A program made the position numbers and the translations under genes. Below the pieces are notes generated by a model, which ran no database searches, was not told the DNA's origin, and worked only from the letters and a program-made list of their open reading frames with translations. Positions 1 through 64,000 of a stretch of DNA of 64,000 bases are shown piece after piece. Every line of letters starts with the position of its first letter. The stretch's first letter is position 1. Source of the DNA: Sphingomonadaceae bacterium PASS1 (GTDB lineage Bacteria > Pseudomonadota > Alphaproteobacteria > Sphingomonadales > Sphingomonadaceae); NCBI GenBank assembly GCA_002255985.1, contig NKIR01000010.1, positions 48,248-112,247 on the forward strand. The letters run 5' to 3'.

Positions 1-1036
1 CGACTTCTTCGGTCTTGCCCCGAATGGCGGCCTCCAACCGTGCTGCGACTTCAGGGTTTTCCGTGAGATAGGTTTTTGAATTCTCACGACCCTGCCCAAT
101 ACGGATCGAGTCATAGCTGAACCAGCTGCCGGACTTTTCGACAATTCCCGCCTTCACGCCCAAATCCAAAAGTTCCCCGGTTTTGGAAATACCTTCGCCG
201 TACATGATGTCGAATTCGACCTGCTTGAAAGGTGGAGCTACCTTGTTTTTCACAACCTTCACGCGGGTTGTGTTGCCCACAATATCTTCACCAGACTTAA
301 TCTGACCCGTGCGGCGAATATCCAAACGGACCGACGCATAGAATTTCAACGCATTACCGCCCGTGGTCGTTTCGGGCGAACCGTACATCACGCCGATTTT
401 CATGCGGATCTGGTTGATGAAGATCACCATGCAGTTTGACCGGCTGATCGAACCTGTAATTTTGCGAAGCGCCTGGCTCATCAAACGTGCTTGCAAGCCG
501 ACATGGCTGTCGCCCATTTCGCCTTCGATTTCGGCGCGCGGCACAAGTGCAGCAACTGAGTCGATAACCACAATGTCGACTGCGTTAGAACGCACCAACG
601 TATCTGCAATCTCAAGTGCTTGCTCACCCGTGTCGGGCTGCGACACGATAAGGTTATCAATATCGACACCCAATTTCTTCGCATAGCCCGGATCCAACGC
701 ATGCTCTGCATCGATAAATGCAGCTGTACCGCCTGCCTTCTGCGCCTCTGCAATTGCATGCAGGGTCAGCGTCGTCTTACCCGAGCTTTCTGGACCGTAA
801 ATTTCGATCACGCGTCCCTTGGGCAGACCGCCAATGCCGAGCGCAATATCCAAACCAAGCGAGCCTGTGGACACTGCATCAATCGAAATAGCCTCACGGC
901 TACCCAGCTTCATCGCCGAGCCTTTACCGAAGGCACGATCAATCTGCGCAAGCGCTGCTTCTAGCGCCTTTTCACGTTCCGAACTTTTCATACCGTTTGC
1001 CTGATTCCCATCGACCATTTTAAGACTTGCTGCCAT
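1..1036 (-). CDS. recA: Recombinase RecA (C-terminus beyond window)
   Basis: RecA forms ATP-dependent filaments on single-stranded DNA, drives strand exchange and triggers LexA self-cleavage. About 345 residues are visible; the C-terminal end lies outside the window. The reverse-strand product starts [12 protein letters not shown] and carries Walker [10 protein letters not shown], the segment [20 protein letters not shown] and the L2-loop region [19 protein letters not shown]. The start ATG (1034-1036) follows an AAAGGAGTGG-type ribosome site. A LexA box lies about 80 bases upstream, so SOS control is likely. The gene is transcribed leftward, in the same direction as cckA upstream of it. Confidence 0.97.
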
Positions 1037-1113
1037 TTTTCCACTCCTTTAGCGTCATGCCTGTTCCGAATTATCATCCGGAATAACAACTATGTACACC
1101 TTCTGTTCCAAAA

Positions 1114-1128
1114 GAACAAGAGCGGAAC
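1114..1128 (-). promoter_or_regulatory. LexA (SOS) box upstream of recA
   Basis: The top strand reads GAAC-AAGAGCG-GAAC, which on the recA strand is GTTC-N7-GTTC, the known alphaproteobacterial LexA operator. It lies 78 bases upstream of the recA start. Base pattern and location are seen directly; LexA binding is inferred. Confidence 0.85.
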
Positions 1129-1162
1129 AAAATTATTTATTCGTTTATTTTCAATAACTAAC

Positions 1163-3571
1163 CTAATTAGCCTTTGCGAGTGCGTCGTGGACCGCTTCCG
1201 CAATTTGCTGAACTGAAAATGGCTTAGCAAGGAACGACACATTGTCGAGGCTGATTGTCTCGCGTAACTGCTCCTCTGCGTAACCTGACATGAACAACAG
1301 GCGGATGTCCCCATATGTCTCGCGCAAATTGCGCGCCATTGTCGGGCCATCCATATTGGGCATTACCACGTCCGAAACGACGAGGTCGTATCGCTTGCCT
1401 TCCGAAAAAAGTTCAAGCGCTTGCTCGCCATCGCTAGCGGTTTCCACGACATATCCCTGCCGAACCAATGCGCGCTCTGCGACCGCGCGCACCATATCTT
1501 CGTCTTCAACAATCAAGACCCGACCGCTGCCCCATAAATCCTTGGGCTTGTAGAATTCCTTTTTGCCCGTCTCGACAACAGGCGCTTCACCGCGATGAAC
1601 GGGCAAGAAGATGTCCAATCGCGTTCCTTTGCCGACTTGTGAATCGGCAAAGATGAACCCGCCCGATTGCTTAACAATGCCGTAGACCGTGGATAGACCA
1701 AGCCCGGTCCCCTTCCCCAGTTCCTTGGTTGTGAAAAACGGTTCGAATATCTTGGATAGATTTTCTTTGGAAATGCCGACACCGCTGTCCTCGACAGATA
1801 ATTTGACATAGTCGCCGATGGGCAAAAACTCGCTGCCCATCGCGACGACTTCCTGCTGACTGACCGCCAATGTGCTGATGTGCACCACGCCGCCTTTGGG
1901 CATCGCGTCGCGCGCATTCACGCCCAAGTTGATGATCACCTGCTCAAGTTGCCCCGGGTCAGCGCGCACAGCGCCAACATTACGCCCGTGATGAACCTCA
2001 AGCCGGACGGTCTCGCCGAGCAATCGCTTAAGCAAGCTTGATACGTCCGCAACAACGTTCGCCAGTTGTAATATCTGCGGACGCAATGTCTGCTGACGCG
2101 AGAATGCGAGCAACTGGCGGGTCAGGCTGGCCGCGCGATTTGAATTGTTCTTGATCTGCTGAATATCGTCATAATCGCCATCGCCGGGTTGATGCCGCAG
2201 CAGCATGAGATCACAATATCCGATAATCGCTGTCAGGATGTTGTTGAAATCATGCGCAACACCGCCTGCAAGATGCCCGATCGATTCCATCTTTGTCTGT
2301 TGGGCAACCTGCCTCTTCAGGGTTATCTCTTCGCTGTTATCCTTAAGTCCGAGCAGAACCGCGGCGTCGCCAAGCCCGCGCACGCCAGCGATGGAGAGCG
2401 CGATGACTTCATCGGGTCGCTCTTTCAACCGAATGGCGATGTCGCCTGACGTCATGGACCCACTGCCATAGCGGCGAATGCTATCCAGCACCGCGCCTTT
2501 GTCCTCGGCAATGACCAGATCGCCAGGATAAGGGGGCAATTTGGTCGGCTTAACGTCCAGCACGCGGGCAAATGCGTCATTGGCAAACAGGAACCGGCCA
2601 TCGCGATCAACAAGTGCCAGCCCCAAAGGCAGTGTGGAGAGCAATTGCTCAACATGTGCCAGCGCAAGGCCGCGGTCGACCTTTGCGCTCTCTTCGTCCA
2701 CCGCAAGCAACAAGGCGGAGCCTTCAACATTATGTTCGTTCAACGGCACGTGCAGAAGCCGGATCGGCAATCCACGCCGTCCTTCGCGTTCAAAAAAGAC
2801 GCTGCCCTTGTCATCCATCCGCACAAAATCTGCGAATGAACGGCCAGTGAGGGGATCCTGATCCGTGCCCGTTGCACGCAAAGCAAAAGCAGCGTTTGCC
2901 GCACGAACGCAGCCGTCGGGACCAACGGCGACGGCCATAACGCCGCTGCCCGACATGGCGCGCCCGATACGTCCGGTAATCAGTTCAATCGCACGACTTT
3001 CAATCGCGAGCCGCTCAATGGGCGCCAGTCTCCACAATAGATATTCGTCAGAGGCGCCCGCGCGTGCCACCTTGACGCTATATGCCCGCTGGTCCTTGGT
3101 TATATTATCGATCTGGGAACTGCCGTCGCGCCATGCAGCACGACCTGCCGCGACCATCGAAGCGAGGCTCGATTCATCCACACCCAGATCCGGCGGCGCT
3201 TTCAGTCCGGGAAACGCTTTCGTGAAATGGTCATTTGCACACACCAGCCTGCCAGCCCGGTCACTTATAGCGATTGCAGCGTCGCTCAGCTGCGTAGCGG
3301 CATGCGTGATAGACCAGTCAGGCGGCGATACATCTACGTTATCCTCGACCGAGCCAGCATGACGGAAAAAGTTAATCAGCGCGCCTGCCGCAATAATGAC
3401 GGCCGCGCAGGAACCGACAAGAATGATGTTGCCCGTCGAAAACCACAATATCGCCAGCGACAACAAGGTTGCGAGAGCCAACACTGCCAGCTGACGCATA
3501 TCCAGCTTGGCGGACTGGTCCATATCCCCGCCAAACATCTGGAATGGAGTCGACGGGGATATTCTGTTCAA
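1163..3571 (-). CDS. cckA: Hybrid sensor histidine kinase CckA
   Basis: CckA is the membrane hybrid kinase at the head of the CckA-ChpT-CtrA cell-cycle phosphorelay of alphaproteobacteria. Two hydrophobic segments (about residues 28-70) are followed by PAS-like regions, a dimerisation box GHLAGGVAHDFNNILTAI with the phospho-accepting His near residue 440, and an HATPase domain (NLGVNARDAMPKGG, GTGLGLSTVYGIVKQSGG). A C-terminal receiver domain follows, with the acceptor Asp in DLVVSDVVMPNMDG near residue 730. The kinase box closely fits CckA. The 802-residue frame opens with a TTG preceded by AAGGAA; an ATG at 3523 is an alternative. ChpT and CtrA are not in this window. Confidence 0.93.
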   Translation of the reverse strand: MNRISPSTPFQMFGGDMDQSAKLDMRQLAVLALATLLSLAILWFSTGNIILVGSCAAVIIAAGALINFFRHAGSVEDNVDVSPPDWSITHAATQLSDAAIAISDRAGRLVCANDHFTKAFPGLKAPPDLGVDESSLASMVAAGRAAWRDGSSQIDNITKDQRAYSVKVARAGASDEYLLWRLAPIERLAIESRAIELITGRIGRAMSGSGVMAVAVGPDGCVRAANAAFALRATGTDQDPLTGRSFADFVRMDDKGSVFFEREGRRGLPIRLLHVPLNEHNVEGSALLLAVDEESAKVDRGLALAHVEQLLSTLPLGLALVDRDGRFLFANDAFARVLDVKPTKLPPYPGDLVIAEDKGAVLDSIRRYGSGSMTSGDIAIRLKERPDEVIALSIAGVRGLGDAAVLLGLKDNSEEITLKRQVAQQTKMESIGHLAGGVAHDFNNILTAIIGYCDLMLLRHQPGDGDYDDIQQIKNNSNRAASLTRQLLAFSRQQTLRPQILQLANVVADVSSLLKRLLGETVRLEVHHGRNVGAVRADPGQLEQVIINLGVNARDAMPKGGVVHISTLAVSQQEVVAMGSEFLPIGDYVKLSVEDSGVGISKENLSKIFEPFFTTKELGKGTGLGLSTVYGIVKQSGGFIFADSQVGKGTRLDIFLPVHRGEAPVVETGKKEFYKPKDLWGSGRVLIVEDEDMVRAVAERALVRQGYVVETASDGEQALELFSEGKRYDLVVSDVVMPNMDGPTMARNLRETYGDIRLLFMSGYAEEQLRETISLDNVSFLAKPFSVQQIAEAVHDALAKAN

Positions 3572-3580
3572 AACTATTCC

Positions 3581-5629
3581 TTACCAGATGCGGACACGGT
3601 CCTCAGGCTTGAGGTATAATTTTCCGTCTGCTTTCGGCTGGAACGCATCGTACCATTTGTCAAGATTGCGAACGACCCAAGCGCGCTGTTCCGACGGGCT
3701 GTGTGGATCTGTAATCAAGCGCTGACGCAAATTGGCCTCACGATAATTGCGGCGCCATACTTGCGCCCAACCAAGGAAAAAGCGCTGATCGCCTGACATT
3801 CCGTCAATCACCGGTGGCTCTTTTCCGTTGAGCGACGTGCGATAGGCATCGAACGCAATTGTGAGACCGGCAAGGTCACCGATATTTTCACCCAGTGTAA
3901 ATTCACCCTTCACCGACGCGTCAGGGAAAATCTTATAGGCGTCATATTGCGCGATGAGCTTTTTGCCCGCGGCTTCAAAAGCTTTGACATCACTTTCGGT
4001 CCACCAATCGGCAAGCTTTCCGGTTGCATCATATTTGGCACCCTGGTCATCGAAATGGTGGCTGACTTCATGCCCGATCACCGCACCAATTCCTCCGTAA
4101 TTGACCGCTGGATCAGCCTTTGCGTCAAAGAAAGGTGGCTGCAAAATTGCGGCCGGAAAGACGATTTCGTTCATCCCAAAGTTGGCATAGGCATTGACTG
4201 TCTGCGGCAACATGCCCCATTCCCAACGGCGGATGGGCTGGCCAAGCTTCGACATATTGTCATCAAAGCCCCATTGGTTCGCACGCAAATCATTCCCAAA
4301 CAAATCGCCCCGCACGATTTTCAGTTTCGAATAATCTTTCCAGCGATCCGGATAACCGATCTTTGTTGTAAAATTGGCCAGTTTTTCGCGGGCCTTCACT
4401 TTCGTTTCGGGCTGCATCCAGGCGAGGCCATCGATGCGGCGACCCATGGCGGAAAGGACGTTCTTCACCAGAACATCCATGGCGGCTTTGGTTTCAGGTG
4501 GGAAATATTTCGCCGCATAGGCTTTGCCGACTTCATCGCCAACTGTGCCCTCGGTCAACGATACGCCGCGTTTCCAACGTGGTTCGCGTTTTGGGGTGCC
4601 CTGCAGCGTCGTGCCGTAGAACGCGAAGGTCGTATCCGAAACTGAGTCAGGCAACACATTTGAAAAGCTGGATAGGCTATTGACGATCATCTGGTCTTTC
4701 AGAACCGCGATGTCCGTTTCGGCATAGATTTTCGAAATGCCCGTCAGCGCGCTTGGCTGGTTCACGATGACGTCGCCAATTTTGGGGCTCAGCTTCGTCA
4801 GAATGGACGACATTTTCAGGCCTGGCGTGATGGCATCCAACTGGGCGAGCGACATTTTGTTATACGTCTTTGTTGCGTCGCCTGAATCCTCACGCGTCCA
4901 CTGCACTTCGGCGATGCGTTTTTCCATTGCGAAGATGGCATCGGCACGCGCATCTGCACTTTTCTCACCTGCCAATGTAAGCATGCTCGCGAGATATGCC
5001 TTATAAGCCTTTCTGATACCTTCAAATTTATCATTTTCGACCAGATACATATCGCGATCAGGCAAGCCTGTTCCCGCCTGATACATTTGGAAAATATAGA
5101 CATCTGGGTTCTTGTCGTCTTGCCCGACATAACCGCCAAACAGGGCCCCGACGCCATTGCGCGCGGCGACAGGAAGCAACTTTTCAAACGCGGCCCTGCT
5201 CTTCACGCTGCGCACAGTCTTCAGCCACGGCTGAATTGGCTTCAATCCCGTTTTCTCGACGGTCGCCTGGTCGATATAGCTCGCATAGACGTCGCCGGCC
5301 TTGCTACCTGCGCGATCTTTCTCGGCGTCGAGAACAAGCTTTACCCGGTCCTTGGACAAATCGTCGAGCGCGGTGAACATGCCATAGTTGGATTTATCCG
5401 CAGGGATTGGGGTGTTCGCTGCCCATTTGCCATTGGCGTAACCGTAAAAATCGTCTGCAGGTGACACGCTTGTGTCCATGCCTGCAGTATCAAAGCCGAA
5501 TGTACCCAGTTGCGCTGCCTCTTTAGCGGGCGCTTGCGTGGCGTCAGATTGGCTTTGCGCAAATGCTGGTGCGGCGAGCGATGCCAACGACACCGATGCG
5601 GCCAATGCGAGTTTAAGTGCGAATTTCAT
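3581..5629 (-). CDS. M13-family zinc metallopeptidase (neprilysin-like), exported
   Basis: This is a 682-residue peptidase of the M13 (neprilysin/PepO) family, expected to cleave oligopeptides in the periplasm. A signal peptide is visible (MKFALKLALAASVSLASLAA...AFAQ). The zinc site VIGHEVSHHFDDQGA contains the HExxH pair, with the third ligand likely in GENIGDLAGL downstream. NAYANFGMNEIVFPAAILQP is the typical substrate-side segment before the active site. The C-terminus ends CxxW-like in sequence style but reads DRVRIW here. The start at 5629 is chosen over an upstream in-frame ATG at 5677 because it begins the signal peptide and has a GGGAGC ribosome site. It lies 10 bases from cckA in the same direction. 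Confidence 0.92.
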   Translation of the reverse strand: MKFALKLALAASVSLASLAAPAFAQSQSDATQAPAKEAAQLGTFGFDTAGMDTSVSPADDFYGYANGKWAANTPIPADKSNYGMFTALDDLSKDRVKLVLDAEKDRAGSKAGDVYASYIDQATVEKTGLKPIQPWLKTVRSVKSRAAFEKLLPVAARNGVGALFGGYVGQDDKNPDVYIFQMYQAGTGLPDRDMYLVENDKFEGIRKAYKAYLASMLTLAGEKSADARADAIFAMEKRIAEVQWTREDSGDATKTYNKMSLAQLDAITPGLKMSSILTKLSPKIGDVIVNQPSALTGISKIYAETDIAVLKDQMIVNSLSSFSNVLPDSVSDTTFAFYGTTLQGTPKREPRWKRGVSLTEGTVGDEVGKAYAAKYFPPETKAAMDVLVKNVLSAMGRRIDGLAWMQPETKVKAREKLANFTTKIGYPDRWKDYSKLKIVRGDLFGNDLRANQWGFDDNMSKLGQPIRRWEWGMLPQTVNAYANFGMNEIVFPAAILQPPFFDAKADPAVNYGGIGAVIGHEVSHHFDDQGAKYDATGKLADWWTESDVKAFEAAGKKLIAQYDAYKIFPDASVKGEFTLGENIGDLAGLTIAFDAYRTSLNGKEPPVIDGMSGDQRFFLGWAQVWRRNYREANLRQRLITDPHSPSEQRAWVVRNLDKWYDAFQPKADGKLYLKPEDRVRIW

Positions 5630-5690
5630 TTCTATGCTCCCGTAATATCGTGGGGAGAATAGAGGCTCACAGACCAAAGGCTACAAAAGT

Positions 5691-6257
5691 TTATCCACGA
5701 GACGCAATTGACTTCGACCGGCGTCGCCATTTGGCGCTTATCCGCCAGCGCCAGAACCAAGCGGAGAGCACATAACCGATGACAGCCGCTGCGATGGATA
5801 TGATCGCAAGCCCTGCAATTCCTTGCACCAACGCCAAAGGCGCTTCGTTCCAGACATAATCACCCCACGCGGAAAGTGGTGCCGATGTCTCGATAAGTTG
5901 ATAAAAGTGGTCGGAGCCATTGTTCAACCGCAGCAGCGATTCACCGACATACACCGACCCAACCAAAATGAATGGCGTTGTGGCCGGCATGCTCAGGAAC
6001 GTCATCGCCGCGCCGATCGGGATATTTGCCCGAAATGGCAGCGCAAGCAGGGCGACACCAGCGATCTGGACACCCGGTATCAAAAGGAAAATCCCGACCA
6101 ACAGGCCAAGAGCTACACCCCGGGGGACGGAGCGCCGTGTAAAACGCCAGAGAGCCGGATGAAACACGCGCTGCGCAAACGGGCGCAAAAAGCGGCTGCG
6201 TTCAAAGCTGTCGCGCGTGGGTGCTTGCCTGTGCAACCAGGTATCAAACTTACTCAT
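5691..6257 (-). CDS. DUF2062 family membrane protein
   Basis: A 188-residue protein with an N-terminal basic part, [19 protein letters not shown], and three to four hydrophobic segments, matching the style of DUF2062 proteins. These are small inner-membrane proteins of unknown function. The motif region [20 protein letters not shown] is typical of the family. Its start overlaps the smpB stop by 4 bases, so it is translated as part of a dapA-smpB-DUF2062 operon. Confidence 0.8.
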
Positions 6258-6736
6258 CCACGATCACGCATAATGCGTCCTTGCTCACGCTTCCAATCCC
6301 GTTCTTTCTCGGTCGCACGCTTATCGGGCGCCTTTTTGCCCTTTGCCAACGCCAATTCCACTTTCGCCCTGCCGCGTCCATTGAAATAAATCGATAGAGG
6401 CACCAGCGTCATGCCTTGCCGCATCACCGCGCCATGCAACTTATTTATTTCGCGCTCGTTCAACAGCAACTTTCTGGGCCGCTTCGGTTCGTGGTTAAAC
6501 CGGTTCCCGTGACTAAATTCGGGGATGTTCGCGTTAATCAACCAAATCTGGTCATCGCGAACTTCAGCATAGCTCTCGGCGATGGAACCTTCACCAAAGC
6601 GCAACGATTTCACTTCAGTTCCGGTCAGGACAATACCCGCCTCATATTTGTCATCGATATGAAAATCATAACGGGCGCGCCGGTTTTCCGCGACCGTTTT
6701 AACTTTGTTGAATGCTTCGGGCTTGGGACGCGTCAT
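6254..6736 (-). CDS. smpB: SsrA-binding protein SmpB
   Basis: SmpB binds tmRNA and brings it to stalled ribosomes for trans-translation. The 160-residue product has the family length and core motifs: [36 protein letters not shown], and the basic C-terminal tail [19 protein letters not shown]. The ATG overlaps the dapA stop by one base (TAATG), which indicates translational coupling with dapA. Its RNA partner ssrA is at about 30062-30418. Confidence 0.97.
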
Positions 6737-7611
6737 TAAATAAGCCCTGCATTCTCCAAGGCGGCATCAACCTGACGACGGCTCGCCTCGCTTGGCGGAG
6801 TCATTGGTAAGCGCAACTCGGTTGGGAAACCGTCGATGACGCGCGACAACGCATATTTTATTGGGCCCGGAGATGCGTCAGAAAACAACGCCAAATGAAG
6901 TGGATACAGCTTATCATTCAGTTCACGTGCCAAGTTATAATCACCCGATGCACATGCCGCCTGAAATTCTGCGCATAATTTCGGCGCAACATTCGCAGTA
7001 ACCGAAATGCACCCGCGCCCGCCTGCGGCATTGAACGCAAGCGACTGTTCGTCGACCCCCGAAAGTAAGCAGAAATCAGGCCCGCAGGCCAGCCGATGGT
7101 CCGTTACCCGTGGCATGTCACCGCTTGCGTCTTTGATGCCGATCACCGTCGGCAACTGCGCAAGGCGCGCAACCGTTTCTGGCTTGATGTCCGTCACCGT
7201 ACGCGCAGGAACATTGTACAGCACGATAGGCAGGTCGTTCTTCTTGGTCATCGCCTCGAAGTGCGCATAAATGCCTTCTTGGTTGGGCCGATTATAATAA
7301 GGGGCGACAACCAGTCCGGCAGCGGCGCCGCTCTTCTTTGAAAAGTTCAGATGGAGAATAGCGTTATTGGTGTCATTCGACCCACAGCCGGCAATCACGG
7401 GTACGCGCCCAGCAGCTTGCTCAATACACACTTCGATCACGCGATGATGCTCTGCGTTTGACAGCGTGGACGCCTCACCGGTCGTTCCGGCGGGCACCAG
7501 CGCACTTGATCCTTGATCGATTTGCCAATCGATCAACGCGCGAAAATGCTTTTCGCTAAACGCTCCGTCGCAAAAAGGAGTCACTAGAGCCGGTATCGAT
7601 CCCCAAAACAT
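6736..7611 (-). CDS. dapA: 4-hydroxy-tetrahydrodipicolinate synthase
   Basis: DapA condenses pyruvate with aspartate semialdehyde, the first committed step of the diaminopimelate/lysine pathway. The 291-residue protein has the N-terminal [10 protein letters not shown] strand, [13 protein letters not shown], the catalytic-Tyr region [10 protein letters not shown] and the Schiff-base Lys in [10 protein letters not shown]. It is the first gene of the leftward dapA-smpB-DUF2062 operon and is divergent from the transglycosylase gene, with an 87-base intergenic region. Confidence 0.97.
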
Positions 7612-7698
7612 AGCATAACACTTTCAATCTGGGCCATATAGGCCGCTAAGGGCTATATAGTCGTTTGTTCAGCACCTGATAAGGATGGGGCACATAAT

Positions 7699-9729
7699 AT
7701 GTCCAGCATGGTAAAGCATCTCATTTCGGCATCTATGCTGATAATTCCGTTTTCGACCGCTGTGGCAGCGCAACAAGGCGATGGTGTAGTGTGGCAGCGA
7801 GGAACGGGAAGTGGATCTGCTGCTGCGCCCACTGCGCAAATGCCTCAGGTCCCGACCGTGCAATACGACCCAAGCGAAGGGCAAGTGCCAGCGGCGTTGC
7901 AGCGTTGGAAAATGCTAAGCGCTTCTGGCAATTTCAGCTTTGGCGAATATGCCTCATTTTTGATGCGCTATCCCGATTGGCCAAATAGCGACGAGATGCG
8001 CAAGAACGCAGAACAGGCGATCAATCCGCTGTCATTATCGCCCAGTCAGGTTGTGGCCTTTTTTGATCGCTTACCTCCCCTCACCAACGCAGGACGTGCA
8101 AGGTTTGCGATTGCGCTCGACGCGTCGGGCGACACATCGCGCGCGGAAGCACAAGCGCGCGCGGCATGGCGCGGTGGTGCCCTTAATGATGACGACGAAG
8201 CGCGCATGTTCCGTATTGCCGGTAACCGTTTCACGTCCACTGACCATGACGCCCGCGTTGACCGCTTGTTATGGTCGGGCTCAACCCGTGGCGCAGAACG
8301 TTGGATAGCCTACACCTCTCCGCAACGTCGCCCCGCCTTTGTTGCGGCGCTCGCCACCCGCATGAAAGCCGCTGATGCCGATCAAAAGGTTCAGGAAGCT
8401 GGATCACTGGCCAATAGTGAAGCGAGCTTAATCGCCGCCAGAGCAGACACCATGCGATCCTCCGGCAACAGCATTGGTGCGCGCGAATTACTCGCGAACC
8501 GCGCCAATCTTGCTGCGCCGGTGCCTGTTCTGAAGGACTGGTATCAATTGCTGCTGACGCATGCGCAGGCAGCCGCGAATGATGGTCAATATGACGTCGC
8601 GTACCGCATAGCGTCACGCGTTGACGACGCAACGCCGCGTGGGCTCGCTATGGTCGATCAAGATATCGCCACACGCGATCGCTATACCAGCCTGACATGG
8701 CTTGCGGGCATGACGGCGATGGAAAGGCTTGGCCGCCCTGGTGACGCTGTTGCGATGTTCGAACGTTATGCGTCCGCTGCAAAATCGGCGCAAACCCGAT
8801 CAAAAGGGTTACACTTTGCTGGCAAAGCTGCGGCAAAGGCAGGCGACCAAGCATCGGCCACACGCTATTATGAACAAGCTGCCGCTTATTATGAGAGCTT
8901 TTTTGGCCAGTTGTCGCTTGAACAGCTTCGGCGCCCAATCCCTCCAGTACCGCGCATCACCCCCGCCGCACCCGTTTTGGCGGAGGGAGATGTTCCGGCA
9001 GTCTATTTGGCCGCAGCCCTCGCCTCCAAATATGGAAGTTGGAAGGACCAAAGCAATTTCTTCAGAGCCATTGCCCGAAATGCCAAGGATCCGGATGATT
9101 TTGCCATAGCCATTGGCCTTTCCCAAAAATTGGGCCGTCCCGATCTGGCGGTGATGGCGGGTCGCAGTGCCCGATCAGCAGGCATTCCCGAACTTTTGGG
9201 GAACAGCTACCCAACGGTCAATGTTCCCGCCGCGCATCACCAGACATGGACGCTTGCCCATGCAATAATGCGGCAGGAAAGCCAGTTTGACCGGGCAGCC
9301 GTAAGCCACGCAGGCGCACGCGGCCTGATGCAGCTGATGCCTGGCACCGCGCGCGAAACATCGGGCAAAATCGCGATGGCATACCGCCCCGAAGCGCTGA
9401 CGGTCGATACAGATTACAACATCGCCCTTGGCGCGACATATATTGAACGGATGCTAGATTATTTCGGCGGCAGCTATCCGCTCGCAATTGCCGCGTACAA
9501 TGGCGGCCCAGGCAATGTGAACAAATGGCTGAAGGCTTATGGTGACCCGCGCACGGGCAGCATCGGCATGATGGAATGGATCGAAAAAATCCCGCTGAGC
9601 GAGACACGCGATTATGTTTACCGCGTGCTGGAAAATGCGGTGATGTACGATCATCTCCACCCCGAACGCGCGCGCGTGCGGTCGGCAACGCCGCTCAGCA
9701 CATATCTGGGCAAATCAAGCCCGGGGTGA
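7699..9729 (+). CDS. Soluble lytic murein transglycosylase (Slt70-like)
   Basis: A periplasmic enzyme that cleaves peptidoglycan glycan strands to form anhydromuropeptides. The signal peptide is MSSMVKHLISASMLIIPFST ending AVAA. A long alpha-helical repeat region (residues about 50-490) precedes a C-terminal SLT domain. That domain has the catalytic Glu in AIMRQESQFDRAAVSHAGAR, followed by GLMQLMPGTA and the IAAYNGGPGNVNKW segment. Length (676) fits the Slt70 class. The start could also be the ATG at 7708. Confidence 0.92.
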   Translation: MSSMVKHLISASMLIIPFSTAVAAQQGDGVVWQRGTGSGSAAAPTAQMPQVPTVQYDPSEGQVPAALQRWKMLSASGNFSFGEYASFLMRYPDWPNSDEMRKNAEQAINPLSLSPSQVVAFFDRLPPLTNAGRARFAIALDASGDTSRAEAQARAAWRGGALNDDDEARMFRIAGNRFTSTDHDARVDRLLWSGSTRGAERWIAYTSPQRRPAFVAALATRMKAADADQKVQEAGSLANSEASLIAARADTMRSSGNSIGARELLANRANLAAPVPVLKDWYQLLLTHAQAAANDGQYDVAYRIASRVDDATPRGLAMVDQDIATRDRYTSLTWLAGMTAMERLGRPGDAVAMFERYASAAKSAQTRSKGLHFAGKAAAKAGDQASATRYYEQAAAYYESFFGQLSLEQLRRPIPPVPRITPAAPVLAEGDVPAVYLAAALASKYGSWKDQSNFFRAIARNAKDPDDFAIAIGLSQKLGRPDLAVMAGRSARSAGIPELLGNSYPTVNVPAAHHQTWTLAHAIMRQESQFDRAAVSHAGARGLMQLMPGTARETSGKIAMAYRPEALTVDTDYNIALGATYIERMLDYFGGSYPLAIAAYNGGPGNVNKWLKAYGDPRTGSIGMMEWIEKIPLSETRDYVYRVLENAVMYDHLHPERARVRSATPLSTYLGKSSPG

Positions 9730-9741
9730 CATAGAGGCGCC

Positions 9742-10227
9742 ATGGAGCGCACAAACCCCATTACCCCTGCCGGATTCGCGGCCTTGCGCGCGCGGTATGA
9801 GCAATTGTTCGCGGTCGAACGGCCAGCGGTTGTTGAAATCGTCCATTGGGCGGCGGGCAATGGCGACCGAAGCGAGAATGGCGACTATATTTACGGCCGG
9901 CAGAAGCTGCGCGCAATCGACCGTGAACTCGGCCAGCTTTCCAAGAAAATGAAAGTTGCAAAGGTCCTCGACCCGTCAAAACAGGAAGACCGAAACCGCG
10001 TATTTTTCGGCGCGACGGTAACGTTGGCAGATATCGACGACTTGGAGCGCGTCATTACGTTGGTCGGCGATGACGAAGCCGATGCAAGCCATGGCCGCAT
10101 CGGATGGAACGCTCCGCTGGCCCGCGCCCTTCGCGGTGCGAGCGTGGGCGATGTCAAAACAGTAACGTTGCCAACTGGCCCCAAAGAGTGGGAAGTCGTC
10201 GGGATCGCCTATCCAATAGGGGAATAG
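9742..10227 (+). CDS. greB: Transcription elongation factor GreB
   Basis: GreB rescues backtracked RNA polymerase by stimulating transcript cleavage. The 161-residue protein has an N-terminal coiled coil with the conserved acidic tip region GNGDRSENGDYIYGRQKLRA (GreB-type) and a C-terminal FKBP-like domain with FFGATVTLADID. It follows the transglycosylase by 12 bases in the same direction. Its 3' end overlaps the convergent ppk2 gene by 19 bases. Confidence 0.93.
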   Translation: MERTNPITPAGFAALRARYEQLFAVERPAVVEIVHWAAGNGDRSENGDYIYGRQKLRAIDRELGQLSKKMKVAKVLDPSKQEDRNRVFFGATVTLADIDDLERVITLVGDDEADASHGRIGWNAPLARALRGASVGDVKTVTLPTGPKEWEVVGIAYPIGE

Positions 10228-10994
10228 CCGAATGTCTTTTCGGCCAGTGCCGCAATGTCTGGTTTGGCATCAGGGAAATCTTGGGGAACACTTGCCTCAA
10301 GCGATTCCACAACATGCTTCAGTGCAGCAATTCGTGCGGCTTTCTGGTTATTGCCATCGATGACGGTCCACGGTGCCCAGTGCGTGTGTGTGCGCTTAAA
10401 CATGTCCGCCAGCGCATCCATATAATCCGCACGCCGTTCACGATTTCGAAAGTCCTCGGCGGTCACTTTCCAGCGCTTGGCGGGATCTCCGAGCCGCTCC
10501 ATCAACACCTTATCCTGCGTTTCCTGTGTGACGTGGAAGAACAGCTTAATGATTTTCGTACCGATTTCGCCCTGTCGCGACTCGAACTCATTGATCTCGT
10601 CATATCCACGCCGCCATTCTGCCTCGCTGCAGAAATTTTCGACGCGTTCGACCAGCACACGGCCATAATGGCTGCGATCCCATATGCTGATTTCCCGACT
10701 TCCGGGCAGCTTGTTCCAAAAGCGCCAAAGGAAATGTTTGTCCTTTTCTTCCGCGGTGGGCGCTGAAATAGGATAGACATGATAATAGCGCGGATCGAGC
10801 GTTGCCGTCATGCGCTTGATCGCGCCGCCTTTGCCAGCCGCGTCCCACCCTTCAATCACGATAAGCGTGCGCGCGTCATGCAATATGTGCAGCGACTGCA
10901 GCCGCGAAAGACGGTCCTGCAGCGCTTTCAGGTCCTTATCGTAAGTACCGCCGTATTTTTTTTCGGACTCATAGTTTGATAGATCAATCGCCAT
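10209..10994 (-). CDS. ppk2: Polyphosphate kinase 2 family protein
   Basis: PPK2 enzymes use polyphosphate to phosphorylate nucleotides (NMP or NDP). The 261-residue protein has Walker A VIEGWDAAGKGGAIKR, the second motif ISIWDRSHYGRVLVERVE and the lid-type FRNRERRADYMDA. The start at 10994 (MAIDLSNYE) is preferred to the upstream in-frame ATG at 11039, since the family alignment begins near there. Class and nucleotide preference cannot be read with certainty. It is convergent with greB and shares 19 bases with it. Confidence 0.9.
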   Translation of the reverse strand: MAIDLSNYESEKKYGGTYDKDLKALQDRLSRLQSLHILHDARTLIVIEGWDAAGKGGAIKRMTATLDPRYYHVYPISAPTAEEKDKHFLWRFWNKLPGSREISIWDRSHYGRVLVERVENFCSEAEWRRGYDEINEFESRQGEIGTKIIKLFFHVTQETQDKVLMERLGDPAKRWKVTAEDFRNRERRADYMDALADMFKRTHTHWAPWTVIDGNNQKAARIAALKHVVESLEASVPQDFPDAKPDIAALAEKTFGYSPIG

Positions 10995-11033
10995 CGGGCG
11001 ATTGCAGCACCTATTCGGCGGATAGACAAGACA

Positions 11034-11064
11034 AAGCAAAACGCTGTCCCCAAAAGGGACAGCG
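11034..11064 (-). terminator. Rho-independent terminator after aspS
   Basis: A perfect 9-bp stem (CGCTGTCCC / GGGACAGCG, 11042-11050 and 11056-11064) has a 5-base loop and is followed on the minus strand by TTTTGCTT. It lies 21 bases past the aspS stop. Confidence 0.8.
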
Positions 11065-11084
11065 CAATGGCTTCGATTAATGCT

Positions 11085-12875
11085 TTACGATAAAGCTTTG
11101 GGCGGCTGTTCCACGACGCGAATGTTCAACTCGCGCAGCTGCTTATGCTCTGCAGGCGACGGGGCGCCCATCAGCAAATCTTCCGCACGCTGGTTCATCG
11201 GGAACAAGGTAATTTCGCGCAGATTCTGCACACCGCACAACAACATGACCATCCGGTCGACGCCAGCGGCCATGCCGCCATGTGGTGGGGCACCGTATTG
11301 GAATGCACGATACATGCCGCCAAAACGATCCTCAACGTCTGCCTGGGTCAGCCCGGTCAGTTCAAACGCCTTAACCATCAGATCGGGATGCTGGTTGCGG
11401 ATGGAGCCCGAGGCGAGCTCATAGCCATTACAAACCATGTCATATTGATAGGCTTTGATGGTGAGCGGATCCTGCGTCTGAAGCGCTTCGAGGCCGCCTT
11501 GTGGCATCGAAAACGGGTTGTGGGCAAAGTCGACCTTCTTGTCTTCCTCGCTCCATTCGTAAAACGGGAAGTCGATGATCCAGCAAAAGCGGAATGCGTC
11601 TTTTTCAATGAGATCAAGCTGCTCACCCGTACGTGTGCGCGCGGCACCGGCCAGCTTGGCGGCTTGCTCTTCCTTGCCAGCGGCAAAGAAGCAACCATCG
11701 TTGGGGCCAAGGCCAATGGCGTCGTAAAGCGCCTGCATGCCTTCTTCGCCGTGGTTCTTGGCAATAGGTCCGCCAAACTCACCAGCCTTGCGGGTGACGT
11801 AGCCCAAGCCAGCATGGCCTTCACTGCGTGCCCATTCATTCATGTCGTCAAAGAATTTGCGGCTCTTTTCCGCTGTCTTTGGCGCGGGGATAGCGCGGAC
11901 AACGCCGCCGCCTTCGACGATGCGTTCAAACAAGCCAAAGCCCGATTTGGTGAAATGGCTGGTCACGTCATGAATGATCAGCGGGTTGCGCAAATCGGGC
12001 TTGTCGGTGCCGTAATCCAGCATTGCCTTAGCATGCGGAATACGTGGGAATTGGCCAGCAGGCGTGACGGTTTTGCCATCGGCAAATTTTTCAAACACGC
12101 CAGCCATTACTGGTTCCATCGTGTCCCAAACTTCTTCCTGCGTGACGAAGCTCATTTCCAGATCGAGCTGATAAAATTCGCCCGGCAACCGGTCAGCGCG
12201 CGGATCTTCATCGCGGAAGCATGGTGCAATTTGGAAATAGCGGTCAAAGCCAGCGACCATCAGCAATTGCTTATACTGTTGCGGCGCCTGTGGCAGCGCG
12301 AAGAATTTGCCCGGGTGAATGCGGCTCGGCACCAGGAAATCGCGCGCGCCTTCGGGGCTGGATGCTGTCAGGATTGGCGTTGAATATTCGGTAAAGCCTA
12401 TATCTTCCATACGGCGGCGCGTTTCGCGAATGATCTGCGTGCGCTTGACGATATTGGCGTGCAGCGTTTCGCGGCGCAAATCGAGGAATCGGTATTTCAG
12501 GCGGGTTTCTTCTGGATATTCTTGCTCACCAGCAACGGGCAAAGGCAGCTCTTCCGACTTGCTGAGCACAACGACATTGCGCGCGAAAACTTCGATCTGA
12601 CCCGTGGGCAGATTGGCGTTCACGGTGGCGGCACTGCGCGCCTTTACTTCGCCATCGATGGTGACAACGCTTTCAAGGCGCAATGCTTCGAGGATTGGCA
12701 AAGCGGGGCTGTCGCTATCGGCGACAATCTGCGTCATGCCGTAATGATCGCGCAAATCGACAAACAAAACGCCGCCATGGTCGCGCTTACGATGGACCCA
12801 GCCAGATAGGCGTACGGTTTCCCCCACGTGGGAATCGCGAAGTTCGGCGCATTTGTGCGTGCGATAAGCGTGCAT
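11085..12875 (-). CDS. aspS: Aspartyl-tRNA synthetase
   Basis: A class II synthetase charging tRNA-Asp. The 596-residue bacterial-type protein has the N-terminal anticodon-binding OB fold ([20 protein letters not shown]) and motif 2 ([20 protein letters not shown]). It also has the bacterial GAD insertion, [14 protein letters not shown] flipping-loop context, and motif 3 ([15 protein letters not shown]). Whether it also charges tRNA-Asn cannot be decided here. A strong hairpin terminator follows it. It is divergent from rnd. Confidence 0.97.
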
Positions 12876-12969
12876 TGTTCACTCAATTCAAAAAATCTGT
12901 GGAAAGGCCGCCTAACAACCGTGCAGGGGCACTTTGTCAAGTCGGGAATGGGTGCTACGGCGATGCGCA

Positions 12970-14154
12970 ATGCAGATTCATCCACTCATCTCCGACAGCA
13001 AACGTCTCGCAGAATTGTGCGCACGCCTTGCAAAATCCCCATTTGTTGCGGTTGACACCGAATTTATGCGGGAAAACACTTATTATCCGGATCTGTGCCT
13101 CGTGCAGCTGGCGGACACGCATGAGGCGGCGGCGATTGACCCAAAGGCGGAAGGGTTGGACCTCACGCCAATGCTGGATCTGCTCTGCGCGAATGACGAG
13201 GTCCTCAAAGTCTTTCATGCAGGTGGGCAAGACATTGAAATATTCTTCAACCTGACGGGCAAAACGCCCTACCCCATGTTCGACACCCAAATCGCGGCCA
13301 TGGCGCTGGGTCAGGGTGAGCAAATCGGTTATTCGAATTTGGTCGATCTGTGGATGGGCATTCAACTCGATAAAGGCGCGCGATTTACAGATTGGTCGCG
13401 CCGTCCGCTCGACAAACGGCAAATCGATTATGCCATTGCCGACGTCACGCATTTATCAGCGATATTTCCGATGATGCTGGAAAAGCTGAAGGTCACGGGC
13501 CGTGGCGCTTGGCTGAATGACGAGATGGAGCGCATTTCGGATGCGGCCAACTATCGCAATGATCCAGAAAACGCCTGGTCCCGGATAAAAGTGCAATCGC
13601 GTAAGCCCGACGTTCTGGGCCGGCTTCAAGCCATCGCGGCATGGCGCGAAAAGGAAGCGCAGCGTAAGAATATCCCGCGCGGGCGCATCATGAAAGACGA
13701 AACGCTGGCCGATATTGCCGCGCATCCGCCCAAGTCACAGGCTGATTTGCCCAAGGTGCGGGGACTATCGCCAGCTTGGCGCGACAATGACATCGGTGCG
13801 CGGCTGATCGCCGTTATCGAAGCAAGCCAACCCATGGCACGCGATGATATGCCTGACCGCGGCAGATCGTCGCCCGGCGGCGGCAAAGACGGATCACTGG
13901 TCGCGGACCTGTTAAAGCTGTTGCTCAAAATCCGTTCGCGCGAAATCAATGTCGCACCGCGCCTGATCGTCCGGACCGAAGAACTGGAGCGGTTGGCGGC
14001 AGGTGAGCGCGAAGACCTAGAAGTTCTTACCGGATGGCGGTTTGAACAGTTCGGCCGCGATGCGCTTGATCTGGTCGAAGGCAGGCTGGCGTTCGCAGTG
14101 GTGAACGGGAAACTGAAAATGACCCACACCCAAGAAGAAGAGATGGTCCGCTAA
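12970..14154 (+). CDS. rnd: Ribonuclease D
   Basis: A 3'-5' exonuclease that trims tRNA and other structured RNAs. DEDD-type motifs are visible: FVAVDTEFMRENTYYPDLCL (Exo I), VFHAGGQDIEIFF (Exo II) and YAIADVTHL (Exo III). An HRDC region follows (WREKEAQRKNIPRGRIMKDE, ADLPKVRGLSP). The start MQIHPLISDS at 12970 is preferred over an upstream in-frame start at 12934, because the catalytic fold begins there. It is divergent from aspS. Confidence 0.94.
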   Translation: MQIHPLISDSKRLAELCARLAKSPFVAVDTEFMRENTYYPDLCLVQLADTHEAAAIDPKAEGLDLTPMLDLLCANDEVLKVFHAGGQDIEIFFNLTGKTPYPMFDTQIAAMALGQGEQIGYSNLVDLWMGIQLDKGARFTDWSRRPLDKRQIDYAIADVTHLSAIFPMMLEKLKVTGRGAWLNDEMERISDAANYRNDPENAWSRIKVQSRKPDVLGRLQAIAAWREKEAQRKNIPRGRIMKDETLADIAAHPPKSQADLPKVRGLSPAWRDNDIGARLIAVIEASQPMARDDMPDRGRSSPGGGKDGSLVADLLKLLLKIRSREINVAPRLIVRTEELERLAAGEREDLEVLTGWRFEQFGRDALDLVEGRLAFAVVNGKLKMTHTQEEEMVR

Positions 14155-14184
14155 TAGGGCGATCTACAACGCCGTCGGTTGGAA

Positions 14185-14769
14185 TTAGCTCTCGAGTATC
14201 TTCTTTACCAAGCTGAGATTGACCGGGGCATTTTCCGCCAGCGCCAGCGCATTTGCGGACCGTGCAAATTTTTCGATTGCACCATAACTCCGCTCAATCC
14301 GGCGCTTTACATAGCTTAAAGCATCCATGCTGATTGCAGCCCCGCGATCAGCGAGCTGTTTTTGAATCAATTGTTCAATCATTTCATCGTCGGGCGGCGC
14401 AATGTCGAGCAGCAATGCCGATCCCAGACGCGATTGCAGGTCGGGCAGCGTAATGTTCCATTCCGCAGGCTGCCAACGCGAGATAAGCAACAATGGGACC
14501 CCGCTTTCCTGCGACCGGTTCCATGCGTTAAACAAGGTTTCCGCCGGACTGGCCTCTGCGTCATCAATGACCGTGCCGTTCTGTCCCGAAAAATAGCGCG
14601 CCATGAGCGATTTCCCCGAGCGTGCGGGTCCAGTCAGAATGGCACAGCGTTTCGCCCAGCCAGATGCGCTCGAAAGCCCGGCAAACGCGGTCGCATTGGA
14701 TTGCGTAATGATCAGGCTGGACGATGCGCCGCTGCGCAGTTCGTCCAATGGCAAAGCAATTTGGCGCAT
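14185..14769 (-). CDS. hdaA: DnaA-like regulatory ATPase HdaA
   Basis: HdaA (Hda homologue) promotes hydrolysis of DnaA-bound ATP and so limits re-initiation of replication. The 194-residue protein begins MRQIALPLD, matching the short N-terminal clamp-binding element of the family (Q-[I/L]-x-L-P-L). It has P-loop LTGPARSGKS, a Walker B-like VIDDAEA and an AAA+ lid with sensor-2-like SYGAIEKFARS. No DNA-binding domain IV is present. It lies 18 bases after a secreted-protein gene, in the same direction. Confidence 0.88.
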   Translation of the reverse strand: MRQIALPLDELRSGASSSLIITQSNATAFAGLSSASGWAKRCAILTGPARSGKSLMARYFSGQNGTVIDDAEASPAETLFNAWNRSQESGVPLLLISRWQPAEWNITLPDLQSRLGSALLLDIAPPDDEMIEQLIQKQLADRGAAISMDALSYVKRRIERSYGAIEKFARSANALALAENAPVNLSLVKKILES

Positions 14770-14787
14770 AATGTCAGATGCTGGTGC

Positions 14788-15846
14788 TCAAGGCCGCGGT
14801 GACGGCGGCGTGGGCGCACCAGAATTGCGCGCAGGTTCTGCTTCTTGCAACACTGACCTGACCACATCATCCAAAGACTGGCGCGCAGGCTCCGCCCCAT
14901 CGGCAACCGACAGGTCTTCCACTTCGCCTTCCAATTCCTCTTCCTCGACCACTTCGGGTTCAAGGACGAGCGAGGCATCTGCCCGCAATCGGCCAGAGGC
15001 GAGCGCGGATTGGAATAGTTGGTCCATCTTAATCACCGCCTGATCCATCATGCCTGGAATGCCAGCGCTGTTGGAAACACGCAGGGTAAACGACCCAAGA
15101 TATTTGTTATCCGGCCCATAACGCGCAGAAAACCGGCCAATGATCGGGCCGCCGGGCCATTGCCGTTCGATACGTGCTATCGGGATGATCACATCAGCAG
15201 CACCAAATTGGTCGAGGATTGTGCGCCACCAAATGCGGCTGCGACGGTCTTTTTGGCCCGCGTTCAGCAAAAGTGATTCGCCGCCTACCCCGCTTGGACG
15301 CACATAATCTATCGTGCTGTCAGCGGTGCGGTACTTCGCCCAACTGCGCTGCCATGATGTGCGCTGTTCAAATACCGTCGGCGCGCCGGCCGAATAGGTG
15401 ACGGGCAACAACAGCAACGGCGCAGAACGACGCGCCACGCCGCTGACGCCCAGCAATTGGCCAGCGCGGGCGCGGTCAAACAATACGCCCAGCTTGGCCA
15501 CATAACGGCGTGGGCCAATCTGTTCCTGCTCAACAACAATCGCGGCGACGATGCCGTCCAAAGTCGAATCGGATAGGCCAGCGCCAACAGTCCCATGGGT
15601 TTTGCGCCACAATGCTGCCCAGGCAATCCGCTGCGCCTGTTCCCAACCCTTTTGCCGGGCATCAAACGCGTTGTTGCCGACGACATTCACAGAGACACCG
15701 GTAACCTCAAAATCACCAGCGCTTGCGATTGGTGCAATGCCGCGCTTTGGCCCCTCAATTTGAGCGGCAACGATTCCGCCACCAATCAGCGCCAAAGGCA
15801 AGCCAATCGCTGCAATCTGAAACCATTTTCCGCGAGAGTTTGTCAT
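14788..15846 (-). CDS. Secreted protein, possibly DUF2066-like
   Basis: A 352-residue exported protein of unknown function. A signal-type N-terminus (WFQIAAIGLPLALIGGGIVA) is followed by a region FEVTGVSVNVVGNNAFDARQ and AQRIAWAALWRKTHG, whose shape resembles DUF2066 proteins. This assignment is tentative. The C-terminus is acidic and low-complexity (EPEVVEEEELEGEVEDLS). The start at 15846 has an AAAGGTG site; an in-frame ATG at 15867 has none. It is upstream of hdaA and divergent from purM, a neighbourhood also reported in other alphaproteobacteria. Confidence 0.6.
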   Translation of the reverse strand: MTNSRGKWFQIAAIGLPLALIGGGIVAAQIEGPKRGIAPIASAGDFEVTGVSVNVVGNNAFDARQKGWEQAQRIAWAALWRKTHGTVGAGLSDSTLDGIVAAIVVEQEQIGPRRYVAKLGVLFDRARAGQLLGVSGVARRSAPLLLLPVTYSAGAPTVFEQRTSWQRSWAKYRTADSTIDYVRPSGVGGESLLLNAGQKDRRSRIWWRTILDQFGAADVIIPIARIERQWPGGPIIGRFSARYGPDNKYLGSFTLRVSNSAGIPGMMDQAVIKMDQLFQSALASGRLRADASLVLEPEVVEEEELEGEVEDLSVADGAEPARQSLDDVVRSVLQEAEPARNSGAPTPPSPRP

Positions 15847-15907
15847 TAACGCACCTTTAGGCGACATAGACGTGGAATTCCAACCCTGTTCTCGCTAACG
15901 GCGACAA

Positions 15908-17014
15908 ATGGACGCAAAAGAACAGAAGCCCGAATCTTACACCTATGCCAAGGCGGGTGTTTCCATTGAAACCGGTAACGCGCTTGTGCGCGCGATTGCG
16001 CCGCTGGCGAAATCGACCCGGCGCGCTGGCGCGGACGCCGATCTTGGCGGATTTGGTGGGTTTTTCGACCTCAAGGCGGCAGGCTTTAATGACCCACTTC
16101 TGGTCGCCGCAAATGATGGCGTCGGAACGAAGCTGAAACTGGCCATCGAATCCGGGCGCCATGAAGGTGTCGGCATTGATCTTGTCGCGATGTGCGCAAA
16201 TGACTTGATCGTGCAAGGCGCAGAGCCGCTTTTCTTCCTTGATTATTATGCCACCGGCAAACTCGACAACGCAGTGGCCACCTCTGTTGTCGCCAGCATT
16301 GCCGAAGGCTGCAAGCAAGCCGGATGCGCGCTGATTGGCGGCGAGACCGCGGAAATGCCGGGCATGTATTCCGAAGGCGACTATGACCTTGCCGGTTTCT
16401 GCGTCGGCGCGGTCGAGCGCGACCAGGTGCTGACGGCAGATAAGGTCGCGGCGGGCGACGTCATTTTGGGCCTTGCGTCATCCGGCGTGCATTCCAACGG
16501 TTTTTCGCTCGTTCGGCGGCTTGCCGCAGACAAGGGCTGGAAACTCGATCGTCCGGCCATTTTCGACCAGAATGTCATTCTTATCGACGCACTGATGGCG
16601 CCGACCCGCATCTACGTGAAATCGCTGCTGCCGATGGTCCGCACCGGTAAGATCCACGCGATGGCGCATATTACCGGCGGTGGTTTGCTTGAAAATATCC
16701 CGCGTATCCTGCCGGACGGTTTGCACGCACATGTCGATGCAGACGCATGGCAACAACCGCGCTTGATGGCGTTCTTGCAAGCGCAAGGTCATATTGAGCC
16801 AGAGGAAATGGCACGCACATTCAACTGCGGCATCGGCATGGCGGTGGTTGTCGCTGAAACCGAAGTCGTAACCGTAACCGCTGCGCTTGAGGCTGCTGGA
16901 GAGACAGTGTTCCGCATCGGACATATTGCAGCCGGTGAAAAAGGCTGCACGGTTACAGGCAGCATCGAAACCTGGAGCGCCAAAGCCGATTGGACTGCGA
17001 CGCATCATGGCTAA
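15908..17014 (+). CDS. purM: Phosphoribosylformylglycinamidine cyclo-ligase
   Basis: PurM (AIR synthase) closes the imidazole ring in purine synthesis. The 368-residue protein has [16 protein letters not shown], the ATP-site segment [25 protein letters not shown] and the C-terminal [16 protein letters not shown]. It overlaps the downstream purN by 8 bases, so the two are co-translated. Confidence 0.97.
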
Positions 17015-17957
17015 GGCGCGTGTTGCGGTCCTTATTTCCGGCGGCGGCACCAATATGGCTGCGTTGTTATATGCCGCAAAACGCCCAGACAGCCCATATG
17101 AAGTCGTTCTCGTCGCCAGCAACAATCCCGACGCCGAAGGGTTGAAGCTGGCGCAGGCCGAAGGCGTCGCCACGTTCGCACAATCCCACATTGGCCTTAA
17201 GCGGGCGGACCATGACGAAATAATGCATAATCACATTACCAAAGCGGGTGCGGCTTATGTGGCGCTTGCGGGGTATATGCGGATATTGAGCGAAAACTTC
17301 GTCGAAAAATGGGACGGCCGGATGCTAAATATCCACCCATCTCTCTTACCCAAATATACGGGACTAAACACCCACCAGCGCGCGATTGACGCCGGCGATA
17401 AAATCGCTGGTTGCAGCGTGCACCTTGTCACGGCTGACCTCGATGAAGGTCCGCTTCTTGGCCAGATCGAAGTCGCCGTTTTGCCCAATGACACCGCCGG
17501 TTTATTGGCGGAGCGCGTCAAGATAGCCGAGCATCAATTATATCCGCGAACTTTAGCGGACTATGTCTCGCGGGCGACGGACCCGGATTATCTGACATCA
17601 AAAGTGCGCGAAATCGCGCTGGCCCAGCCAGAAGCCGATGAAGTTGTGTCGCACGGGATGCCGTGCTTCGGGATCGTCGGCGGCAAGAAATTCGCATATG
17701 TTTCCATCGATCATCATGGCGACGAGAGAATCGCGCTATTGGTCAAAATCAGCGGCGTTGAAGAACAGGCAATGCTGATCGATAGCGATGATGACCGATA
17801 TTATCGCCCCGCCTATTTCGGCGATAGCTGGGTGGGTATCAGGCTCGACCTGAGCGACACTGATTGGGACCATATCAGCGAATGGCTCGCCAAAAGCTGG
17901 CGCGCAGTAGCGCCAAAAAAGCTTACGAAATTTCTGGATATAGTCGGCTCAGCCTAA
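17007..17957 (+). CDS. purN: PurN formyltransferase fused to an MmcQ/YjbR-like domain
   Basis: PurN transfers formyl from 10-formyltetrahydrofolate to GAR. Residues 1 to about 190 are a full Pur[18 protein letters not shown], the catalytic region [20 protein letters not shown] and [19 protein letters not shown]. About 110 further residues follow (from roughly [20 protein letters not shown]). They contain [46 protein letters not shown] and a final VAPKKLT, the pattern of MmcQ/YjbR (DUF419) proteins. The whole is 316 residues against about 200-220 for PurN. The start ATG at 17007 lies inside the purM end. The frame is uninterrupted, so this is a fusion rather than two genes. Confidence 0.92.
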
Positions 17958-18044
17958 TCCGTTGCAGGCTCCATAGCCTTTTTCGAAGTCAATCTCGACT
18001 TCTCGGAAAATTGCAACTGCGCCAGTCGCCAAGTTAGGAACATC

Positions 18045-18075
18045 GACACCAAGCACGAGCTACGCGCTTGGTGTC
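18045..18075. terminator. Hairpin between convergent purN and ndk
   Basis: A perfect 10-bp inverted repeat (GACACCAAGC / GCTTGGTGTC) with an 11-base loop lies between two converging genes. No long T-run follows on either strand, so the terminator role is inferred from symmetry and position. Confidence 0.6.
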
Positions 18076-18098
18076 AGATAGTCTTAGATTGATCGGGT

Positions 18099-18521
18099 TT
18101 AGCCGACGATTTCTTCTGGCTTGAAGAAGTACGCGATTTCAATCGCTGCGTTTTCGTCGCTGTCCGAACCGTGGACGCTGTTCGCTTCGATGCTTTCGGC
18201 CAGTTCCTTGCGGATCGTGCCGGGTTCAGCATTGGCAGGGTTTGTGGCGCCCATGATGTCGCGGTTACGCTGCATGGCGTTTTCGCCTTCAAGAACCTGA
18301 ACGACGACTGGACCGCTGATCATGAAATCGACCAGTTCGCCAAAGAACGGACGCTCACGGTGCACCGCATAGAAGCCTTCGGCCTGTTCGCGGGTCATGT
18401 GGATACGCTTTGAAGCAACGACGCGCAGGCCGGCTTCTTCAAGCATCTTGGTGACTGCACCAGTCAGGTTGCGACGCGTTGCGTCAGGCTTGATGATCGA
18501 AAAAGTGCGGGTAACCGACAT
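18099..18521 (-). CDS. ndk: Nucleoside diphosphate kinase
   Basis: Ndk balances NTP pools by phosphate transfer through a histidine. The 140-residue protein has [17 protein letters not shown] at the start, the conserved [35 protein letters not shown] and the active-site His in [13 protein letters not shown]. The start at 18521 (MSVTRTF) fits the family; the in-frame ATG at 18533 adds four residues. Confidence 0.97.
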
Positions 18522-18588
18522 GAAAAGCTCCATATTTGTAGGGGGAATTTGGCGCGCATCTAACGTCGCTGCACGTGGAGTGCAAGCT

Positions 18589-19020
18589 TTATGGGCCTTG
18601 AACCCATTTGCCGCCGTCCTGTTTCCAATAGCGCCGCTCTACCCCATCGCCCAATGTCCGCCATGCCGACCGCGCATTGTCGGTCTGTTCCGGTGGGAAA
18701 AGATAAAAAACCCGCTCAAAATCTTGGGTAACCGCACGCCAATTTCCGTCAGCCAAGGCAACGAATTTGGCGCCATTCGGTGCATCGGTATCTTGCGACA
18801 ACAATATGGGTTGAAGTGCATCATCGCCCTCCTCCGATTTTGCGTGCGCTAAAAAGCTATCCTGTCGTGCGGTCCACAACGCGCCAGAGATCGCACCCAG
18901 TTGGTCCGCATTGTCACTGACAATGAGCAACCGCCCACCATTGTCCAAGATTCGCTGTGCAATGGCAGGCAATATATTCTCCGCAGGATCGCGCGTGAGT
19001 TGATAAAAATCGACCTGCAT
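18589..19020 (-). CDS. holC: DNA polymerase III chi subunit
   Basis: HolC links the clamp loader to SSB in the replisome. The 143-residue product begins [20 protein letters not shown], has [20 protein letters not shown] and the C-terminal [19 protein letters not shown], which fits HolC in order and length. It lies 12 bases after pepA in the same direction; pepA-holC linkage is common in proteobacteria. Confidence 0.9.
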
Positions 19021-19032
19021 GTCGCAGCAACA

Positions 19033-20490
19033 TTAACCTTCGAAGTTATCCGCGACAAACCGGTCAAGCAAACGCACGCCGAATCCGGTTGCACCCTTGT
19101 CCCACACGGGCCCCGCCTTATCGGCCCATACGGTCCCAGCGATGTCCAAATGCGCCCATTTCACGCCGTCCTTGATAAACCGACCCAAGAATTGTGCAGC
19201 GGTAATGGAACCTGCGCCCTTGCCGCCGATATTCTTCATGTCGGCGATCGGGCTGTCGATCATTTTGTCATAAGCCTTCGAAAGCGGGAAACGCCACAGC
19301 GGGTCGCCTGAGGCCTTGCCCGCAGCGGTCAACTTGTCGGCGAGTTCATCGCTGTTCGAGAACAGGCCAGCATATTCGCTGCCCAGCGATACGATAATCG
19401 CGCCGGTCAATGTTGCGAGATCGACAATATATTCAGGGTTATAATTTTCCTGAACCCAATGCAGCGCATCACACAGCACCAGACGCCCTTCGGCGTCCGT
19501 ATTCAGCACCTCAATGGTTTGGCCGGACATTGATGTCACAATGTCGCCGGGGCGTTGTGCGTTGCCGTCAGGCATGTTCTCCACAAGGCCGCAGACGCCG
19601 ACAACATACGCCTTTGCCTTACGTCCAGCGAGCGCCTTCATCGCACCTGCGACAGCGCCTGCGCCGCCCATATCCCACTTCATATCTTCCATGCCCGCGG
19701 CTGGCTTGATGGAAATGCCGCCGGTATCAAACGTTACGCCCTTACCGACCAAGGCAACGGGACGTTCTTGCGAACCGCCGGTACCGTCCCACTTCATCAC
19801 CAGCAAACGGGCCGGACGACGCGAGCCTTGTGCGACGCCAAGCAGCGCGCCCATGCCGAGCGCAGCCATGTCCTTGTCATCAAGCACGCTGATTTCGACC
19901 CCAAGCTCCGCGAGATGCTTACAGCGTTCAACAAAGCTTTCAGGGTAGATGATATTGGCCGGTTCCGTCACCAGTTCCTTGGTCAAGGCAACGCCTTCAG
20001 CAATTGCATGATAGCTCGGCCACAGGGCATTTGCGTCCGCAGGCGCGCTTGCCACCGTCAATGTTTCAACAGTCGGCTTTGACGTTTCAGCCAATTTTGT
20101 GCGGTACTTGTCCATGCGCCAGTTGCGCAATGTTGCGCCATAGGCCGCTTCTGCGACCGCTTTCGCGCTGAGGTTCGCGCCATGAATGGCAATATGTTTT
20201 GCGCCAGATGTCTGAACCTTGGCAACAATTTCGCCGCCCGCCTTTTGATAATCGCCGGCTTCACCGTCCGCAACACCTACCAAAATGATCCGAACAAGCT
20301 TCCCGCCCTCTTCGTTGATGAGCAGAAAGCTTTGCCCTGCCGCACCTTCGAAACGCGCCAACTTTGCGGTCGCGTGCACGAAATCGCTATTTTCCAACGG
20401 AAATTTGAAGTCGGCGAAGGTAGTTTTTGTTACGATGAACGCGAGGACGTCAGCATCTTGGGGGCGTGCATCGGTAAAATTGATCTTCAT
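19033..20490 (-). CDS. pepA: Leucyl aminopeptidase
   Basis: An M17 di-metal aminopeptidase that recycles peptides in the cytoplasm. The 485-residue protein has LVGKGVTFDTGGISIKPAAG, the metal-binding NTDAEGRLVLCDAL signature, YIVDLATLTGA and PIADMKNIGGKGAGSITAAQ. It is upstream of holC and divergent from lptD. Confidence 0.96.
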   Translation of the reverse strand: MKINFTDARPQDADVLAFIVTKTTFADFKFPLENSDFVHATAKLARFEGAAGQSFLLINEEGGKLVRIILVGVADGEAGDYQKAGGEIVAKVQTSGAKHIAIHGANLSAKAVAEAAYGATLRNWRMDKYRTKLAETSKPTVETLTVASAPADANALWPSYHAIAEGVALTKELVTEPANIIYPESFVERCKHLAELGVEISVLDDKDMAALGMGALLGVAQGSRRPARLLVMKWDGTGGSQERPVALVGKGVTFDTGGISIKPAAGMEDMKWDMGGAGAVAGAMKALAGRKAKAYVVGVCGLVENMPDGNAQRPGDIVTSMSGQTIEVLNTDAEGRLVLCDALHWVQENYNPEYIVDLATLTGAIIVSLGSEYAGLFSNSDELADKLTAAGKASGDPLWRFPLSKAYDKMIDSPIADMKNIGGKGAGSITAAQFLGRFIKDGVKWAHLDIAGTVWADKAGPVWDKGATGFGVRLLDRFVADNFEG

Positions 20491-20666
20491 GGAAACGGTA
20501 TGCCTTTTTGCGGATAACGGGTTTTACGGGTCTATAGGCCTAATTCACCCTTGGATTAAAGCAAAAGATAGGGGATGAATTGCCACTGTTAATCGCAAAT
20601 ACAGCGTTAAACGGGAAGATGGGTGGACCCAATGCGATAGCGGCGATAAAGGACAGCACGGTTTTT

Positions 20667-22898
20667 ATGAACATCCCCGCCACCCGAACCTTTTTAACCC
20701 GCTTTTTGCTTGTTCCGATTTTTATCGGTTGTGGGTCTGTGTCGACTGTCGCATTTGCCCAAACGGGACCCTCAGCAGCAGTCTCTCAAAAGCCAAGCGA
20801 CCAAATCGATTTTTCTGCCGCTGTCGTTGAATATGATTCAAACACAGAAACCGTCACTGCAAAAGGCGACGTTTTTGTCAGTCGCCAAGGTTACACCGTG
20901 CGCGCAGACAATATTATCTGGGACCGCAACAGCGGGAAGGTTTTCGCTGAAGGCGCCATCCGCGCTATCGGTCCTGAAGGCGACATCGCATATGGTGACA
21001 AGATTGAACTTACCGATGCCTTAAAAGACGGCGTTATAGACAATTTACTTGTGGTTTTGGCAGACGAAAGCCGGCTAGCCGCAAAACGCGGCGCACGGAA
21101 AGATGGCATTTATACGCTTGATTATGCGGCATACACAGCCTGCAACGTACTAGACGCTGACGGCTGCCCCAAAAAACCAAGCTGGGAAGTAAAAGCGGCC
21201 AAGGTCGTTTATGACCCCAGCAAAAAACGCGTCGTTTACAAAGGTGCCCGGATCGAACTGTTTGGCTTGCCCATCATTCCTTTGCCATTTCTGTCACACC
21301 CCGTAGACACGAAAGCTGGAAGCGGCTTTCTTGTACCCAGCATCGGCTTTTCGCGGAATAATGGTGCCGAGCTTGAACAATCCTATTATTGGCGGATAGC
21401 CGAAAATCGTGATGCTACTGCAGCGATCACCGCGTTTTCCGGGGCAGCGCCCTTGGGTAGGCTAAACGTCCGAACGCTCGAAAAAAATGGCGCTATCGAT
21501 CTGACTGCATACGGGACGTATAGTAACCGTATTAATACGAGCGGCGATTTGACGCCTGTCGGCGCAGATGTGTTCCGTGGGTATTTAGAAGGCGCAGCGA
21601 AGTTCCAACTCAACACTAACTGGTCTGTTGCAGCATCGGGCCGTTATGCTTCGGATCGCACGTTTTTGCGGCGTTATGACATAAGCCGGGATGACAGGCT
21701 CCGCTCGACCTTTGCGGCCGAGCGGATTGACGACAAGAGCTACTTTTCACTTGGAGGCTGGGCAGTCCAAACCCTGCGCACCGGTGATCGCCAAGGTCTA
21801 GCGCCAATCGCGCTACCCGAAATTGATTACCGTCAGCGCATGGATGCGCCTGTTGTCGGTGGGACAATTCAGCTTCAAGCCAACAGCCTGGCCATCGGCC
21901 GCACCGAGGGCCAGGACACGCAGCGTGCATTTGCGGCAGCCAAATGGGATCTGCGCAAAATAACCGGACTTGGGCAGGAATTAACGTTCACTATGCTTGC
22001 GCGCGGGGATGTGTATCATAGCGATGAAAATGCCAGCACCCTGACCACCATTTACCGTGGCGATTCCGGATGGGAGCACCGCGCCATTTTCGCCGCTGCA
22101 ACTGACATTAAATGGCCTTTTGTTGGTAAAGCATTTGGCGGCACACAGATCCTTACGCCGCGCGTTCAAATTGTCGCAGCACCGTCAATTTCCAATTTGA
22201 ACATTCCGAATGAAGATTCGCGCGCAGTGGATTTGGAAGACAGCAATCTTTTCGCGCTGAACCGTTTCCCGGGCTATGATCGATTTGAAGACGACTATCG
22301 GGTCACGTACGGGTTCGACTGGGCATTACGTAAATCCGACTTTACGGCTGACGTAAGCCTTGGCCAAAGTTATCGCCTATCCAACCGAGAGTCGATTTTC
22401 CCGGATGGAACGGGCTTATCTGACAAAGCGTCGGATATTGTCGGCCGGTCCGAATTTCGCTTCAAAGACTTGGTGAAGCTCACCCACCGATTCCGTCTCG
22501 ACAAAGACAATTTAGCAATCCGCCGTAATGAGGTCGACGCCACAATCGGTTCACGCGGCACCTACGTTCAGGCGGGTTATCTGAAGCTCAATCGGAATGT
22601 TGGTCCCACCCTTGAAGACCTCACTGACCGCGAAGAAATTCGTTTGGCCGGACGCGTGCGTGTTGCGCGTTATTGGTCTTTATTTGGTTCTACCATTATC
22701 GATTTGACCGACACTGCGGAGGATCCGACAAGCATTTCCGATGGCTTTGATCCTATCCGTCACCGGCTTGGCGTTTCCTATGACGACGACTGCTTGTCGT
22801 TAAGTCTGACTTGGCGACGCGACTATCAGCCTGTCGGAGATTCACAGCGTGGAAACAGCTTTCTGTTCCATCTGGCATTTCGCAATCTCGGTGTGTAA
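20667..22898 (+). CDS. lptD: LPS-assembly outer-membrane protein LptD
   Basis: LptD is the outer-membrane barrel that inserts lipopolysaccharide or its sphingomonad counterpart into the outer leaflet. The 743-residue protein has a signal peptide ending near VSTVAFAQ and an OstA/LptA-like domain (YDSNTETVTAKGDVFVSRQG, VRADNIIWDRNSG). A long barrel region with LPIIPLPFLSHPVDTKAGSG follows, a segment typical of LptD. The C-terminus NSFLFHLAFRNLGV ends as expected for an outer-membrane barrel. The start at 20667 begins the signal peptide; upstream in-frame codons are not needed. surA follows directly, so an envelope-biogenesis operon is likely. Confidence 0.94.
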   Translation: MNIPATRTFLTRFLLVPIFIGCGSVSTVAFAQTGPSAAVSQKPSDQIDFSAAVVEYDSNTETVTAKGDVFVSRQGYTVRADNIIWDRNSGKVFAEGAIRAIGPEGDIAYGDKIELTDALKDGVIDNLLVVLADESRLAAKRGARKDGIYTLDYAAYTACNVLDADGCPKKPSWEVKAAKVVYDPSKKRVVYKGARIELFGLPIIPLPFLSHPVDTKAGSGFLVPSIGFSRNNGAELEQSYYWRIAENRDATAAITAFSGAAPLGRLNVRTLEKNGAIDLTAYGTYSNRINTSGDLTPVGADVFRGYLEGAAKFQLNTNWSVAASGRYASDRTFLRRYDISRDDRLRSTFAAERIDDKSYFSLGGWAVQTLRTGDRQGLAPIALPEIDYRQRMDAPVVGGTIQLQANSLAIGRTEGQDTQRAFAAAKWDLRKITGLGQELTFTMLARGDVYHSDENASTLTTIYRGDSGWEHRAIFAAATDIKWPFVGKAFGGTQILTPRVQIVAAPSISNLNIPNEDSRAVDLEDSNLFALNRFPGYDRFEDDYRVTYGFDWALRKSDFTADVSLGQSYRLSNRESIFPDGTGLSDKASDIVGRSEFRFKDLVKLTHRFRLDKDNLAIRRNEVDATIGSRGTYVQAGYLKLNRNVGPTLEDLTDREEIRLAGRVRVARYWSLFGSTIIDLTDTAEDPTSISDGFDPIRHRLGVSYDDDCLSLSLTWRRDYQPVGDSQRGNSFLFHLAFRNLGV

Positions 22899-23003
22899 AG
22901 CATCCGGAATAAATTTGCGGAGAAGGATAATACTGCTCATCTGCTGTTCAGCAGTGTCTGGTTACCCGTCGCCTCGAACTGTCTGTGTACTGGATGTAAA
23001 TCA

Positions 23004-24344
23004 ATGAAGTTATTCAAGCGCCTGCCCCTCGTCGCCGTGCTCGTTTCCGCCACGGCGCTGACACCGCTGATCGCGCAAACTGTCGGTGACGATGCTGTGC
23101 CAGAAGCCAAATTGGGCATTTCGGATGGACAGCAACTATTTGGCAAAAACGACCCGAATGTGCGCCGTGCAACGGCGCAGGTGAATGGCGAGATTATTAC
23201 AGGCACTGACATTGATCACCGCCTCGCGCTGATCGTTGCTGCCAATGAAAATAAGCTGCCACCGGAAGAATTGGCGCGTTTCCGTGCACAGATTTTGACA
23301 AACCTGATTGATGAGACGCTTCAAATTCAAGAAGCAGCGGCCAATGAGATTGAAGTCACAGAAGCTGAAGTGAATCAGTATTTCGACCGCGTGGCGCAGC
23401 AAAATTTCAATCGGCCTGCAAATGAAGTTGAAAAATATCTGATCTCTATCGGTTCATCCGTAGCGACATTGAAGCGCCAGATTAAGGGCGAGCTTTCCTG
23501 GAGCCGCTTGTTGTCGCGCAATGTGCGTCCGTCCGCTAATGTCAGCGACGATGAAGTAATTGCAATTATTGAGCGCATTAAGGCAACCAAGGGAACCACT
23601 GAATACCGTTTGGGCGAGATTTACCTGTCCGCAACGCCGGAAACGATGCCAGCGGTCACCGAAAACGCCAAGAAAATCATCGACCAGCTTCGGCAGGGCG
23701 GCAACTTTGTCGCATATGCGCGTCAGTTTTCGGAAGCCTCAACAGCGTCGGTGGGCGGTGATCTTGGCTGGCTAGGTTTGGCACAGCTGCCGCAGTCGCT
23801 CGCAAATGCCGCCGCCAACATGAACGCGAACGAGGTGCAGGCTGTCGCCTCACCCGGCGGGATTTCGATTTTGCTTTTGATCGACAAGCGTCAGGTCGCA
23901 ACGTCCGATCCACGCGATTCCGTGCTCAGCTTAAAACAGATCGCGATAACCTTTCCAAAAGGTACCACGGAAGCTGAAGTTGCACCGCTGGTAAAGCAAT
24001 TTAGCGAAGAAACACAGAAAATCACAGGTTGTGGTGCGGCCGACGAAATGGCGCGAAAACTGGGCGCCGATGTGGTCAACCGCGACGGCATTAAAATCCG
24101 CGAGCTTCCCGCACCGTTGCAGCAGGTCATGCTGGATTTGCAGATTGGGCAGTCGACACCGCCTTATGGTTCCTTACAAGACGGCGTTCGCGTCTTCGTC
24201 TTATGTGGTCGTGATGCCCCGCAGGAAGCTTCATCTGAAAGCTTTGATGAAATCATGTCGCGGCTGGAAGAAGAGCGCGTAAATAAGCGCGCCCGGATTT
24301 ACCTACGCGATTTGCGCCGCGACGCTGTTATCGAATATAACTGA
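23004..24344 (+). CDS. surA: Periplasmic chaperone/peptidyl-prolyl isomerase SurA-like
   Basis: SurA escorts outer-membrane proteins such as LptD through the periplasm. The 446-residue protein has a signal peptide (LPLVAVLVSATALTPLIAQ) and a helical N-terminal domain (ATAQVNGEIITGTDIDHRLA, LIDETLQIQEAAANEIEVTE). A parvulin domain contains FVAYARQFSEASTASVGGDL and GWLGLAQLPQ. It sits after its likely client lptD and overlaps pdxA by one base (TGATG), matching the common lptD-surA-pdxA-rsmA order. Confidence 0.92.
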   Translation: MKLFKRLPLVAVLVSATALTPLIAQTVGDDAVPEAKLGISDGQQLFGKNDPNVRRATAQVNGEIITGTDIDHRLALIVAANENKLPPEELARFRAQILTNLIDETLQIQEAAANEIEVTEAEVNQYFDRVAQQNFNRPANEVEKYLISIGSSVATLKRQIKGELSWSRLLSRNVRPSANVSDDEVIAIIERIKATKGTTEYRLGEIYLSATPETMPAVTENAKKIIDQLRQGGNFVAYARQFSEASTASVGGDLGWLGLAQLPQSLANAAANMNANEVQAVASPGGISILLLIDKRQVATSDPRDSVLSLKQIAITFPKGTTEAEVAPLVKQFSEETQKITGCGAADEMARKLGADVVNRDGIKIRELPAPLQQVMLDLQIGQSTPPYGSLQDGVRVFVLCGRDAPQEASSESFDEIMSRLEEERVNKRARIYLRDLRRDAVIEYN

Positions 24345-25363
24345 TGCCGGTTGGCCGACTGGAACTGCCACTGGCCGTTTCGGTCGGTGACCCGGCGGGT
24401 ATAGGGCCGGAGATAATCGGCAAAGCGTGGGAGGCCCGCCACACGGCTGGCTTGGCGCCCTTCTTCGCAATTGGTGATATCGCCAGCTTCGCGCCGCATT
24501 GGAATGGTCCGGTCTTCCGCATCGAAGATCCCGCCGAAACCTTTGCGCATTTTGATACGGCTCTTCCGGTCATCCAAGTGCATAACTGCATTTCGATTGT
24601 TCCGGGTATTCCAGACCTTGATGGCGCGCATTGCGCATATCAGGCGCTTGAAATGGCGATTGGCTTTGCCCGTGCAGGCAGTGCCGCCGCGTTGGTCACG
24701 GGCCCTGTATCCAAGGCGCAGTTATACGCGGTGGGCTTCACGCATCCCGGCCAGACAGAGTTTATTGCGGAGCGTTGCGGCGTTTCCAAAAACAACGCCG
24801 TGATGATGCTCGCTGGGCCTGATCTGCGCGTTGTCCCAATGACAACGCATATCCCGCTCGCGTCCGTCGCAGAACAGCTTGACGGTCGGCTTATCCGCCA
24901 ACGCCTGCGTGCGACAGCCAAGGGCCTGCAACGTAATTTTGGCATAGCAAATCCACGGCTGGCAGTTGCTGGGTTTAATCCGCATGCTGGCGAATCAGGC
25001 AATATGGGCCGCGAAGAACTGGACATATTTGAACCCGCGATTGAACAGATTCGCGGTGAAGGTTTCGACGTTGTTGGTCCCCTGCCTGCTGACACGATGT
25101 TTCATGCCGAAGCGCGGTCGCATTATGACGCCGCATTGTGCGCATATCATGATCAGGCCCTCATTCCTTTGAAAACGCTGTATTTTCATGATGCGGTGAA
25201 TATCACGCTGGGGCTGCCCGTTGTCCGCACCTCGCCAGACCATGGCACTGCGTTCGGAATTGCTGGCAAGAACATAGCACTTCCGCTTTCGATGATTGCT
25301 GCGATTAAGATGTCTGAATCGGCGGCGCTTCATCGCCTTGCTGCTGCCGATCTTGGCGGATGA
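24344..25363 (+). CDS. pdxA: 4-hydroxythreonine-4-phosphate dehydrogenase
   Basis: PdxA oxidises 4-phosphohydroxy-threonine in DXP-dependent pyridoxal phosphate synthesis. The 339-residue protein has LAVSVGDPAGIGPEI at the start, LVTGPVSKAQLY, the metal-site region FTHPGQTEFIAERCG and LNPHAGE-type VAGFNPHAGESGNMGREE. The conserved YHDQALIPLKTL also occurs near the end. It is translationally coupled to surA and rsmA. Confidence 0.96.
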   Translation: MPVGRLELPLAVSVGDPAGIGPEIIGKAWEARHTAGLAPFFAIGDIASFAPHWNGPVFRIEDPAETFAHFDTALPVIQVHNCISIVPGIPDLDGAHCAYQALEMAIGFARAGSAAALVTGPVSKAQLYAVGFTHPGQTEFIAERCGVSKNNAVMMLAGPDLRVVPMTTHIPLASVAEQLDGRLIRQRLRATAKGLQRNFGIANPRLAVAGFNPHAGESGNMGREELDIFEPAIEQIRGEGFDVVGPLPADTMFHAEARSHYDAALCAYHDQALIPLKTLYFHDAVNITLGLPVVRTSPDHGTAFGIAGKNIALPLSMIAAIKMSESAALHRLAAADLGG

Positions 25364-26181
25364 CGGTGTCGCTCCCTCCGCTTAGAGACGTCATTGCGCG
25401 ACATGGTTTGTCCGCAAGTAAGGCGCTTGGCCAAAATTTTCTGTTTGATGAAAAGCTGCTTGATCGCATTGCTGCGATTCCCGGCGGCTTGGCTGGCGAG
25501 CACGTATATGAAGTCGGCCCCGGCCCCGGCGGCCTCACCAGAGCGCTCCTGCGTGCAGGCGCGCAGGTGCTGGCCGTTGAACGCGATCATCGTTGCCTTC
25601 CTGCCCTGGCCGAGCTGTCAAAGGCATTTCAGGGCCAGCTTCGCGTGATTGAAGGCGATGCGTTAAAAATCGATCCATTCGCCGAAATTGGTGCACCGTT
25701 TCACGTTGTTTCAAACCTGCCGTACAATGTCGGCACGGCGCTTGCGGTCGGCTGGCTGGGCGGCAACGAATGGCCGCCACGTTGGAAAAGCCTGACCTTG
25801 ATGTTCCAACGTGAAGTGGCAGACCGTATTATCGCAGCGCCGGGCTCGGGGGCATTTGGCCGGCTCGCGATATTGGCGCAGTGGCGGTCAAATGCGGCAA
25901 TTGCGATGCCTGTTCACCGTTCCGCATTTACGCCTCCGCCAAAGGTAATGTCGGCAGTGGTGCATATCACGCCAAAGGATGCGCCCACAGATGTTAAGAT
26001 GTCTGTGCTCGAAAATCTGACAGGCGCCGCCTTTGGCCAGCGCCGCAAAATGTTGCGGCAGAGCCTAAAGGGCGTCGCCGGCGCGTTAGAAGCGTTGAAC
26101 GTGGCTGGAATAGCCGAAGATCGCCGCCCCGAAACCGTAACTATTTCGGAGTGGTGCGCTCTGGCAAAGGAAGTGGGTTAA
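25360..26181 (+). CDS. rsmA: 16S rRNA dimethyladenosine transferase RsmA (KsgA)
   Basis: RsmA dimethylates two adjacent adenosines in helix 45 of 16S rRNA. The 273-residue protein has LGQNFLFDEKLLDRI, the SAM site VYEVGPGPGGLTRALL, the catalytic NLPYNVGTAL and LTLMFQREVADRI. Its ATG overlaps the pdxA stop (ATGA). Confidence 0.97.
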   Translation: MTVSLPPLRDVIARHGLSASKALGQNFLFDEKLLDRIAAIPGGLAGEHVYEVGPGPGGLTRALLRAGAQVLAVERDHRCLPALAELSKAFQGQLRVIEGDALKIDPFAEIGAPFHVVSNLPYNVGTALAVGWLGGNEWPPRWKSLTLMFQREVADRIIAAPGSGAFGRLAILAQWRSNAAIAMPVHRSAFTPPPKVMSAVVHITPKDAPTDVKMSVLENLTGAAFGQRRKMLRQSLKGVAGALEALNVAGIAEDRRPETVTISEWCALAKEVG

Positions 26182-26231
26182 CGCATCTAGCAGGGGTGGC
26201 CCTTTGGATTATCCAAGGCTAAGAATGCGAT

Positions 26232-27440
26232 ATGCACACGCTATCTGCCAGCGAACGACAGGCGCTTGAAACCATAGAGCAACCAAACATGCTTGGCCAA
26301 GTCCAGAACTGGGCCGCGATCAACAGCGGCTCGGGCAATCTTGACGGCCTTGCCACCACTGCCGATTTGCTCGCGGACGCATGCTCGACCCTGCCTGGCG
26401 AAGTAACACTCGTTGAGCCCGAACCTGTGGATCGCGTGTTATCCGACGGAACGGTGACCACAGTGACGCATGGGCGGCATTTGCTGATGACCGTTCGCCC
26501 GGAATGTCCGGCACAATTGCTGTTTACCGGACATATGGACACGGTGTTTCCTGTAGACCATCATTTTCAGACATTGCGTTTGCTTGACAATGGCACGTTA
26601 AATGGCCCCGGTGTGGCCGACATGAAGGGTGGCATTGCTGTGATGCTGGCCGCTTTGAAGGCTGCAGAATCGTCGGGAAAACTCGCACAAACGGGATACC
26701 AGATACTCATCAACAGCGATGAAGAGGTTGGCTCGCCATCATCCGCCAAATTGATCGCACAGCTTGCGCAGAATAAGCTTGCTGCGCTCACTTATGAACC
26801 CGCATTGCCCGACGGTACACTGGCGGGCGAACGTGGCGGAAGCGGCAATTTCTCCATCATCATTGCGGGTAAATCGGCGCATGCGGGCCGGAACCCCCAC
26901 GATGGACGCAACGCGCTTTTGGCGGCGGCGGACCTCGCGCTGCGGCTCAAGCAACTTTCACGCGAAGGCCTGTCGGTAAATCCGGCCAAAATCGACGGCG
27001 GCGGTCCCAATAATGTCGTGCCCGATCATGCGATATTGCGGGTGAACTTTCGCCCGCGCACGCCAGAGATCTTGCAGCAGACGGACGTGGACCTGCGCAG
27101 GATCATTGCCGACATTGAACGTGAACATGATGTGCGTGCGCATCTGCACGGCAGTTTCGGCCGCCCGCCAAAGCCCATTGATGATGAGGCTGCGAAGCTG
27201 TTTGGCTTGGTCAAGCGATGCGGGGCTGATCTAGGCATCCCAGTGGCATGGCGTTCCAGCGGCGGCGTATGTGATGGAAATAATATCGCAGCCTGCGGTG
27301 TCCCGGTTGTCGATACGATGGGCGTGCGCGGGGGCAGCATTCACAGTTCCGATGAATTCCTCATCGTCGAAAGTTTGGTCGAACGCGCACAATTATCGGC
27401 GCTGACGATTATGCGCTTATCAGAAAAAGGGACTTTATGA
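26232..27440 (+). CDS. M20-family hydrolase (deacylase/carboxypeptidase type)
   Basis: A 402-residue zinc hydrolase of the M20/ArgE-CPG2 family. Metal and catalytic motifs are LLFTGHMDTVFP, LNGPGVADMKGG and the Glu pair in LINSDEEVGSP. A dimerisation domain contains KSAHAGRNPHDGRNAL. The stop overlaps the astA start (ATGA), so it belongs to the astA-astB operon. The canonical AstE desuccinylase is of a different family (M14-like), and no astE is seen. This enzyme might remove succinyl or another acyl group instead; that role is inferred only from position. Confidence 0.85.
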   Translation: MHTLSASERQALETIEQPNMLGQVQNWAAINSGSGNLDGLATTADLLADACSTLPGEVTLVEPEPVDRVLSDGTVTTVTHGRHLLMTVRPECPAQLLFTGHMDTVFPVDHHFQTLRLLDNGTLNGPGVADMKGGIAVMLAALKAAESSGKLAQTGYQILINSDEEVGSPSSAKLIAQLAQNKLAALTYEPALPDGTLAGERGGSGNFSIIIAGKSAHAGRNPHDGRNALLAAADLALRLKQLSREGLSVNPAKIDGGGPNNVVPDHAILRVNFRPRTPEILQQTDVDLRRIIADIEREHDVRAHLHGSFGRPPKPIDDEAAKLFGLVKRCGADLGIPVAWRSSGGVCDGNNIAACGVPVVDTMGVRGGSIHSSDEFLIVESLVERAQLSALTIMRLSEKGTL

Positions 27441-28468
27441 CCTTCATCATCCGTCCGGCAAATATGGACGATCTTCAGCCAATTTATGAAATGGCCAAAA
27501 GGACAGGCGGCGGTTTCACCAATCTGCCGCCCGACAGGAAGGCACTATTACAAAAGCTAGAGCGGTCGGCCGCTGGCTTTGACCGTGTGGGTGAAGATGT
27601 CGCCGACGATTTATATGTTTTCGTTCTGCAAAATACCGCGACAGGTGAAGTGCGTGGGACATGCCAGATATTTGGCAAAGTTGGCCAAAGATGGCCTTTC
27701 TACAGCTATCGCATTGGCGCATTGACGCAGCATAGCGTTGAACTGGAACGGACGTTCCGTGCGGACATCCTTAATCTGTCAACGGACTTGGAAGGCGCGA
27801 CGGAAGTTGGCGGATTGTTCCTGCATCCCGGCGAGCGGGCTGGCGGCTTAGGTATGTTGATTGCGCGCAGCCGATATTTGTTCATCCGCAACCATCGTCA
27901 AAGATTTGCCGACCGCACAATCGCAGAATTGCGTGGCGTCATCGACGAAGCTGGCGGATCACCGTTTTGGGACGGGGTCGCCGGTCGCTTTTTCGGCATG
28001 AGCTTTCAGGAAGCGGATGAATTCAACGCTAAATTCGGCAACCAGTTTATCGCTGACCTCATGCCAAAGCACCCCGTATACATTGCAATGCTTCCCGATA
28101 GCGCAAAGACAGTCATCGGCGTACCGCATCCTTCAGGCCGCGCTGCAATGCGTATGCTAGAAAATGAGGGATTTGCTTGGGAAAATTACGTCGATATCTT
28201 TGATGGCGGCCCGACGATGACCGCGCGTACGGATCAAATCCGCAGCATCCGTGACGCGAAAGACGTCATAATAACCGCAGTCAGCGATGACGTTGGCGAA
28301 CATAAATCAGGTGATAAAAAGCTGATAACGCTGGGCCGTCTGCATGCGTTTAAAGCCGCCTATGGTTGGATCGATGATAAAGGCGACGATGTCATTATCG
28401 ACAGCAATTGTGCACGCACGTTGGGCATTTCAGCAGGTGATGCAGTAACCTATGTCGAGCGCGCTTGA
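27437..28468 (+). CDS. astA: Arginine N-succinyltransferase
   Basis: AstA succinylates L-arginine, the first step of the AST arginine-degradation route. The 343-residue protein begins MTFIIRPANMDDLQPIYEMA and has GGGFTNLPPDR, EVGGLFLHPGERAGGLGMLI and PFWDGVAGRFFGMSFQEADE. The segment FEGN-type ENEGFAWENYVDIFDGGPTM also fits AstA. It is coupled to the upstream M20 hydrolase and followed by astB after two bases. Confidence 0.95.
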   Translation: MTFIIRPANMDDLQPIYEMAKRTGGGFTNLPPDRKALLQKLERSAAGFDRVGEDVADDLYVFVLQNTATGEVRGTCQIFGKVGQRWPFYSYRIGALTQHSVELERTFRADILNLSTDLEGATEVGGLFLHPGERAGGLGMLIARSRYLFIRNHRQRFADRTIAELRGVIDEAGGSPFWDGVAGRFFGMSFQEADEFNAKFGNQFIADLMPKHPVYIAMLPDSAKTVIGVPHPSGRAAMRMLENEGFAWENYVDIFDGGPTMTARTDQIRSIRDAKDVIITAVSDDVGEHKSGDKKLITLGRLHAFKAAYGWIDDKGDDVIIDSNCARTLGISAGDAVTYVERA

Positions 28469-28470
28469 TC

Positions 28471-29724
28471 ATGGCTTTGATCGAAATAAATTTTGATGGG
28501 ATCATTGGGCCAAGCCATAATTACGCCGGATTGAGCGTTGGCAACCTGGCATCGTCAAACAATGCCGGCGCACCGTCTTATCCAAAGGCTGCGGCGCTGC
28601 AGGGCATCGAAAAGATGCGCGCGAACGTGCGCCTTGGATTAGCGCAGGGTTTCTTCATGCCGCTCGACCGGCCGAACCAAAATTGGCTTTCCGGACTGTC
28701 GACCGACATGCAATCGGCGGAACCGCATATCCGCGCCGCGGCTTTTTCGGCGTCGGCCATGTGGGCGGCCAATGCAGCCACGGTATCGCCCGCGCCTGAT
28801 ACGGCGGATGGCAAATGTCATCTGTCGGCGGCGAACCTGCTGACGATGGCGCACCGCAGCCATGAATGGACCGGAACACTTGCGCAGTTAAAACTGGCAT
28901 TTGCCGATGACGAACATTTTGCAGTGCATGGGCCCGTTCCAGCGCCGTTTGGCGATGAAGGCGCCGCAAACTTCATGCGCCTGTGCCGAACGCACGGGGA
29001 CGCTGGCATTGAGATATTTGCATATGGCAAATCGGGCGGACCATTCCCCGCACGTCAGCATATTGAGGCATCGAAAGCCATTGCGCGGGCGCACCGGCTA
29101 GACGCAGACAAAACATTGTTCGTTCAGCAATCCGAGGTCGCGATTGCGGCGGGTGCGTTCCACAATGACGTCGTTGCCGTGGCCAACGAACATGTGCTCT
29201 TCACCCATGAGCAGGCGTTTGAACATCCCGAGCAAGCCTATGCCGATATCAAGCGGCTCTTGCCCGAGGCAGAGATCATCATTGTGCCTGCCGACCGGGT
29301 CAGCCTTGCCGATGCTATTCAAAGCTATCTGTTCAATGCGCAGTTGGTGACGTTACCCGACAGCGGCATGGCGCTTATTCTGCCCAGTGAAGCTCAGGAT
29401 AATGCGCGCGTTTGGGGCTGGCTTAGCGAGATGGTCGCAGGCAATGGCCCAATTCGCAAGCTGGTCCCCGTCGATGTGCGCCAATCGATGGCGAATGGAG
29501 GCGGCCCGGCCTGTTTGCGCCTCCGCGTTGTCGCGGATCCAGCCACAGTTGATCCACGCTTCATCGCGAACGATGCTAAGCTCAACCAGATTGCGCGCGT
29601 GGTTGCTACATATTGGCCAGAGTCGATTGTTCCGGACCAATTGGGCGATGCGTCACTGATGGATCAGGTACGCGCGGCGCGCATGGCACTGTTAACGGCA
29701 TGTGACCTAATGGCGTTAGCCTGA
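28471..29724 (+). CDS. astB: N-succinylarginine dihydrolase
   Basis: AstB removes two ammonia and CO2 from succinylarginine to give succinylornithine. The 417-residue protein has NFDGIIGPSHNYAGLSVGN at the start, FFMPLDRPNQNWLSGL, LFVQQSEVAIAAGAFHNDVV with the catalytic His, and VRQSMANGGGPACLRLRVV with the active-site Cys. The ATG at 28471 is chosen over a TTG at 28465, which overlaps the astA stop. Confidence 0.95.
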   Translation: MALIEINFDGIIGPSHNYAGLSVGNLASSNNAGAPSYPKAAALQGIEKMRANVRLGLAQGFFMPLDRPNQNWLSGLSTDMQSAEPHIRAAAFSASAMWAANAATVSPAPDTADGKCHLSAANLLTMAHRSHEWTGTLAQLKLAFADDEHFAVHGPVPAPFGDEGAANFMRLCRTHGDAGIEIFAYGKSGGPFPARQHIEASKAIARAHRLDADKTLFVQQSEVAIAAGAFHNDVVAVANEHVLFTHEQAFEHPEQAYADIKRLLPEAEIIIVPADRVSLADAIQSYLFNAQLVTLPDSGMALILPSEAQDNARVWGWLSEMVAGNGPIRKLVPVDVRQSMANGGGPACLRLRVVADPATVDPRFIANDAKLNQIARVVATYWPESIVPDQLGDASLMDQVRAARMALLTACDLMALA

Positions 29725-29818
29725 CTGTCGGTTTTTCTTACAAACGGCGCATGCGTTAACCATCGTAACCGCTGCAAATGCTTATTTGGCACGGGTGTTG
29801 CTTCATATACAGTTAACT

Positions 29819-30043
29819 ATGAAACGCATCCATCGCCTATTCACGATCAAAACGAAACTGGAGGTCTATATGATCACCTATGCGCTTGGCTTGGGTGCCG
29901 TGAAGCGTGGTCAGGAGTATATGATCCAATATCCCGGTAACATCGGGAAAGTGTTCTTCGTGCTGTGCACAGGCGCCGTTTTCATCGCTGCCGCCAAAAT
30001 GCTTCAAGCGGTCGAATTGGATGCAGCCTTCGGCGTCGATTAA
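29819..30043 (+). CDS. Small membrane protein, unknown
   Basis: A 74-residue protein starting MKRIHRLFTIKTKLEVYM, with a C-terminal hydrophobic helix (VFFVLCTGAVFIAAAKML). A strong GGAGG site precedes an internal ATG at 29870, which would give a 57-residue protein. The longer form keeps an arrangement (charged helix, then LGLGAVKRGQ, then one membrane segment) that resembles short proteins seen in sphingomonads. That resemblance is from memory and not certain. It lies between astB and the convergent ssrA. Confidence 0.55.
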   Translation: MKRIHRLFTIKTKLEVYMITYALGLGAVKRGQEYMIQYPGNIGKVFFVLCTGAVFIAAAKMLQAVELDAAFGVD

Positions 30044-30061
30044 ACCAGCAGATTCGCGCTC

Positions 30062-30418
30062 AATAAGGAAAAGTCCCGGGATTCTGTTGCTCGGCTCCCG
30101 GGGGCCGCCGTAACCTTTCTGTTGCCCGGCCGGTCCGGCCGCGTTCTTTTAGTATAAGTTCAGACCGTGAGGCCCAAAATTATGCTGCGAGAGCAAGTGC
30201 TTCGTTATCGTTTGCACCTATTGGTTATGAACCATTTCACGGCTTATTCATGCCGGGCAAAAACAATGCTTTTCAACGCACGTCGATCCTAGTTCAGCCC
30301 CTCCAATACCTCTGGCGAACAGAGATTTTGGTGGAGCTGCCGGGTACCGCCCCCGGGTCCGCTGCATCTATTGCACATCGCAATTTATCACCATAGCCGG
30401 GCGAACCCGGCACCGACC
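30062..30418 (-). ncRNA. ssrA: Two-piece (circularly permuted) tmRNA
   Basis: tmRNA frees stalled ribosomes and tags the nascent chain for proteolysis. On the minus strand the acceptor piece comes first. It ends CAGCTCC-A-CCA with the 3' CCA at 30329-30331 and has a T-arm-like stem CCGGG/CCCGG. A spacer of about 27 bases follows, then the coding piece starts GGGGCTGAAC at 30301; GGGGCTG pairs with CAGCTCC across the spacer. The tag frame 30215-30180 reads ANDNEALALAA and then TAA. The order 3'-half before 5'-half is the alphaproteobacterial permuted form. The outer ends (about 30418 and 30062) are estimates. Confidence 0.93.
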
Positions 30419-30456
30419 TATATAGGTGCTTTTTCGTGAATGGGAAGTGAAGGCGG

Positions 30457-30789
30457 TTAAAGGCCCTGCATATTTCGGCTCTCCGCCGGAATATGGACCA
30501 CCAGTCCGTCGAGATCGGGTGTCAGCACGATTTGGCAAGACAGACGACTGGTGCGCCGCGCACCGGTAGCAAGGTCGAGCATGTCTTCCTCGTCCTCAAC
30601 AGACCGGGGGAGCTTTTCGAACCAAAGCTTGTCAATGATCACATGGCAGGTTGAACAGGCCATTTGACCCTCGCACGTGCCTTCCAGCGGTTGTCCGGCT
30701 GCTTGCGCAATTTCCAGCAGGCGTTGGCCTTCGACCGCTTCCACGTCCTGGACAGTGCCATCGGCATTGATGAACGTGACTTTGATCAT
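30457..30789 (-). CDS. [2Fe-2S] ferredoxin, adrenodoxin type
   Basis: A 110-residue electron carrier. Cluster ligands are visible in GTCEGQMACSTCHV (C-x5-C-x2-C) and the fourth Cys in SRLSCQIVL. The acidic LPRSVEDEEDMLDL helix is the usual partner-binding part of this class. Its start overlaps the stop of the upstream cysteine desulfurase gene (ATGA), so the two desulfurases and the ferredoxin form one operon. A role in Fe-S cluster assembly is inferred from that. Confidence 0.9.
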   Translation of the reverse strand: MIKVTFINADGTVQDVEAVEGQRLLEIAQAAGQPLEGTCEGQMACSTCHVIIDKLWFEKLPRSVEDEEDMLDLATGARRTSRLSCQIVLTPDLDGLVVHIPAESRNMQGL

Positions 30790-31850
30790 AACATCGCCTC
30801 TGCTGACCTGTTGATTGCGTCTGCGGCCATATCAATCTCTTCCGCCGTCGTATAGCGGCCAAAACCCAAACGGATGGATGATTTCGCCTGCGCGTCGGTC
30901 AGGCCAAGCGCGCGCAACACATGGCTGGGGCGGCCAGAACCACTGGCGCAGGCAGATCCAGCGGAAAAGGCAATGTTCCGGCACTCCGATATCAACCGCG
31001 CGACATCGATGCCGTCGCGGCGGATGTTGAGATTGCCTTTATAGCGTTGGGCCGCCGACCCGTTGATGGTCCAGTCCGCAAATGCGCTGGCCGCGCGGTC
31101 CCATAAGGCAGACACATGCATGGCGTCCGCATCCATGCGTTCTGCCGCCAATTTCGCCGCTGCACCAAACCCCGCGCACAATGCGGGCGACAATGTACCC
31201 GAGCGCATGCCCTGCTCCTGCCCACCGCCAAGCATTTGCGGCGTAAGCGCAACGCCGTCGCGCACCCACAAGGCGCCAATGCCTTTTGGACCGTGGATTT
31301 TATGCGCGGATATCGCGATCATATCTGGGCCATCGGGGATCGCCATCCGGCCAAATGCCTGAACTGCATCGCATAGAAACAGATTGCCTTGGGCGTGTGC
31401 GCCTGCTGCGAGCTCCGCGATTGGTTGGATGGTGCCAATCTCGTTATTGACCAGCATGATGGCAGTTAACGCCTGCCCACTAACGGAGCCAGACGCTTGC
31501 GTTTCGGGACAAATTAAGCCCGCGCCATCTACAGGGAAAGTCCGGCCATCTAGATATTCCACAACGTCCAAAACCGCGGCATGCTCGGTCGCGGCAGCGG
31601 TGACGGGTAACCCGCACCCCATGATGGCCAGATTGATCGCCTCGGTCGCACCAGAAGTAAAGATCACGCGCCCGCCCGTCGGCAGCAGCGCCGCGATTTG
31701 ATCGCGGGCAACCTCAACGGCCGCAGCGGCCGCCCTGCCCGCTGCATGCGCGCTATGCGGGTTTGCAAACCCATCCTTCAGCCAAGGTTCCATCGCGGCA
31801 AATGCCTCTGGGGCAAGCGGCGTCGTGGCTTGATAGTCGAGGTAGATCAT
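30786..31850 (-). CDS. Cysteine desulfurase (NifS/IscS-like), second of pair
   Basis: A PLP enzyme of aminotransferase class V expected to release sulfur from cysteine. The 354-residue protein begins MIYLDYQATTPLAPEAFAAM and has the HAAH-type ATEHAAVLD, the PLP-lysine site AISAHKIHGPKGIGALWV and the catalytic Cys loop AFSAGSACASGSGRPSHVL. The active Cys is present. It overlaps both neighbours by 4 bases. It differs clearly from the upstream paralogue, so the two probably arose by an old duplication. Confidence 0.9.
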   Translation of the reverse strand: MIYLDYQATTPLAPEAFAAMEPWLKDGFANPHSAHAAGRAAAAAVEVARDQIAALLPTGGRVIFTSGATEAINLAIMGCGLPVTAAATEHAAVLDVVEYLDGRTFPVDGAGLICPETQASGSVSGQALTAIMLVNNEIGTIQPIAELAAGAHAQGNLFLCDAVQAFGRMAIPDGPDMIAISAHKIHGPKGIGALWVRDGVALTPQMLGGGQEQGMRSGTLSPALCAGFGAAAKLAAERMDADAMHVSALWDRAASAFADWTINGSAAQRYKGNLNIRRDGIDVARLISECRNIAFSAGSACASGSGRPSHVLRALGLTDAQAKSSIRLGFGRYTTAEEIDMAADAINRSAEAML

Positions 31851-32887
31851 GCAGCTTTGGCGCGGATGACGATATTGCGCCAGACGTCTAAAAACCGTGC
31901 GACATCGCTTTCGCTGGTATCCGCGCCAAAGCTGACGCGGACGACTTCAGACGCGGATCGTTCGTCCCAACCCATTGCGCCAAGCACATGGCTGGTTTTC
32001 AACGTGCCTGATGAGCACGCGCTTCCGGCGGAGACCGCGATGCCCGCCATATCAAAGTTGATCAGCTGACTTGAGGCCGCAACGCCGGGCATGCGGTAGC
32101 TGGCGATGGTCGCAAGCCTGTTGCTTGCGTCTGCAACCACGATGCCGCCGCTGGCAGTAATCTCGGCATCCAACATGTCGCGCAACCGAACGGCTTTTTC
32201 CATCCACGCAAAACCCGCATCAAGGGCAGTCGCAAATCCGATTGCTGCGGGCAAGTTTTCGGTGCCGCGCCGGTATCCTTGTTCCTGCCCACCTGTCGGC
32301 GTCAGCAGCCCAAGGTTGCGGACGAGCAACGCACCCATTCCCGGCGGCCCGCCCAATTTATGCGCTGATACGCAAAGCAAATCAGCATCTGGCAATGGCA
32401 GTTTGCCCGCGCTTTGCGAACAATCGGCAAACAATATTCCGCCATTGGCCCGCACAACATCTGCGATCTCCGCCATCGGTTGAATAACGCCGGTTTCGTT
32501 GTTCACGGACTGCACCGCATAGCGGGCAGCGCCTTTGATCGCGTTCCGGTCAACATAACCGTCTGGGCCGACGGGCAAGCGGGTTGCGCCTGCCACAGCC
32601 AAGACCGCATCATGTTCAACGGCGCTGGCAATCGCATCATTACCACGCAGCGCAATGGCAATTGCCTCGCTTGCGCCGCTGGTGAAAATGACCTCTCCGT
32701 CCCAGTTCAGCGCCCCAGCAACCCGCGTGCGGGCGTTTTCCAACGCCGCGCGCGCTGCGCGCCCCTCGCCATGCGGAGAGGATGGATTGGCCCATCGCGC
32801 CATCGCGTCGGCCATCGCTTCGCGCGCCGCCGGAATGATCGGCGGCGTCGCTGCGTGATCCAAATATATGCGGGCTTGGTCGGGCAT
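31847..32887 (-). CDS. Cysteine desulfurase (NifS/IscS-like), first of pair
   Basis: A 346-residue class V PLP enzyme. It has YLDHAATPPIIPAAREAM, VQSVNNETGVIQPMAEIADV, the PLP-lysine site CVSAHKLGGPPGMGALLV and the sulfur-carrying Cys in AVSAGSACSSGTLKTSHVL. The start at 32887 has a GGAA eight bases upstream; ATGs at 32896 and 32917 are in frame. It is first in the desulfurase-desulfurase-ferredoxin operon and divergent from the alpha/beta hydrolase. Confidence 0.88.
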   Translation of the reverse strand: MPDQARIYLDHAATPPIIPAAREAMADAMARWANPSSPHGEGRAARAALENARTRVAGALNWDGEVIFTSGASEAIAIALRGNDAIASAVEHDAVLAVAGATRLPVGPDGYVDRNAIKGAARYAVQSVNNETGVIQPMAEIADVVRANGGILFADCSQSAGKLPLPDADLLCVSAHKLGGPPGMGALLVRNLGLLTPTGGQEQGYRRGTENLPAAIGFATALDAGFAWMEKAVRLRDMLDAEITASGGIVVADASNRLATIASYRMPGVAASSQLINFDMAGIAVSAGSACSSGTLKTSHVLGAMGWDERSASEVVRVSFGADTSESDVARFLDVWRNIVIRAKAA

Positions 32888-33000
32888 AATTTCCATGACA
32901 GTTGCGAAAATCGTCACTGCTTCTATATAGCTCTACGAAATCCTGCAAAGCCCGAACCGTCGGGCAAAGCTCGGCACCCATCTAAGAATCGAACAATAAT

Positions 33001-33657
33001 ATGCCTGCTATTGCTATTCCCGGTCCCGAAGGCCGCCTCGAAGCCCGTTTTTCTCCACCACCGCGCCCGCGTGCACCGATTGCAATGATTTTGCATCCGC
33101 ACCCCCAAGCCGGCGGAACAATGAACGACCGGATTACGCAGCAGCTTTACAAAACATTTGTCGCGCGCGGATTTGGCGTACTGCGTTTCAACTTTCGCGG
33201 CGTTGGCCGAAGCGAAGGTGAATTTGACAATGGCATCGGCGAATTGTCTGACGCCGCATCTGCGCTCGATTGGGTACAAAGCTTCCACCCCGAAGCGTCA
33301 ACCACTTGGATTGCGGGCTTCAGCTTTGGCGCATGGATTGGCATGCAGCTTTTGATGCGTCGTCCGGAAATCCGCGGTTTCATTTCGGTATCGCCACCTG
33401 CAAACATGTATGATTTCAGCTTTTTGGCGCCTTGCCCATCATCGGGCATCATCATTCAGGGTGTGAATGACGAAGTCGTCAATCCCAACGCCGTTCAAAA
33501 GCTGGTCGATAAACTGCGCACGCAGCGCCACATCACCATTCACCATGACGAAATCCCGCGCGCGAACCATTTCTTTGAAAATGAAATGGATATGCTGATG
33601 GCGGCCGTGAACAACTATCTCGATTTCCGGTTGGACCCGAACTCACCGATTAAGTGA
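33001..33657 (+). CDS. Alpha/beta hydrolase
   Basis: A 218-residue hydrolase of the small dienelactone-hydrolase/YheT-like alpha/beta class. The oxyanion region is MILHPHPQAGGTMNDRI, followed by GFGVLRFNFRGVGRSEGEFD. The nucleophile elbow position reads AGFSFGAWIG, so Ser is the likely nucleophile. The acid and His are probably in GVNDEVVNPNAV and RANHFFENEMD. Substrate is unknown. Confidence 0.82.
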   Translation: MPAIAIPGPEGRLEARFSPPPRPRAPIAMILHPHPQAGGTMNDRITQQLYKTFVARGFGVLRFNFRGVGRSEGEFDNGIGELSDAASALDWVQSFHPEASTTWIAGFSFGAWIGMQLLMRRPEIRGFISVSPPANMYDFSFLAPCPSSGIIIQGVNDEVVNPNAVQKLVDKLRTQRHITIHHDEIPRANHFFENEMDMLMAAVNNYLDFRLDPNSPIK

Positions 33658-33658
33658 G

Positions 33659-33856
33659 TTACTGCGCTTCGGTAACAAGGCTTTTGCCTTGTTGGTCGGG
33701 CACAACCCAAATCGCAACATTTGCAAAAATAACGAGTGCGGCAGCTATCATCAGCCACATTTTCTGACTTGCGCCATCACGACTCCAGCGTTTCCATGCG
33801 CCATAGAGAAGCAGGAAAGCGGACATCATGGCGATGGATAAAACGGCGTTTAACAT
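33659..33856 (-). CDS. Small two-helix membrane protein, unknown
   Basis: A 65-residue protein with two hydrophobic helices (VLSIAMMSAFLLLYGAW and MWLMIAAALVIFANVAIWVV) joined by a basic loop. A GAGAGG site precedes the start. It is tail to tail with the hydrolase gene, one base apart. No family is recognised. Confidence 0.6.
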   Translation of the reverse strand: MLNAVLSIAMMSAFLLLYGAWKRWSRDGASQKMWLMIAAALVIFANVAIWVVPDQQGKSLVTEAQ

Positions 33857-33972
33857 TTTGCCTCTCTAAAGCCGGTGGATAAGCCGCGCAATCGGGCAAA
33901 TACCGCATAGCCTTTTGCCACGCTCTGCCATAGGGGGAGCGTATTCCGACTCATGCTGCTACAGGATGTGCC

Positions 33973-34425
33973 ATGCGTATCGCTATCGCCTCAGACCACG
34001 CTGCCCTTGCGCTGAAATCAGCGCTCGTCGAATATCTGCTGTCGGCAGGGCATGATGTCAGCGATCTCGGCCCGCATGATGAAAGTTCGGTCGACTATCC
34101 CGATTATGGCTACAAGCTTGCCGCCGCTATTGCCGACGGCACCGCAGAACGCGGGGTTGCCTTATGTGGATCAGGCATTGGCATTTCGATTGCGGTGAAC
34201 CGCAATCCCGCCGCACGCGCCGCCTTGGTGTCCGAACCATTGTCAGCACGGCTTGCGCGCGAACATAATGACGCAAATGTTATTGCCATGGGCGCGCGCC
34301 TGATTGGCATTGAAATGGCCAAGGCCTGCCTTGATGCCTTTTTGACAACTGAATTTGGCGGCGATCGCCACCAACGCCGCGTTGATAAACTATCCAACCC
34401 GAACACGACCAAGGAACCATCATGA
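33973..34425 (+). CDS. rpiB: Ribose-5-phosphate isomerase B
   Basis: RpiB interconverts ribose-5-phosphate and ribulose-5-phosphate. The 150-residue protein begins [20 protein letters not shown], then has [20 protein letters not shown], the catalytic-Cys region [17 protein letters not shown] and [17 protein letters not shown]. It overlaps glyA by 4 bases, a common pairing in alphaproteobacteria. Confidence 0.96.
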
Positions 34426-35726
34426 GCAGTGCAGCCGCCAATGACATCCAAAGCTCTGGATTTTTTACGCAAAGCCTGACGGAACGCGACCCCGAAATCG
34501 CGGGCTGGATAGTGAAGGAACTGGGCCGCCAGAAGGACAAGATCGAATTGATCGCGTCGGAAAATATAACGTCGCGCGCGGTGCTCGAAGCCACAGGTTC
34601 GATCCTCACCAACAAATATGCCGAAGGCTATCCGGGCAAGCGTTATTATGGCGGCTGCGAATATGTTGATGAAATCGAAACCATCGCCATTGAGCGCGCG
34701 AAGCAATTGTTCGGCTGTGCATTTGCAAATGTGCAGCCCAACAGCGGCAGCCAGATGAATCAGGCGGTGTTCCTGGCGCTTCTGCAGCCCGGCGACACTT
34801 TCATGGGGCTAGATCTCAACGCAGGCGGGCATTTGACCCATGGATCGCCGGTAAACATGTCCGGCAAATGGTTCAATCCAATCGGATATGGTGTCCGCCG
34901 TGATGACCACCGGATCGACATGGACGAAGTCGCGCGCATCGCCAGAGAAAACAAACCAAAGCTGATAATCTGCGGCGGCACGGCTTATTCGCGGGGCTGG
35001 GACTGGGCCCGATTCCGGGAAATTGCGGATGAAGTCGGCGCTTACCTTCTGGCCGATATGTCGCATATCTCTGGGCTGGTTGCAGGCGGCGCGCATAGCT
35101 CGCCTGTGCCGCACGCGCACGTCACGACAAGCACAACGCACAAGTCGTTACGCGGACCGCGCTCGGGCATCATATTGACCAATGACGAGGCACTGGCCAA
35201 AAAATTCAACTCGGCAATTTTCCCGGGGCTGCAGGGCGGTCCATTGGTGCATGTGATCGCAGCAAAGGCTGTGTGCTTTGCCGATGCGATGAAGCCGGAA
35301 TTCAAAAGCTACGCAGCCAGTGTCGTCGAAAATGCGAAAGCGCTTGCATCTTCTTTGCAGGAACAAGGGCTCGATATCGTGTCAGGCGGCACCGACAACC
35401 ACTCGATGCTGGTCGATCTGCGGCCCAAAGAAGCCAAGGGCAAGCATGCCGAACATGCGCTCGACCGTGCTTCGATTACGTGTAACAAAAACTCGATCCC
35501 GTTCGATCCAGAAAAGCCGTTTGTCACTTCCGGTCTCCGCTTGGGCACGCCAGCTGGCACCACCCGTGGTTTTGGTCCGGCGGAATTCCGCCAGATCGGC
35601 AGGATGATCGCCGATGTCGTGGAAGGCCTTCGTCACAATGGCGAAGCTGGCGACGGCCAGATCGAAGCACGGATCAAGGACGAAGCCGAGACACTTTGCG
35701 CACGCTTCCCAATCTACCCATCTTGA
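34422..35726 (+). CDS. glyA: Serine hydroxymethyltransferase
   Basis: GlyA converts serine and tetrahydrofolate to glycine and methylene-THF. The 434-residue PLP enzyme has [40 protein letters not shown], the PLP-lysine region [15 protein letters not shown] and [19 protein letters not shown]. It is translationally coupled to rpiB. Confidence 0.97.
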
Positions 35727-35772
35727 ATTATAAAGGTGACTTACCCATCTAATACACAGAAGGGAAATAACC

Positions 35773-36117
35773 ATGGGATTTTGTAACGAGTGTAATGCTG
35801 AATATAGCGAAGGGATGAAGTTCTGCCCGCAATGTGGCGCCAAAACGCCTGAGCAGCTTGCGGCCGAAAGCTTCCCTAACCAAGCCAAGCATTATGTCGG
35901 TGAAGCCGCCGATGAATTATGGGGCGCGACCAAGGATGCGTTCCACACCGGCAAGCATTTAGCAGATCAAGATACCGTCAAGAAAGTCGCCGGCGGTGCC
36001 GCCATCGGCGCTGCAGCCGCTATCATTGCTCCAATCGGACTGGCAACAGGCGCATTGATTGGCGCAGGTATTGTCGCCTACCGTCACGTAAACAAGAAAA
36101 AGAATCAGGAAAAATAA
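35773..36117 (+). CDS. Zinc-ribbon protein with hydrophobic C-terminal segment
   Basis: A 114-residue protein. Two CxxC knuckles form an N-terminal zinc ribbon (CNECNAEYSEGMKFCPQCGA). After a polar linker comes a Gly/Ala-rich hydrophobic stretch (VAGGAAIGAAAAIIAPIGLA and GALIGAGIVAYRH), ending in a lysine-rich tail. An AAGGGAAATAACC ribosome site precedes it. It ends directly at the nrdR start. Function is unknown. Confidence 0.75.
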   Translation: MGFCNECNAEYSEGMKFCPQCGAKTPEQLAAESFPNQAKHYVGEAADELWGATKDAFHTGKHLADQDTVKKVAGGAAIGAAAAIIAPIGLATGALIGAGIVAYRHVNKKKNQEK

Positions 36118-36579
36118 TTGCGCTGCCCATTTTGCGGAAACGACGATAGCCAGGTTAAGGACAGCCGTCCCACCGAAGACAATAGCGCTATCCGCAGACG
36201 GCGGCAGTGCGAAGGTTGCGGCGGACGGTTTACGACTTTTGAGCGCATTCAATTACGTGAGCTATCGGTGGTCAAGACCGACGGCAAGCGTGAGCCGTTT
36301 GAGCGCGAAAAGCTCGAACGCTCGCTTTCGGTCGCGTGCCGCAAGCGTCCGGTCGACCATGCCCAGATTGAAAAGCTAGCCTCTGCCATTCAGCGGCAGT
36401 TGGAGACATTGGGTGAAAGCGAGATTGAGTCCAAGCGCATCGGCGAGTTCGTCATGGATGGATTAAAGGCGCTCGACAGCGTGGCCTACATTCGCTTCGC
36501 GTCGGTCTATAAAGACTTCAGCGAAGCGAAGGACTTTGAAGATTTCGCCGGGAGCGTGGTTGAAGCGGCGCAGAAATGA
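36118..36579 (+). CDS. nrdR: Transcriptional repressor NrdR
   Basis: NrdR senses ATP/dATP and represses ribonucleotide reductase genes. The 153-residue protein has the zinc ribbon [17 protein letters not shown] and [16 protein letters not shown], followed by the ATP-cone domain ([19 protein letters not shown]). Translation must start at a TTG (36118), with AGGAAAA just upstream, because the protein begins MRCPFC in the family. It overlaps trmJ by 4 bases; glyA-nrdR linkage is common. Confidence 0.95.
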
Positions 36580-37298
36580 GTTCGCCCCCTATTATCATTC
36601 TTGTTCGTCCACAATTGGGCGAGAACATCGGTAAAGCCGCCCGCGCCATGCTGAATTTTGGCCTGACCGAGATGCGCCTGGTTGCCCCGCGTGATGGATG
36701 GCCAAACCCGAATGCGGGCCCTGCGGCCTCTGGCGCAGACATTGTGCTAGCCAATGCACAAGTTTTTCCAACACTTGCCGAAGCGACTGCTGACATCGCG
36801 CATGTCTACGCAACGACCGTGCGCAAGCGTGGCGTCACTAAGCCGGTCATCACGCCTGAAGCAGCGGCTAAAGAGGTTGTCAGCAATACGGGACGAAGCG
36901 CCATCTTGTTCGGTGCGGAACGTTCCGGCCTTGAAAGCGATGAAGTCAACGTTGCGCGCGCCATCATCACTGTTCCCATTAATCCCGAGTTTGGATCGCT
37001 AAATCTGGCGCAGGCGGTCATTCTGTGCGCCTATGAATGGTCAAAAACCCAATCGCTGGCAAGCCCACCCAAAACGGAACTGGAACCGCCAGCGTCGCAG
37101 TTTGAGCTAGACGGCCTGATCGCGCAGATTGACGCGATGCTGGAACCGTTAAATTACTTCACGCCGATCGATCGTGCGCCCGTCACACGGCGCAACTTGC
37201 GCAACTTGCTCACAAAGCCCGCTTGGAACGCTTATGAAGTCAGGACCTTGCGCGGCGTGCTGACGACATTGAACAGAATACGACCAATCCAAAAATAG
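36576..37298 (+). CDS. trmJ: tRNA (Cm32/Um32) methyltransferase TrmJ-like
   Basis: A SPOUT-family ribose 2'-O-methyltransferase. The 240-residue protein has [20 protein letters not shown] and [17 protein letters not shown] at the N-terminus, and the trefoil-knot SAM motifs [15 protein letters not shown] and [19 protein letters not shown]-terminal helical extension follows. These fit TrmJ; position 32 specificity is assumed from the family. It is coupled to nrdR. Confidence 0.88.
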
Positions 37299-37353
37299 AG
37301 ACTTGGTAACAACGACCTGGCTGTTTACACCCATGCGTCACAAGGAGCATTTC

Positions 37354-37620
37354 ATGATTACTACTTTAGTTTTTAGTCTTTTGTTGGCCGCATCCGGTAC
37401 ATCCGAAGCAGCGCCACGCGCCGCAGATGCAGCCACGCAGGAAGCACCCAAATCGAAGCCAAAGAAGATCTGCAGAACCACAGGCCTCACCGGCAGCCGT
37501 ATCGCAAAAAAGCAATGCAAGACGCAGGAGCAATGGGATCAGGCAGAATCCGCGTCTGAGCTTACGGTCAAAGGCAAGGCCGGCACCACTATGCCACCAC
37601 AAATGGACACCGGTATTTAA
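37354..37620 (+). CDS. Small secreted protein, unknown
   Basis: An 88-residue protein with a signal peptide (MITTLVFSLLLAASGTSEA) and a short basic domain with two cysteines (KPKKICRTTGLTGSRIAKK, then QCKTQEQWDQ). A perfect AAGGAG lies 7 bases before the ATG at 37354, which is why that start is chosen over 37303. It is convergent with the chorismate mutase gene. The two-cysteine C-R-x-T-G-S-R pattern is seen in short sphingomonad secreted proteins; function unknown. Confidence 0.7.
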   Translation: MITTLVFSLLLAASGTSEAAPRAADAATQEAPKSKPKKICRTTGLTGSRIAKKQCKTQEQWDQAESASELTVKGKAGTTMPPQMDTGI

Positions 37621-37623
37621 ACC

Positions 37624-37941
37624 TTAAGCGCGATTGGCATCCCACTTTTCGAGTTCGTAGGCGATGGAGGCTTCAACCAAAAGCTCCCATAAGTCGCCGA
37701 CGACCTCTGCGGGGATGCCAGCGTTGCTTGCGGCATCTTTTACATTCGCCAGCACCTGTTGCTTGCGCGCTTCATCCCGAACCGCATTGCGTTCGGTTTT
37801 GATACGCGCTGCGGCATCCATATAACCAAAGCGTTGCGCCAGCAAATCGACCAGTTGGGCATCGACGGCGTCAACACCTGCCCGCACTTCAACCATGTTG
37901 GTACAACTCTCGGGATTTTTTGGGCTATCAGTGCTGCTCAT
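37624..37941 (-). CDS. Chorismate mutase (AroQ/PchB-like)
   Basis: An all-helical monofunctional chorismate mutase, converting chorismate to prephenate. The 105-residue protein has VEVRAGVDAVDAQLVDLLAQ and RFGYMDAAARIKTERNAVRD, the family's Arg and Lys active-site positions, and VVGDLWELLVEASIAYE. The start at 37941 has AAAGGCG upstream; the frame is open much further but gives no recognisable domain. An isochorismate-pyruvate lyase side activity cannot be excluded. Confidence 0.88.
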   Translation of the reverse strand: MSSTDSPKNPESCTNMVEVRAGVDAVDAQLVDLLAQRFGYMDAAARIKTERNAVRDEARKQQVLANVKDAASNAGIPAEVVGDLWELLVEASIAYELEKWDANRA

Positions 37942-38119
37942 GGCAGCGCCTTTAAAGTTGAGCATGCCTAAAGTCGAGCCAGATGTTGACATATGGCTGA
38001 TCTGCAGCCATAGGCACCGCTTCGCAATCGACCCTGCATTCCGGTGAAGCAGGTGTCCGGCACATGCACATGTGTCGCGCGGGACCGGAAACAACGTAGT
38101 TAGCAATTGGAGTCTTAAA

Positions 38120-38734
38120 ATGACGAAGCGTACAAGCTCGAAGTATAAACTTGACCGCCGCATGGGTGAAAACATCTGGGGCCGTCCAAAATCACCTGTA
38201 AACAAGCGTGAATATGGCCCCGGCCAGCATGGTCAACGCCGTAAAGGCAAGCTTTCCGATTATGGTATTCAACTGCGCGCCAAGCAGAAGCTTAAGGGCT
38301 ATTATGGCGACGTAACTGAAAAGCAGTTCAAGCGCGCGTATCAGGAAGCCAGCAACATGAAGGGCGATACCTCGCAGAACCTTATTGGTCTGCTCGAGCG
38401 TCGTTTGGACATGGTTGTATACCGCGCCAAGTTCGCCCCAACGATTTTCGCCGCACGCCAGATCGTTAGCCATGGCCACATTCGCGTCAACGGCGTGAAG
38501 TGCAACATCGCAAGCCGTCAGGTTGCAGTCGGTGACGTCATCAGCCTCGGCAACAAGGCCAAGGAAATGGCTTTGGTTATCGAAGCGCAAGGCCTCGCTG
38601 AGCGTGACATTCCAGAATATGTTGCTGTAGACGGCAACGACAAGGTCACTTTCGCGCGGATCCCAACGCTCGACGAAGTGCCCTACCCCGTTAAGATGGA
38701 ACCAAATTTGGTCGTCGAATTCTATTCGCGTTAA
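38120..38734 (+). CDS. rpsD: 30S ribosomal protein S4
   Basis: S4 nucleates 30S assembly by binding 16S rRNA. The 204-residue protein starts [20 protein letters not shown], as typical of alphaproteobacterial S4, then [18 protein letters not shown], the S4 RNA-binding domain [20 protein letters not shown] and [20 protein letters not shown] site precedes 38120. A clear terminator follows. Confidence 0.97.
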
Positions 38735-38753
38735 TCTTACACACTGAACTTAC

Positions 38754-38786
38754 AAAAAAAGGCGGTCCTTGTGGCCGCCTTTTTTG
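38754..38786 (+). terminator. Rho-independent terminator after rpsD
   Basis: An A-run is followed by a GGCGGTC/GGCCGCC stem (one G-T pair) with loop CTTGT and then TTTTTT. It is 20 bases past the rpsD stop. Confidence 0.9.
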
Positions 38787-38851
38787 TTTGAGCCTGACCG
38801 GCGGGTCTGGCAGAAGGCGCGCAATAATCTTTCCCCCCTTAGGAGAATTTC

Positions 38852-40531
38852 ATGCGCCTGCTGTCTCTGGCCCTTGTATCTGTTCTGGCTCTCACGACCG
38901 CGTGTCAAAAGGATGCGTCATTGGACGTCGCGGTAGACGCATTACCGCAAGTCGAAGTCCCCGCGCTTTCCGAAGCGACGATGAAGGACGTGACGCGCGA
39001 ATTGTCACTCGACAGCTATGAAGGCCGCGCTCCGGGTTCCGTCGGCGAAGAGAAAACCGTCGCATATCTGATATCCAAATATAAAGCGGCAGGACTTGAG
39101 CCCGGCAATAACGGCAGCTGGACGCAGGATGTGCCACTGATCGAAATCACTGCGAAAAATGTGTCAGCGCTCACGATTGCCGACCGCAGCGGGAAGGCCA
39201 TGTCATTTGCCTACGGCAGTGAATATGTCATCGGCAGTTACCGCGAGACACCCAAAACCGATATCAAGCAAAGCGAGATGGTCTTTGTCGGCCACGGCAT
39301 TGTCGCACCTGAAAAGGGCTGGAACGATTATGCCGGCGTCGATGTTAAGGGTAAAACCGTCGTCGTCATGGTCAACGACCCCGATTTCGAAAATGAAGGT
39401 CTTGATGGCCCATTCGGTGGTAAGGCCATGACCTATTACGGACGCTGGACCTATAAATTTGAAGAAGCAGCGCGTCAGGGCGCTGCTGCCGTTTTGATCA
39501 TCCACGACACTGCCCCCGCGGCATATGGCTGGAATGTCGTCAACTCCAGTTGGACAGGCACGCAATTCCTGGCGCAGTCAAAGGATGGCGGAAAGAGCCA
39601 GACAAAAGCCAATGGCTGGATCCAGAAATCCGTAGCCAAGGAAATTTTTGCAGCCGCTGGTCAGAATCTCGACAAGCAAATGGCCGCGGCCAAGCAAAAA
39701 GGCTTTAAGGCGGTTCCGTTGAACCTGACCACGTCGATGAACTTCGAAAATGACATAGCGCGCAAAGCGAGCAAAAACGTCATTGGCGTCATGAAAGGCA
39801 CCAAGCGCCCTGACGAATATGTTCTGTATACTGCGCATTGGGACCATCTCGGTCGGTGCACGGCCGCCGCCGACGGCGACGACATTTGTAACGGTGCAGT
39901 CGACAATGCCACAGGCACTGCAGCTTTGGTCGCATTGGCAGAAGGCTTTGCCAAGGCCGGGGCACCGGAGCGTTCAGTCGTGTTCCTTGCGGTGACCGCT
40001 GAAGAAAGTGGTCTGCTTGGTTCGAAATTCTACGCCGAGAACCCCGTCTTCCCGCTGTCGCAAACCGTGGGCGGCGTGAACATGGACGCATTCTCAATGT
40101 CTGGCCCCGCGAAGAATTTAACCGTCATCGGCAAAGGCAAATCGCAACTTGATGTCTATCTTGAGGCTGCGGCAAAGTCCGAAGGCCGGACGCCTGAAAC
40201 GGAACCTACACCGGAAAAGGGCTTCTACTATCGCTCTGACCATTTCAGCTTTGCCAAGCTTGGCGTGCCGATGGTGTATTTCGAAGGCGGCGACGATCTT
40301 GTCACCGGCGGTAAGGCTGCTGCAAAGGCCGCAGCGGAAGATTATGAAAAGAACCGGTACCACGCCCCCGGCGACGAATTTGACGAAAATTGGGATTGGT
40401 CGGGCGTGATGTCGGACTTGAAATTATATTATCGCGTTGGCCGGATGCTGGCGATGACCGACGCATGGCCAAACTGGAACGACGGCGACGAATTCCGCGC
40501 TGTCCGCGACAAGAGCCGCAACGGGAAATAA
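38852..40531 (+). CDS. M28-family metallopeptidase with PA domain, exported
   Basis: A 559-residue aminopeptidase-type enzyme. The N-terminus MRLLSLALVSVLALTTACQK is a signal peptide, possibly lipoprotein type with Cys18. The middle includes a PA-like insertion (SEMVFVGHGIVAPEKGWNDY, GAAAVLIIHDTAPAAYGW). The zinc ligands of M28 are visible: TAHWDHLGR, GAVDNATGTA, VTAEESGLLGS and the terminal HAPGDEFDEN region. It lies 4 bases before aguA. Confidence 0.9.
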   Translation: MRLLSLALVSVLALTTACQKDASLDVAVDALPQVEVPALSEATMKDVTRELSLDSYEGRAPGSVGEEKTVAYLISKYKAAGLEPGNNGSWTQDVPLIEITAKNVSALTIADRSGKAMSFAYGSEYVIGSYRETPKTDIKQSEMVFVGHGIVAPEKGWNDYAGVDVKGKTVVVMVNDPDFENEGLDGPFGGKAMTYYGRWTYKFEEAARQGAAAVLIIHDTAPAAYGWNVVNSSWTGTQFLAQSKDGGKSQTKANGWIQKSVAKEIFAAAGQNLDKQMAAAKQKGFKAVPLNLTTSMNFENDIARKASKNVIGVMKGTKRPDEYVLYTAHWDHLGRCTAAADGDDICNGAVDNATGTAALVALAEGFAKAGAPERSVVFLAVTAEESGLLGSKFYAENPVFPLSQTVGGVNMDAFSMSGPAKNLTVIGKGKSQLDVYLEAAAKSEGRTPETEPTPEKGFYYRSDHFSFAKLGVPMVYFEGGDDLVTGGKAAAKAAAEDYEKNRYHAPGDEFDENWDWSGVMSDLKLYYRVGRMLAMTDAWPNWNDGDEFRAVRDKSRNGK

Positions 40532-40535
40532 GCCA

Positions 40536-41516
40536 ATGACGTTCCGTATGCCCGCCGAATGGGCGCCCCATGAAGCCGTCTGGATTGGCTTTCCCAGTTC
40601 TGCGGAATATTGGGGTGCGCCGCTGCAACGTGCGCAGCAGCAGATGGCCGACTTTGCCAATGCGGTGCACGCATCGGGCAAAGGTGAACGCGTGCATGTG
40701 ATTGCCGGCAATGCAGACGCCATGGCCGTCGCCGAGGGACTTGTTGACGTTGGCGTCCATGTGGAGCTGCGCCAAATTGGCGATGTTTGGCTGCGTGACA
40801 CAGGCTGCATCATCGTGAAAGATGGCGATCGACGGATTGCCCGTAATTTTGGTTTCAATGGTTGGGGAAACCGGTTCGACTATCCCGGCGATGCAACCAT
40901 TGGCCATGAATTGGCAGCGGATTTCGGTTTTGAAATTGCACAGGCGGATTGGATATTTGAGGGCGGATCGATTGATGTCGACGGTGAAGGTCTTGCCGCG
41001 ACGACCGTCGATTGCCTGTTAAACCCGAACCGCAACCCGACGCTTGATAAAGCCGCGATTGAAGACCGACTGCGCGCTGACTTGGGGATAGAACGGCTTC
41101 TATGGCTCGGCGACGGCCTCGCCAACGACCATACCGACGGCCATATTGATAATTTGGCGCGATTTGTTGGCCCGAACCATATTCTGGTTCCAAGCAGCGC
41201 TGGACCCGACGATCCAAACCAAGCTGTCTTTGAAGATGCCCGCGCGCGCGTCGAAGCGTTCGGATGCAAAGTAACACTGATGCCCTCGGTTGGCCGTTTT
41301 GAACAAGACGGGGAAATCGTGCCGGCAAGTTATATGAATTTCTACATCGGCAACCGCACAGTCGTCGTCCCGATTTATGACGGCGCTAATGATGATGCTG
41401 CGATTGAAGTGTTGGCAAATATCTACCCCGAACGCGACGTTATCGGTGTCATGGCCGATGCTGTATTGACCGGCGGCGGAAGCTTTCATTGTTCAAGCCA
41501 ACAAGTGCCCGTTTGA
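40536..41516 (+). CDS. aguA: Agmatine deiminase
   Basis: AguA converts agmatine to N-carbamoylputrescine plus ammonia. The 326-residue protein has MPAEWAPHEAVWIGFPSS, DVWLRDTGCIIV, GWGNRFDYPGDATIGHELAA, the catalytic HTDGHIDNLARFVGP and the active-site Cys in TGGGSFHCSSQQVPV at the C-terminus. The next pathway enzyme, aguB, is two genes downstream. Confidence 0.95.
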   Translation: MTFRMPAEWAPHEAVWIGFPSSAEYWGAPLQRAQQQMADFANAVHASGKGERVHVIAGNADAMAVAEGLVDVGVHVELRQIGDVWLRDTGCIIVKDGDRRIARNFGFNGWGNRFDYPGDATIGHELAADFGFEIAQADWIFEGGSIDVDGEGLAATTVDCLLNPNRNPTLDKAAIEDRLRADLGIERLLWLGDGLANDHTDGHIDNLARFVGPNHILVPSSAGPDDPNQAVFEDARARVEAFGCKVTLMPSVGRFEQDGEIVPASYMNFYIGNRTVVVPIYDGANDDAAIEVLANIYPERDVIGVMADAVLTGGGSFHCSSQQVPV

Positions 41517-41581
41517 CTGTATTGGATATCGACGCGCAACATTGCATATTCCAAGAATACCCAACCAAGAGGACGCCCCCA

Positions 41582-42442
41582 ATGAAAAAGACTTTTCTGA
41601 TTGCCCTCGCCGCCACTGCGCTTGCAGCCCCCGCTTATGCCGACCACCACAGCATGAGCAAAGCCGAGCATGACAAAATGCATAAGGAGCATACAGCGCG
41701 CCTTGCAAAAATTCTCGCCGACCCGTCGCGCGGTGCCGATGCCAAGCGCGATCAATATCGCCATCCCGCCGAAACGTTCGAATTCTTCCGTTTGCACCCT
41801 GACCACGTCATTGGCGAATATGCCCCGGGCGGTGAATGGGTTTCACGTATCCTTGGCCGTTATGTGAACGAGAAAGGCAAATATACCGGCCTGTATTTCG
41901 GCACGAAAAGCTATTTCAGCGATCAACAGAAAACCGGCATTGCCGCGGGCATTGCAAAGTTCCCTGCTGATGTCGCTGCAGTGTCCGGACGTCCGGCGAC
42001 AGATTTCAACGCGTTTTCGCTCAGCGAAATTCCCGACGGCGCAAAAGGGTCGTTTGACCGCATAATTGTGATGCGCATGATGCACAATATGATGAATTGG
42101 AACATCGCGGACGCAGAAATCAAGGCGATGCGCGATCTGTTGAAGGATGATGGCTTGTTGGGCATCGAGCAACATCGCGCAAAGGCAGACGCGCCGTTCA
42201 GCTATACCGACGGCACCAAGGGCTATATGCGTGAGGCCGACATCATAAAGTTCATGGAAGTGAACGGATTTGAGTTGGTCGCAAAGAGCGAAATCAACGC
42301 CAATCCAAAGGACAGCGCAAATTGGCCCGATGGCGTTTGGACACTTCCGCCAGCGTTGCGTTTGAAAGACGTCGACCGCGCAAAGTATGAAGCCATCGGT
42401 GAATCCGACCGCATGACATTGCTGTTCAAAAAACGGCCGTAA
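41582..42442 (+). CDS. Exported SAM-methyltransferase-like protein
   Basis: A 286-residue protein with a clear signal peptide (KKTFLIALAATALAAPAYA) and a class I methyltransferase-like fold: VIGEYAPGGEWVSRILGRYV, FDRIIVMRMMHNMMNWNIAD and LKDDGLLGIEQHRAKADA. Similar periplasmic proteins are found in sphingomonads and other proteobacteria. How they obtain SAM outside the cytoplasm is unclear, so enzyme activity should not be assumed. The start at 41582 begins the signal peptide. It sits between aguA and aguB. Confidence 0.75.
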   Translation: MKKTFLIALAATALAAPAYADHHSMSKAEHDKMHKEHTARLAKILADPSRGADAKRDQYRHPAETFEFFRLHPDHVIGEYAPGGEWVSRILGRYVNEKGKYTGLYFGTKSYFSDQQKTGIAAGIAKFPADVAAVSGRPATDFNAFSLSEIPDGAKGSFDRIIVMRMMHNMMNWNIADAEIKAMRDLLKDDGLLGIEQHRAKADAPFSYTDGTKGYMREADIIKFMEVNGFELVAKSEINANPKDSANWPDGVWTLPPALRLKDVDRAKYEAIGESDRMTLLFKKRP

Positions 42443-42453
42443 TTGTTGCATGA

Positions 42454-42606
42454 GTGTTGCCCAGCCAGCCGATGTTCCTCTTAATGCCGTGGATTTTGCG
42501 GTTGGGGCATCGCCTGTGGGGCGTGCTGACCGCAGGCATAGCGACGACAATATTATTGTTTCTGATCACAATCGTGATTGCAGCGCGTTTCGGCGTCCGG
42601 CTATAG
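42454..42606 (+). CDS. Possible small membrane protein
   Basis: An open frame of 50 codons from a GTG (42454), with an ATG at 42472. It encodes FLLMPWILRLGHRLWGVL followed by a strong hydrophobic helix (TAGIATTILLFLITIVIAA) and a basic end RFGVRL. It fills the gap between the methyltransferase-like gene and aguB. No good ribosome site is seen and the start is uncertain. Confidence 0.35.
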   Translation: MLPSQPMFLLMPWILRLGHRLWGVLTAGIATTILLFLITIVIAARFGVRL

Positions 42607-42613
42607 ACGCGGC

Positions 42614-43480
42614 ATGACCCGAAATATCACCGTTGCCGCGTTGCAACTGCCCCTGTCGGCAAGCGAAGCCGAAAATATCGATGCTGTATGCGACCTCGTG
42701 TCACAGGCCGCAGAGCAAGGCGCGCATATCATCCTGCCGCCTGAATTGTTTTCAGGCCCCTATTTCTGCAAAACGCAGGAAGAAGAACATTTCGCGCTAG
42801 CGCGGCCAACGCGTGAGCACCCGTCCGTCATTGCGATGACGAAACTCGCCAAACAACTTGGCGTTGCCATTCCCACGAGCTTCTTCGAACGTGATGGCGC
42901 GCATTTTTACAACAGCGTCGCGATGATTGATCCCGATGGCGAGATTATGGGCATTTATCGCAAAAGCCATATTCCCGACGGCCCGGGTTATCAGGAGAAA
43001 TATTATTTCCGCCCTGGAAACACCGGGTTCAAAGTTTGGGAAGTCTTTGGCACGCAAATCGGCGTTGGCATCTGTTGGGACCAATGGTACCCCGAATGCG
43101 CACGGGCCATGGCGTTGATGGGCGCTGAGCTGCTTTTCTATCCCACCGCCATTGGCGCAGAGCCACAGGATACAACGTTAGATACACGGCACATGTGGCG
43201 CCGGGCAATGGTGGGCCACGCGGTTTCAAACTGCATGCCCGTTATCGCCGCAAACCGCATCGGCGCGGAAAACGACCATGGCGGTCTGGCGCAAAAATTC
43301 TATGGCACCAGCTTCATCGCCAACGAGTGGGGCGATGTCGTCTGCGATTTGGATGATGCTGAAACCGGTATATTGGTTGCAACATTCGATCTGGACCAAG
43401 CCCGCGCACACCGCGCAAGCATGGGCTTCTTTCGCGATCGGCGCCCGCAATTGTACAGCCGGCTTGTAGAGGATATCTAA
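42614..43480 (+). CDS. aguB: N-carbamoylputrescine amidase
   Basis: AguB hydrolyses N-carbamoylputrescine to putrescine, finishing the agmatine route begun by aguA. The 288-residue nitrilase-family protein has the Glu of HIILPPELFSGPYFC, the Lys of GIYRKSHIPDGPGY and the catalytic Cys in IGVGICWDQWYPECARAM. The start MTRNITVAALQLP at 42614 fits the family. Confidence 0.95.
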   Translation: MTRNITVAALQLPLSASEAENIDAVCDLVSQAAEQGAHIILPPELFSGPYFCKTQEEEHFALARPTREHPSVIAMTKLAKQLGVAIPTSFFERDGAHFYNSVAMIDPDGEIMGIYRKSHIPDGPGYQEKYYFRPGNTGFKVWEVFGTQIGVGICWDQWYPECARAMALMGAELLFYPTAIGAEPQDTTLDTRHMWRRAMVGHAVSNCMPVIAANRIGAENDHGGLAQKFYGTSFIANEWGDVVCDLDDAETGILVATFDLDQARAHRASMGFFRDRRPQLYSRLVEDI

Positions 43481-43481
43481 G

Positions 43482-43997
43482 CTGTCACATCTCTACCTCA
43501 TCGGCATTGGCTCTAATCAGCCACATGCAATCATTGGCGCGCCAAGCAAAGTCATCGTGCAAGCGGTAGCCGCGTTGGAAATGGACGATATCGACGTCTT
43601 CGCGCATTCGGCGACGATCCAATCGAGCCCCATAGGGCCGTCCTCACGCCAGTTTGCAAATGCCGCGGCGGTTGTGTCCACCGATCTTGAACCCCCTGCT
43701 CTGCTGGCGCGCCTGCAAGAGATTGAGCAGCATTTTGGTCGCGTCCGGCGCGGCCAAAGCTGGCGCGCGCGCGTGCTCGACCTGGATATCCTATTGTGGT
43801 CCGGCGGCGTGTGGGCGGACAGCCATCCGGCCTTGGCCATTCCCCATCCCGGACTATGCTCGCGGGGATTTGTCCTGACCCCTGCGGCCATGATTGCACC
43901 CGATTGGCGTGAGCCGCTGACGGGCCTGACCATAAGGCAGCTACAATCGCGATTTAACCGACCAAAGGCGCTTGACCGCACAAGTTCCCGCCATTAG
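43482..43997 (+). CDS. folK: HPPK (FolK), CTG start likely
   Basis: FolK pyrophosphorylates 6-hydroxymethyl-dihydropterin in folate synthesis. The family's N-terminal strand LYLIGIGSNQPH lies upstream of the first ATG, GTG or TTG in frame. Between the in-frame TAG at 43467 and that strand the only plausible initiator is CTG at 43482, nine bases after GAGG. The rest has the HPPK motif VRRGQSWRARVLDLDILLW and AIPHPGLCSRGFVLTPAAMI. The length, 171 residues, is normal. It begins one base after the aguB stop. A GTG at 43557 would cut off the first strand. Confidence 0.85.
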   Translation: MSHLYLIGIGSNQPHAIIGAPSKVIVQAVAALEMDDIDVFAHSATIQSSPIGPSSRQFANAAAVVSTDLEPPALLARLQEIEQHFGRVRRGQSWRARVLDLDILLWSGGVWADSHPALAIPHPGLCSRGFVLTPAAMIAPDWREPLTGLTIRQLQSRFNRPKALDRTSSRH

Positions 43998-44036
43998 GGG
44001 GAGCGCTCTCGCACGGACCAATTCTCGGTCTTGTAG

Positions 44037-44112
44037 GGGCCCTTAGCTCAGTCGGTAGAGCAACTGACTTTTAATCAGTAGGTCGCTGGTTCGAACCCAG
44101 CAGGGCTCACCA
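44037..44112 (+). tRNA. tRNA-Lys (anticodon TTT)
   Basis: The full cloverleaf is visible: acceptor GGGCCCT/AGGGCTC (one G-T pair), D-stem GCTC/GAGC, anticodon stem ACTGA/TCAGT with loop CTTTTAA, T-stem GCTGG/CCAGC with loop TTCGAAC, and encoded CCA at 44110-44112. Its 3' portion is the integration site of the genomic island. Confidence 0.97.
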
Positions 44113-44114
44113 TA
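44061..44114 (+). repeat. Left attachment-site repeat (tRNA-Lys 3' part)
   Basis: This 54-bp stretch, from the end of the tRNA D-stem through CCA plus two bases, is identical to 63053-63106. It forms the intact 3' end of the functional tRNA gene, so it marks the left island boundary. Confidence 0.95.
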
Positions 44115-44166
44115 TATTTCAATGGTTTACGTCATTTTGAATTAATGGTGAGGAAATGTAGGTAGG

Positions 44167-44188
44167 AAAAGGTTTCACCTAGGTTTCA
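44167..44188 (+). repeat. Putative integrase arm site, left
   Basis: A 22-bp sequence containing AGGTTTCACCTAGGTTTCA is repeated exactly at 62907-62928. The inner unit AGGTTTCA occurs twice, 11 bases apart. Each copy lies near an island end, as expected for integrase arm-binding or excisionase sites. The function is inferred. Confidence 0.65.
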
Positions 44189-44251
44189 CGGTCCTCATGC
44201 AGCCGCTTAAAATGCCGCTGCGGTAGGATGGTCAAAAACACCCCACCCCCT

Positions 44252-44341
44252 TCAAAAACCTAACCAACTAGACCCCACCGGGGTGCCACCCCCCTATTCT
44301 GAGATATGGGACCCACAGTTCCTTCTTACATATTATTCTGC
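44252..44341 (+). repeat. 90-bp imperfect direct repeat, left copy
   Basis: This matches 47443-47532 with few changes; the longest identical run is the stretch ending TTCCTTCTTACATA. It lies just downstream of the helicase gene, and its partner lies upstream, so the pair brackets the helicase cassette. Other positions in 44115-44418 hold the arm site but no gene I can support. Confidence 0.8.
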
Positions 44342-44418
44342 TCGGTTGATTGCGCGAAAGTCATTGCGAGGTAGAGCAAGTCAACTCAAAGTGGCGACCA
44401 GCTTCGATATATCATGGA

Positions 44419-47205
44419 CTATCTGGCTACCCACACAAAGCCAAGGGCATCTAAACGGCTGCGGCGGTCTTCAGTAAGCTGATCACGTTTTCTTCTTTGC
44501 CATTTAACCCACGTACCAAGGTTAATCTGACCCTCTTTGTACAATGCCGGAACTCGGCAATGCCCCTCACGAGCTTTGTAGACTTCAAGATGCCTAAGCC
44601 CCTCCTCCCACTTATCAATGAGCGGGTCCCACACAAAGCCGAGAGCATCTAAGCGGCTGCGGCGGTCTTCAGTTAGTTGATCACTTTTCGATCTTTGCCT
44701 GTCGACCCATGCACCAAGCTTAAACTCACCTTCTGTGTGTAATAACGGAACTAGGCAGTGACTTTCACGAGCTTGGAAGGCTTCAAGATGCCTAAACCCT
44801 TCCTCCCACTGCTCAATGAGCGGGTCCCACACAAAGCCAAGGGCGTCTAAACGGCTGCGGCGGTCTTCAGTTAGCTGATCAGATCTTTGTTTTTGTTTAT
44901 TAATCCATGCACCAAGCTTAAACTCCCCCTCTTTGTACAATGCCGAAACTCGGCAGTGCCCTTCACGTGCTTTGAAGGCTTCAAGATGCCTAAACCCTTC
45001 CTCCCACTGCTCGGTGCGCGGGTCCCATACAAAGCCTAGAGCATCTAAACGGCTGCGGCGGTCTTCCGTTAGCTGATCGCCCGTTCTTCTTTGGATGCGA
45101 ACCCACTGACCAAGCCTAAACTCATCATCTTTGTACAATGCCGAAACTCGGCAGTGCCCTTCACGTGCTTTAAAGGCCTCTAATCGCCCAAACCAACTAT
45201 CCCAGCTATCGCCTACCTGCTCCAAGATCTGGGCGAAGATGCTTGCTTGAAGAACCTCTAAGGAGACCTCTGGGCCCAATATCTGGACCTTGTCGGCCAG
45301 CGCCTTTGGATTAAAGATTTCGCCTCGCCCTGACGCTTGCCTCAACTGTTGTATAATGTCGGTGAGTTCATCATCTTGTTCACGCATGGCGTTTAAAACT
45401 GCCATAACATCGATGTAATTGGTCCGCTCTAGCGCCTCTTCAATGGTCTCGCCCTCATCACGCTCGACAAACAAAGGTACGACGACATAGCCGACAGTTT
45501 TGTCCGAATTCCGAGGCTTGCGCATTGCTCTGCCTGCAGCCTGAGCGATATCCACCCTGCTGCTGCGCGGATCAACAAAGGCAACCATGTCCACAGCTGG
45601 AATATCTATGCCTTCAGTCAGGCACCGTGCATTGGTAATGAGTGCCTTTGGGGCGTCTCGAAAGGCGTTGAGGATTTGTTTTCGCTCAAAGCTCTTTTGC
45701 TCGCCGTTAGCGTGGAACGTTACAAAACCTTCGAGATATTGGCCGATGCCGCGGGCAGTGCTAGACGCAAATTCTTTCGCCATAGAGACGCGGCTATGAA
45801 AGCTAATCGCGCGCTTCGCCGCGGTTTCCTCAATAGCCCTTTGAACAGCAATCTGTTTTGCTACCCATGATGAGCCTATCTGCTCGCCCTCTACGAGTGT
45901 GATCCCGTGTTTTAGATAAAACTGGTTAACCTCAGCCCCTTCGACAACTGCGACTATAACCTTGTAGTCACAGATTATGCCTTGCCGGGCCGCCTCGCCG
46001 AAAGTGAGTGTGTAGGCTCGTGGACCATAGATGGCCTGATCATCCATTGAGACGACCTTTAGATTGCCGTCCTTATCCCTATTACCAAGCTGATAGTGCC
46101 TAGGCGTTGCGGTTAGAAATATTCGCTTTTTGATATCGATTTTCTCGTCGAGCAATGCGGTCGCAAAAAGTCCCGCTTGCGGCCCAGTCGTCTTATGCGC
46201 TTCGTCGAACACGGCGATATCGAACGGGCTAAGCCCCCGAACTCCATCGGCTACAATTGGGGATGACTGGTAGGTCGAAAAGACTATCTTAACCTTGCGC
46301 GACGAGCCCTCAAGGAAGTTGCGGACATCAGACGGATCGGTGCTGACAGGGAAGTCCACATCCATTCCGTTAAGTGCAATATCGTCATTGTTAGCTACCG
46401 TCTTATCTGAGCAGACGCAAATGAAGGTAAAATCATCACCCCAGCTATTATGTCGGCTCCACTCACTCAGGGTTTGCTGGACTAGCGTGAGCGACGGCAG
46501 AAGCACCAATACGGACTTCGGCCTCATCTTCTCGACGGCCCACAATGCGATCAAGGTTTTTCCGGTGCCACAGGCTAGCACAGCTGTTGTTCGGTCGTGC
46601 TCAGAAAGGGTATTACATATGCCGTCGATAGCTTCTTGCTGATACCGGTGTGGTGACAGCTTTTTTACAGGGATCGGCTTCTCTTTGAGCCACGCCTCTA
46701 TCGCTGCAAAGTCGTCGGCTGTCAGCTCGTCAAGGTCTACACCGCGGACCGATCGCATCCCGTCTCTATTGTTGGCATCAAGGGCAACATCATTGCAATT
46801 GGTGAAGATGATGCGATCCCGAGCGCGCTCGGTAATTCCGAGGAATGAAGCCACTTCATTATAGCTAAGAGATGGACGCCCAGATCGAAACTTGACCTGA
46901 TAGGGAACCAAATCGCCAGTTCGGCTCCTGAAGGTACCGTCAATACCGAGACTGCCATGGGCGGAGAGATTTAACTGCTCCCTAACTTCGAGAGGGACTT
47001 TTCCAACAACCCAGTTTTGTTCAACTTGGAACTTCTGCTGTGTTGCAATGTAACCCTCGATAAATATCTCGAAAGCATCGCCTAAGATTTTGGTATTCTG
47101 ATCTCCAAGTTTCGAGATACGCTCTTCAAGTTGAGAAAAGTTTTGCAATCCATCGAAAATACCATCTGCAATTATGGCTTTTGAAGTGTCCAATTGAGAT
47201 GGCAT
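44419..47205 (-). CDS. Mrr-like nuclease/DEAH helicase with four HA repeats
   Basis: A 928-residue superfamily 2 helicase, likely acting on foreign DNA. The N-terminus (about residues 25-160) resembles Mrr-type restriction nucleases: SLGIDGTF followed by LVPYQVKFR supplies the D and QxK of a PD-(D/E)xK site. Helicase motifs are LACGTGKTLIALW (Walker A), VFDEAHKTTG (DEAH), ITNARCLTEGIDIPAVDMVA and IAQAAGRAMRKPR (motif VI). From about residue 663 four tandem copies of a helicase-associated domain follow (LEAFKAREGHCRVSALYKE ... RRSRLDALGFVWDP), each 66 residues. The ATG has an AGGAAAG site. Such proteins often sit in defence loci, but no partner methylase is present, and self-protection is unexplained. 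Confidence 0.85.
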   Translation of the reverse strand: MPSQLDTSKAIIADGIFDGLQNFSQLEERISKLGDQNTKILGDAFEIFIEGYIATQQKFQVEQNWVVGKVPLEVREQLNLSAHGSLGIDGTFRSRTGDLVPYQVKFRSGRPSLSYNEVASFLGITERARDRIIFTNCNDVALDANNRDGMRSVRGVDLDELTADDFAAIEAWLKEKPIPVKKLSPHRYQQEAIDGICNTLSEHDRTTAVLACGTGKTLIALWAVEKMRPKSVLVLLPSLTLVQQTLSEWSRHNSWGDDFTFICVCSDKTVANNDDIALNGMDVDFPVSTDPSDVRNFLEGSSRKVKIVFSTYQSSPIVADGVRGLSPFDIAVFDEAHKTTGPQAGLFATALLDEKIDIKKRIFLTATPRHYQLGNRDKDGNLKVVSMDDQAIYGPRAYTLTFGEAARQGIICDYKVIVAVVEGAEVNQFYLKHGITLVEGEQIGSSWVAKQIAVQRAIEETAAKRAISFHSRVSMAKEFASSTARGIGQYLEGFVTFHANGEQKSFERKQILNAFRDAPKALITNARCLTEGIDIPAVDMVAFVDPRSSRVDIAQAAGRAMRKPRNSDKTVGYVVVPLFVERDEGETIEEALERTNYIDVMAVLNAMREQDDELTDIIQQLRQASGRGEIFNPKALADKVQILGPEVSLEVLQASIFAQILEQVGDSWDSWFGRLEAFKAREGHCRVSALYKDDEFRLGQWVRIQRRTGDQLTEDRRSRLDALGFVWDPRTEQWEEGFRHLEAFKAREGHCRVSALYKEGEFKLGAWINKQKQRSDQLTEDRRSRLDALGFVWDPLIEQWEEGFRHLEAFQARESHCLVPLLHTEGEFKLGAWVDRQRSKSDQLTEDRRSRLDALGFVWDPLIDKWEEGLRHLEVYKAREGHCRVPALYKEGQINLGTWVKWQRRKRDQLTEDRRSRLDALGFVWVAR
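44431..45215 (-). repeat. Four 198-bp tandem repeats within helicase gene
   Basis: The segment ACACAAAGCC begins at 44433, 44631 and 44829, and the matching ATACAAAGCC at 45027, an exact 198-bp period. Each unit encodes one helicase-associated domain. High identity between units shows recent duplication or ongoing homogenisation. Confidence 0.9.
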
Positions 47206-47260
47206 CAGTCTTTCCTAAACATCCCGTTCTCGTGCTACTCGCTCCAAACCAGTCCACGCT

Positions 47261-47365
47261 TCACACAACCACAATAGCCACGATAGCAAGTGGCGCAACT
47301 AGGATGATCCAACCCCAAGCGTCGGTATTTGTCGAGCGTTTTCTGGCTTCCATTTGGGCTACCAT
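47261..47365 (-). CDS. Possible 34-residue membrane peptide
   Basis: A short frame upstream of the helicase gene. It encodes a charged N-terminus (MVAQMEARKRSTNTDAWG) and one hydrophobic helix (WIILVAPLAIVAIVVV). It starts just after the decayed HGG-type fragment. No strong ribosome site is seen, so it may be chance; the charge and membrane-helix layout is the only support. Confidence 0.3.
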   Translation of the reverse strand: MVAQMEARKRSTNTDAWGWIILVAPLAIVAIVVV

Positions 47366-47388
47366 GGCATCCACATGACCGTGCTGCC

Positions 47389-47433
47389 TCGCATGATAGT
47401 TTCTGGCTTTCGGGCGCCATTATAGCGGCATCT
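47389..47433 (-). pseudogene. Fragment of HGGxSTG-like small protein gene
   Basis: These 45 bases match 54417-54461 inside the intact gene at 54252-54563 with about seven changes, covering the segment around CRYHGARKPETIM. Homology stops abruptly on both sides and the frame is broken by a stop. Confidence 0.7.
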
Positions 47434-47442
47434 GCCGCAGCC

Positions 47443-47532
47443 TCTCCAAAAACCTACCCAACCGAGACCCCACCGGGTTGCCCCCCCCTATTAAGGCTGA
47501 TGGGACCCACAGTTCCTTCTTACATACTATTC
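47443..47532 (+). repeat. 90-bp imperfect direct repeat, right copy
   Basis: Partner of 44252-44341. Together they bracket a 3.2 kb unit holding the helicase gene. The stretch from here to the next gene (47533-47799) has no gene or motif that I can support. Confidence 0.8.
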
Positions 47533-47799
47533 TGCACGTTCGGTCAGCTGCGTTTGCCCCTCGGACATTTCTGTCTAGGTGGCGTCCACACCTCGACTGG
47601 TTAGCTCGAACAGTGGGCAAGCACGGCTAGGGAGCCAACTGTCACAGCTAACGCCCTCAGGCCTCACCACGCTTGGCATCCGCAACTAGCCCCACGCCAG
47701 AACACTAAGGGCAGCCGAAAGCAGCTGCTTGTTGCGCAGCGTCAGCAAACGCCGACGTTGCGCAAACAATGCTTTCTTAATTTTTGCTGCGGCAATTAG

Positions 47800-48309
47800 T
47801 TACTTTTCAGATGAAGTCGAAATAGCTGCTGCTAACTGATCTGGGCGAAGCGCTCCCTCGCCGGGTCCCATATCTTCTGCGTCTACTAGTTTCAACTTAC
47901 CGTGCTTGCGGAACTCAGCCTCGGTGGAGGGCGCAAGATCGGGGCGGGCTGCCATGATCCCCATCTTCATGCGGCAGGTGGCGTACTGAGTCTCGCCAGC
48001 CTCGACCTCGAGCGCGATGCTATCTTTTGCTTCGCTCTTTACCGTGAATTCGTGGCGTCCGGGTCGAGCTACCATTACGAAGTAGCGACCAGCGCCAAGC
48101 GAGCTAACCTTCTGGCCGTTCTCGTTGACCGAGCACCCAATGGCAAAGCCCGTGCCCCCAGCTCGAAAGAACACCACTTGGCCCTGTCCTTCTGGCGGTG
48201 CAGGAATAACGATGGAGGCGGCTTTCATCTCATTATTTTCGGCTGCTAGCGCTGGCGCGGACGAAATGAACAGTGCAATTACTGTAGTCGCGAAGACTTT
48301 ACGGATCAT
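47800..48309 (-). CDS. Secreted DUF2846-like protein
   Basis: A 169-residue exported protein with signal peptide MIRKVFATTVIALFISSAPA. The middle reads QGQVVFFRAGGTGFAIGCSV, SLGAGRYFVMVARPGRHEFT and VEAGETQYATCRMKMG. This is the pattern of DUF2846 proteins, small periplasmic or lipid-anchored proteins of unknown role. It is last in the minus-strand secreted cluster and overlaps the gene upstream by 4 bases. Confidence 0.7.
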   Translation of the reverse strand: MIRKVFATTVIALFISSAPALAAENNEMKAASIVIPAPPEGQGQVVFFRAGGTGFAIGCSVNENGQKVSSLGAGRYFVMVARPGRHEFTVKSEAKDSIALEVEAGETQYATCRMKMGIMAARPDLAPSTEAEFRKHGKLKLVDAEDMGPGEGALRPDQLAAAISTSSEK

Positions 48310-48989
48310 GGATTAATTCCTTTCTTATCAGAAGCGTTGTTATTGTGCATAGAACCGGGAGTGCCCAACTCTGCGCCCACTGTATCGAGCCAGAACGCCT
48401 CTGCCGTCTTAGCGTCTGCAAAGGCTCCCATAGGTACGTCTATGTGCTTGCCGCGGATGAACAGCGCCGGAAGCCCCACGGCGACGGCGGCTGCAAACGC
48501 CAGATCCTGTTGGTCGCGGCCTGCTCCGTTGAATTTCATACTCCTAAGCCGCAATTGTCTGTTGCCTAGATTTAGATATCTGGCGGCAAGCACCAGCTCA
48601 CCACCGACACCGACGCCGGTCTTTTTGGCGTGTATAATTTCGCCTCGACCTTTAGTACCGGCGGGGATCAATTCCCTACCGTCGATGACGACGGGATAGG
48701 CTAGCGAGATCCCAAAAGTCTGCCCAGTGACACTGGTTCGGCTACTTAGCGCCTCAGTCAATTCGATGCGCACGGGGGTCAAAGATGGTATGCAGGTGCC
48801 TTGAAGTTTTTTAGCGACGGCGACGGCGCAGGCGTCGCTAGGTGCAAGGGGTTTATCAGTGGCGTTGCTTGGCAACAAAATTACAATTGGCGGTGATATC
48901 TCGTCTACGGGCACTTGTGCTGATGCGGTACCAACTAACCCAATCTCGCAGACAGCGAAAAAAAGGGAGGCATATCCAATTTTGAACAT
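48306..48989 (-). CDS. Secreted protein with beta-rich domain, unknown
   Basis: A 227-residue exported protein; signal peptide ends near VGTASAQ. The core reads LTPVRIELTEALSSRTSVTG, FGISLAYPVVIDGRELIPAG and TKGRGEIIHAKKTGVGVGGE. The product of 49032-49736 has the same order of elements, so the two are paralogous at domain level. A likeness to the C-terminal TrbI/VirB10 beta region is possible but weak. A GGGGGG ribosome site precedes it, and it is coupled to the DUF2846-like gene. Confidence 0.6.
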   Translation of the reverse strand: MFKIGYASLFFAVCEIGLVGTASAQVPVDEISPPIVILLPSNATDKPLAPSDACAVAVAKKLQGTCIPSLTPVRIELTEALSSRTSVTGQTFGISLAYPVVIDGRELIPAGTKGRGEIIHAKKTGVGVGGELVLAARYLNLGNRQLRLRSMKFNGAGRDQQDLAFAAAVAVGLPALFIRGKHIDVPMGAFADAKTAEAFWLDTVGAELGTPGSMHNNNASDKKGINP

Positions 48990-49031
48990 GACTAAATGCC
49001 CCCCGATAAACTCAATTCAACAAGGAAAGGG

Positions 49032-49736
49032 CTACTCAGAAACCTTAAGGACGCATTCGCCGAAGCTCGGTGTTCCGGGTTTGAAGCCAAGGTCCGCGCA
49101 CTTACTTTTAGCTTGAGACAAGTCACCTAATGGCTTTTGATCTACGTTAGCTGATGGTGGTGGCGCGCGGCGCACTGCAAAGGATAGATCTTCGTCTATG
49201 AATGCACTGATGACACCGCCTGCCGGTATCCGCGCGCTTGTACCAGTGACGAAAAAGCCAACAACCGGAACAAGTGCTACCGCAGCAACAACGCCAGCTG
49301 TACCTGTTACGCCTTTGTCATCGAATGATCCCGACATGCGGACGGTGCGGCCATTCAGCGACATATTGATTATGCGCCCCTCAATCTTTCCTGACTTTCC
49401 CCACATGCCTTTGTTGCGGACAGCGGTGAGTTCGCCAGTTACTGGAGTGCCTCTTGGGATTACCGTGACACCATCCACTGTGATGTCTTCAGCAACTTCA
49501 AGACGTGGGCGGTCGCCTACTCTTGATGCCTTGTCTTCAGTCGTAATTTCATTAAGAAATTTTACACGTACCTGAGCGCCGCCTCGTAATGTTCGCGTCT
49601 CTGTTCCGGCAGTCATCTCTGATGTCATAGGCACTGCGACTGCTGGTGCGGAGGATATTGGTTCGACTGAAGTTGTGCTCTGAGCATAAACAGAAGTACC
49701 AGCCAAAAGCAGGCTGCTAAACATCAGAATTTTCAT
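49032..49736 (-). CDS. Secreted protein with C-terminal C-GF-GT-F-C motif
   Basis: A 234-residue exported protein (MKILMFSSLLLAGTSVYAQ). The central domain (VRVKFLNEITTEDKASRVGD, LEVAEDITVDGVTVIPRGTP, MWGKSGKIEGRIINMSLNG) parallels the next gene's product. A hydrophobic Ala/Val segment (GTAGVVAAVALVPVVGFFV) follows. The C-terminus is CADLGFKPGTPSFGECVLKV, one of five copies of a shared two-cysteine motif in this cluster. No function is known. Confidence 0.65.
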   Translation of the reverse strand: MKILMFSSLLLAGTSVYAQSTTSVEPISSAPAVAVPMTSEMTAGTETRTLRGGAQVRVKFLNEITTEDKASRVGDRPRLEVAEDITVDGVTVIPRGTPVTGELTAVRNKGMWGKSGKIEGRIINMSLNGRTVRMSGSFDDKGVTGTAGVVAAVALVPVVGFFVTGTSARIPAGGVISAFIDEDLSFAVRRAPPPSANVDQKPLGDLSQAKSKCADLGFKPGTPSFGECVLKVSE

Positions 49737-49875
49737 TATTTGGACCCTTAGATTAGACCATCAGCTTATTCAAAACGCAGAGAGACTACAAGCTAAATAA
49801 ACGGAACAGATTGGCCGTTAAATTAAACATTCCAATTCCAAAGCGTTACAGCGCTTCAGCCATTAACTCCAAAAA

Positions 49876-50619
49876 TTATCTGCAACTCATGTATCTCGCT
49901 GCAGTGTTGTAGCTGCAATAAATTTGATTGCCGTTGGGGTCACGAATTGTATAATTCTGGATCGCTGGCGGTGACGGCGGGAGTGTGGGTGGCTTTGCAA
50001 TCGGGTAACCATTAGCAGCAGCAAGCCCCTCATTCAGCGCACCAAGGAACGACGGCGAGGTAGAATTTGCCATACCGGCCCCCAGTCTTCCAATCGCCTC
50101 CCATTTTCGTCTATCTTTTTCCTTCTTGATAGCTCTTTGCTGTTCCTCATAAGCAGCTACCTGCTGCTGATATTGCGCCAATTGAAGCTGATGTTGCCGC
50201 TCTGCGAGCATAGCTTGCTGCTGTATCTGGTCGAGTTGCATCAGGCATTGCCCAAAGGCTTGAGTGCCTTTTTTGAAGCTGTAGTTTGCACAAGTTTGTT
50301 CATTGGGCGAAAGTGGAACACTTGGCGCAACTTCTCTTGTAGCTGCCTTGACGGCAACTGGTGAGCGCTTCGATGAAGCTTGTGCTGAGGTGGATTTAGC
50401 AGTGGATGATGTTGAAGCTGTGGACGTCGGAATATCGCGGTCGACTAGTTCTAAAACGCAGCTACCGAATGCTTCTGTTTTTGGTCTAAATCCGATATTC
50501 TTGCAGATCTTTTCCTCTGCAAGCGTGTTTTTAGGTTGAGCAGCTACTCCGTCCGAGCCCAACAAAATCCAAGCAAATCCGAAAACCGTCATTAGAAGAA
50601 TTTTATTGGGTTTATTCAT
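49876..50619 (-). CDS. Secreted coiled-coil protein with two C-GF-GT-F-C motifs
   Basis: A 247-residue exported protein (signal peptide MTVFGFAWILLGSDGVAAQ region). Copy one of the motif is CKNIGFRPKTEAFGSCVLEL; copy two is CANYSFKKGTQAFGQCLMQL. A Ser/Thr-rich linker separates them. A glutamine-rich coiled coil follows (QQQAMLAERQHQLQLAQYQQ...). The C-terminal tail is NYTIRDPNGNQIYCSYNTAA with a further cysteine pair. It lies 10 bases after the adhesin-E-like gene and is probably co-transcribed with it. Confidence 0.65.
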   Translation of the reverse strand: MNKPNKILLMTVFGFAWILLGSDGVAAQPKNTLAEEKICKNIGFRPKTEAFGSCVLELVDRDIPTSTASTSSTAKSTSAQASSKRSPVAVKAATREVAPSVPLSPNEQTCANYSFKKGTQAFGQCLMQLDQIQQQAMLAERQHQLQLAQYQQQVAAYEEQQRAIKKEKDRRKWEAIGRLGAGMANSTSPSFLGALNEGLAAANGYPIAKPPTLPPSPPAIQNYTIRDPNGNQIYCSYNTAARYMSCR

Positions 50620-50629
50620 AGAATTTTTT

Positions 50630-51565
50630 CTACTTAGAAATTTTTAAAACACAATTACCGAATTTTTCGGTCCCAAGTTTAAAACCTAGCTCGGAGCACT
50701 GGCGCTTTGCAGCTTCGATAGCACGAAGGGCATCTGACGAATTACCGGTATCCGTGGGTGCTAGCTCCTGCCTCGGAATGTTGAAATCTTGTTCAATCAC
50801 AACCGTGTCTGGGTGTAATTTTTTGCACATCCAGTCAACATAGATAGGGTCCCCTTGATAAGGTGCCGCTGATGTGGACGTTCGTTGGCTGCTCACCATG
50901 CCCGTTGCGCAGTCGACATATGATTTTGTATCGCTTCTCCCGCCCGCTATCAAATACGAAAAAACAATGTTTTTTCGGCTACTTTTGTAGATGGTGTTAT
51001 TTAAGATAACGACTTTGCCCGCAAAAGACTTCCCTTGGCCGACACCAACTGCATCAATCCCTGAGCCTTCAGCAGAAGCGGTTGGGCAAACGTGCCGTGC
51101 AAAATAGTTAGGCATAGTAAACTGAGGACCCGATTGGCTGTTCCCAATATTTTGATCGAGCTGGTTCCATGCCGTTCCACCGATTATTTTACGTGGCCTA
51201 AATCCGCCGGGATAGCGCCAACCAATGTGGGCATATCTTCTTGCACCGCAGTCAAATTCAAACGTTTGGATTGCTCTAGTGATGTTAATTTTCCGACCAT
51301 AATTAAGGCTGTTCGTTTCGAACATTGGAAACGCGACATTTATATGAAAAACGTTGTCCCTTATTTTCACGATTGAATAAGGGTCAACGAAGTATGGGTT
51401 ACCGTAAACGTCAGTTATCGCGATAGTCCATTTGCCGGAATTGAGCATCTGTTGCGCAGCTGCCTCATTGGATATTTCAGCATGCGCGCTGCTAGCCGTC
51501 AGGCTCATCATTCCAAGGAGCGTAAACCATCCAAATTTTAACGGCAAAAGCTTGTTTATGTTCAT
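50630..51565 (-). CDS. Secreted adhesin-E-like protein with C-GF-GT-F-C motif
   Basis: A 311-residue exported protein (KFGWFTLLGMMSLTASSAHA). The region WTIAITDVYGNPYFVDPYSI, QTFEFDCGARRYAHIGWRYP and a later VCPTASAEG follows the plan of surface-adhesin-E-like domains, with two conserved cysteines. A second, similar half (NTIYKSSRKNIVFSYLIAGG, YVDCATGMVSSQRTS) may be a degenerate repeat. The C-terminus is CSELGFKLGTEKFGNCVLKI. A GGAGG site precedes the start. It seems to head the operon 51565 to 47800. Confidence 0.6.
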   Translation of the reverse strand: MNINKLLPLKFGWFTLLGMMSLTASSAHAEISNEAAAQQMLNSGKWTIAITDVYGNPYFVDPYSIVKIRDNVFHINVAFPMFETNSLNYGRKINITRAIQTFEFDCGARRYAHIGWRYPGGFRPRKIIGGTAWNQLDQNIGNSQSGPQFTMPNYFARHVCPTASAEGSGIDAVGVGQGKSFAGKVVILNNTIYKSSRKNIVFSYLIAGGRSDTKSYVDCATGMVSSQRTSTSAAPYQGDPIYVDWMCKKLHPDTVVIEQDFNIPRQELAPTDTGNSSDALRAIEAAKRQCSELGFKLGTEKFGNCVLKISK

Positions 51566-51747
51566 ATACTTTTCAGCCTCCGCAGGGACCGCTCCTCGTT
51601 AGATAATTTGAGACTTATATCGGGTTGTAACAGCTAGGTTTTCGGTAAATCTGTTGGTCGACATTAGGCGGTGAGCTTGCGACGTTGCAAGCCGCGATAT
51701 TCGATAGTCGATCGTTTTATCCTTTCCCGTTTTTGGATGATGCCGTG

Positions 51748-51820
51748 ATGTCATTCAGACCTTTATTTCTTCCCCCTCGTGCGTGTCGATGCCGGTGCTA
51801 GCATCCCTAGCTGAGCCATT
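51748..51820 (-). pseudogene. Second fragment of HGGxSTG-like small protein gene
   Basis: These 73 bases match 54244-54316, the 3' end of the intact gene, with scattered changes. The surrounding region 51566-51929 contains no other feature that I can support. Confidence 0.7.
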
Positions 51821-51929
51821 TTGAAGGCACGCATGAGCGGCTGGTGAACGCGTAAAATAGGCAAATCCCAGCATGGCTCACGTATGCTCGGGTTCGCCCT
51901 CAAAAAACGCAAAGTTTCTAGATGCGCAG

Positions 51930-52538
51930 CTATTTCGTTTGACTAAGAAGACGAATTTGCTCTGACGCGCAGCTGCGAAACTCGGCAGATCCCAGCTCGA
52001 AGCCAATACGCTCGCAGCGGTTCAAAGCTGCATCAAGGATGCTATCAGCAATAGTTTTTTGCGGCATAGGACTTTTTGGAGCTGAAACTTTTTTAGTGTT
52101 CGGTGTTGAAAGCCCCGTCGCACCCAGACCCTGCGACGTTATTGGAGTAGCCGCACCCCCCATCGCAACGGAACTTTTAACAGTTTCATTCAGCGCACCA
52201 CTATGTTCAGGGTCTTTTTTTGATACCGAAACTGCAGACGCATCTGCGACGCTCACGGGGCGTGATGATGATGATGATGTCGCACTGCTTATTTCATTAG
52301 CTTGGAACGGAGGTGCTTTGATTGGATACGGACATACTTGGCTCAATAACAGGCGCAATTGAAGTCCGTTGCTCAAAATGCAGTTTTTAAAACCAGAACC
52401 TAAATCATGCTCCGATAACAAATATACAGGGACAGTTGTGATTTGCGACAAAGGCGCAGTCGGTTTGGCGGCCAGCTCGCTTGTAAGTGCCACAACTGCC
52501 AGCAACACCACACCCGTGCTTTGACTTATTACGCTCAC
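51930..52538 (-). CDS. Secreted protein with C-terminal C-GF-GS-F-C motif
   Basis: A 202-residue exported protein (signal peptide GVVLLAVVALTSELAA). The middle is Ser/Ala/Pro-rich and probably disordered. The C-terminus, CERIGFELGSAEFRSCASEQ, is the most divergent copy of the shared motif. The gene is separated from the main operon by a 364-base gap with a decayed gene fragment. Confidence 0.55.
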   Translation of the reverse strand: MSVISQSTGVVLLAVVALTSELAAKPTAPLSQITTVPVYLLSEHDLGSGFKNCILSNGLQLRLLLSQVCPYPIKAPPFQANEISSATSSSSSRPVSVADASAVSVSKKDPEHSGALNETVKSSVAMGGAATPITSQGLGATGLSTPNTKKVSAPKSPMPQKTIADSILDAALNRCERIGFELGSAEFRSCASEQIRLLSQTK

Positions 52539-52765
52539 AGCATGTCCCTTCTTAACGCATGGCTAACTATAGCCGATATAAAAACCGTTATCAAAATTTG
52601 AATTAAACGCAGCCTACAGCGGCTGCAGCCCAGCTACTATGAAGTTTTAGGTATTTCGCAGATGGTAAAGGCAACGTGTCCATACTTGATGAAATCGTCG
52701 AAATCGATTGCACAAAAGCTTACGTCATGGTTAGCTTTCACCCGATCAGTTAGTAGGATATTTCT

Positions 52766-54049
52766 GTGATTAAGCTTCATTTTGCAGTCAAGCCCTTTCA
52801 GTTGCCCTTTCAGCTTCGAGTGGTGCTTGTCATATTTGCATTTGTTGGCCACAGCGCAGCAAATGCGCAGGTATTTCTCAATGCCTCAGATGTAATTACG
52901 GCTAGTGATTATCCTCAGAATTCCTGGGATCGCGCTGATCAGGGCGTAACAGAATTTAAGCTGAATTTATCTTCAAACGGGCGCCCTAGCGCGTGTAGCG
53001 TTGAAAAATCATCAGGGTATGAAGAGTTGGATGCAGCTGTGTGCAGCCTGATGCTGCAACGCGCGATGTTTGATATGTCCAGTGTTTCCAGCATGTCACC
53101 CAGTCCGACTTATTCAAATCGCGTCAGGTGGTCCATTCCGATAACCCCGCCCCGCGCGCTTGTGTTTGGAGTGACAGTCAAGTCTCTTCCCGTCCCATCG
53201 GATCTGGCAAAAACTAAGTGTGAGTATTCAGATAAAGAATGGCGCATAGTGGCCGCTGGAACGCCCTGCGCACGCCCACTTCCCAAATTAGTTCTAAAGA
53301 AAAATGGAACAACTATTCGTTCTAATATATTTGAACAGTACATAATTGAGGCGGATAAAAACGAAAACGCTGAAGCTGCTTTCAACCTTGCGATATTACT
53401 TATAGAAAATAATTACAAGCAAGGCGTAAGATACATGGAAAAGGCATCAGCTTTAGGAAATCCATTAGCTTCTGCATCTCTTTGTAATTTTTATTCTGAA
53501 AAAGAATACAGTAGGCTTAAACTTGTAGATTTCAATCCAAATCAAGCTGTCGAATATTGTATTTTAAGCTATAAACAGTCCTACAATTATCCCGCGGTAA
53601 CAAATTTCAATAACATCGTTATTAAGTATGGCAGCCAACTGAACAAGGATGTTCTGGACCGCGCGAAAGCTATCATAAAATTTAAACCCCAAACAGCTTA
53701 CGCAAGAAGGCTGACAGCTGGAAGTGACATAGTTGGGCCTAACGACTACCCCAAAAGGGACAATGCAAATCAAGTTGGGGGTGTAACGGTAGCTGTGTAT
53801 GGCGTAACACAAACCGGCAAGGTCGGAACCTGCTTGATAGCTCAATCGACATATAGCTACTCTCTTGATCAGAAAGCATGCACCCGCCTCAAAGACGTAG
53901 CGATATTTTCGCCAGCAGTAATTGAAGGCAAACCGGCTGTGCAATGGTTGAGCCAAAAAATTACGTGGAACCCTGGGGCCCGAAACAAACCCTCAGCAGG
54001 TGGCGTCATTATGCAAATTCTTCTTGGTGCTCTGGGCGCTGCGATTTGA
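52766..54049 (+). CDS. Exported protein: TonB-C-like, Sel1-like, TonB-C-like
   Basis: A 427-residue protein starting at GTG with an AGGA site; signal peptide ends at HSAANAQ. Residues about 45-125 read SDYPQNSWDRADQGVTEFKL and GRPSACSVEKSSGYEELDAA, close to the TonB C-terminal fold. The middle has Sel1-like helices (AEAAFNLAILLIENNYKQGV, YMEKASALGNPLASASLCNF). A second TonB-C-like part follows (NDYPKRDNANQVGGVTVAVY, GKVGTCLIAQSTYSYSLDQK). There is no membrane anchor or Pro-rich stalk, so it is not a classical TonB. It is divergent from the secreted cluster and AT-richer than the core genome. Confidence 0.6.
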   Translation: MIKLHFAVKPFQLPFQLRVVLVIFAFVGHSAANAQVFLNASDVITASDYPQNSWDRADQGVTEFKLNLSSNGRPSACSVEKSSGYEELDAAVCSLMLQRAMFDMSSVSSMSPSPTYSNRVRWSIPITPPRALVFGVTVKSLPVPSDLAKTKCEYSDKEWRIVAAGTPCARPLPKLVLKKNGTTIRSNIFEQYIIEADKNENAEAAFNLAILLIENNYKQGVRYMEKASALGNPLASASLCNFYSEKEYSRLKLVDFNPNQAVEYCILSYKQSYNYPAVTNFNNIVIKYGSQLNKDVLDRAKAIIKFKPQTAYARRLTAGSDIVGPNDYPKRDNANQVGGVTVAVYGVTQTGKVGTCLIAQSTYSYSLDQKACTRLKDVAIFSPAVIEGKPAVQWLSQKITWNPGARNKPSAGGVIMQILLGALGAAI

Positions 54050-54251
54050 ATGATGTTTAAGCTACACCAGCTGCGCACTAAGCAGCAGTTTGAACCGATA
54101 CCGACTTGACGCTACGCTTGATACTCTAGTTTTTGCAGGTGATGCCAGTGCGTCTGTTGCTGCAAATGTCGTGGCAGCGGATCTTCGGAGGGTGGGTTTA
54201 CGTCGTCAAAACATTTTGTATTTGTGGGGGCAAAATGGTGCATGATGTCAT

Positions 54252-54563
54252 TCAGACCTTTGGCTTCCTGCCCCTTTTGCGCGTTGAACCAGGCGCTAGC
54301 ATCCCCAGCTTAGCCATGAGGTTTTCTGTCTCGTGGAAGAACACTGCCATTTCATGGCGCTCCTGCCGTTCATGCTGCGTCTGGCCTACACCCTGATAGT
54401 TCCAGTGGACGGTAGATCGCATGATAGTTTCCGGCTTACGTGCGCCGTGATAGCGGCAGACCTTCATTCCATAGGCGGCTGGGTTGCGACATTGGTCACC
54501 GCGTGCCTTGCACTTGGCTTTGCAGCGTTTTGTTTTGCCTGAGAGGATGTTCGGAAGGGGCAT
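54252..54563 (-). CDS. HGGxSTG-like small Cys/His protein
   Basis: A 103-residue basic protein. Cys14, Cys18, Cys25, Cys36 and His39 (RCKAKCKARGDQCRNPAAYG, then VCRYHGARKPETI) form a likely zinc site, as in small HGGxSTG-type proteins common on phages and mobile elements. A helical C-terminal half follows (RQERHEMAVFFHETENLMAK). It starts 20 bases after mcrC in the same direction. Two decayed fragments of the gene lie elsewhere in the island. Confidence 0.65.
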   Translation of the reverse strand: MPLPNILSGKTKRCKAKCKARGDQCRNPAAYGMKVCRYHGARKPETIMRSTVHWNYQGVGQTQHERQERHEMAVFFHETENLMAKLGMLAPGSTRKRGRKPKV

Positions 54564-54583
54564 AGTGAGCGATCTGCGCGAAT

Positions 54584-55633
54584 TCAGAGATACGGACTAG
54601 CAATAAGTCCTAGCAAACGCTGAGAAATATCAGACCAGGGACGGCCCAGGTCTACGGTGGCCAAACGTACTTTGCTTCCCTGAATGGCGAATTGCGCGTC
54701 GAATTGCGATCCCACTTGCGGATAGAGCAACATGCCATCGAGATGCGTGCCCAAAGGAATTCTGACATGGTGGTTTTTCAGATAGCTGAAGAGCTGGTAT
54801 AGGTTTTCCGATCTAAAACTGGTCGCGCCGTGATGTATTTGGAGCGCTTCAAGGTAGTACTTGGTGTCGATGATGAGCTGTCGTCGGGGCGATCGAAGGA
54901 ATACGTCTACGCGCATCGATGGCAAACGATCGCCCTCATTTTGCTCGAGCGGCAATGCATCCCAACTGATTGTTAGTGGTTCAACCTTAAACTCTGACTG
55001 CTCCAGCTTATAGAAATTTCGAACAAACGCCTCGAAGACGCGGGCCATCTCGCGCTCATTACGGGCGATGTCCTGGAACTTATAAGCGCCTGCCCCAGGA
55101 ACCGGCAGCATCATATCAAAGGCCAGCTGTGCCACTTTGAGTAGAAGGTCGTAGTATGCGGAGTTGCGGTTTAGCTGCACGCGGGCGAAGCAGCTGTGTG
55201 TGAGCCGGATGTCGGATACGTCGTGCATCCGGCGAACTAGGCTCTGTGTTTCAGCCTTCAAGGGAGCAGCGAGGCTTGGCATCGTTGCCAGCCGGCGAAG
55301 GCTCGCCTTCAAGATTTGGTTGTGAAGTACGTCGTGGCTGAGCTCGTCATAGGAGCAGTGTAGGCGCTTGATTTTCTGGGCTTGCAACCTCAGCGATGCG
55401 CCTATTTCGATGTGGCCGCGCACGGTTGCCAATTCTTCCTCAAACGGAACATATACCCGATCCAGCCCGCGTCGAAAAAGCGATCGCATCCCATTAACGA
55501 GAACCCGGGTAAGAAGGTTAGGTAAATCCGGGCTAGCCTCTGCGTCAACCGCAAGAGCTTTTCCTTCTGCAAAGCGCTCCCACGCATAGCAGTAGAGGTA
55601 ATAAAGGTTCGCGATCGGGATGACGGAGGTCAT
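54584..55633 (-). CDS. mcrC: McrC-type restriction nuclease subunit
   Basis: McrC is the nuclease partner of the McrB motor in type IV restriction of modified DNA. The 349-residue protein has PIANLYYLYCYAWERFAEGK, VRGHIEIGASLRLQAQKIKR and ending with a PD-(D/E)xK-like core, VDVFLRSPRRQLIIDTKYYL, followed by ENLYQLFSYLKNHHVRIP. It overlaps mcrB by 4 bases. Confidence 0.9.
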   Translation of the reverse strand: MTSVIPIANLYYLYCYAWERFAEGKALAVDAEASPDLPNLLTRVLVNGMRSLFRRGLDRVYVPFEEELATVRGHIEIGASLRLQAQKIKRLHCSYDELSHDVLHNQILKASLRRLATMPSLAAPLKAETQSLVRRMHDVSDIRLTHSCFARVQLNRNSAYYDLLLKVAQLAFDMMLPVPGAGAYKFQDIARNEREMARVFEAFVRNFYKLEQSEFKVEPLTISWDALPLEQNEGDRLPSMRVDVFLRSPRRQLIIDTKYYLEALQIHHGATSFRSENLYQLFSYLKNHHVRIPLGTHLDGMLLYPQVGSQFDAQFAIQGSKVRLATVDLGRPWSDISQRLLGLIASPYL

Positions 55634-57540
55634 AGCCCTTCAAGTAGCCGTGCTTCCCACGCTGTTGCTCGGTCTTCAGCGTCGTACCAGTACTCGCGCA
55701 GGAGCGGAGCGATCTCGGTCTGAATGACGCGGCGGAACCACGCCCGGTCATCTTCTGATGGCATGGGCTTACCGCAGAAGAAGCTATGACCGATAGCAAA
55801 ACCAGATCCGAGGTTAATCGTATCCGCGACAATTTCCTGGTTGAGAGCCTCAATTCGATCCGTGACTAGCTCAATTATAGTATCGCCAATTTCGTGGGCC
55901 CGCAGTTGAGCCTTAAACTTTTCAGATCTCAGTTTTGGTTTGAGATCGACGAACGCGAACCGTCGGCGCAGTGCATAATCCACCACAGCCAATGAGCGGT
56001 CGGCTGTGTTCATCAACCCCATCAGATGGACGTTTGCAGGAACGTGGAATGGTACGTTGCCAGAGGCGAGCTTCATGGCCCACTCTGGGCCGCGTTTGTC
56101 GCTCTCGATGAGCAGCATAAGCTCTCCAAGTATCTTGCTCAGGTTGCCCCGGTTGATTTCGTCGACGACGAATACGTAGGTATTGCTAGGGTCTGCTTCT
56201 GCCCTCCGGCAAAACTGAACAAACTTTCCGAATTCCAGCTTGAAGCCTTGCTCAGTAGGCCTGAAGCCCTCCACGAAATCTTCATAGGAGTAACTCTGGT
56301 GGAACTGGACGAACTCCACACAGTCACGATTTTCCTGACCCATTAGCGCGAAAGCAAGTTTGGTTGCCGCAAACGACTTACCGCCGCCCGGGGGCCCCTG
56401 AAGAACCACGTTCTTCTTCGCGCGCCACAGGAGCAAGATGGCTTCGATCTCAGCTGGATCGAGGAACAACGATTGGAGCGCATCTTCGATCGAATATGGC
56501 ACCACCTCTGCTGGCAAATCGCCGGACACGTCTACTTCCTCGAGGTCTATCAAGGGAAGAGGTTTTCCAGCCGCATGGATATATGATCGATTGAGGATAG
56601 CCAGAAGCGTCGGTGTTGCCTCCGTCAGATAGGCTCCCTGATTGAGCTCCAGCTTACGATTGAAAAAAAGGCCCTTGGCGCCACTTTCAACCAACTCGGC
56701 GAGCTCGGCGGCAAACGGCTCTACCTTGAATAGCTGGTCGCGAAGTAGCGGCGGTTGGAGCTCAACATAGTCCTGCAGTTCGATCCTATAGCAGGGGCCT
56801 TCCCATTCTGTCCCTACCAGCCCTTGAAATGTATCATCAGCGCGCTCGGCAGCCATTGAAATACCGGTAAAACCACGGTTGTCGGTTAGATGCAGCACAA
56901 TGTCGCCGGGTTCTAACCGCCGCATGTTCGCGTATATATCACCACCGTTCTTAGAGGCTTGCGGCGACCACAGCGCTTGACCCAGAGCATGGTCTCCTGT
57001 TTCGCGGTCCGCCCGACCGGTCACCAATGTCTTTTCGATCCATACTGAGGCGGCTTTAGGTGTTTCGGCATTTCGGTACTTGTCTCGCCAATAGGGCTTT
57101 GCAAGGAACCAACTATAATCCTGGGGCTGTTCAGCAAAGATGAAGGCCGTCAGGTGTTGGGCTTCTTCGTCACCCATCGGCAACTGCCATATGGTCGAGC
57201 GATACGTGTAAAAGTACCAGTCGGCACCCTCATATCCGTGGTCCCATTCTACGTTGACACGTTCACCATTGCCCGGATTTTGTATGATCGTGCCTCGAGC
57301 TTTGATGCGCATGACGGATACCGATTGTCCTTGCACATCGAACGGCAGGTCATGCTTCTGAACAAAGGTCGACTTGATCGCGATTAGGTCGCCGGGCTGC
57401 ATAGCTTTCACTAATGCTTGCTCCGTGTCAGATGGTTTGACAATCTCCCAGATGCCTTCGGCCAAAAACCGAGCAGTTTGGTCGTCATTTCGGCCAAAAG
57501 CAGATCCAACAATCCAGTTATTCAGATGCGAATTAGACAT
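55630..57540 (-). CDS. mcrB: McrB-type AAA+ motor with two N-terminal sensor-like domains
   Basis: The 636-residue motor of a McrBC system. The AAA+ core from about residue 350 has Walker A VVLQGPPGGGKSFAATK, the McrB signature FVVDEINRGNLSKILGEL and LMGLMNTADRSLAVVDYALR with RRRFAF. Before it lie about 340 residues with two probable PUA/EVE-like modules: NNWIVGSAFGRNDDQTARFL...VKAMQPGDLIAIKSTF, and GGDIYANMRRLEPGDIVLHL...GFTGISMAAE. Such modules read modified bases in known McrB proteins; the base here is unknown. The start at 57540 is preferred to 57570 as the domain begins there. Confidence 0.88.
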   Translation of the reverse strand: MSNSHLNNWIVGSAFGRNDDQTARFLAEGIWEIVKPSDTEQALVKAMQPGDLIAIKSTFVQKHDLPFDVQGQSVSVMRIKARGTIIQNPGNGERVNVEWDHGYEGADWYFYTYRSTIWQLPMGDEEAQHLTAFIFAEQPQDYSWFLAKPYWRDKYRNAETPKAASVWIEKTLVTGRADRETGDHALGQALWSPQASKNGGDIYANMRRLEPGDIVLHLTDNRGFTGISMAAERADDTFQGLVGTEWEGPCYRIELQDYVELQPPLLRDQLFKVEPFAAELAELVESGAKGLFFNRKLELNQGAYLTEATPTLLAILNRSYIHAAGKPLPLIDLEEVDVSGDLPAEVVPYSIEDALQSLFLDPAEIEAILLLWRAKKNVVLQGPPGGGKSFAATKLAFALMGQENRDCVEFVQFHQSYSYEDFVEGFRPTEQGFKLEFGKFVQFCRRAEADPSNTYVFVVDEINRGNLSKILGELMLLIESDKRGPEWAMKLASGNVPFHVPANVHLMGLMNTADRSLAVVDYALRRRFAFVDLKPKLRSEKFKAQLRAHEIGDTIIELVTDRIEALNQEIVADTINLGSGFAIGHSFFCGKPMPSEDDRAWFRRVIQTEIAPLLREYWYDAEDRATAWEARLLEGL

Positions 57541-57703
57541 ACGGCTAAAATTCCTGAGGATGCAGGCCAATCATTGAGCATACTGATATCGGAGCGGCAA
57601 GCACTAATGCAGATCAGTGCAAGTGCAGAGTTACTCGACTAACCCCCGCTCTTCTGGTTAGCTTGGCTGTGCAGTGTTTTTTGTTTTTATCTGAGGTGAT
57701 GTT

Positions 57704-57805
57704 GTGGAGGGGCAGGCTATTTTGCCTTTTGCTACACCAGCCGAGGTGCGCGCCAGACGGGCACTGGCTGAATTGTTCGCTGACCTCATGGAAACCAACT
57801 CCTAA
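57704..57805 (+). CDS. Possible 33-residue protein
   Basis: A GTG-started frame with GAGGTG five bases upstream. It encodes EGQAILPFATPAEVRARRAL then AELFADLMETNS, a helix-friendly sequence. It lies in the gap between mcrB and the next gene. The ribosome site is good but the short length leaves it uncertain. Confidence 0.35.
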   Translation: MEGQAILPFATPAEVRARRALAELFADLMETNS

Positions 57806-58208
57806 CAAACTCTTCCGCGTCAGCTGCGCCGACACTACCCTTAGCTGTCACGGGCCAAGCTAAAGCCACGCAATCCTCAAACCCCTCTGGAAAGGTGCGA
57901 TAGGGGCGATACCAACTGTGGTGGTCAAAAACGTCTGAGGCAAATTCATCAATTCGGTCGTGGAGAAGTTTGAGTTGATCCGGCCAAAGAATGCCCCAGT
58001 GCCGAGCGACAAGCTTCCTGAGCAGGGACGGGGTGACCGGAAACGGAATGTTGAACCGTTTAGGCGGGTCTAACGGGAAGGCGATGGTGAGTTCGATCGT
58101 GGGGCCTTTATGCACTTTGAGTTGGCGACCGGACCATACTGGCCGGTCAGGAGCAAAACCTGAGATCGCTATCACACAATGGTCAAAATGCAGCTTGTAG
58201 CGGCTCAT
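57786..58208 (-). CDS. Hypothetical protein
   Basis: A 140-residue cytoplasmic protein with no signal peptide or membrane segment. It begins MSRYKLHFDHCVIAISGFAP and has PVTPSLLRKLVARHWGILWP and VFDHHSWYRPYRTFPEGFED. No family is recognised. The start at 58208 (or 58217) is uncertain. It is upstream of mcrB on the same strand, with a 245-base gap. Confidence 0.6.
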   Translation of the reverse strand: MSRYKLHFDHCVIAISGFAPDRPVWSGRQLKVHKGPTIELTIAFPLDPPKRFNIPFPVTPSLLRKLVARHWGILWPDQLKLLHDRIDEFASDVFDHHSWYRPYRTFPEGFEDCVALAWPVTAKGSVGAADAEEFVRSWFP

Positions 58209-58336
58209 AATTGGCACCGACGCGTAGTTCCATTGGCAACATTAGGTGACATTTGACGTACCTCAAGCCCATACAAGCGCGAGGATGAGGCAGAGACTGA
58301 GGGCGTTTTTAAATTCGCCTGACCCCTGAATGAGTT

Positions 58337-58430
58337 GGACCGAAAAGACCGAAAGAGAAGAAAGGGACTTTTCGGTCCAGCGGACCGAGACCGAAAAGAC
58401 CGGGCCCCCTTAAGGGGCCGGTCTTCGGTC
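58337..58430. repeat. GACCGAAAAG repeat cluster with hairpins
   Basis: GGACCGAAAAG at 58337-58347 and its exact inverse CTTTTCGGTCC at 58368-58378 form an 11-bp inverted repeat. GGTCCAGCGGACC at 58374-58386 is a small hairpin. GACCGAAAAGACCG at 58389 and its near inverse ending CTTCGGTC at 58430 form a long GC-rich hairpin around CCCCCTTAAGGGG. The block lies 16 bases after the RepA-like gene. It may be a terminator or part of a replication origin. Confidence 0.7.
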
Positions 58431-58446
58431 AGCTTAATTTTGGTTT

Positions 58447-59976
58447 TTATAACCACAACCATTCCTCCCCATCATTATCCAGCCCACGCCGCAGATGGGC
58501 ACTTTCAACCAACCCTTGCACCGCTTCCCGTGCGCGAGGCTTACGACGCTTAACTGCAATGCCTACCATAGCCACCGCAGCTGCATCGACAGCATCCTCA
58601 AACATTAGGCATTGAACCTGTGACCCAGCCCCAGCCATTCCCAAAGTAGATGACGTGCTAAGCGCACTGCGAACGGCAGCAAGCGCAGACTTTTGGTTCT
58701 TGCCTGTAGGCGGTGGCTGACGGAAGATTGCCGCCGTATCAGGCCCAACGGCGCAGCTTGTTATAGGGTCACCATCAGCATCCTTACCGAGGTCGATAAC
58801 ATTTAGTTGGAACGCCACGCGCTTGCCGTCTTCGCCGTCTTTCACCTTTGCTGCGGACCATGTGCGGCCCATAGCGTTACGTTCCACCTCGATAGCCCCG
58901 TCTAGTGCAGCAAAGAGCGAACTGTGCCCCCTGAGGCCCTTGGAAGTGTCTTTACCGGTGTGGTGTACTATCAGAACCAAACCGCCTGTAATCTCCTGTA
59001 GGCGCTTCATACCGGCCAGTATGCGCCCCATGTCCTGACTAGAGTTTTCATCAAGCCCCGGCGCTGCCCGGTTAAGCGTGTCAATGATCACCACGCCCCC
59101 CTTGGGGAGGATCGAGCCAAGGTCTTCGACCTGCTGGTGGTCAGCCAGTTCAAACGGCTGCGCTATGGCTTTAAAGTTCGCCGGTATGTTGACCTTGTTA
59201 TGGACTTCATATGCCTCAACGCGATTACGCAGACTGGCTTCACTCTCAAGTATTACATAGGTCACAGCACAAGCGAAAACGCGGTTACCGAACCAAGTAT
59301 TACCCAGTGCGATAGATATCCCGGCGTCAATGCCCAGATACGACTTACCCGACCCACTTGGCCCGTACAGGGCAGCTATGCCGGTTTCTGGAAGCAGATA
59401 CTTTATGCGCCAGCGCAGCGGTGGCTGCGCCATGATCGCATTGCGGTCAAGAAGGTTAAAGCGGTTGTTGTTAGGGCTGGACGGCGGCGATGTTGCAGGC
59501 GCCAATGAAGGTGTGTTTGCTTGCTGCCAACCAAAGTACTGCGCCAACTTGTAAACCGAGCCTATAGTAACAGGTTTTGGGTGCGACGGGTCATAACCAG
59601 CCCAAGCCTTATCGAAGCCGCTGCCATCAAGATAACGTGGACTTTGTTTGGACCAGTTGCGCACCACGTCTTCACCCGCTGGACCAAACTCACGCCTGAC
59701 CGCGAAGATAACACCGAGCCAATACTCATTGGACGGCGTGCCGTCTGGGTTGAAGATAGAACCAGAGCCTCGGAGGGCGTCTGGTGAGACGAATGCAAGC
59801 GCCTCCTCTAGCTTCGGGAGTTCCGAGTCGATGCCCTTTTGTATGGCGGCGGCTAGCGGTGACGGGCGCCCCGTGGAAGAAGGACCAAAACTGCCCGCTA
59901 TGCCTTTTGGTGTTGGCATAGCGGGAGTTAATTCGGCCACCATCTGCTTAAGCGCAGATGCTGACAGCGGTTTCAT
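58447..59976 (-). CDS. RepA-like AAA ATPase/helicase with PriCT-type domain
   Basis: A 509-residue RecA-fold ATPase of the RepA/AAA_25 kind, a hexameric helicase type used by plasmids and integrative elements. The N-terminal region (EYWLGVIFAVRREFGPAGED, SGFDKAWAGYDPSHPKPVTI) resembles PriCT-2 domains. Motifs are IAALYGPSGSGKSYLGIDAG (Walker A), GGVVIIDTLNRAAPGLDENS (Walker B) and LVLIVHHTGKDTSKGLRGHS. A short C-terminal helical part follows. Its ATG overlaps the primase stop (ATGA). Confidence 0.85.
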   Translation of the reverse strand: MKPLSASALKQMVAELTPAMPTPKGIAGSFGPSSTGRPSPLAAAIQKGIDSELPKLEEALAFVSPDALRGSGSIFNPDGTPSNEYWLGVIFAVRREFGPAGEDVVRNWSKQSPRYLDGSGFDKAWAGYDPSHPKPVTIGSVYKLAQYFGWQQANTPSLAPATSPPSSPNNNRFNLLDRNAIMAQPPLRWRIKYLLPETGIAALYGPSGSGKSYLGIDAGISIALGNTWFGNRVFACAVTYVILESEASLRNRVEAYEVHNKVNIPANFKAIAQPFELADHQQVEDLGSILPKGGVVIIDTLNRAAPGLDENSSQDMGRILAGMKRLQEITGGLVLIVHHTGKDTSKGLRGHSSLFAALDGAIEVERNAMGRTWSAAKVKDGEDGKRVAFQLNVIDLGKDADGDPITSCAVGPDTAAIFRQPPPTGKNQKSALAAVRSALSTSSTLGMAGAGSQVQCLMFEDAVDAAAVAMVGIAVKRRKPRAREAVQGLVESAHLRRGLDNDGEEWLWL

Positions 59977-60677
59977 CCGAGGACTTCCGCCATCCGATAT
60001 TTGCGATCTTCAGTTTCCAAGCCCTTCCGGGCAATTGTACCGGGCACTTTAGTAATGCGCGAAGCGTTGTAGACGCTGGTATCGATTTTGATGTCCGCGG
60101 TATCATGCTTCCGTGCAAGGCCGAGAAGAAAATTCCTACAAACTGATTTTTCATCTTCATCGTTTGGTACGTCATCTAGCGGGAAGTAGATGTGCACCCC
60201 GTTGCCAGAGCAAACTACCATAGGTTCTAAGTCGTTATCATAGAAATAGGGTCCCTCGATGTTAACACAGCCAAAGTCGTAGATATCTTCCATTTCGTCT
60301 TGAGCAGCTGGCTGGTCAGTTACCGCGCGGTCGATATCGACCAATAGGAGCCGACGGCACTTGATGTCTGCATCTTTTACAGCAAGCCCGTTGTATTCAT
60401 CCCCAGCAAAGGTTGGGCTAATCGGGTTCTTCACGATATAAATGTTATAGCCAATGTGGTTAAGGCGGATGGCCGCTTGCTCAAATGCTTTTTGGCGGTC
60501 AACCAAGTTCGGATATGTCGCCGCATTGAACGTAATGTTTTTTACAGGCTTACTGCTCGGCACGCCCTTCGGCCAGATTGCCCGCAAAGATATGGGCGCG
60601 TCTTGGTCGATCTTGAAGATAGTCCACATTTCCGAAATGGCAGCCTGCTGCTGCGCTAGAATTGGAGGGAACATCAT
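59973..60677 (-). CDS. Archaeo-eukaryotic-type primase domain protein
   Basis: A 234-residue protein with AEP-primase motifs: LLLVDIDRA (motif I, DxD), GNGVHIYFPLD (motif II, with His) and IDTSVYNASRITKVPGTIAR (motif III region). It would make primers for the element's own replication with the downstream RepA-like helicase. The ATG at 60677 overlaps the alpA stop by one base and has GGGGGAC upstream, so it is preferred to the ATG at 60716. Confidence 0.8.
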   Translation of the reverse strand: MMFPPILAQQQAAISEMWTIFKIDQDAPISLRAIWPKGVPSSKPVKNITFNAATYPNLVDRQKAFEQAAIRLNHIGYNIYIVKNPISPTFAGDEYNGLAVKDADIKCRRLLLVDIDRAVTDQPAAQDEMEDIYDFGCVNIEGPYFYDNDLEPMVVCSGNGVHIYFPLDDVPNDEDEKSVCRNFLLGLARKHDTADIKIDTSVYNASRITKVPGTIARKGLETEDRKYRMAEVLG

Positions 60678-60922
60678 TATACGTCCCCCCGGCTGCTGTT
60701 TTGGGTTGTCAGGCACTTAGACTGCCAACGGCGAATATCCCCTACCTGCCAAGCCGTAATGTTGTCGGACAACTTAGTCGGTGGTGGGAATTCGCCGCGC
60801 TTCACTTTGCGCCAAATGGTCGATGCTGAAAACGGGGTAAGCCGTGTATCAATCATCTGGTTTAAGCGGATAAAGGCGGAGTCGGGTAGGCCGTCGAAGT
60901 GGGTAGATTTGGTATGCAACAT
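60677..60922 (-). CDS. AlpA-family regulator/excisionase-like protein
   Basis: An 81-residue protein with a winged MerR-like helix-turn-helix typical of AlpA: FSASTIWRKVKRGEFPPPTK followed by LSDNITAWQVGDIRRWQSK. AlpA proteins activate integrase genes or aid excision in P4-like elements. Coupled to the primase by a TAATG overlap. Confidence 0.82.
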   Translation of the reverse strand: MLHTKSTHFDGLPDSAFIRLNQMIDTRLTPFSASTIWRKVKRGEFPPPTKLSDNITAWQVGDIRRWQSKCLTTQNSSRGDV

Positions 60923-60987
60923 GTTAGCTCCTGTCGCGTTGCGTTGAAAGGAGCTGCGGTATGCTACACGAGTCGACTGCTAGCCGG

Positions 60988-61650
60988 CTAACGTGCGATA
61001 AATAGTTTTTTCTTCAGGCGGGTAAGCCGCCCACGGATGGCACTGCGTTCGACAACTGCGAAGTCATTGGCGTCATGATCGGTGATTTCGACATCCTCCG
61101 AACCCACGATAATTCTAATACTCCCGCCGAGTTGGGCGTCTTTTTCAATCTCCTGCAACAGCTGCCGCTCGGATAGCTTGGGATTTACAGCCAGTTTACG
61201 CAACACATACCGATTAAATGCGTCTGTTGTGCGGGGGAAAGATGCCCGACGACGCTGTTCGTAGCTTCCATCTCTCTGCATTTCGGTTATCATTGCACGC
61301 ACAAGATCATCAGCTTCATCAATGCCTGCTGGTGCGATGATCACGAGTAGCTCCTGAAATCCTTGGACGTATGTATCCTTACCCGCAGTCCAACAGATTA
61401 TGTTGCTTAGGAAAGCATGGTGGAACGCAGTTTTTTCGCTCAGCTGGCCATGGAGTATGCCTCTGCGCTTTCGCTCCAATGCTAAAAACCCATGCATAAT
61501 TTCTAACGCAGCGAACTTGTAGGGGCGCCCGTTACTTATATCTTGCACTGCATTTAAAACAGAGCCCTGCATGCGAGATTTCAAAAACGAAGCAGGGTAC
61601 AAATCCAATAATCTTTTTGCACTTTGCAATGCTTCATTAATCCGATCCAT
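60988..61650 (-). CDS. Hypothetical island protein
   Basis: A 220-residue mostly helical soluble protein starting MDRINEALQSAKRLLDLYPA, with RKRRGILHGQLSEKTAFHHA, a central hydrophobic LIVIIAP-like stretch (FQELLVIIAPAGIDEADDLV) and a basic end RSAIRGRLTRLKKKLFIAR. Its start lies inside the integrase 3' end (14-base overlap), so it is translated from the integrase transcript. No family is recognised. Confidence 0.65.
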   Translation of the reverse strand: MDRINEALQSAKRLLDLYPASFLKSRMQGSVLNAVQDISNGRPYKFAALEIMHGFLALERKRRGILHGQLSEKTAFHHAFLSNIICWTAGKDTYVQGFQELLVIIAPAGIDEADDLVRAMITEMQRDGSYEQRRRASFPRTTDAFNRYVLRKLAVNPKLSERQLLQEIEKDAQLGGSIRIIVGSEDVEITDHDANDFAVVERSAIRGRLTRLKKKLFIAR

Positions 61651-62896
61651 GAGGCACCCCCGATATACATGTACCTGCGCGGTCTATCCAATCAGCAACG
61701 TCTTGTAGCACTACCGCATGCTCGGTTTCATATCGACTCTTGTTGTACCCAGCGACGAGTTGCCCCCCAAGGTTTGCATGCCCTAAAACAACAGATACCA
61801 CGTGAGGTGCAGCACCAGTTTCGCCCGCCAGTGTGGCCGTCGTGCGGCGCAGCGCGTGTGCGGACCATCCATCAACGCCAGACTTTTTGAAGTTGGCTTT
61901 CAACCAACGGTCCCAGTTATCCAGCTTCCCGCCTTTCTGACCGACAAAAACCATATCTCCCGGCGCAATCTGATCGCCATTACCTTCCAACTGCCGACGT
62001 GATAGTTCTGCGGCCCTAATTTCTTCGAGTAGCAATAGTGCCTGTCGGGATAACGGGATGGACATCGCTCCCTTGGGCGTCACCCTGCGCTTCGTTTGCA
62101 GCCTCGTGTCTTTTCGCGCCTCCCCGGGTATTGTCCAGATAGCATTCGCGACATCAAACTGCCCCCACGTTGCGTTGCTGGCTTCATTAAGACGCACACC
62201 TGTTAACAAAATCATCCGGCAGCAGCGTCCATAGGGGTCAGTAAATGTAGGTAGAAGGCTGGCAAGATCATCGTCTGTTAAAACTCTTTGCTTGGGCGCG
62301 TCTTGCATTGGCTTTTCAATATCAAACACACCTTGCATTAAACTGCGCTTAAGCGCCCACTTTACGAGAGGTTTAACGTAACCGACTGCCCGTGCAGCCG
62401 CCACCTTTGCACCATACGCATCAACAGCACGTTGCAGGTCAGATGAAGTAATGTCTTTTGCTGGACGCTTAAGGTGGGCGGCAAGCACCTGCTTGATCCG
62501 CTTCGTCTGCTCGGCCTTACTTTTTAAACCTGCGCCATTTCCATCGGCAAAGTATGCGTCGATAACTGCTTCGAACGTGCCAATTCCCAATTTCGCTGAA
62601 ACAGCCGTCGAGCGTTGCTCTCGCTTTTCCGCTGTAGGGTCACCACCATCATTAATCTGCTGACGCAACGCTGTTGCTCTCTTACGGGCATCAGCAAGAC
62701 CTAGTTCCTTACCCACGTCAAAGCGTCGCATTACGCCATTCGCCCTGATATTAAGTGACCAAGTCTTCGAGCCTGTAGGCGTCACCCTCAAACGCAAACC
62801 AGCGACAGCCCCGTCGACTAATTCAATCGTCTTGGTAGGGTCAGGTTTTATCTTAGCGAACGCAACAGCCGTCAGCGCGGGAACTCGTTTTGCCAT
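61637..62896 (-). CDS. int: Tyrosine integrase (P4-like, DUF4102 N-terminus)
   Basis: The 419-residue recombinase for insertion into tRNA-Lys. The N-terminus has the DUF4102 arm-binding pattern (VDGAVAGLRLRVTPTGSKTW, GKELGLADARKRATALRQQI). The catalytic part shows Arg in MILLTGVRLNEASNATW, HxxR in WSAHALRRTTATL, LGHANLGGQLVAGYNKSRYE with the final His region and a Tyr nucleophile (probably in KSRYET). It starts 157 bases from attR, and one putative arm site lies 11 bases before its start, which suggests self-regulation. Confidence 0.93.
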   Translation of the reverse strand: MAKRVPALTAVAFAKIKPDPTKTIELVDGAVAGLRLRVTPTGSKTWSLNIRANGVMRRFDVGKELGLADARKRATALRQQINDGGDPTAEKREQRSTAVSAKLGIGTFEAVIDAYFADGNGAGLKSKAEQTKRIKQVLAAHLKRPAKDITSSDLQRAVDAYGAKVAAARAVGYVKPLVKWALKRSLMQGVFDIEKPMQDAPKQRVLTDDDLASLLPTFTDPYGRCCRMILLTGVRLNEASNATWGQFDVANAIWTIPGEARKDTRLQTKRRVTPKGAMSIPLSRQALLLLEEIRAAELSRRQLEGNGDQIAPGDMVFVGQKGGKLDNWDRWLKANFKKSGVDGWSAHALRRTTATLAGETGAAPHVVSVVLGHANLGGQLVAGYNKSRYETEHAVVLQDVADWIDRAGTCISGVPHGSD

Positions 62897-62906
62897 ACTT
62901 CATCTC

Positions 62907-62928
62907 AAAAGGTTTCACCTAGGTTTCA
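62907..62928 (+). repeat. Putative integrase arm site, right
   Basis: Exact copy of the 22-bp sequence at 44167-44188 with the double AGGTTTCA unit. It lies between the integrase start and attR. Confidence 0.65.
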
Positions 62929-63052
62929 TAGTGAGTGAGATTGGATGACACAAGGTGCAACAGCATGCTTTATAAAAATGTATTATTTTCAATGTTTATA
63001 TGCTGTATATAGCTATTATGAATGCAGATGACATTCAGTGAAACATACATCC

Positions 63053-63106
63053 CAACTGACTTTTAATCAGTAGGTCGCTGGTTCGAACCCAGCAGGGCTC
63101 ACCATA
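63053..63106 (+). repeat. Right attachment-site repeat
   Basis: A perfect 54-bp copy of 44061-44114. It contains the anticodon arm, T-arm and acceptor 3' strand of tRNA-Lys but no 5' half, so it cannot form a tRNA. It marks the right island boundary. Confidence 0.95.
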
Positions 63107-63244
63107 ATATCCTTATTTTACAAGGATTTATGGGAGTTCAGCCTCCGGTGAAAGTCTCACTCAAAAGGTATAAACAGGTATAAACTGTTTTCGAGAAATG
63201 CAGTTGCAACACGGTCGCATGAATAAGCTGCGCTTAGTGCGCTG

Positions 63245-63733
63245 TTATTTCAGCTCTCTGATTGCAAACTGGCGCAACTCTTGGTGCATCTGGTAGAAGC
63301 CACCGTACCTAAGAAAGCTGACTGGCATAGGCTTCCCAAGCATACCGTTATCAATGGTAATACCCTGCCATTGGAATGGCAGTTTGCTTTGGTCCTCTTT
63401 CCTCACACTAAAGAGGAAATCATGGGCAAGCGTATTTCTGATCGCATTGAAAAACAAAAAGTTTTCCCACTTTTTGAGCTTGAGGAATTGGGAAGTCGCC
63501 TTTGCGTACACCTTAACACGCTCAAAGGATTCAATGCCGAAATATCGAAAATGTGCCATGCAAAACTCTTCGAGCACCAGCTGCTTGTCACTGGGGTTTT
63601 GCAGAAGTGTGCCAACATGATCGAAGTTTAAGGTGAGGCCATCAAACTCTGCTGCTCCACCCTGAAGCAGTTGTGGTGCGTCCGAACGATGTAACATCCC
63701 TGCCGCCGCTAAACCGAGAATCCAGTTATTTTT
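63245..63733 (-). pseudogene. HEPN-like protein gene cut by an IS
   Basis: A frame of about 163 codons. From an internal ATG (63697) it encodes 150 residues, but the frame stays open upstream (KNNWILGLAAAGMLHRSDAP) right up to the IS end at 63734. So the original start was probably lost to the insertion. It has FFNAIRNTLAHDFLF, where RNTLAH fits the R-x4-6-H motif of HEPN RNases. No signal peptide. Whether it still makes a product from 63697 is unknown. Confidence 0.55.
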
Positions 63734-64000
63734 TGTAAGGTTGACGATCTAGCGGGACATCGACTGGGAGAGATTATAGCCTTTCGCGAAGGGCTTCATA
63801 GGGTGTTTTTCCGTTGAAAGCACCGTGCGGTCGGTTGAAGTTGTAGAAGTTCTCCCATTCGATGAGCTTGGCCTCGAGATCGACGTCGCCTTTGTATGAC
63901 AGGAGCTGGTAAAACTCCTGTTGGTCTGAGCGATGGGATCGCTCGACTTTGCCGTTCAGCTGTGGAGTTCCACGTTTGATGTAAGCATGGCGGATGCCCT
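63734..64000 (-). mobile_element. IS481-family insertion sequence (partial)
   Basis: The element end reads TGTAAGGTTGACGATCTAGC at 63734 onward, similar to IS481-type terminal repeats that begin TGT. It is followed by the 3' end of a transposase gene. The rest lies beyond the window. Confidence 0.75.
63774..64000 (-). CDS. IS481-family transposase, C-terminal part
   Basis: The visible 75 residues are the end of an rve-type DDE transposase: GIRHAYIKRGTPQLNGKVER with the catalytic Glu, then SHRSDQQEFYQLLSYKGDVD, EWENFYNFNRPHGAFNGKTP and YEALRERL. The N-terminal part lies outside the window. The stop is at 63774-63776. Confidence 0.88.
   Translation of the reverse strand, partial: GIRHAYIKRGTPQLNGKVERSHRSDQQEFYQLLSYKGDVDLEAKLIEWENFYNFNRPHGAFNGKTPYEALRERL

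Follow-up and report, generated by a model that had tools for sequence, protein, structure and literature searches.

Four predicted-exported proteins encoded in an integrative island share a short module with two invariant cysteines, which forms a C-terminal tag on three of them and occurs twice inside the fourth. Profile searches establish the module as a genuine unit of ~29 residues around a 16-residue motif core, C-x3-[GS]-F-x2-[GK]-[TS]-x2-F-x2-C. Most likely it folds into a hairpin of helices, held shut by a disulfide, and serves in docking; the hairpin comes from predicted models, and we infer the disulfide, the docking and the location. We propose, as a possibility that stops somewhat short of an even chance, that through the tag C, E and F, secreted proteins otherwise unrelated to one another, would dock onto D, a coiled-coil protein whose gene lies among theirs. 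From the sequence it is reasonable to expect a common partner, given the shared C-terminal subclass, its addition to a tagless family and the adjacency of D-like genes.

The module and its copies in this genome

Scanning all six frames of the window, that is, the whole 64-kb stretch of DNA analysed, gave exactly five matches to the motif, all in frame within minus-strand open reading frames. The cores lie at 49053-49100 in C, 50245-50292 and 50458-50505 in D, 50651-50698 in E and 51969-52016 in F. The initial annotation had thus counted correctly when it described five copies in four exported proteins; its statement that they sit mostly at the C-termini applies to C, E and F, which carry it C-terminally (three of the five copies), and not to D, in which both copies are internal. 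A profile search with the five copies found no sixth in the 3,072,882-base (3.07-Mb) genome, the next matches having E-values of at least 1.2, while the matches of the five copies to their own profile arise by construction.

No Pfam, NCBIfam or PHROGs family exceeded its cut-off on the module in the proteins scanned, so that membership of a well-described domain, which the initial annotation had named as a ground for rejecting its idea, was not borne out. DUF6491 (PF20101) was considered and dropped: its weak, sub-threshold matches extend from the leader into the first part of the motif, as in three of ten lipoproteins (residues 2-43, 15.0–16.9 bits against a cut-off of 27.5) and in 3/23 of another set of motif proteins.

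The two cysteines of the module are spaced by 14 residues and are invariant in 34 aligned copies. Two-cysteine metal sites are common, so that the pair could bind a periplasmic metal such as copper or mercury or form part of a cofactor site, and one of 23 motif proteins matched the phenylmercury-resistance model MerG at 2.7e-21. Since MerG is a Sel1-type protein, the motif may have played no part in this match. Against a metal site, the 34 copies contain no third invariant ligand residue, the genome encodes a DsbB relative, and two cysteines that occur as the sole pair of an exported protein more often form a disulfide. We consider metal or cofactor binding very improbable.

The island and its genes

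The cluster is carried by an island of ~19 kb in a tRNA-Lys gene (44061-63106). Direct repeats of 54 bp, identical in every base, mark its two ends, the left copy (44061-44114, plus strand) lying inside and slightly beyond the tRNA-Lys gene (44037-44112) and the right copy at 63053-63106 (plus strand). A tyrosine integrase with Phage_integrase and Arm-DNA-bind_3 matches is encoded within (61637-62896, minus strand). Direct repeats at a tRNA gene together with an integrase are the features expected of an integrative element and bear out the earlier description of the region as a mobile island. Among 19 congener loci that hold the tRNA, none (0/19) showed a right-flank match beyond the repeat.

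All six genes of the cluster are on the minus strand. Gene F (51930-52538) encodes a low-complexity protein with a signal-like N-terminus and a divergent C-terminal tag (51948-52037), which ends 12 residues past the second cysteine. Gene E (50630-51565) combines a C-terminal tag (50633-50719), ending 6 residues past the second cysteine, with an N-terminal domain that had been called adhesin-E-like. The likeness is weak: E scores 12.2 bits against the Adhesin_E model (PF16747), whose cut-off is 23.7, and was therefore rejected as a member of that family. Gene E ends 10 bases ahead of gene D (49876-50619), the proposed scaffold, which contains module copy 1 (50437-50520), module copy 2 (50224-50313) continuing into a 66-residue Gln-rich helix, and C-terminal strands with two cysteines. 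Gene C (49032-49736) joins a domain from a large, mostly tagless family to a C-terminal tag (49035-49121), and its only two cysteines are both inside the module copy. By eye, the N-termini of C, D, E and F all resemble Sec signal peptides; an automatic signal-peptide rule accepted those of C and D but not those of E and F.

Two further exported proteins had been noted downstream, and both A (47800-48309), a DUF2846 protein, and B (48306-48989) indeed have signal-like N-termini by eye. The six-frame pattern scan found no motif in either of them. B is a tagless distant relative of C, with 24% identity over 127 columns (E 5e-5 in a single comparison).

Exported carriers in other genomes

In loci from other genomes and the window, 74 of 83 motif ORFs passed the signal-peptide rule compared with 91 of 416 other ORFs, with the reservations that the rule was self-made and took the best of several starts, that the controls were open frames instead of annotated genes and that related sequences do not count independently. 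A later motif set gave 18/21. The count of 83 leaves out duplicate own-genome loci and the chance loci L001-L008, L011 and L015-L017; L010 and L014 had no motif ORF, and L020 was judged by eye. One motif-ORF set comprised 30 of 31 ORFs, the truncated L038 being excluded, and 22 of these 30 plus L020 made up the alignment. The enrichment among signal-peptide proteins, a check that the initial annotation had proposed, is thus seen in both sets, and the motif is common to otherwise unrelated predicted-exported proteins.

The commonest carriers are small lipoproteins of Alphaproteobacteria, in which the module lies near the N-terminus, soon after the lipobox. They are mostly single short proteins, with some tandem pairs, and have neither a D-like neighbour nor a C-terminal tag.

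These positions bear on the suggestion that the motif is a sorting or surface-anchoring signal, a C-terminus recognised, processed or modified by an enzyme in the manner of CTERM tags. In keeping with such a signal, exported proteins of diverse kinds have a short stretch of homology with conserved cysteines at the C-terminus. However, the tag lacks a membrane helix, since no 19-residue stretch among the final 60 residues of 29 tag proteins exceeds a mean hydropathy of 0.72, and its ends have no basic tail. Further, the module is also found internally in D and N-terminally in the lipoproteins, and all copies of this genome are in one cluster. The initial annotation had named a sorting step as one option, and these observations lend no support to a strictly C-terminal sorting signal; CTERM-type sorting was dropped for want of the membrane helix, and we regard a sorting or anchoring role as very improbable.

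The C-terminal tag subclass

The claim that the tag is shared by unrelated proteins gained a more definite form: a distinct C-terminal subclass comprises 35 proteins, which fall into 16 groups by their N-terminal parts (15 of them usable, the N-terminal stretch of L076 being empty). Twenty-one of the 35 stop exactly 6 residues past the second cysteine; as the loci were retrieved by the tag pattern, the tag sequence was selected for and the distance to the end was not. A search of the protein database with the tag region of E gave three close relatives among nine candidates, and the match of G040 was left unused since a larger profile did not recover it.

Sequence comparison supports the addition of the tag to the mostly tagless family of C. 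Among the matches listed, 112 of 120 relatives of C are without the tag, four of the 112 ending where the linker of C starts, and the alignments of congener relatives reach at most residue 210 of 234.

The copies fall into three position classes, namely the tag, D copy 1 and D copy 2, and group by class across loci, not by operon. None of 5000 shuffles equalled this class conservation in a test on 24 copies from eight loci, in which the tag of L075 lay outside the pattern expression, while in L049 and L075 the D-like protein yielded just one module copy. The adjoining genes have similar ends, as would follow if the tail of one gene had recently been duplicated within this island with no wider meaning. 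This is hardly credible, as the class-wise grouping contradicts it and the profiles match copies in other genomes with E-values down to 1e-10, and down to 4e-16 for D-like copies.

D-like neighbours, fusions and genome distribution

A D-like gene adjoins the tag gene on the same strand in seven of 32 tag loci, five with two module copies and two with one; in L050 and L052 the two genes are 9 bases apart. In the remaining 25 of the 32 no D-like neighbour was found, and some of these contigs end nearby. Motif ORFs were obtained from 31 of the 32 tag loci, L061 giving none. In four fusion proteins, a domain related to the N-terminal part of E (32–35% identity, E-values 3e-15 to 3e-17) is joined to the module and the tail of D. 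One comparison of D tails took 13 of 30, and the D alignment used 38 of its 57 relatives plus five locus proteins. No relative of the C-terminal module of D was confirmed among 63 genome-contig and 336 viral-contig pattern stretches, and D had no match in phage and plasmid records. It should be noted that the D-tail contig scan missed L050 and L052, where D-like genes are present, so that absence in that scan is no proof.

In 14 of 19 multi-copy genomes all copies are together, and in five they are on different contigs. In five of the 12 genomes searched whole, which were drawn from the 32 tag loci, one tag is the sole module copy, so that no D-like gene was seen there. Against docking stand these lone tags and scattered copies, the 25 loci with no D-like neighbour, the many lone lipoproteins and the divergent tag of F with its more distant end. 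In Pelagibacteraceae, a lone-tag protein is found among apparent core genes, and some Polynucleobacter likewise have tag proteins with no D.

The lone tags, the scattered copies and the single copies in many small lipoproteins, together with the varying position of the module among proteins, speak for a different explanation. The module could be an autonomous structural hairpin with no dedicated partner, a small stable fold that island recombination pastes onto proteins and that caps or stabilises a terminus; D-like genes would then be nearby merely as related exported genes travelling together. We hold this to be a serious contender, though one that we would sooner doubt than accept. The fixed end of the tag class, the class-wise conservation, the repeated adjacency of D-like genes and the D-tail fusions suggest more than a cap.

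Predicted structure and the docking proposal

In predicted models, the two module copies of D and the tag of E each show two helices flanking a turn. Both models are of middling to poor quality (pTM 0.40 for D and 0.39 for E, with a mean pLDDT of 42 for E). The PDB held nothing usable by sequence, nor by fold for D, the model of E being too poor for a fold search.

The docking proposal draws on the module, its three classes, the tag on C, the tag and D-like adjacency and the fusions of E-like domains to D tails, all of which are read from sequence. Each module copy would form a helix-turn-helix hairpin, and the disulfide likely to close it may arise in the periplasm; the genome, as noted, encodes a DsbB relative. 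D would self-assemble via its long Gln-rich helix, and tag and D would touch hairpin to hairpin. The complex may be periplasmic or lie on the outer membrane, and would let the island assemble a varying selection of envelope proteins on a single carrier.

A bolder version, which we consider unlikely though worth stating, is a mobile periplasmic assembly kit in which D, as a coiled-coil scaffold bearing two disulfide hairpins, would recruit any exported protein with the 29-residue C-terminal hairpin tag and islands would swap the cargo by pasting on that one tag. Freshwater and marine islands would then exchange adhesin-like, HiPIP, MORN, Sel1 and other envelope cargo, and one self-complementary disulfide hairpin would provide a dockerin-like principle.

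The motif strings retrieved no paper in open-licence full text, and among the papers listed by wider searches of that literature none showed an account of the module; one may exist in print elsewhere. If the docking proposal is true, the module of many uncharacterised lipoproteins and of proteins kept in Pelagibacteraceae gains a testable role, and a tag with no membrane anchor joins the known modes of grouping envelope proteins. A compact one-disulfide hairpin tag could also help in building periplasmic complexes. Even if the module is structural alone, its profile lets annotators recognise a unit that no Pfam, NCBIfam or PHROGs model matched above its cut-off in the proteins scanned.

Comparison with known systems

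PEP-CTERM and MYXO-CTERM are described as short C-terminal homologies on diverse signal-peptide proteins; both include a membrane helix followed by a basic tail, often with many carriers per genome, and MYXO-CTERM is cysteine-dependent (PMC1569441, PMC11980579). Carriers of the module likewise begin with predicted signal peptides, and the short homology lies at the extreme C-terminus in the 35 tag proteins and not in D or the lipoproteins. The tag has no membrane helix or basic end, its predicted fold is a hairpin of helices, and it occurs in one cluster here. The small alphaproteobacterial lipoproteins contain the same module by profile, but after a lipobox and mostly in lone short proteins.

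Twin-CX9C hairpins (CHCH; UPF0203/Mdm35) are small helical hairpins with cysteines in oxidising compartments. The module, in contrast, has one cysteine pair with 14 residues between instead of two CX9C pairs, and UPF0203 gave a weak match (0.0037) in just one of 23 motif proteins.

Dockerin tags on the scaffoldins of cellulosomes likewise place a small module with calcium loops on unrelated secreted proteins that assemble on a multi-module carrier. Pfam returned no row for a dockerin or cohesin family in proteins A-F up to E 1, and the tag is much shorter, has two cysteines in place of calcium loops and shares one module with its carrier. As proposed, the tag would nevertheless work in a like manner, one small module on unrelated secreted proteins meeting a carrier with several binding modules.

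Module sequence and export signals

The initial annotation had proposed that exported proteins of a mobile island share a two-cysteine motif, C-x3-[GS]-F-x2-[GK]-[TS]-x2-F-x2-C. The pattern does occur exactly five times across the six frames of the window, always in frame in a minus-strand gene: once each in C (49032-49736), E (50630-51565) and F (51930-52538), and twice in D (49876-50619). An alignment of 34 copies of the surrounding module (~29 residues) has two invariant cysteines and one nearly invariant glycine, with a consensus of about C-x3-GF-x4-T-x2-F-x2-C. The motif could have belonged to a well-described domain. In proteins A-F of the cluster, however, no Pfam, NCBIfam or PHROGs match covers it at cut-off, and library matches in 23 other carriers are lipoprotein leaders, Sel1/TPR or weak ones. 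DUF6491 was rejected as its identity, the match being weak, far under cut-off, found in three of these 23 and spanning the leader plus the first part of the motif.

The initial annotation had suggested testing for enrichment among signal-peptide proteins, and such an enrichment was found. Across the retrieved loci and the window, 74 of 83 open frames with the motif (domain E < 0.005) pass a signal-peptide rule, with 40 predicted lipoprotein and 34 Sec signals; among the remaining long open frames 91 of 416 do so (Fisher p about 1e-31). The rule is passed by 36/40 motif frames of loci L009-L046 (30 lipoproteins) and 18/21 of the phylum-wide loci L138-L158 (17 lipoproteins), and most failing frames still have a signal peptide or lipobox visible by eye; the match in L153 looks like chance. 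The commonest carriers are small lipoproteins in which the module follows shortly after the lipobox. Paired motif frames at short distance, mainly such lipoproteins, were seen in L025, L026, L027, L031, L033, L034, L035 and L038. On an IMG/VR viral contig, the small lipoprotein encoded at L078:5500-6189 combines the module with a pair of cysteines at its C-terminus.

A profile from the five copies found no sixth in the 3,072,882 bases of the own genome (next match E 1.2). The motif is rare in relatives: it was found in none of the 44 other congeners, in 3/395 other genomes order-wide and in 2/98 others of a mixed genome set, one of which (G040) was missed by the larger profile. It occurs in 31/384 other genomes class-wide and in 18/397 of an even phylum draw, 16 of these 18 belonging to the same class; certain genomes appear in more than one draw.

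C-terminal tags

A narrower alignment (A6) yielded 32 tag loci, of which 31 belong to named genomes and one to a viral contig. They come from four Polynucleobacter and two uncultured betaproteobacteria, from nine records with the label Pelagibacteraceae, from bins of Caulobacteraceae and Erythrobacteraceae, and from other sources. Together with the window and relatives of E, 35 proteins end in the module, the second cysteine lying exactly 6 residues from the end in 21 and 7 to 12 in the rest. Stripped of signal and tag, they fall into 16 groups (BLASTP, 1e-3), 15 of them usable, the largest having 9, 6 and 4 members. Recognised domains on module carriers include HiPIP (L058), MORN (L047, L054, L077) and Sel1. 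The tagged HiPIP electron carrier (L058:948-1466) adjoins a D-like gene, and a second tag protein of L048 falls in its group. Pelagibacterales-type loci (L056, L064-L066, L068-L072) each keep one related tag protein; in the four of them listed (L065, L066, L069 and L071) its neighbours are the same, so that it resembles a core gene.

Judged by sequence, C is an illustration of tag gain. The best 120 of its 3355 relatives comprise 8 with the tag and 112 without, four of the latter ending at the start of C's linker. Relatives (E <= 1e-10) occur in 14/44 other congeners, where the alignment reaches residue 210 of 234 at most; the two closest are flanked by unrelated genes. The only two cysteines of C are those of the tag, so any disulfide of C would have to join these two or link separate chains.

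D-like proteins and module classes

All 57 relatives of D found contain the module, 42 in two or more copies. The tail of D comprises the second module copy, a Gln-rich helix, a Gly-rich stretch and a C-terminal cysteine pair. The N-termini joined to this tail vary: some consist of a further module, some of Sel1 repeats (P0020, P0051, P0057-P0059), and some are related to the N-terminal domain of E (P0047, P0049, P0053, P0055; 32-35% identity, 111-125 residues, E 3e-15 to 3e-17). Further, a tag gene adjoins a D-like gene on the same strand in 7/32 tag loci, the D-like protein having two module copies in L047, L048, L050, L052 and L058, and one found copy in L049 and L075.

Twenty-four copies from eight loci were sorted as tag, D copy 1 or D copy 2. 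Mean normalised BLOSUM62 was 0.549 for the same class at different loci (84 pairs), vs 0.360 for different classes at one locus (25 pairs) and 0.366 for different classes at different loci (163 pairs); label shuffling within loci attained the observed class difference in 0/5000 trials. Three kinds of module are thus maintained in alpha- and betaproteobacteria, although descent accounts for part of the likeness, given the relatedness of the window, L050 and L052. The Polynucleobacter D-like proteins share 29 and 32% identity with D.

Genomic setting

The initial annotation had also suggested testing whether carriers cluster. Copies lie all together in 14/19 multi-copy genomes (the window's genome, seven tag-locus genomes searched whole and six of the class-wide draw, as neighbouring small genes), but on separate contigs in the other five (G667, G1001, G1004, G1120, G1161); the tally also pools the phylum-wide draw. 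The 12 tag-locus genomes searched whole hold 1 to 4 copies each, and seven have several, every one inside a single cluster.

That the cluster sits on a mobile island was confirmed: it lies in a 19-kb element with exact 54-bp repeats at both ends (44061-44114, at a tRNA-Lys gene, 44037-44112; and 63053-63106) and a tyrosine integrase within (61637-62896). G+C is 0.51 in the island vs 0.55 on its left side. Among 19 congener loci having the same tRNA, none matches the right flank past the repeat, so that no empty site was recognised among them; pieces resembling the island's left end adjoin the tRNA in three (L123, L125, L129), which suggests that the tRNA-Lys gene is an island hot spot. Integrases are present in 7/32 tag loci, by Pfam in L047, L049, L050, L052 and L055 and by similarity to those in L074 and L076.

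Intergenic gaps are 364 (F-E), 10 (E-D), 139 (D-C), 42 (C-B) and -4 (B-A) bases. The protein at 52766-54049, divergent from F, has a signal-like N-terminus and TonB_C domains and may be part of the cluster. The island further encodes a likely restriction pair, formed by an McrBC-type protein (54584-55633) and its neighbour, an AAA_5 protein (55630-57570). A ResIII/Helicase_C/HA protein (44419-47205) lies in the island downstream of the cluster; a relative (33% identity, 927 columns) is encoded immediately downstream of the tag cluster of Polynucleobacter bastaniensis (L048:7269-10256), and PADLOC restriction models match both. A Pfam-less protein lies near the tag clusters of two Polynucleobacter (L047:6503-8011, L048:10833-12086; 78% identical).

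Genes for exported proteins are known to belong often to the accessory genome (PMC3506625). Their presence on an island is therefore ordinary; a tag shared among their products is not.

Predicted structure and a docking proposal

The AlphaFold2 model of D (44 sequences; mean pLDDT 67, pTM 0.40) predicts a helical hairpin for each module, copy 1 with helices 32-41 and 48-60 and copy 2 with helices 104-111 and 119-184, the latter continuing as a 66-residue helix; three strands follow at the C-terminal end. Block means of pLDDT are 76 to 89 across hairpins and long helix. The model of E is poor overall (mean pLDDT 42), but its tag is again predicted as a pair of helices (277-292, 300-310), where block means reach 72 to 77. 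By residue number, the modelled cysteines would lie one per helix arm, as a disulfide would need. A Foldseek search of PDB with the D model found nothing at E <= 0.001. The genome encodes a DsbB relative.

We tentatively prefer a reading in which the module cysteines would form a disulfide, D would self-assemble and tags would dock on D in the envelope. The module could instead be a structural hairpin without a partner, an alternative that is only slightly less likely: the adjacency of tag and D-like genes and the fusions point to a link, whereas in 5/12 tag genomes searched whole a single copy was found and no D-like gene was seen, so that D is not the sole partner, if a partner at all.

Comparison with known systems

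Dockerins are tags that bind a scaffold. Docking of tags on D would share that principle, with no kinship. PEP-CTERM and MYXO-CTERM (PMC1569441, PMC11980579) resemble the tags described here in being brief C-terminal homologies across diverse exported proteins; the membrane helix and the basic tail of those systems are both absent from the present tags.
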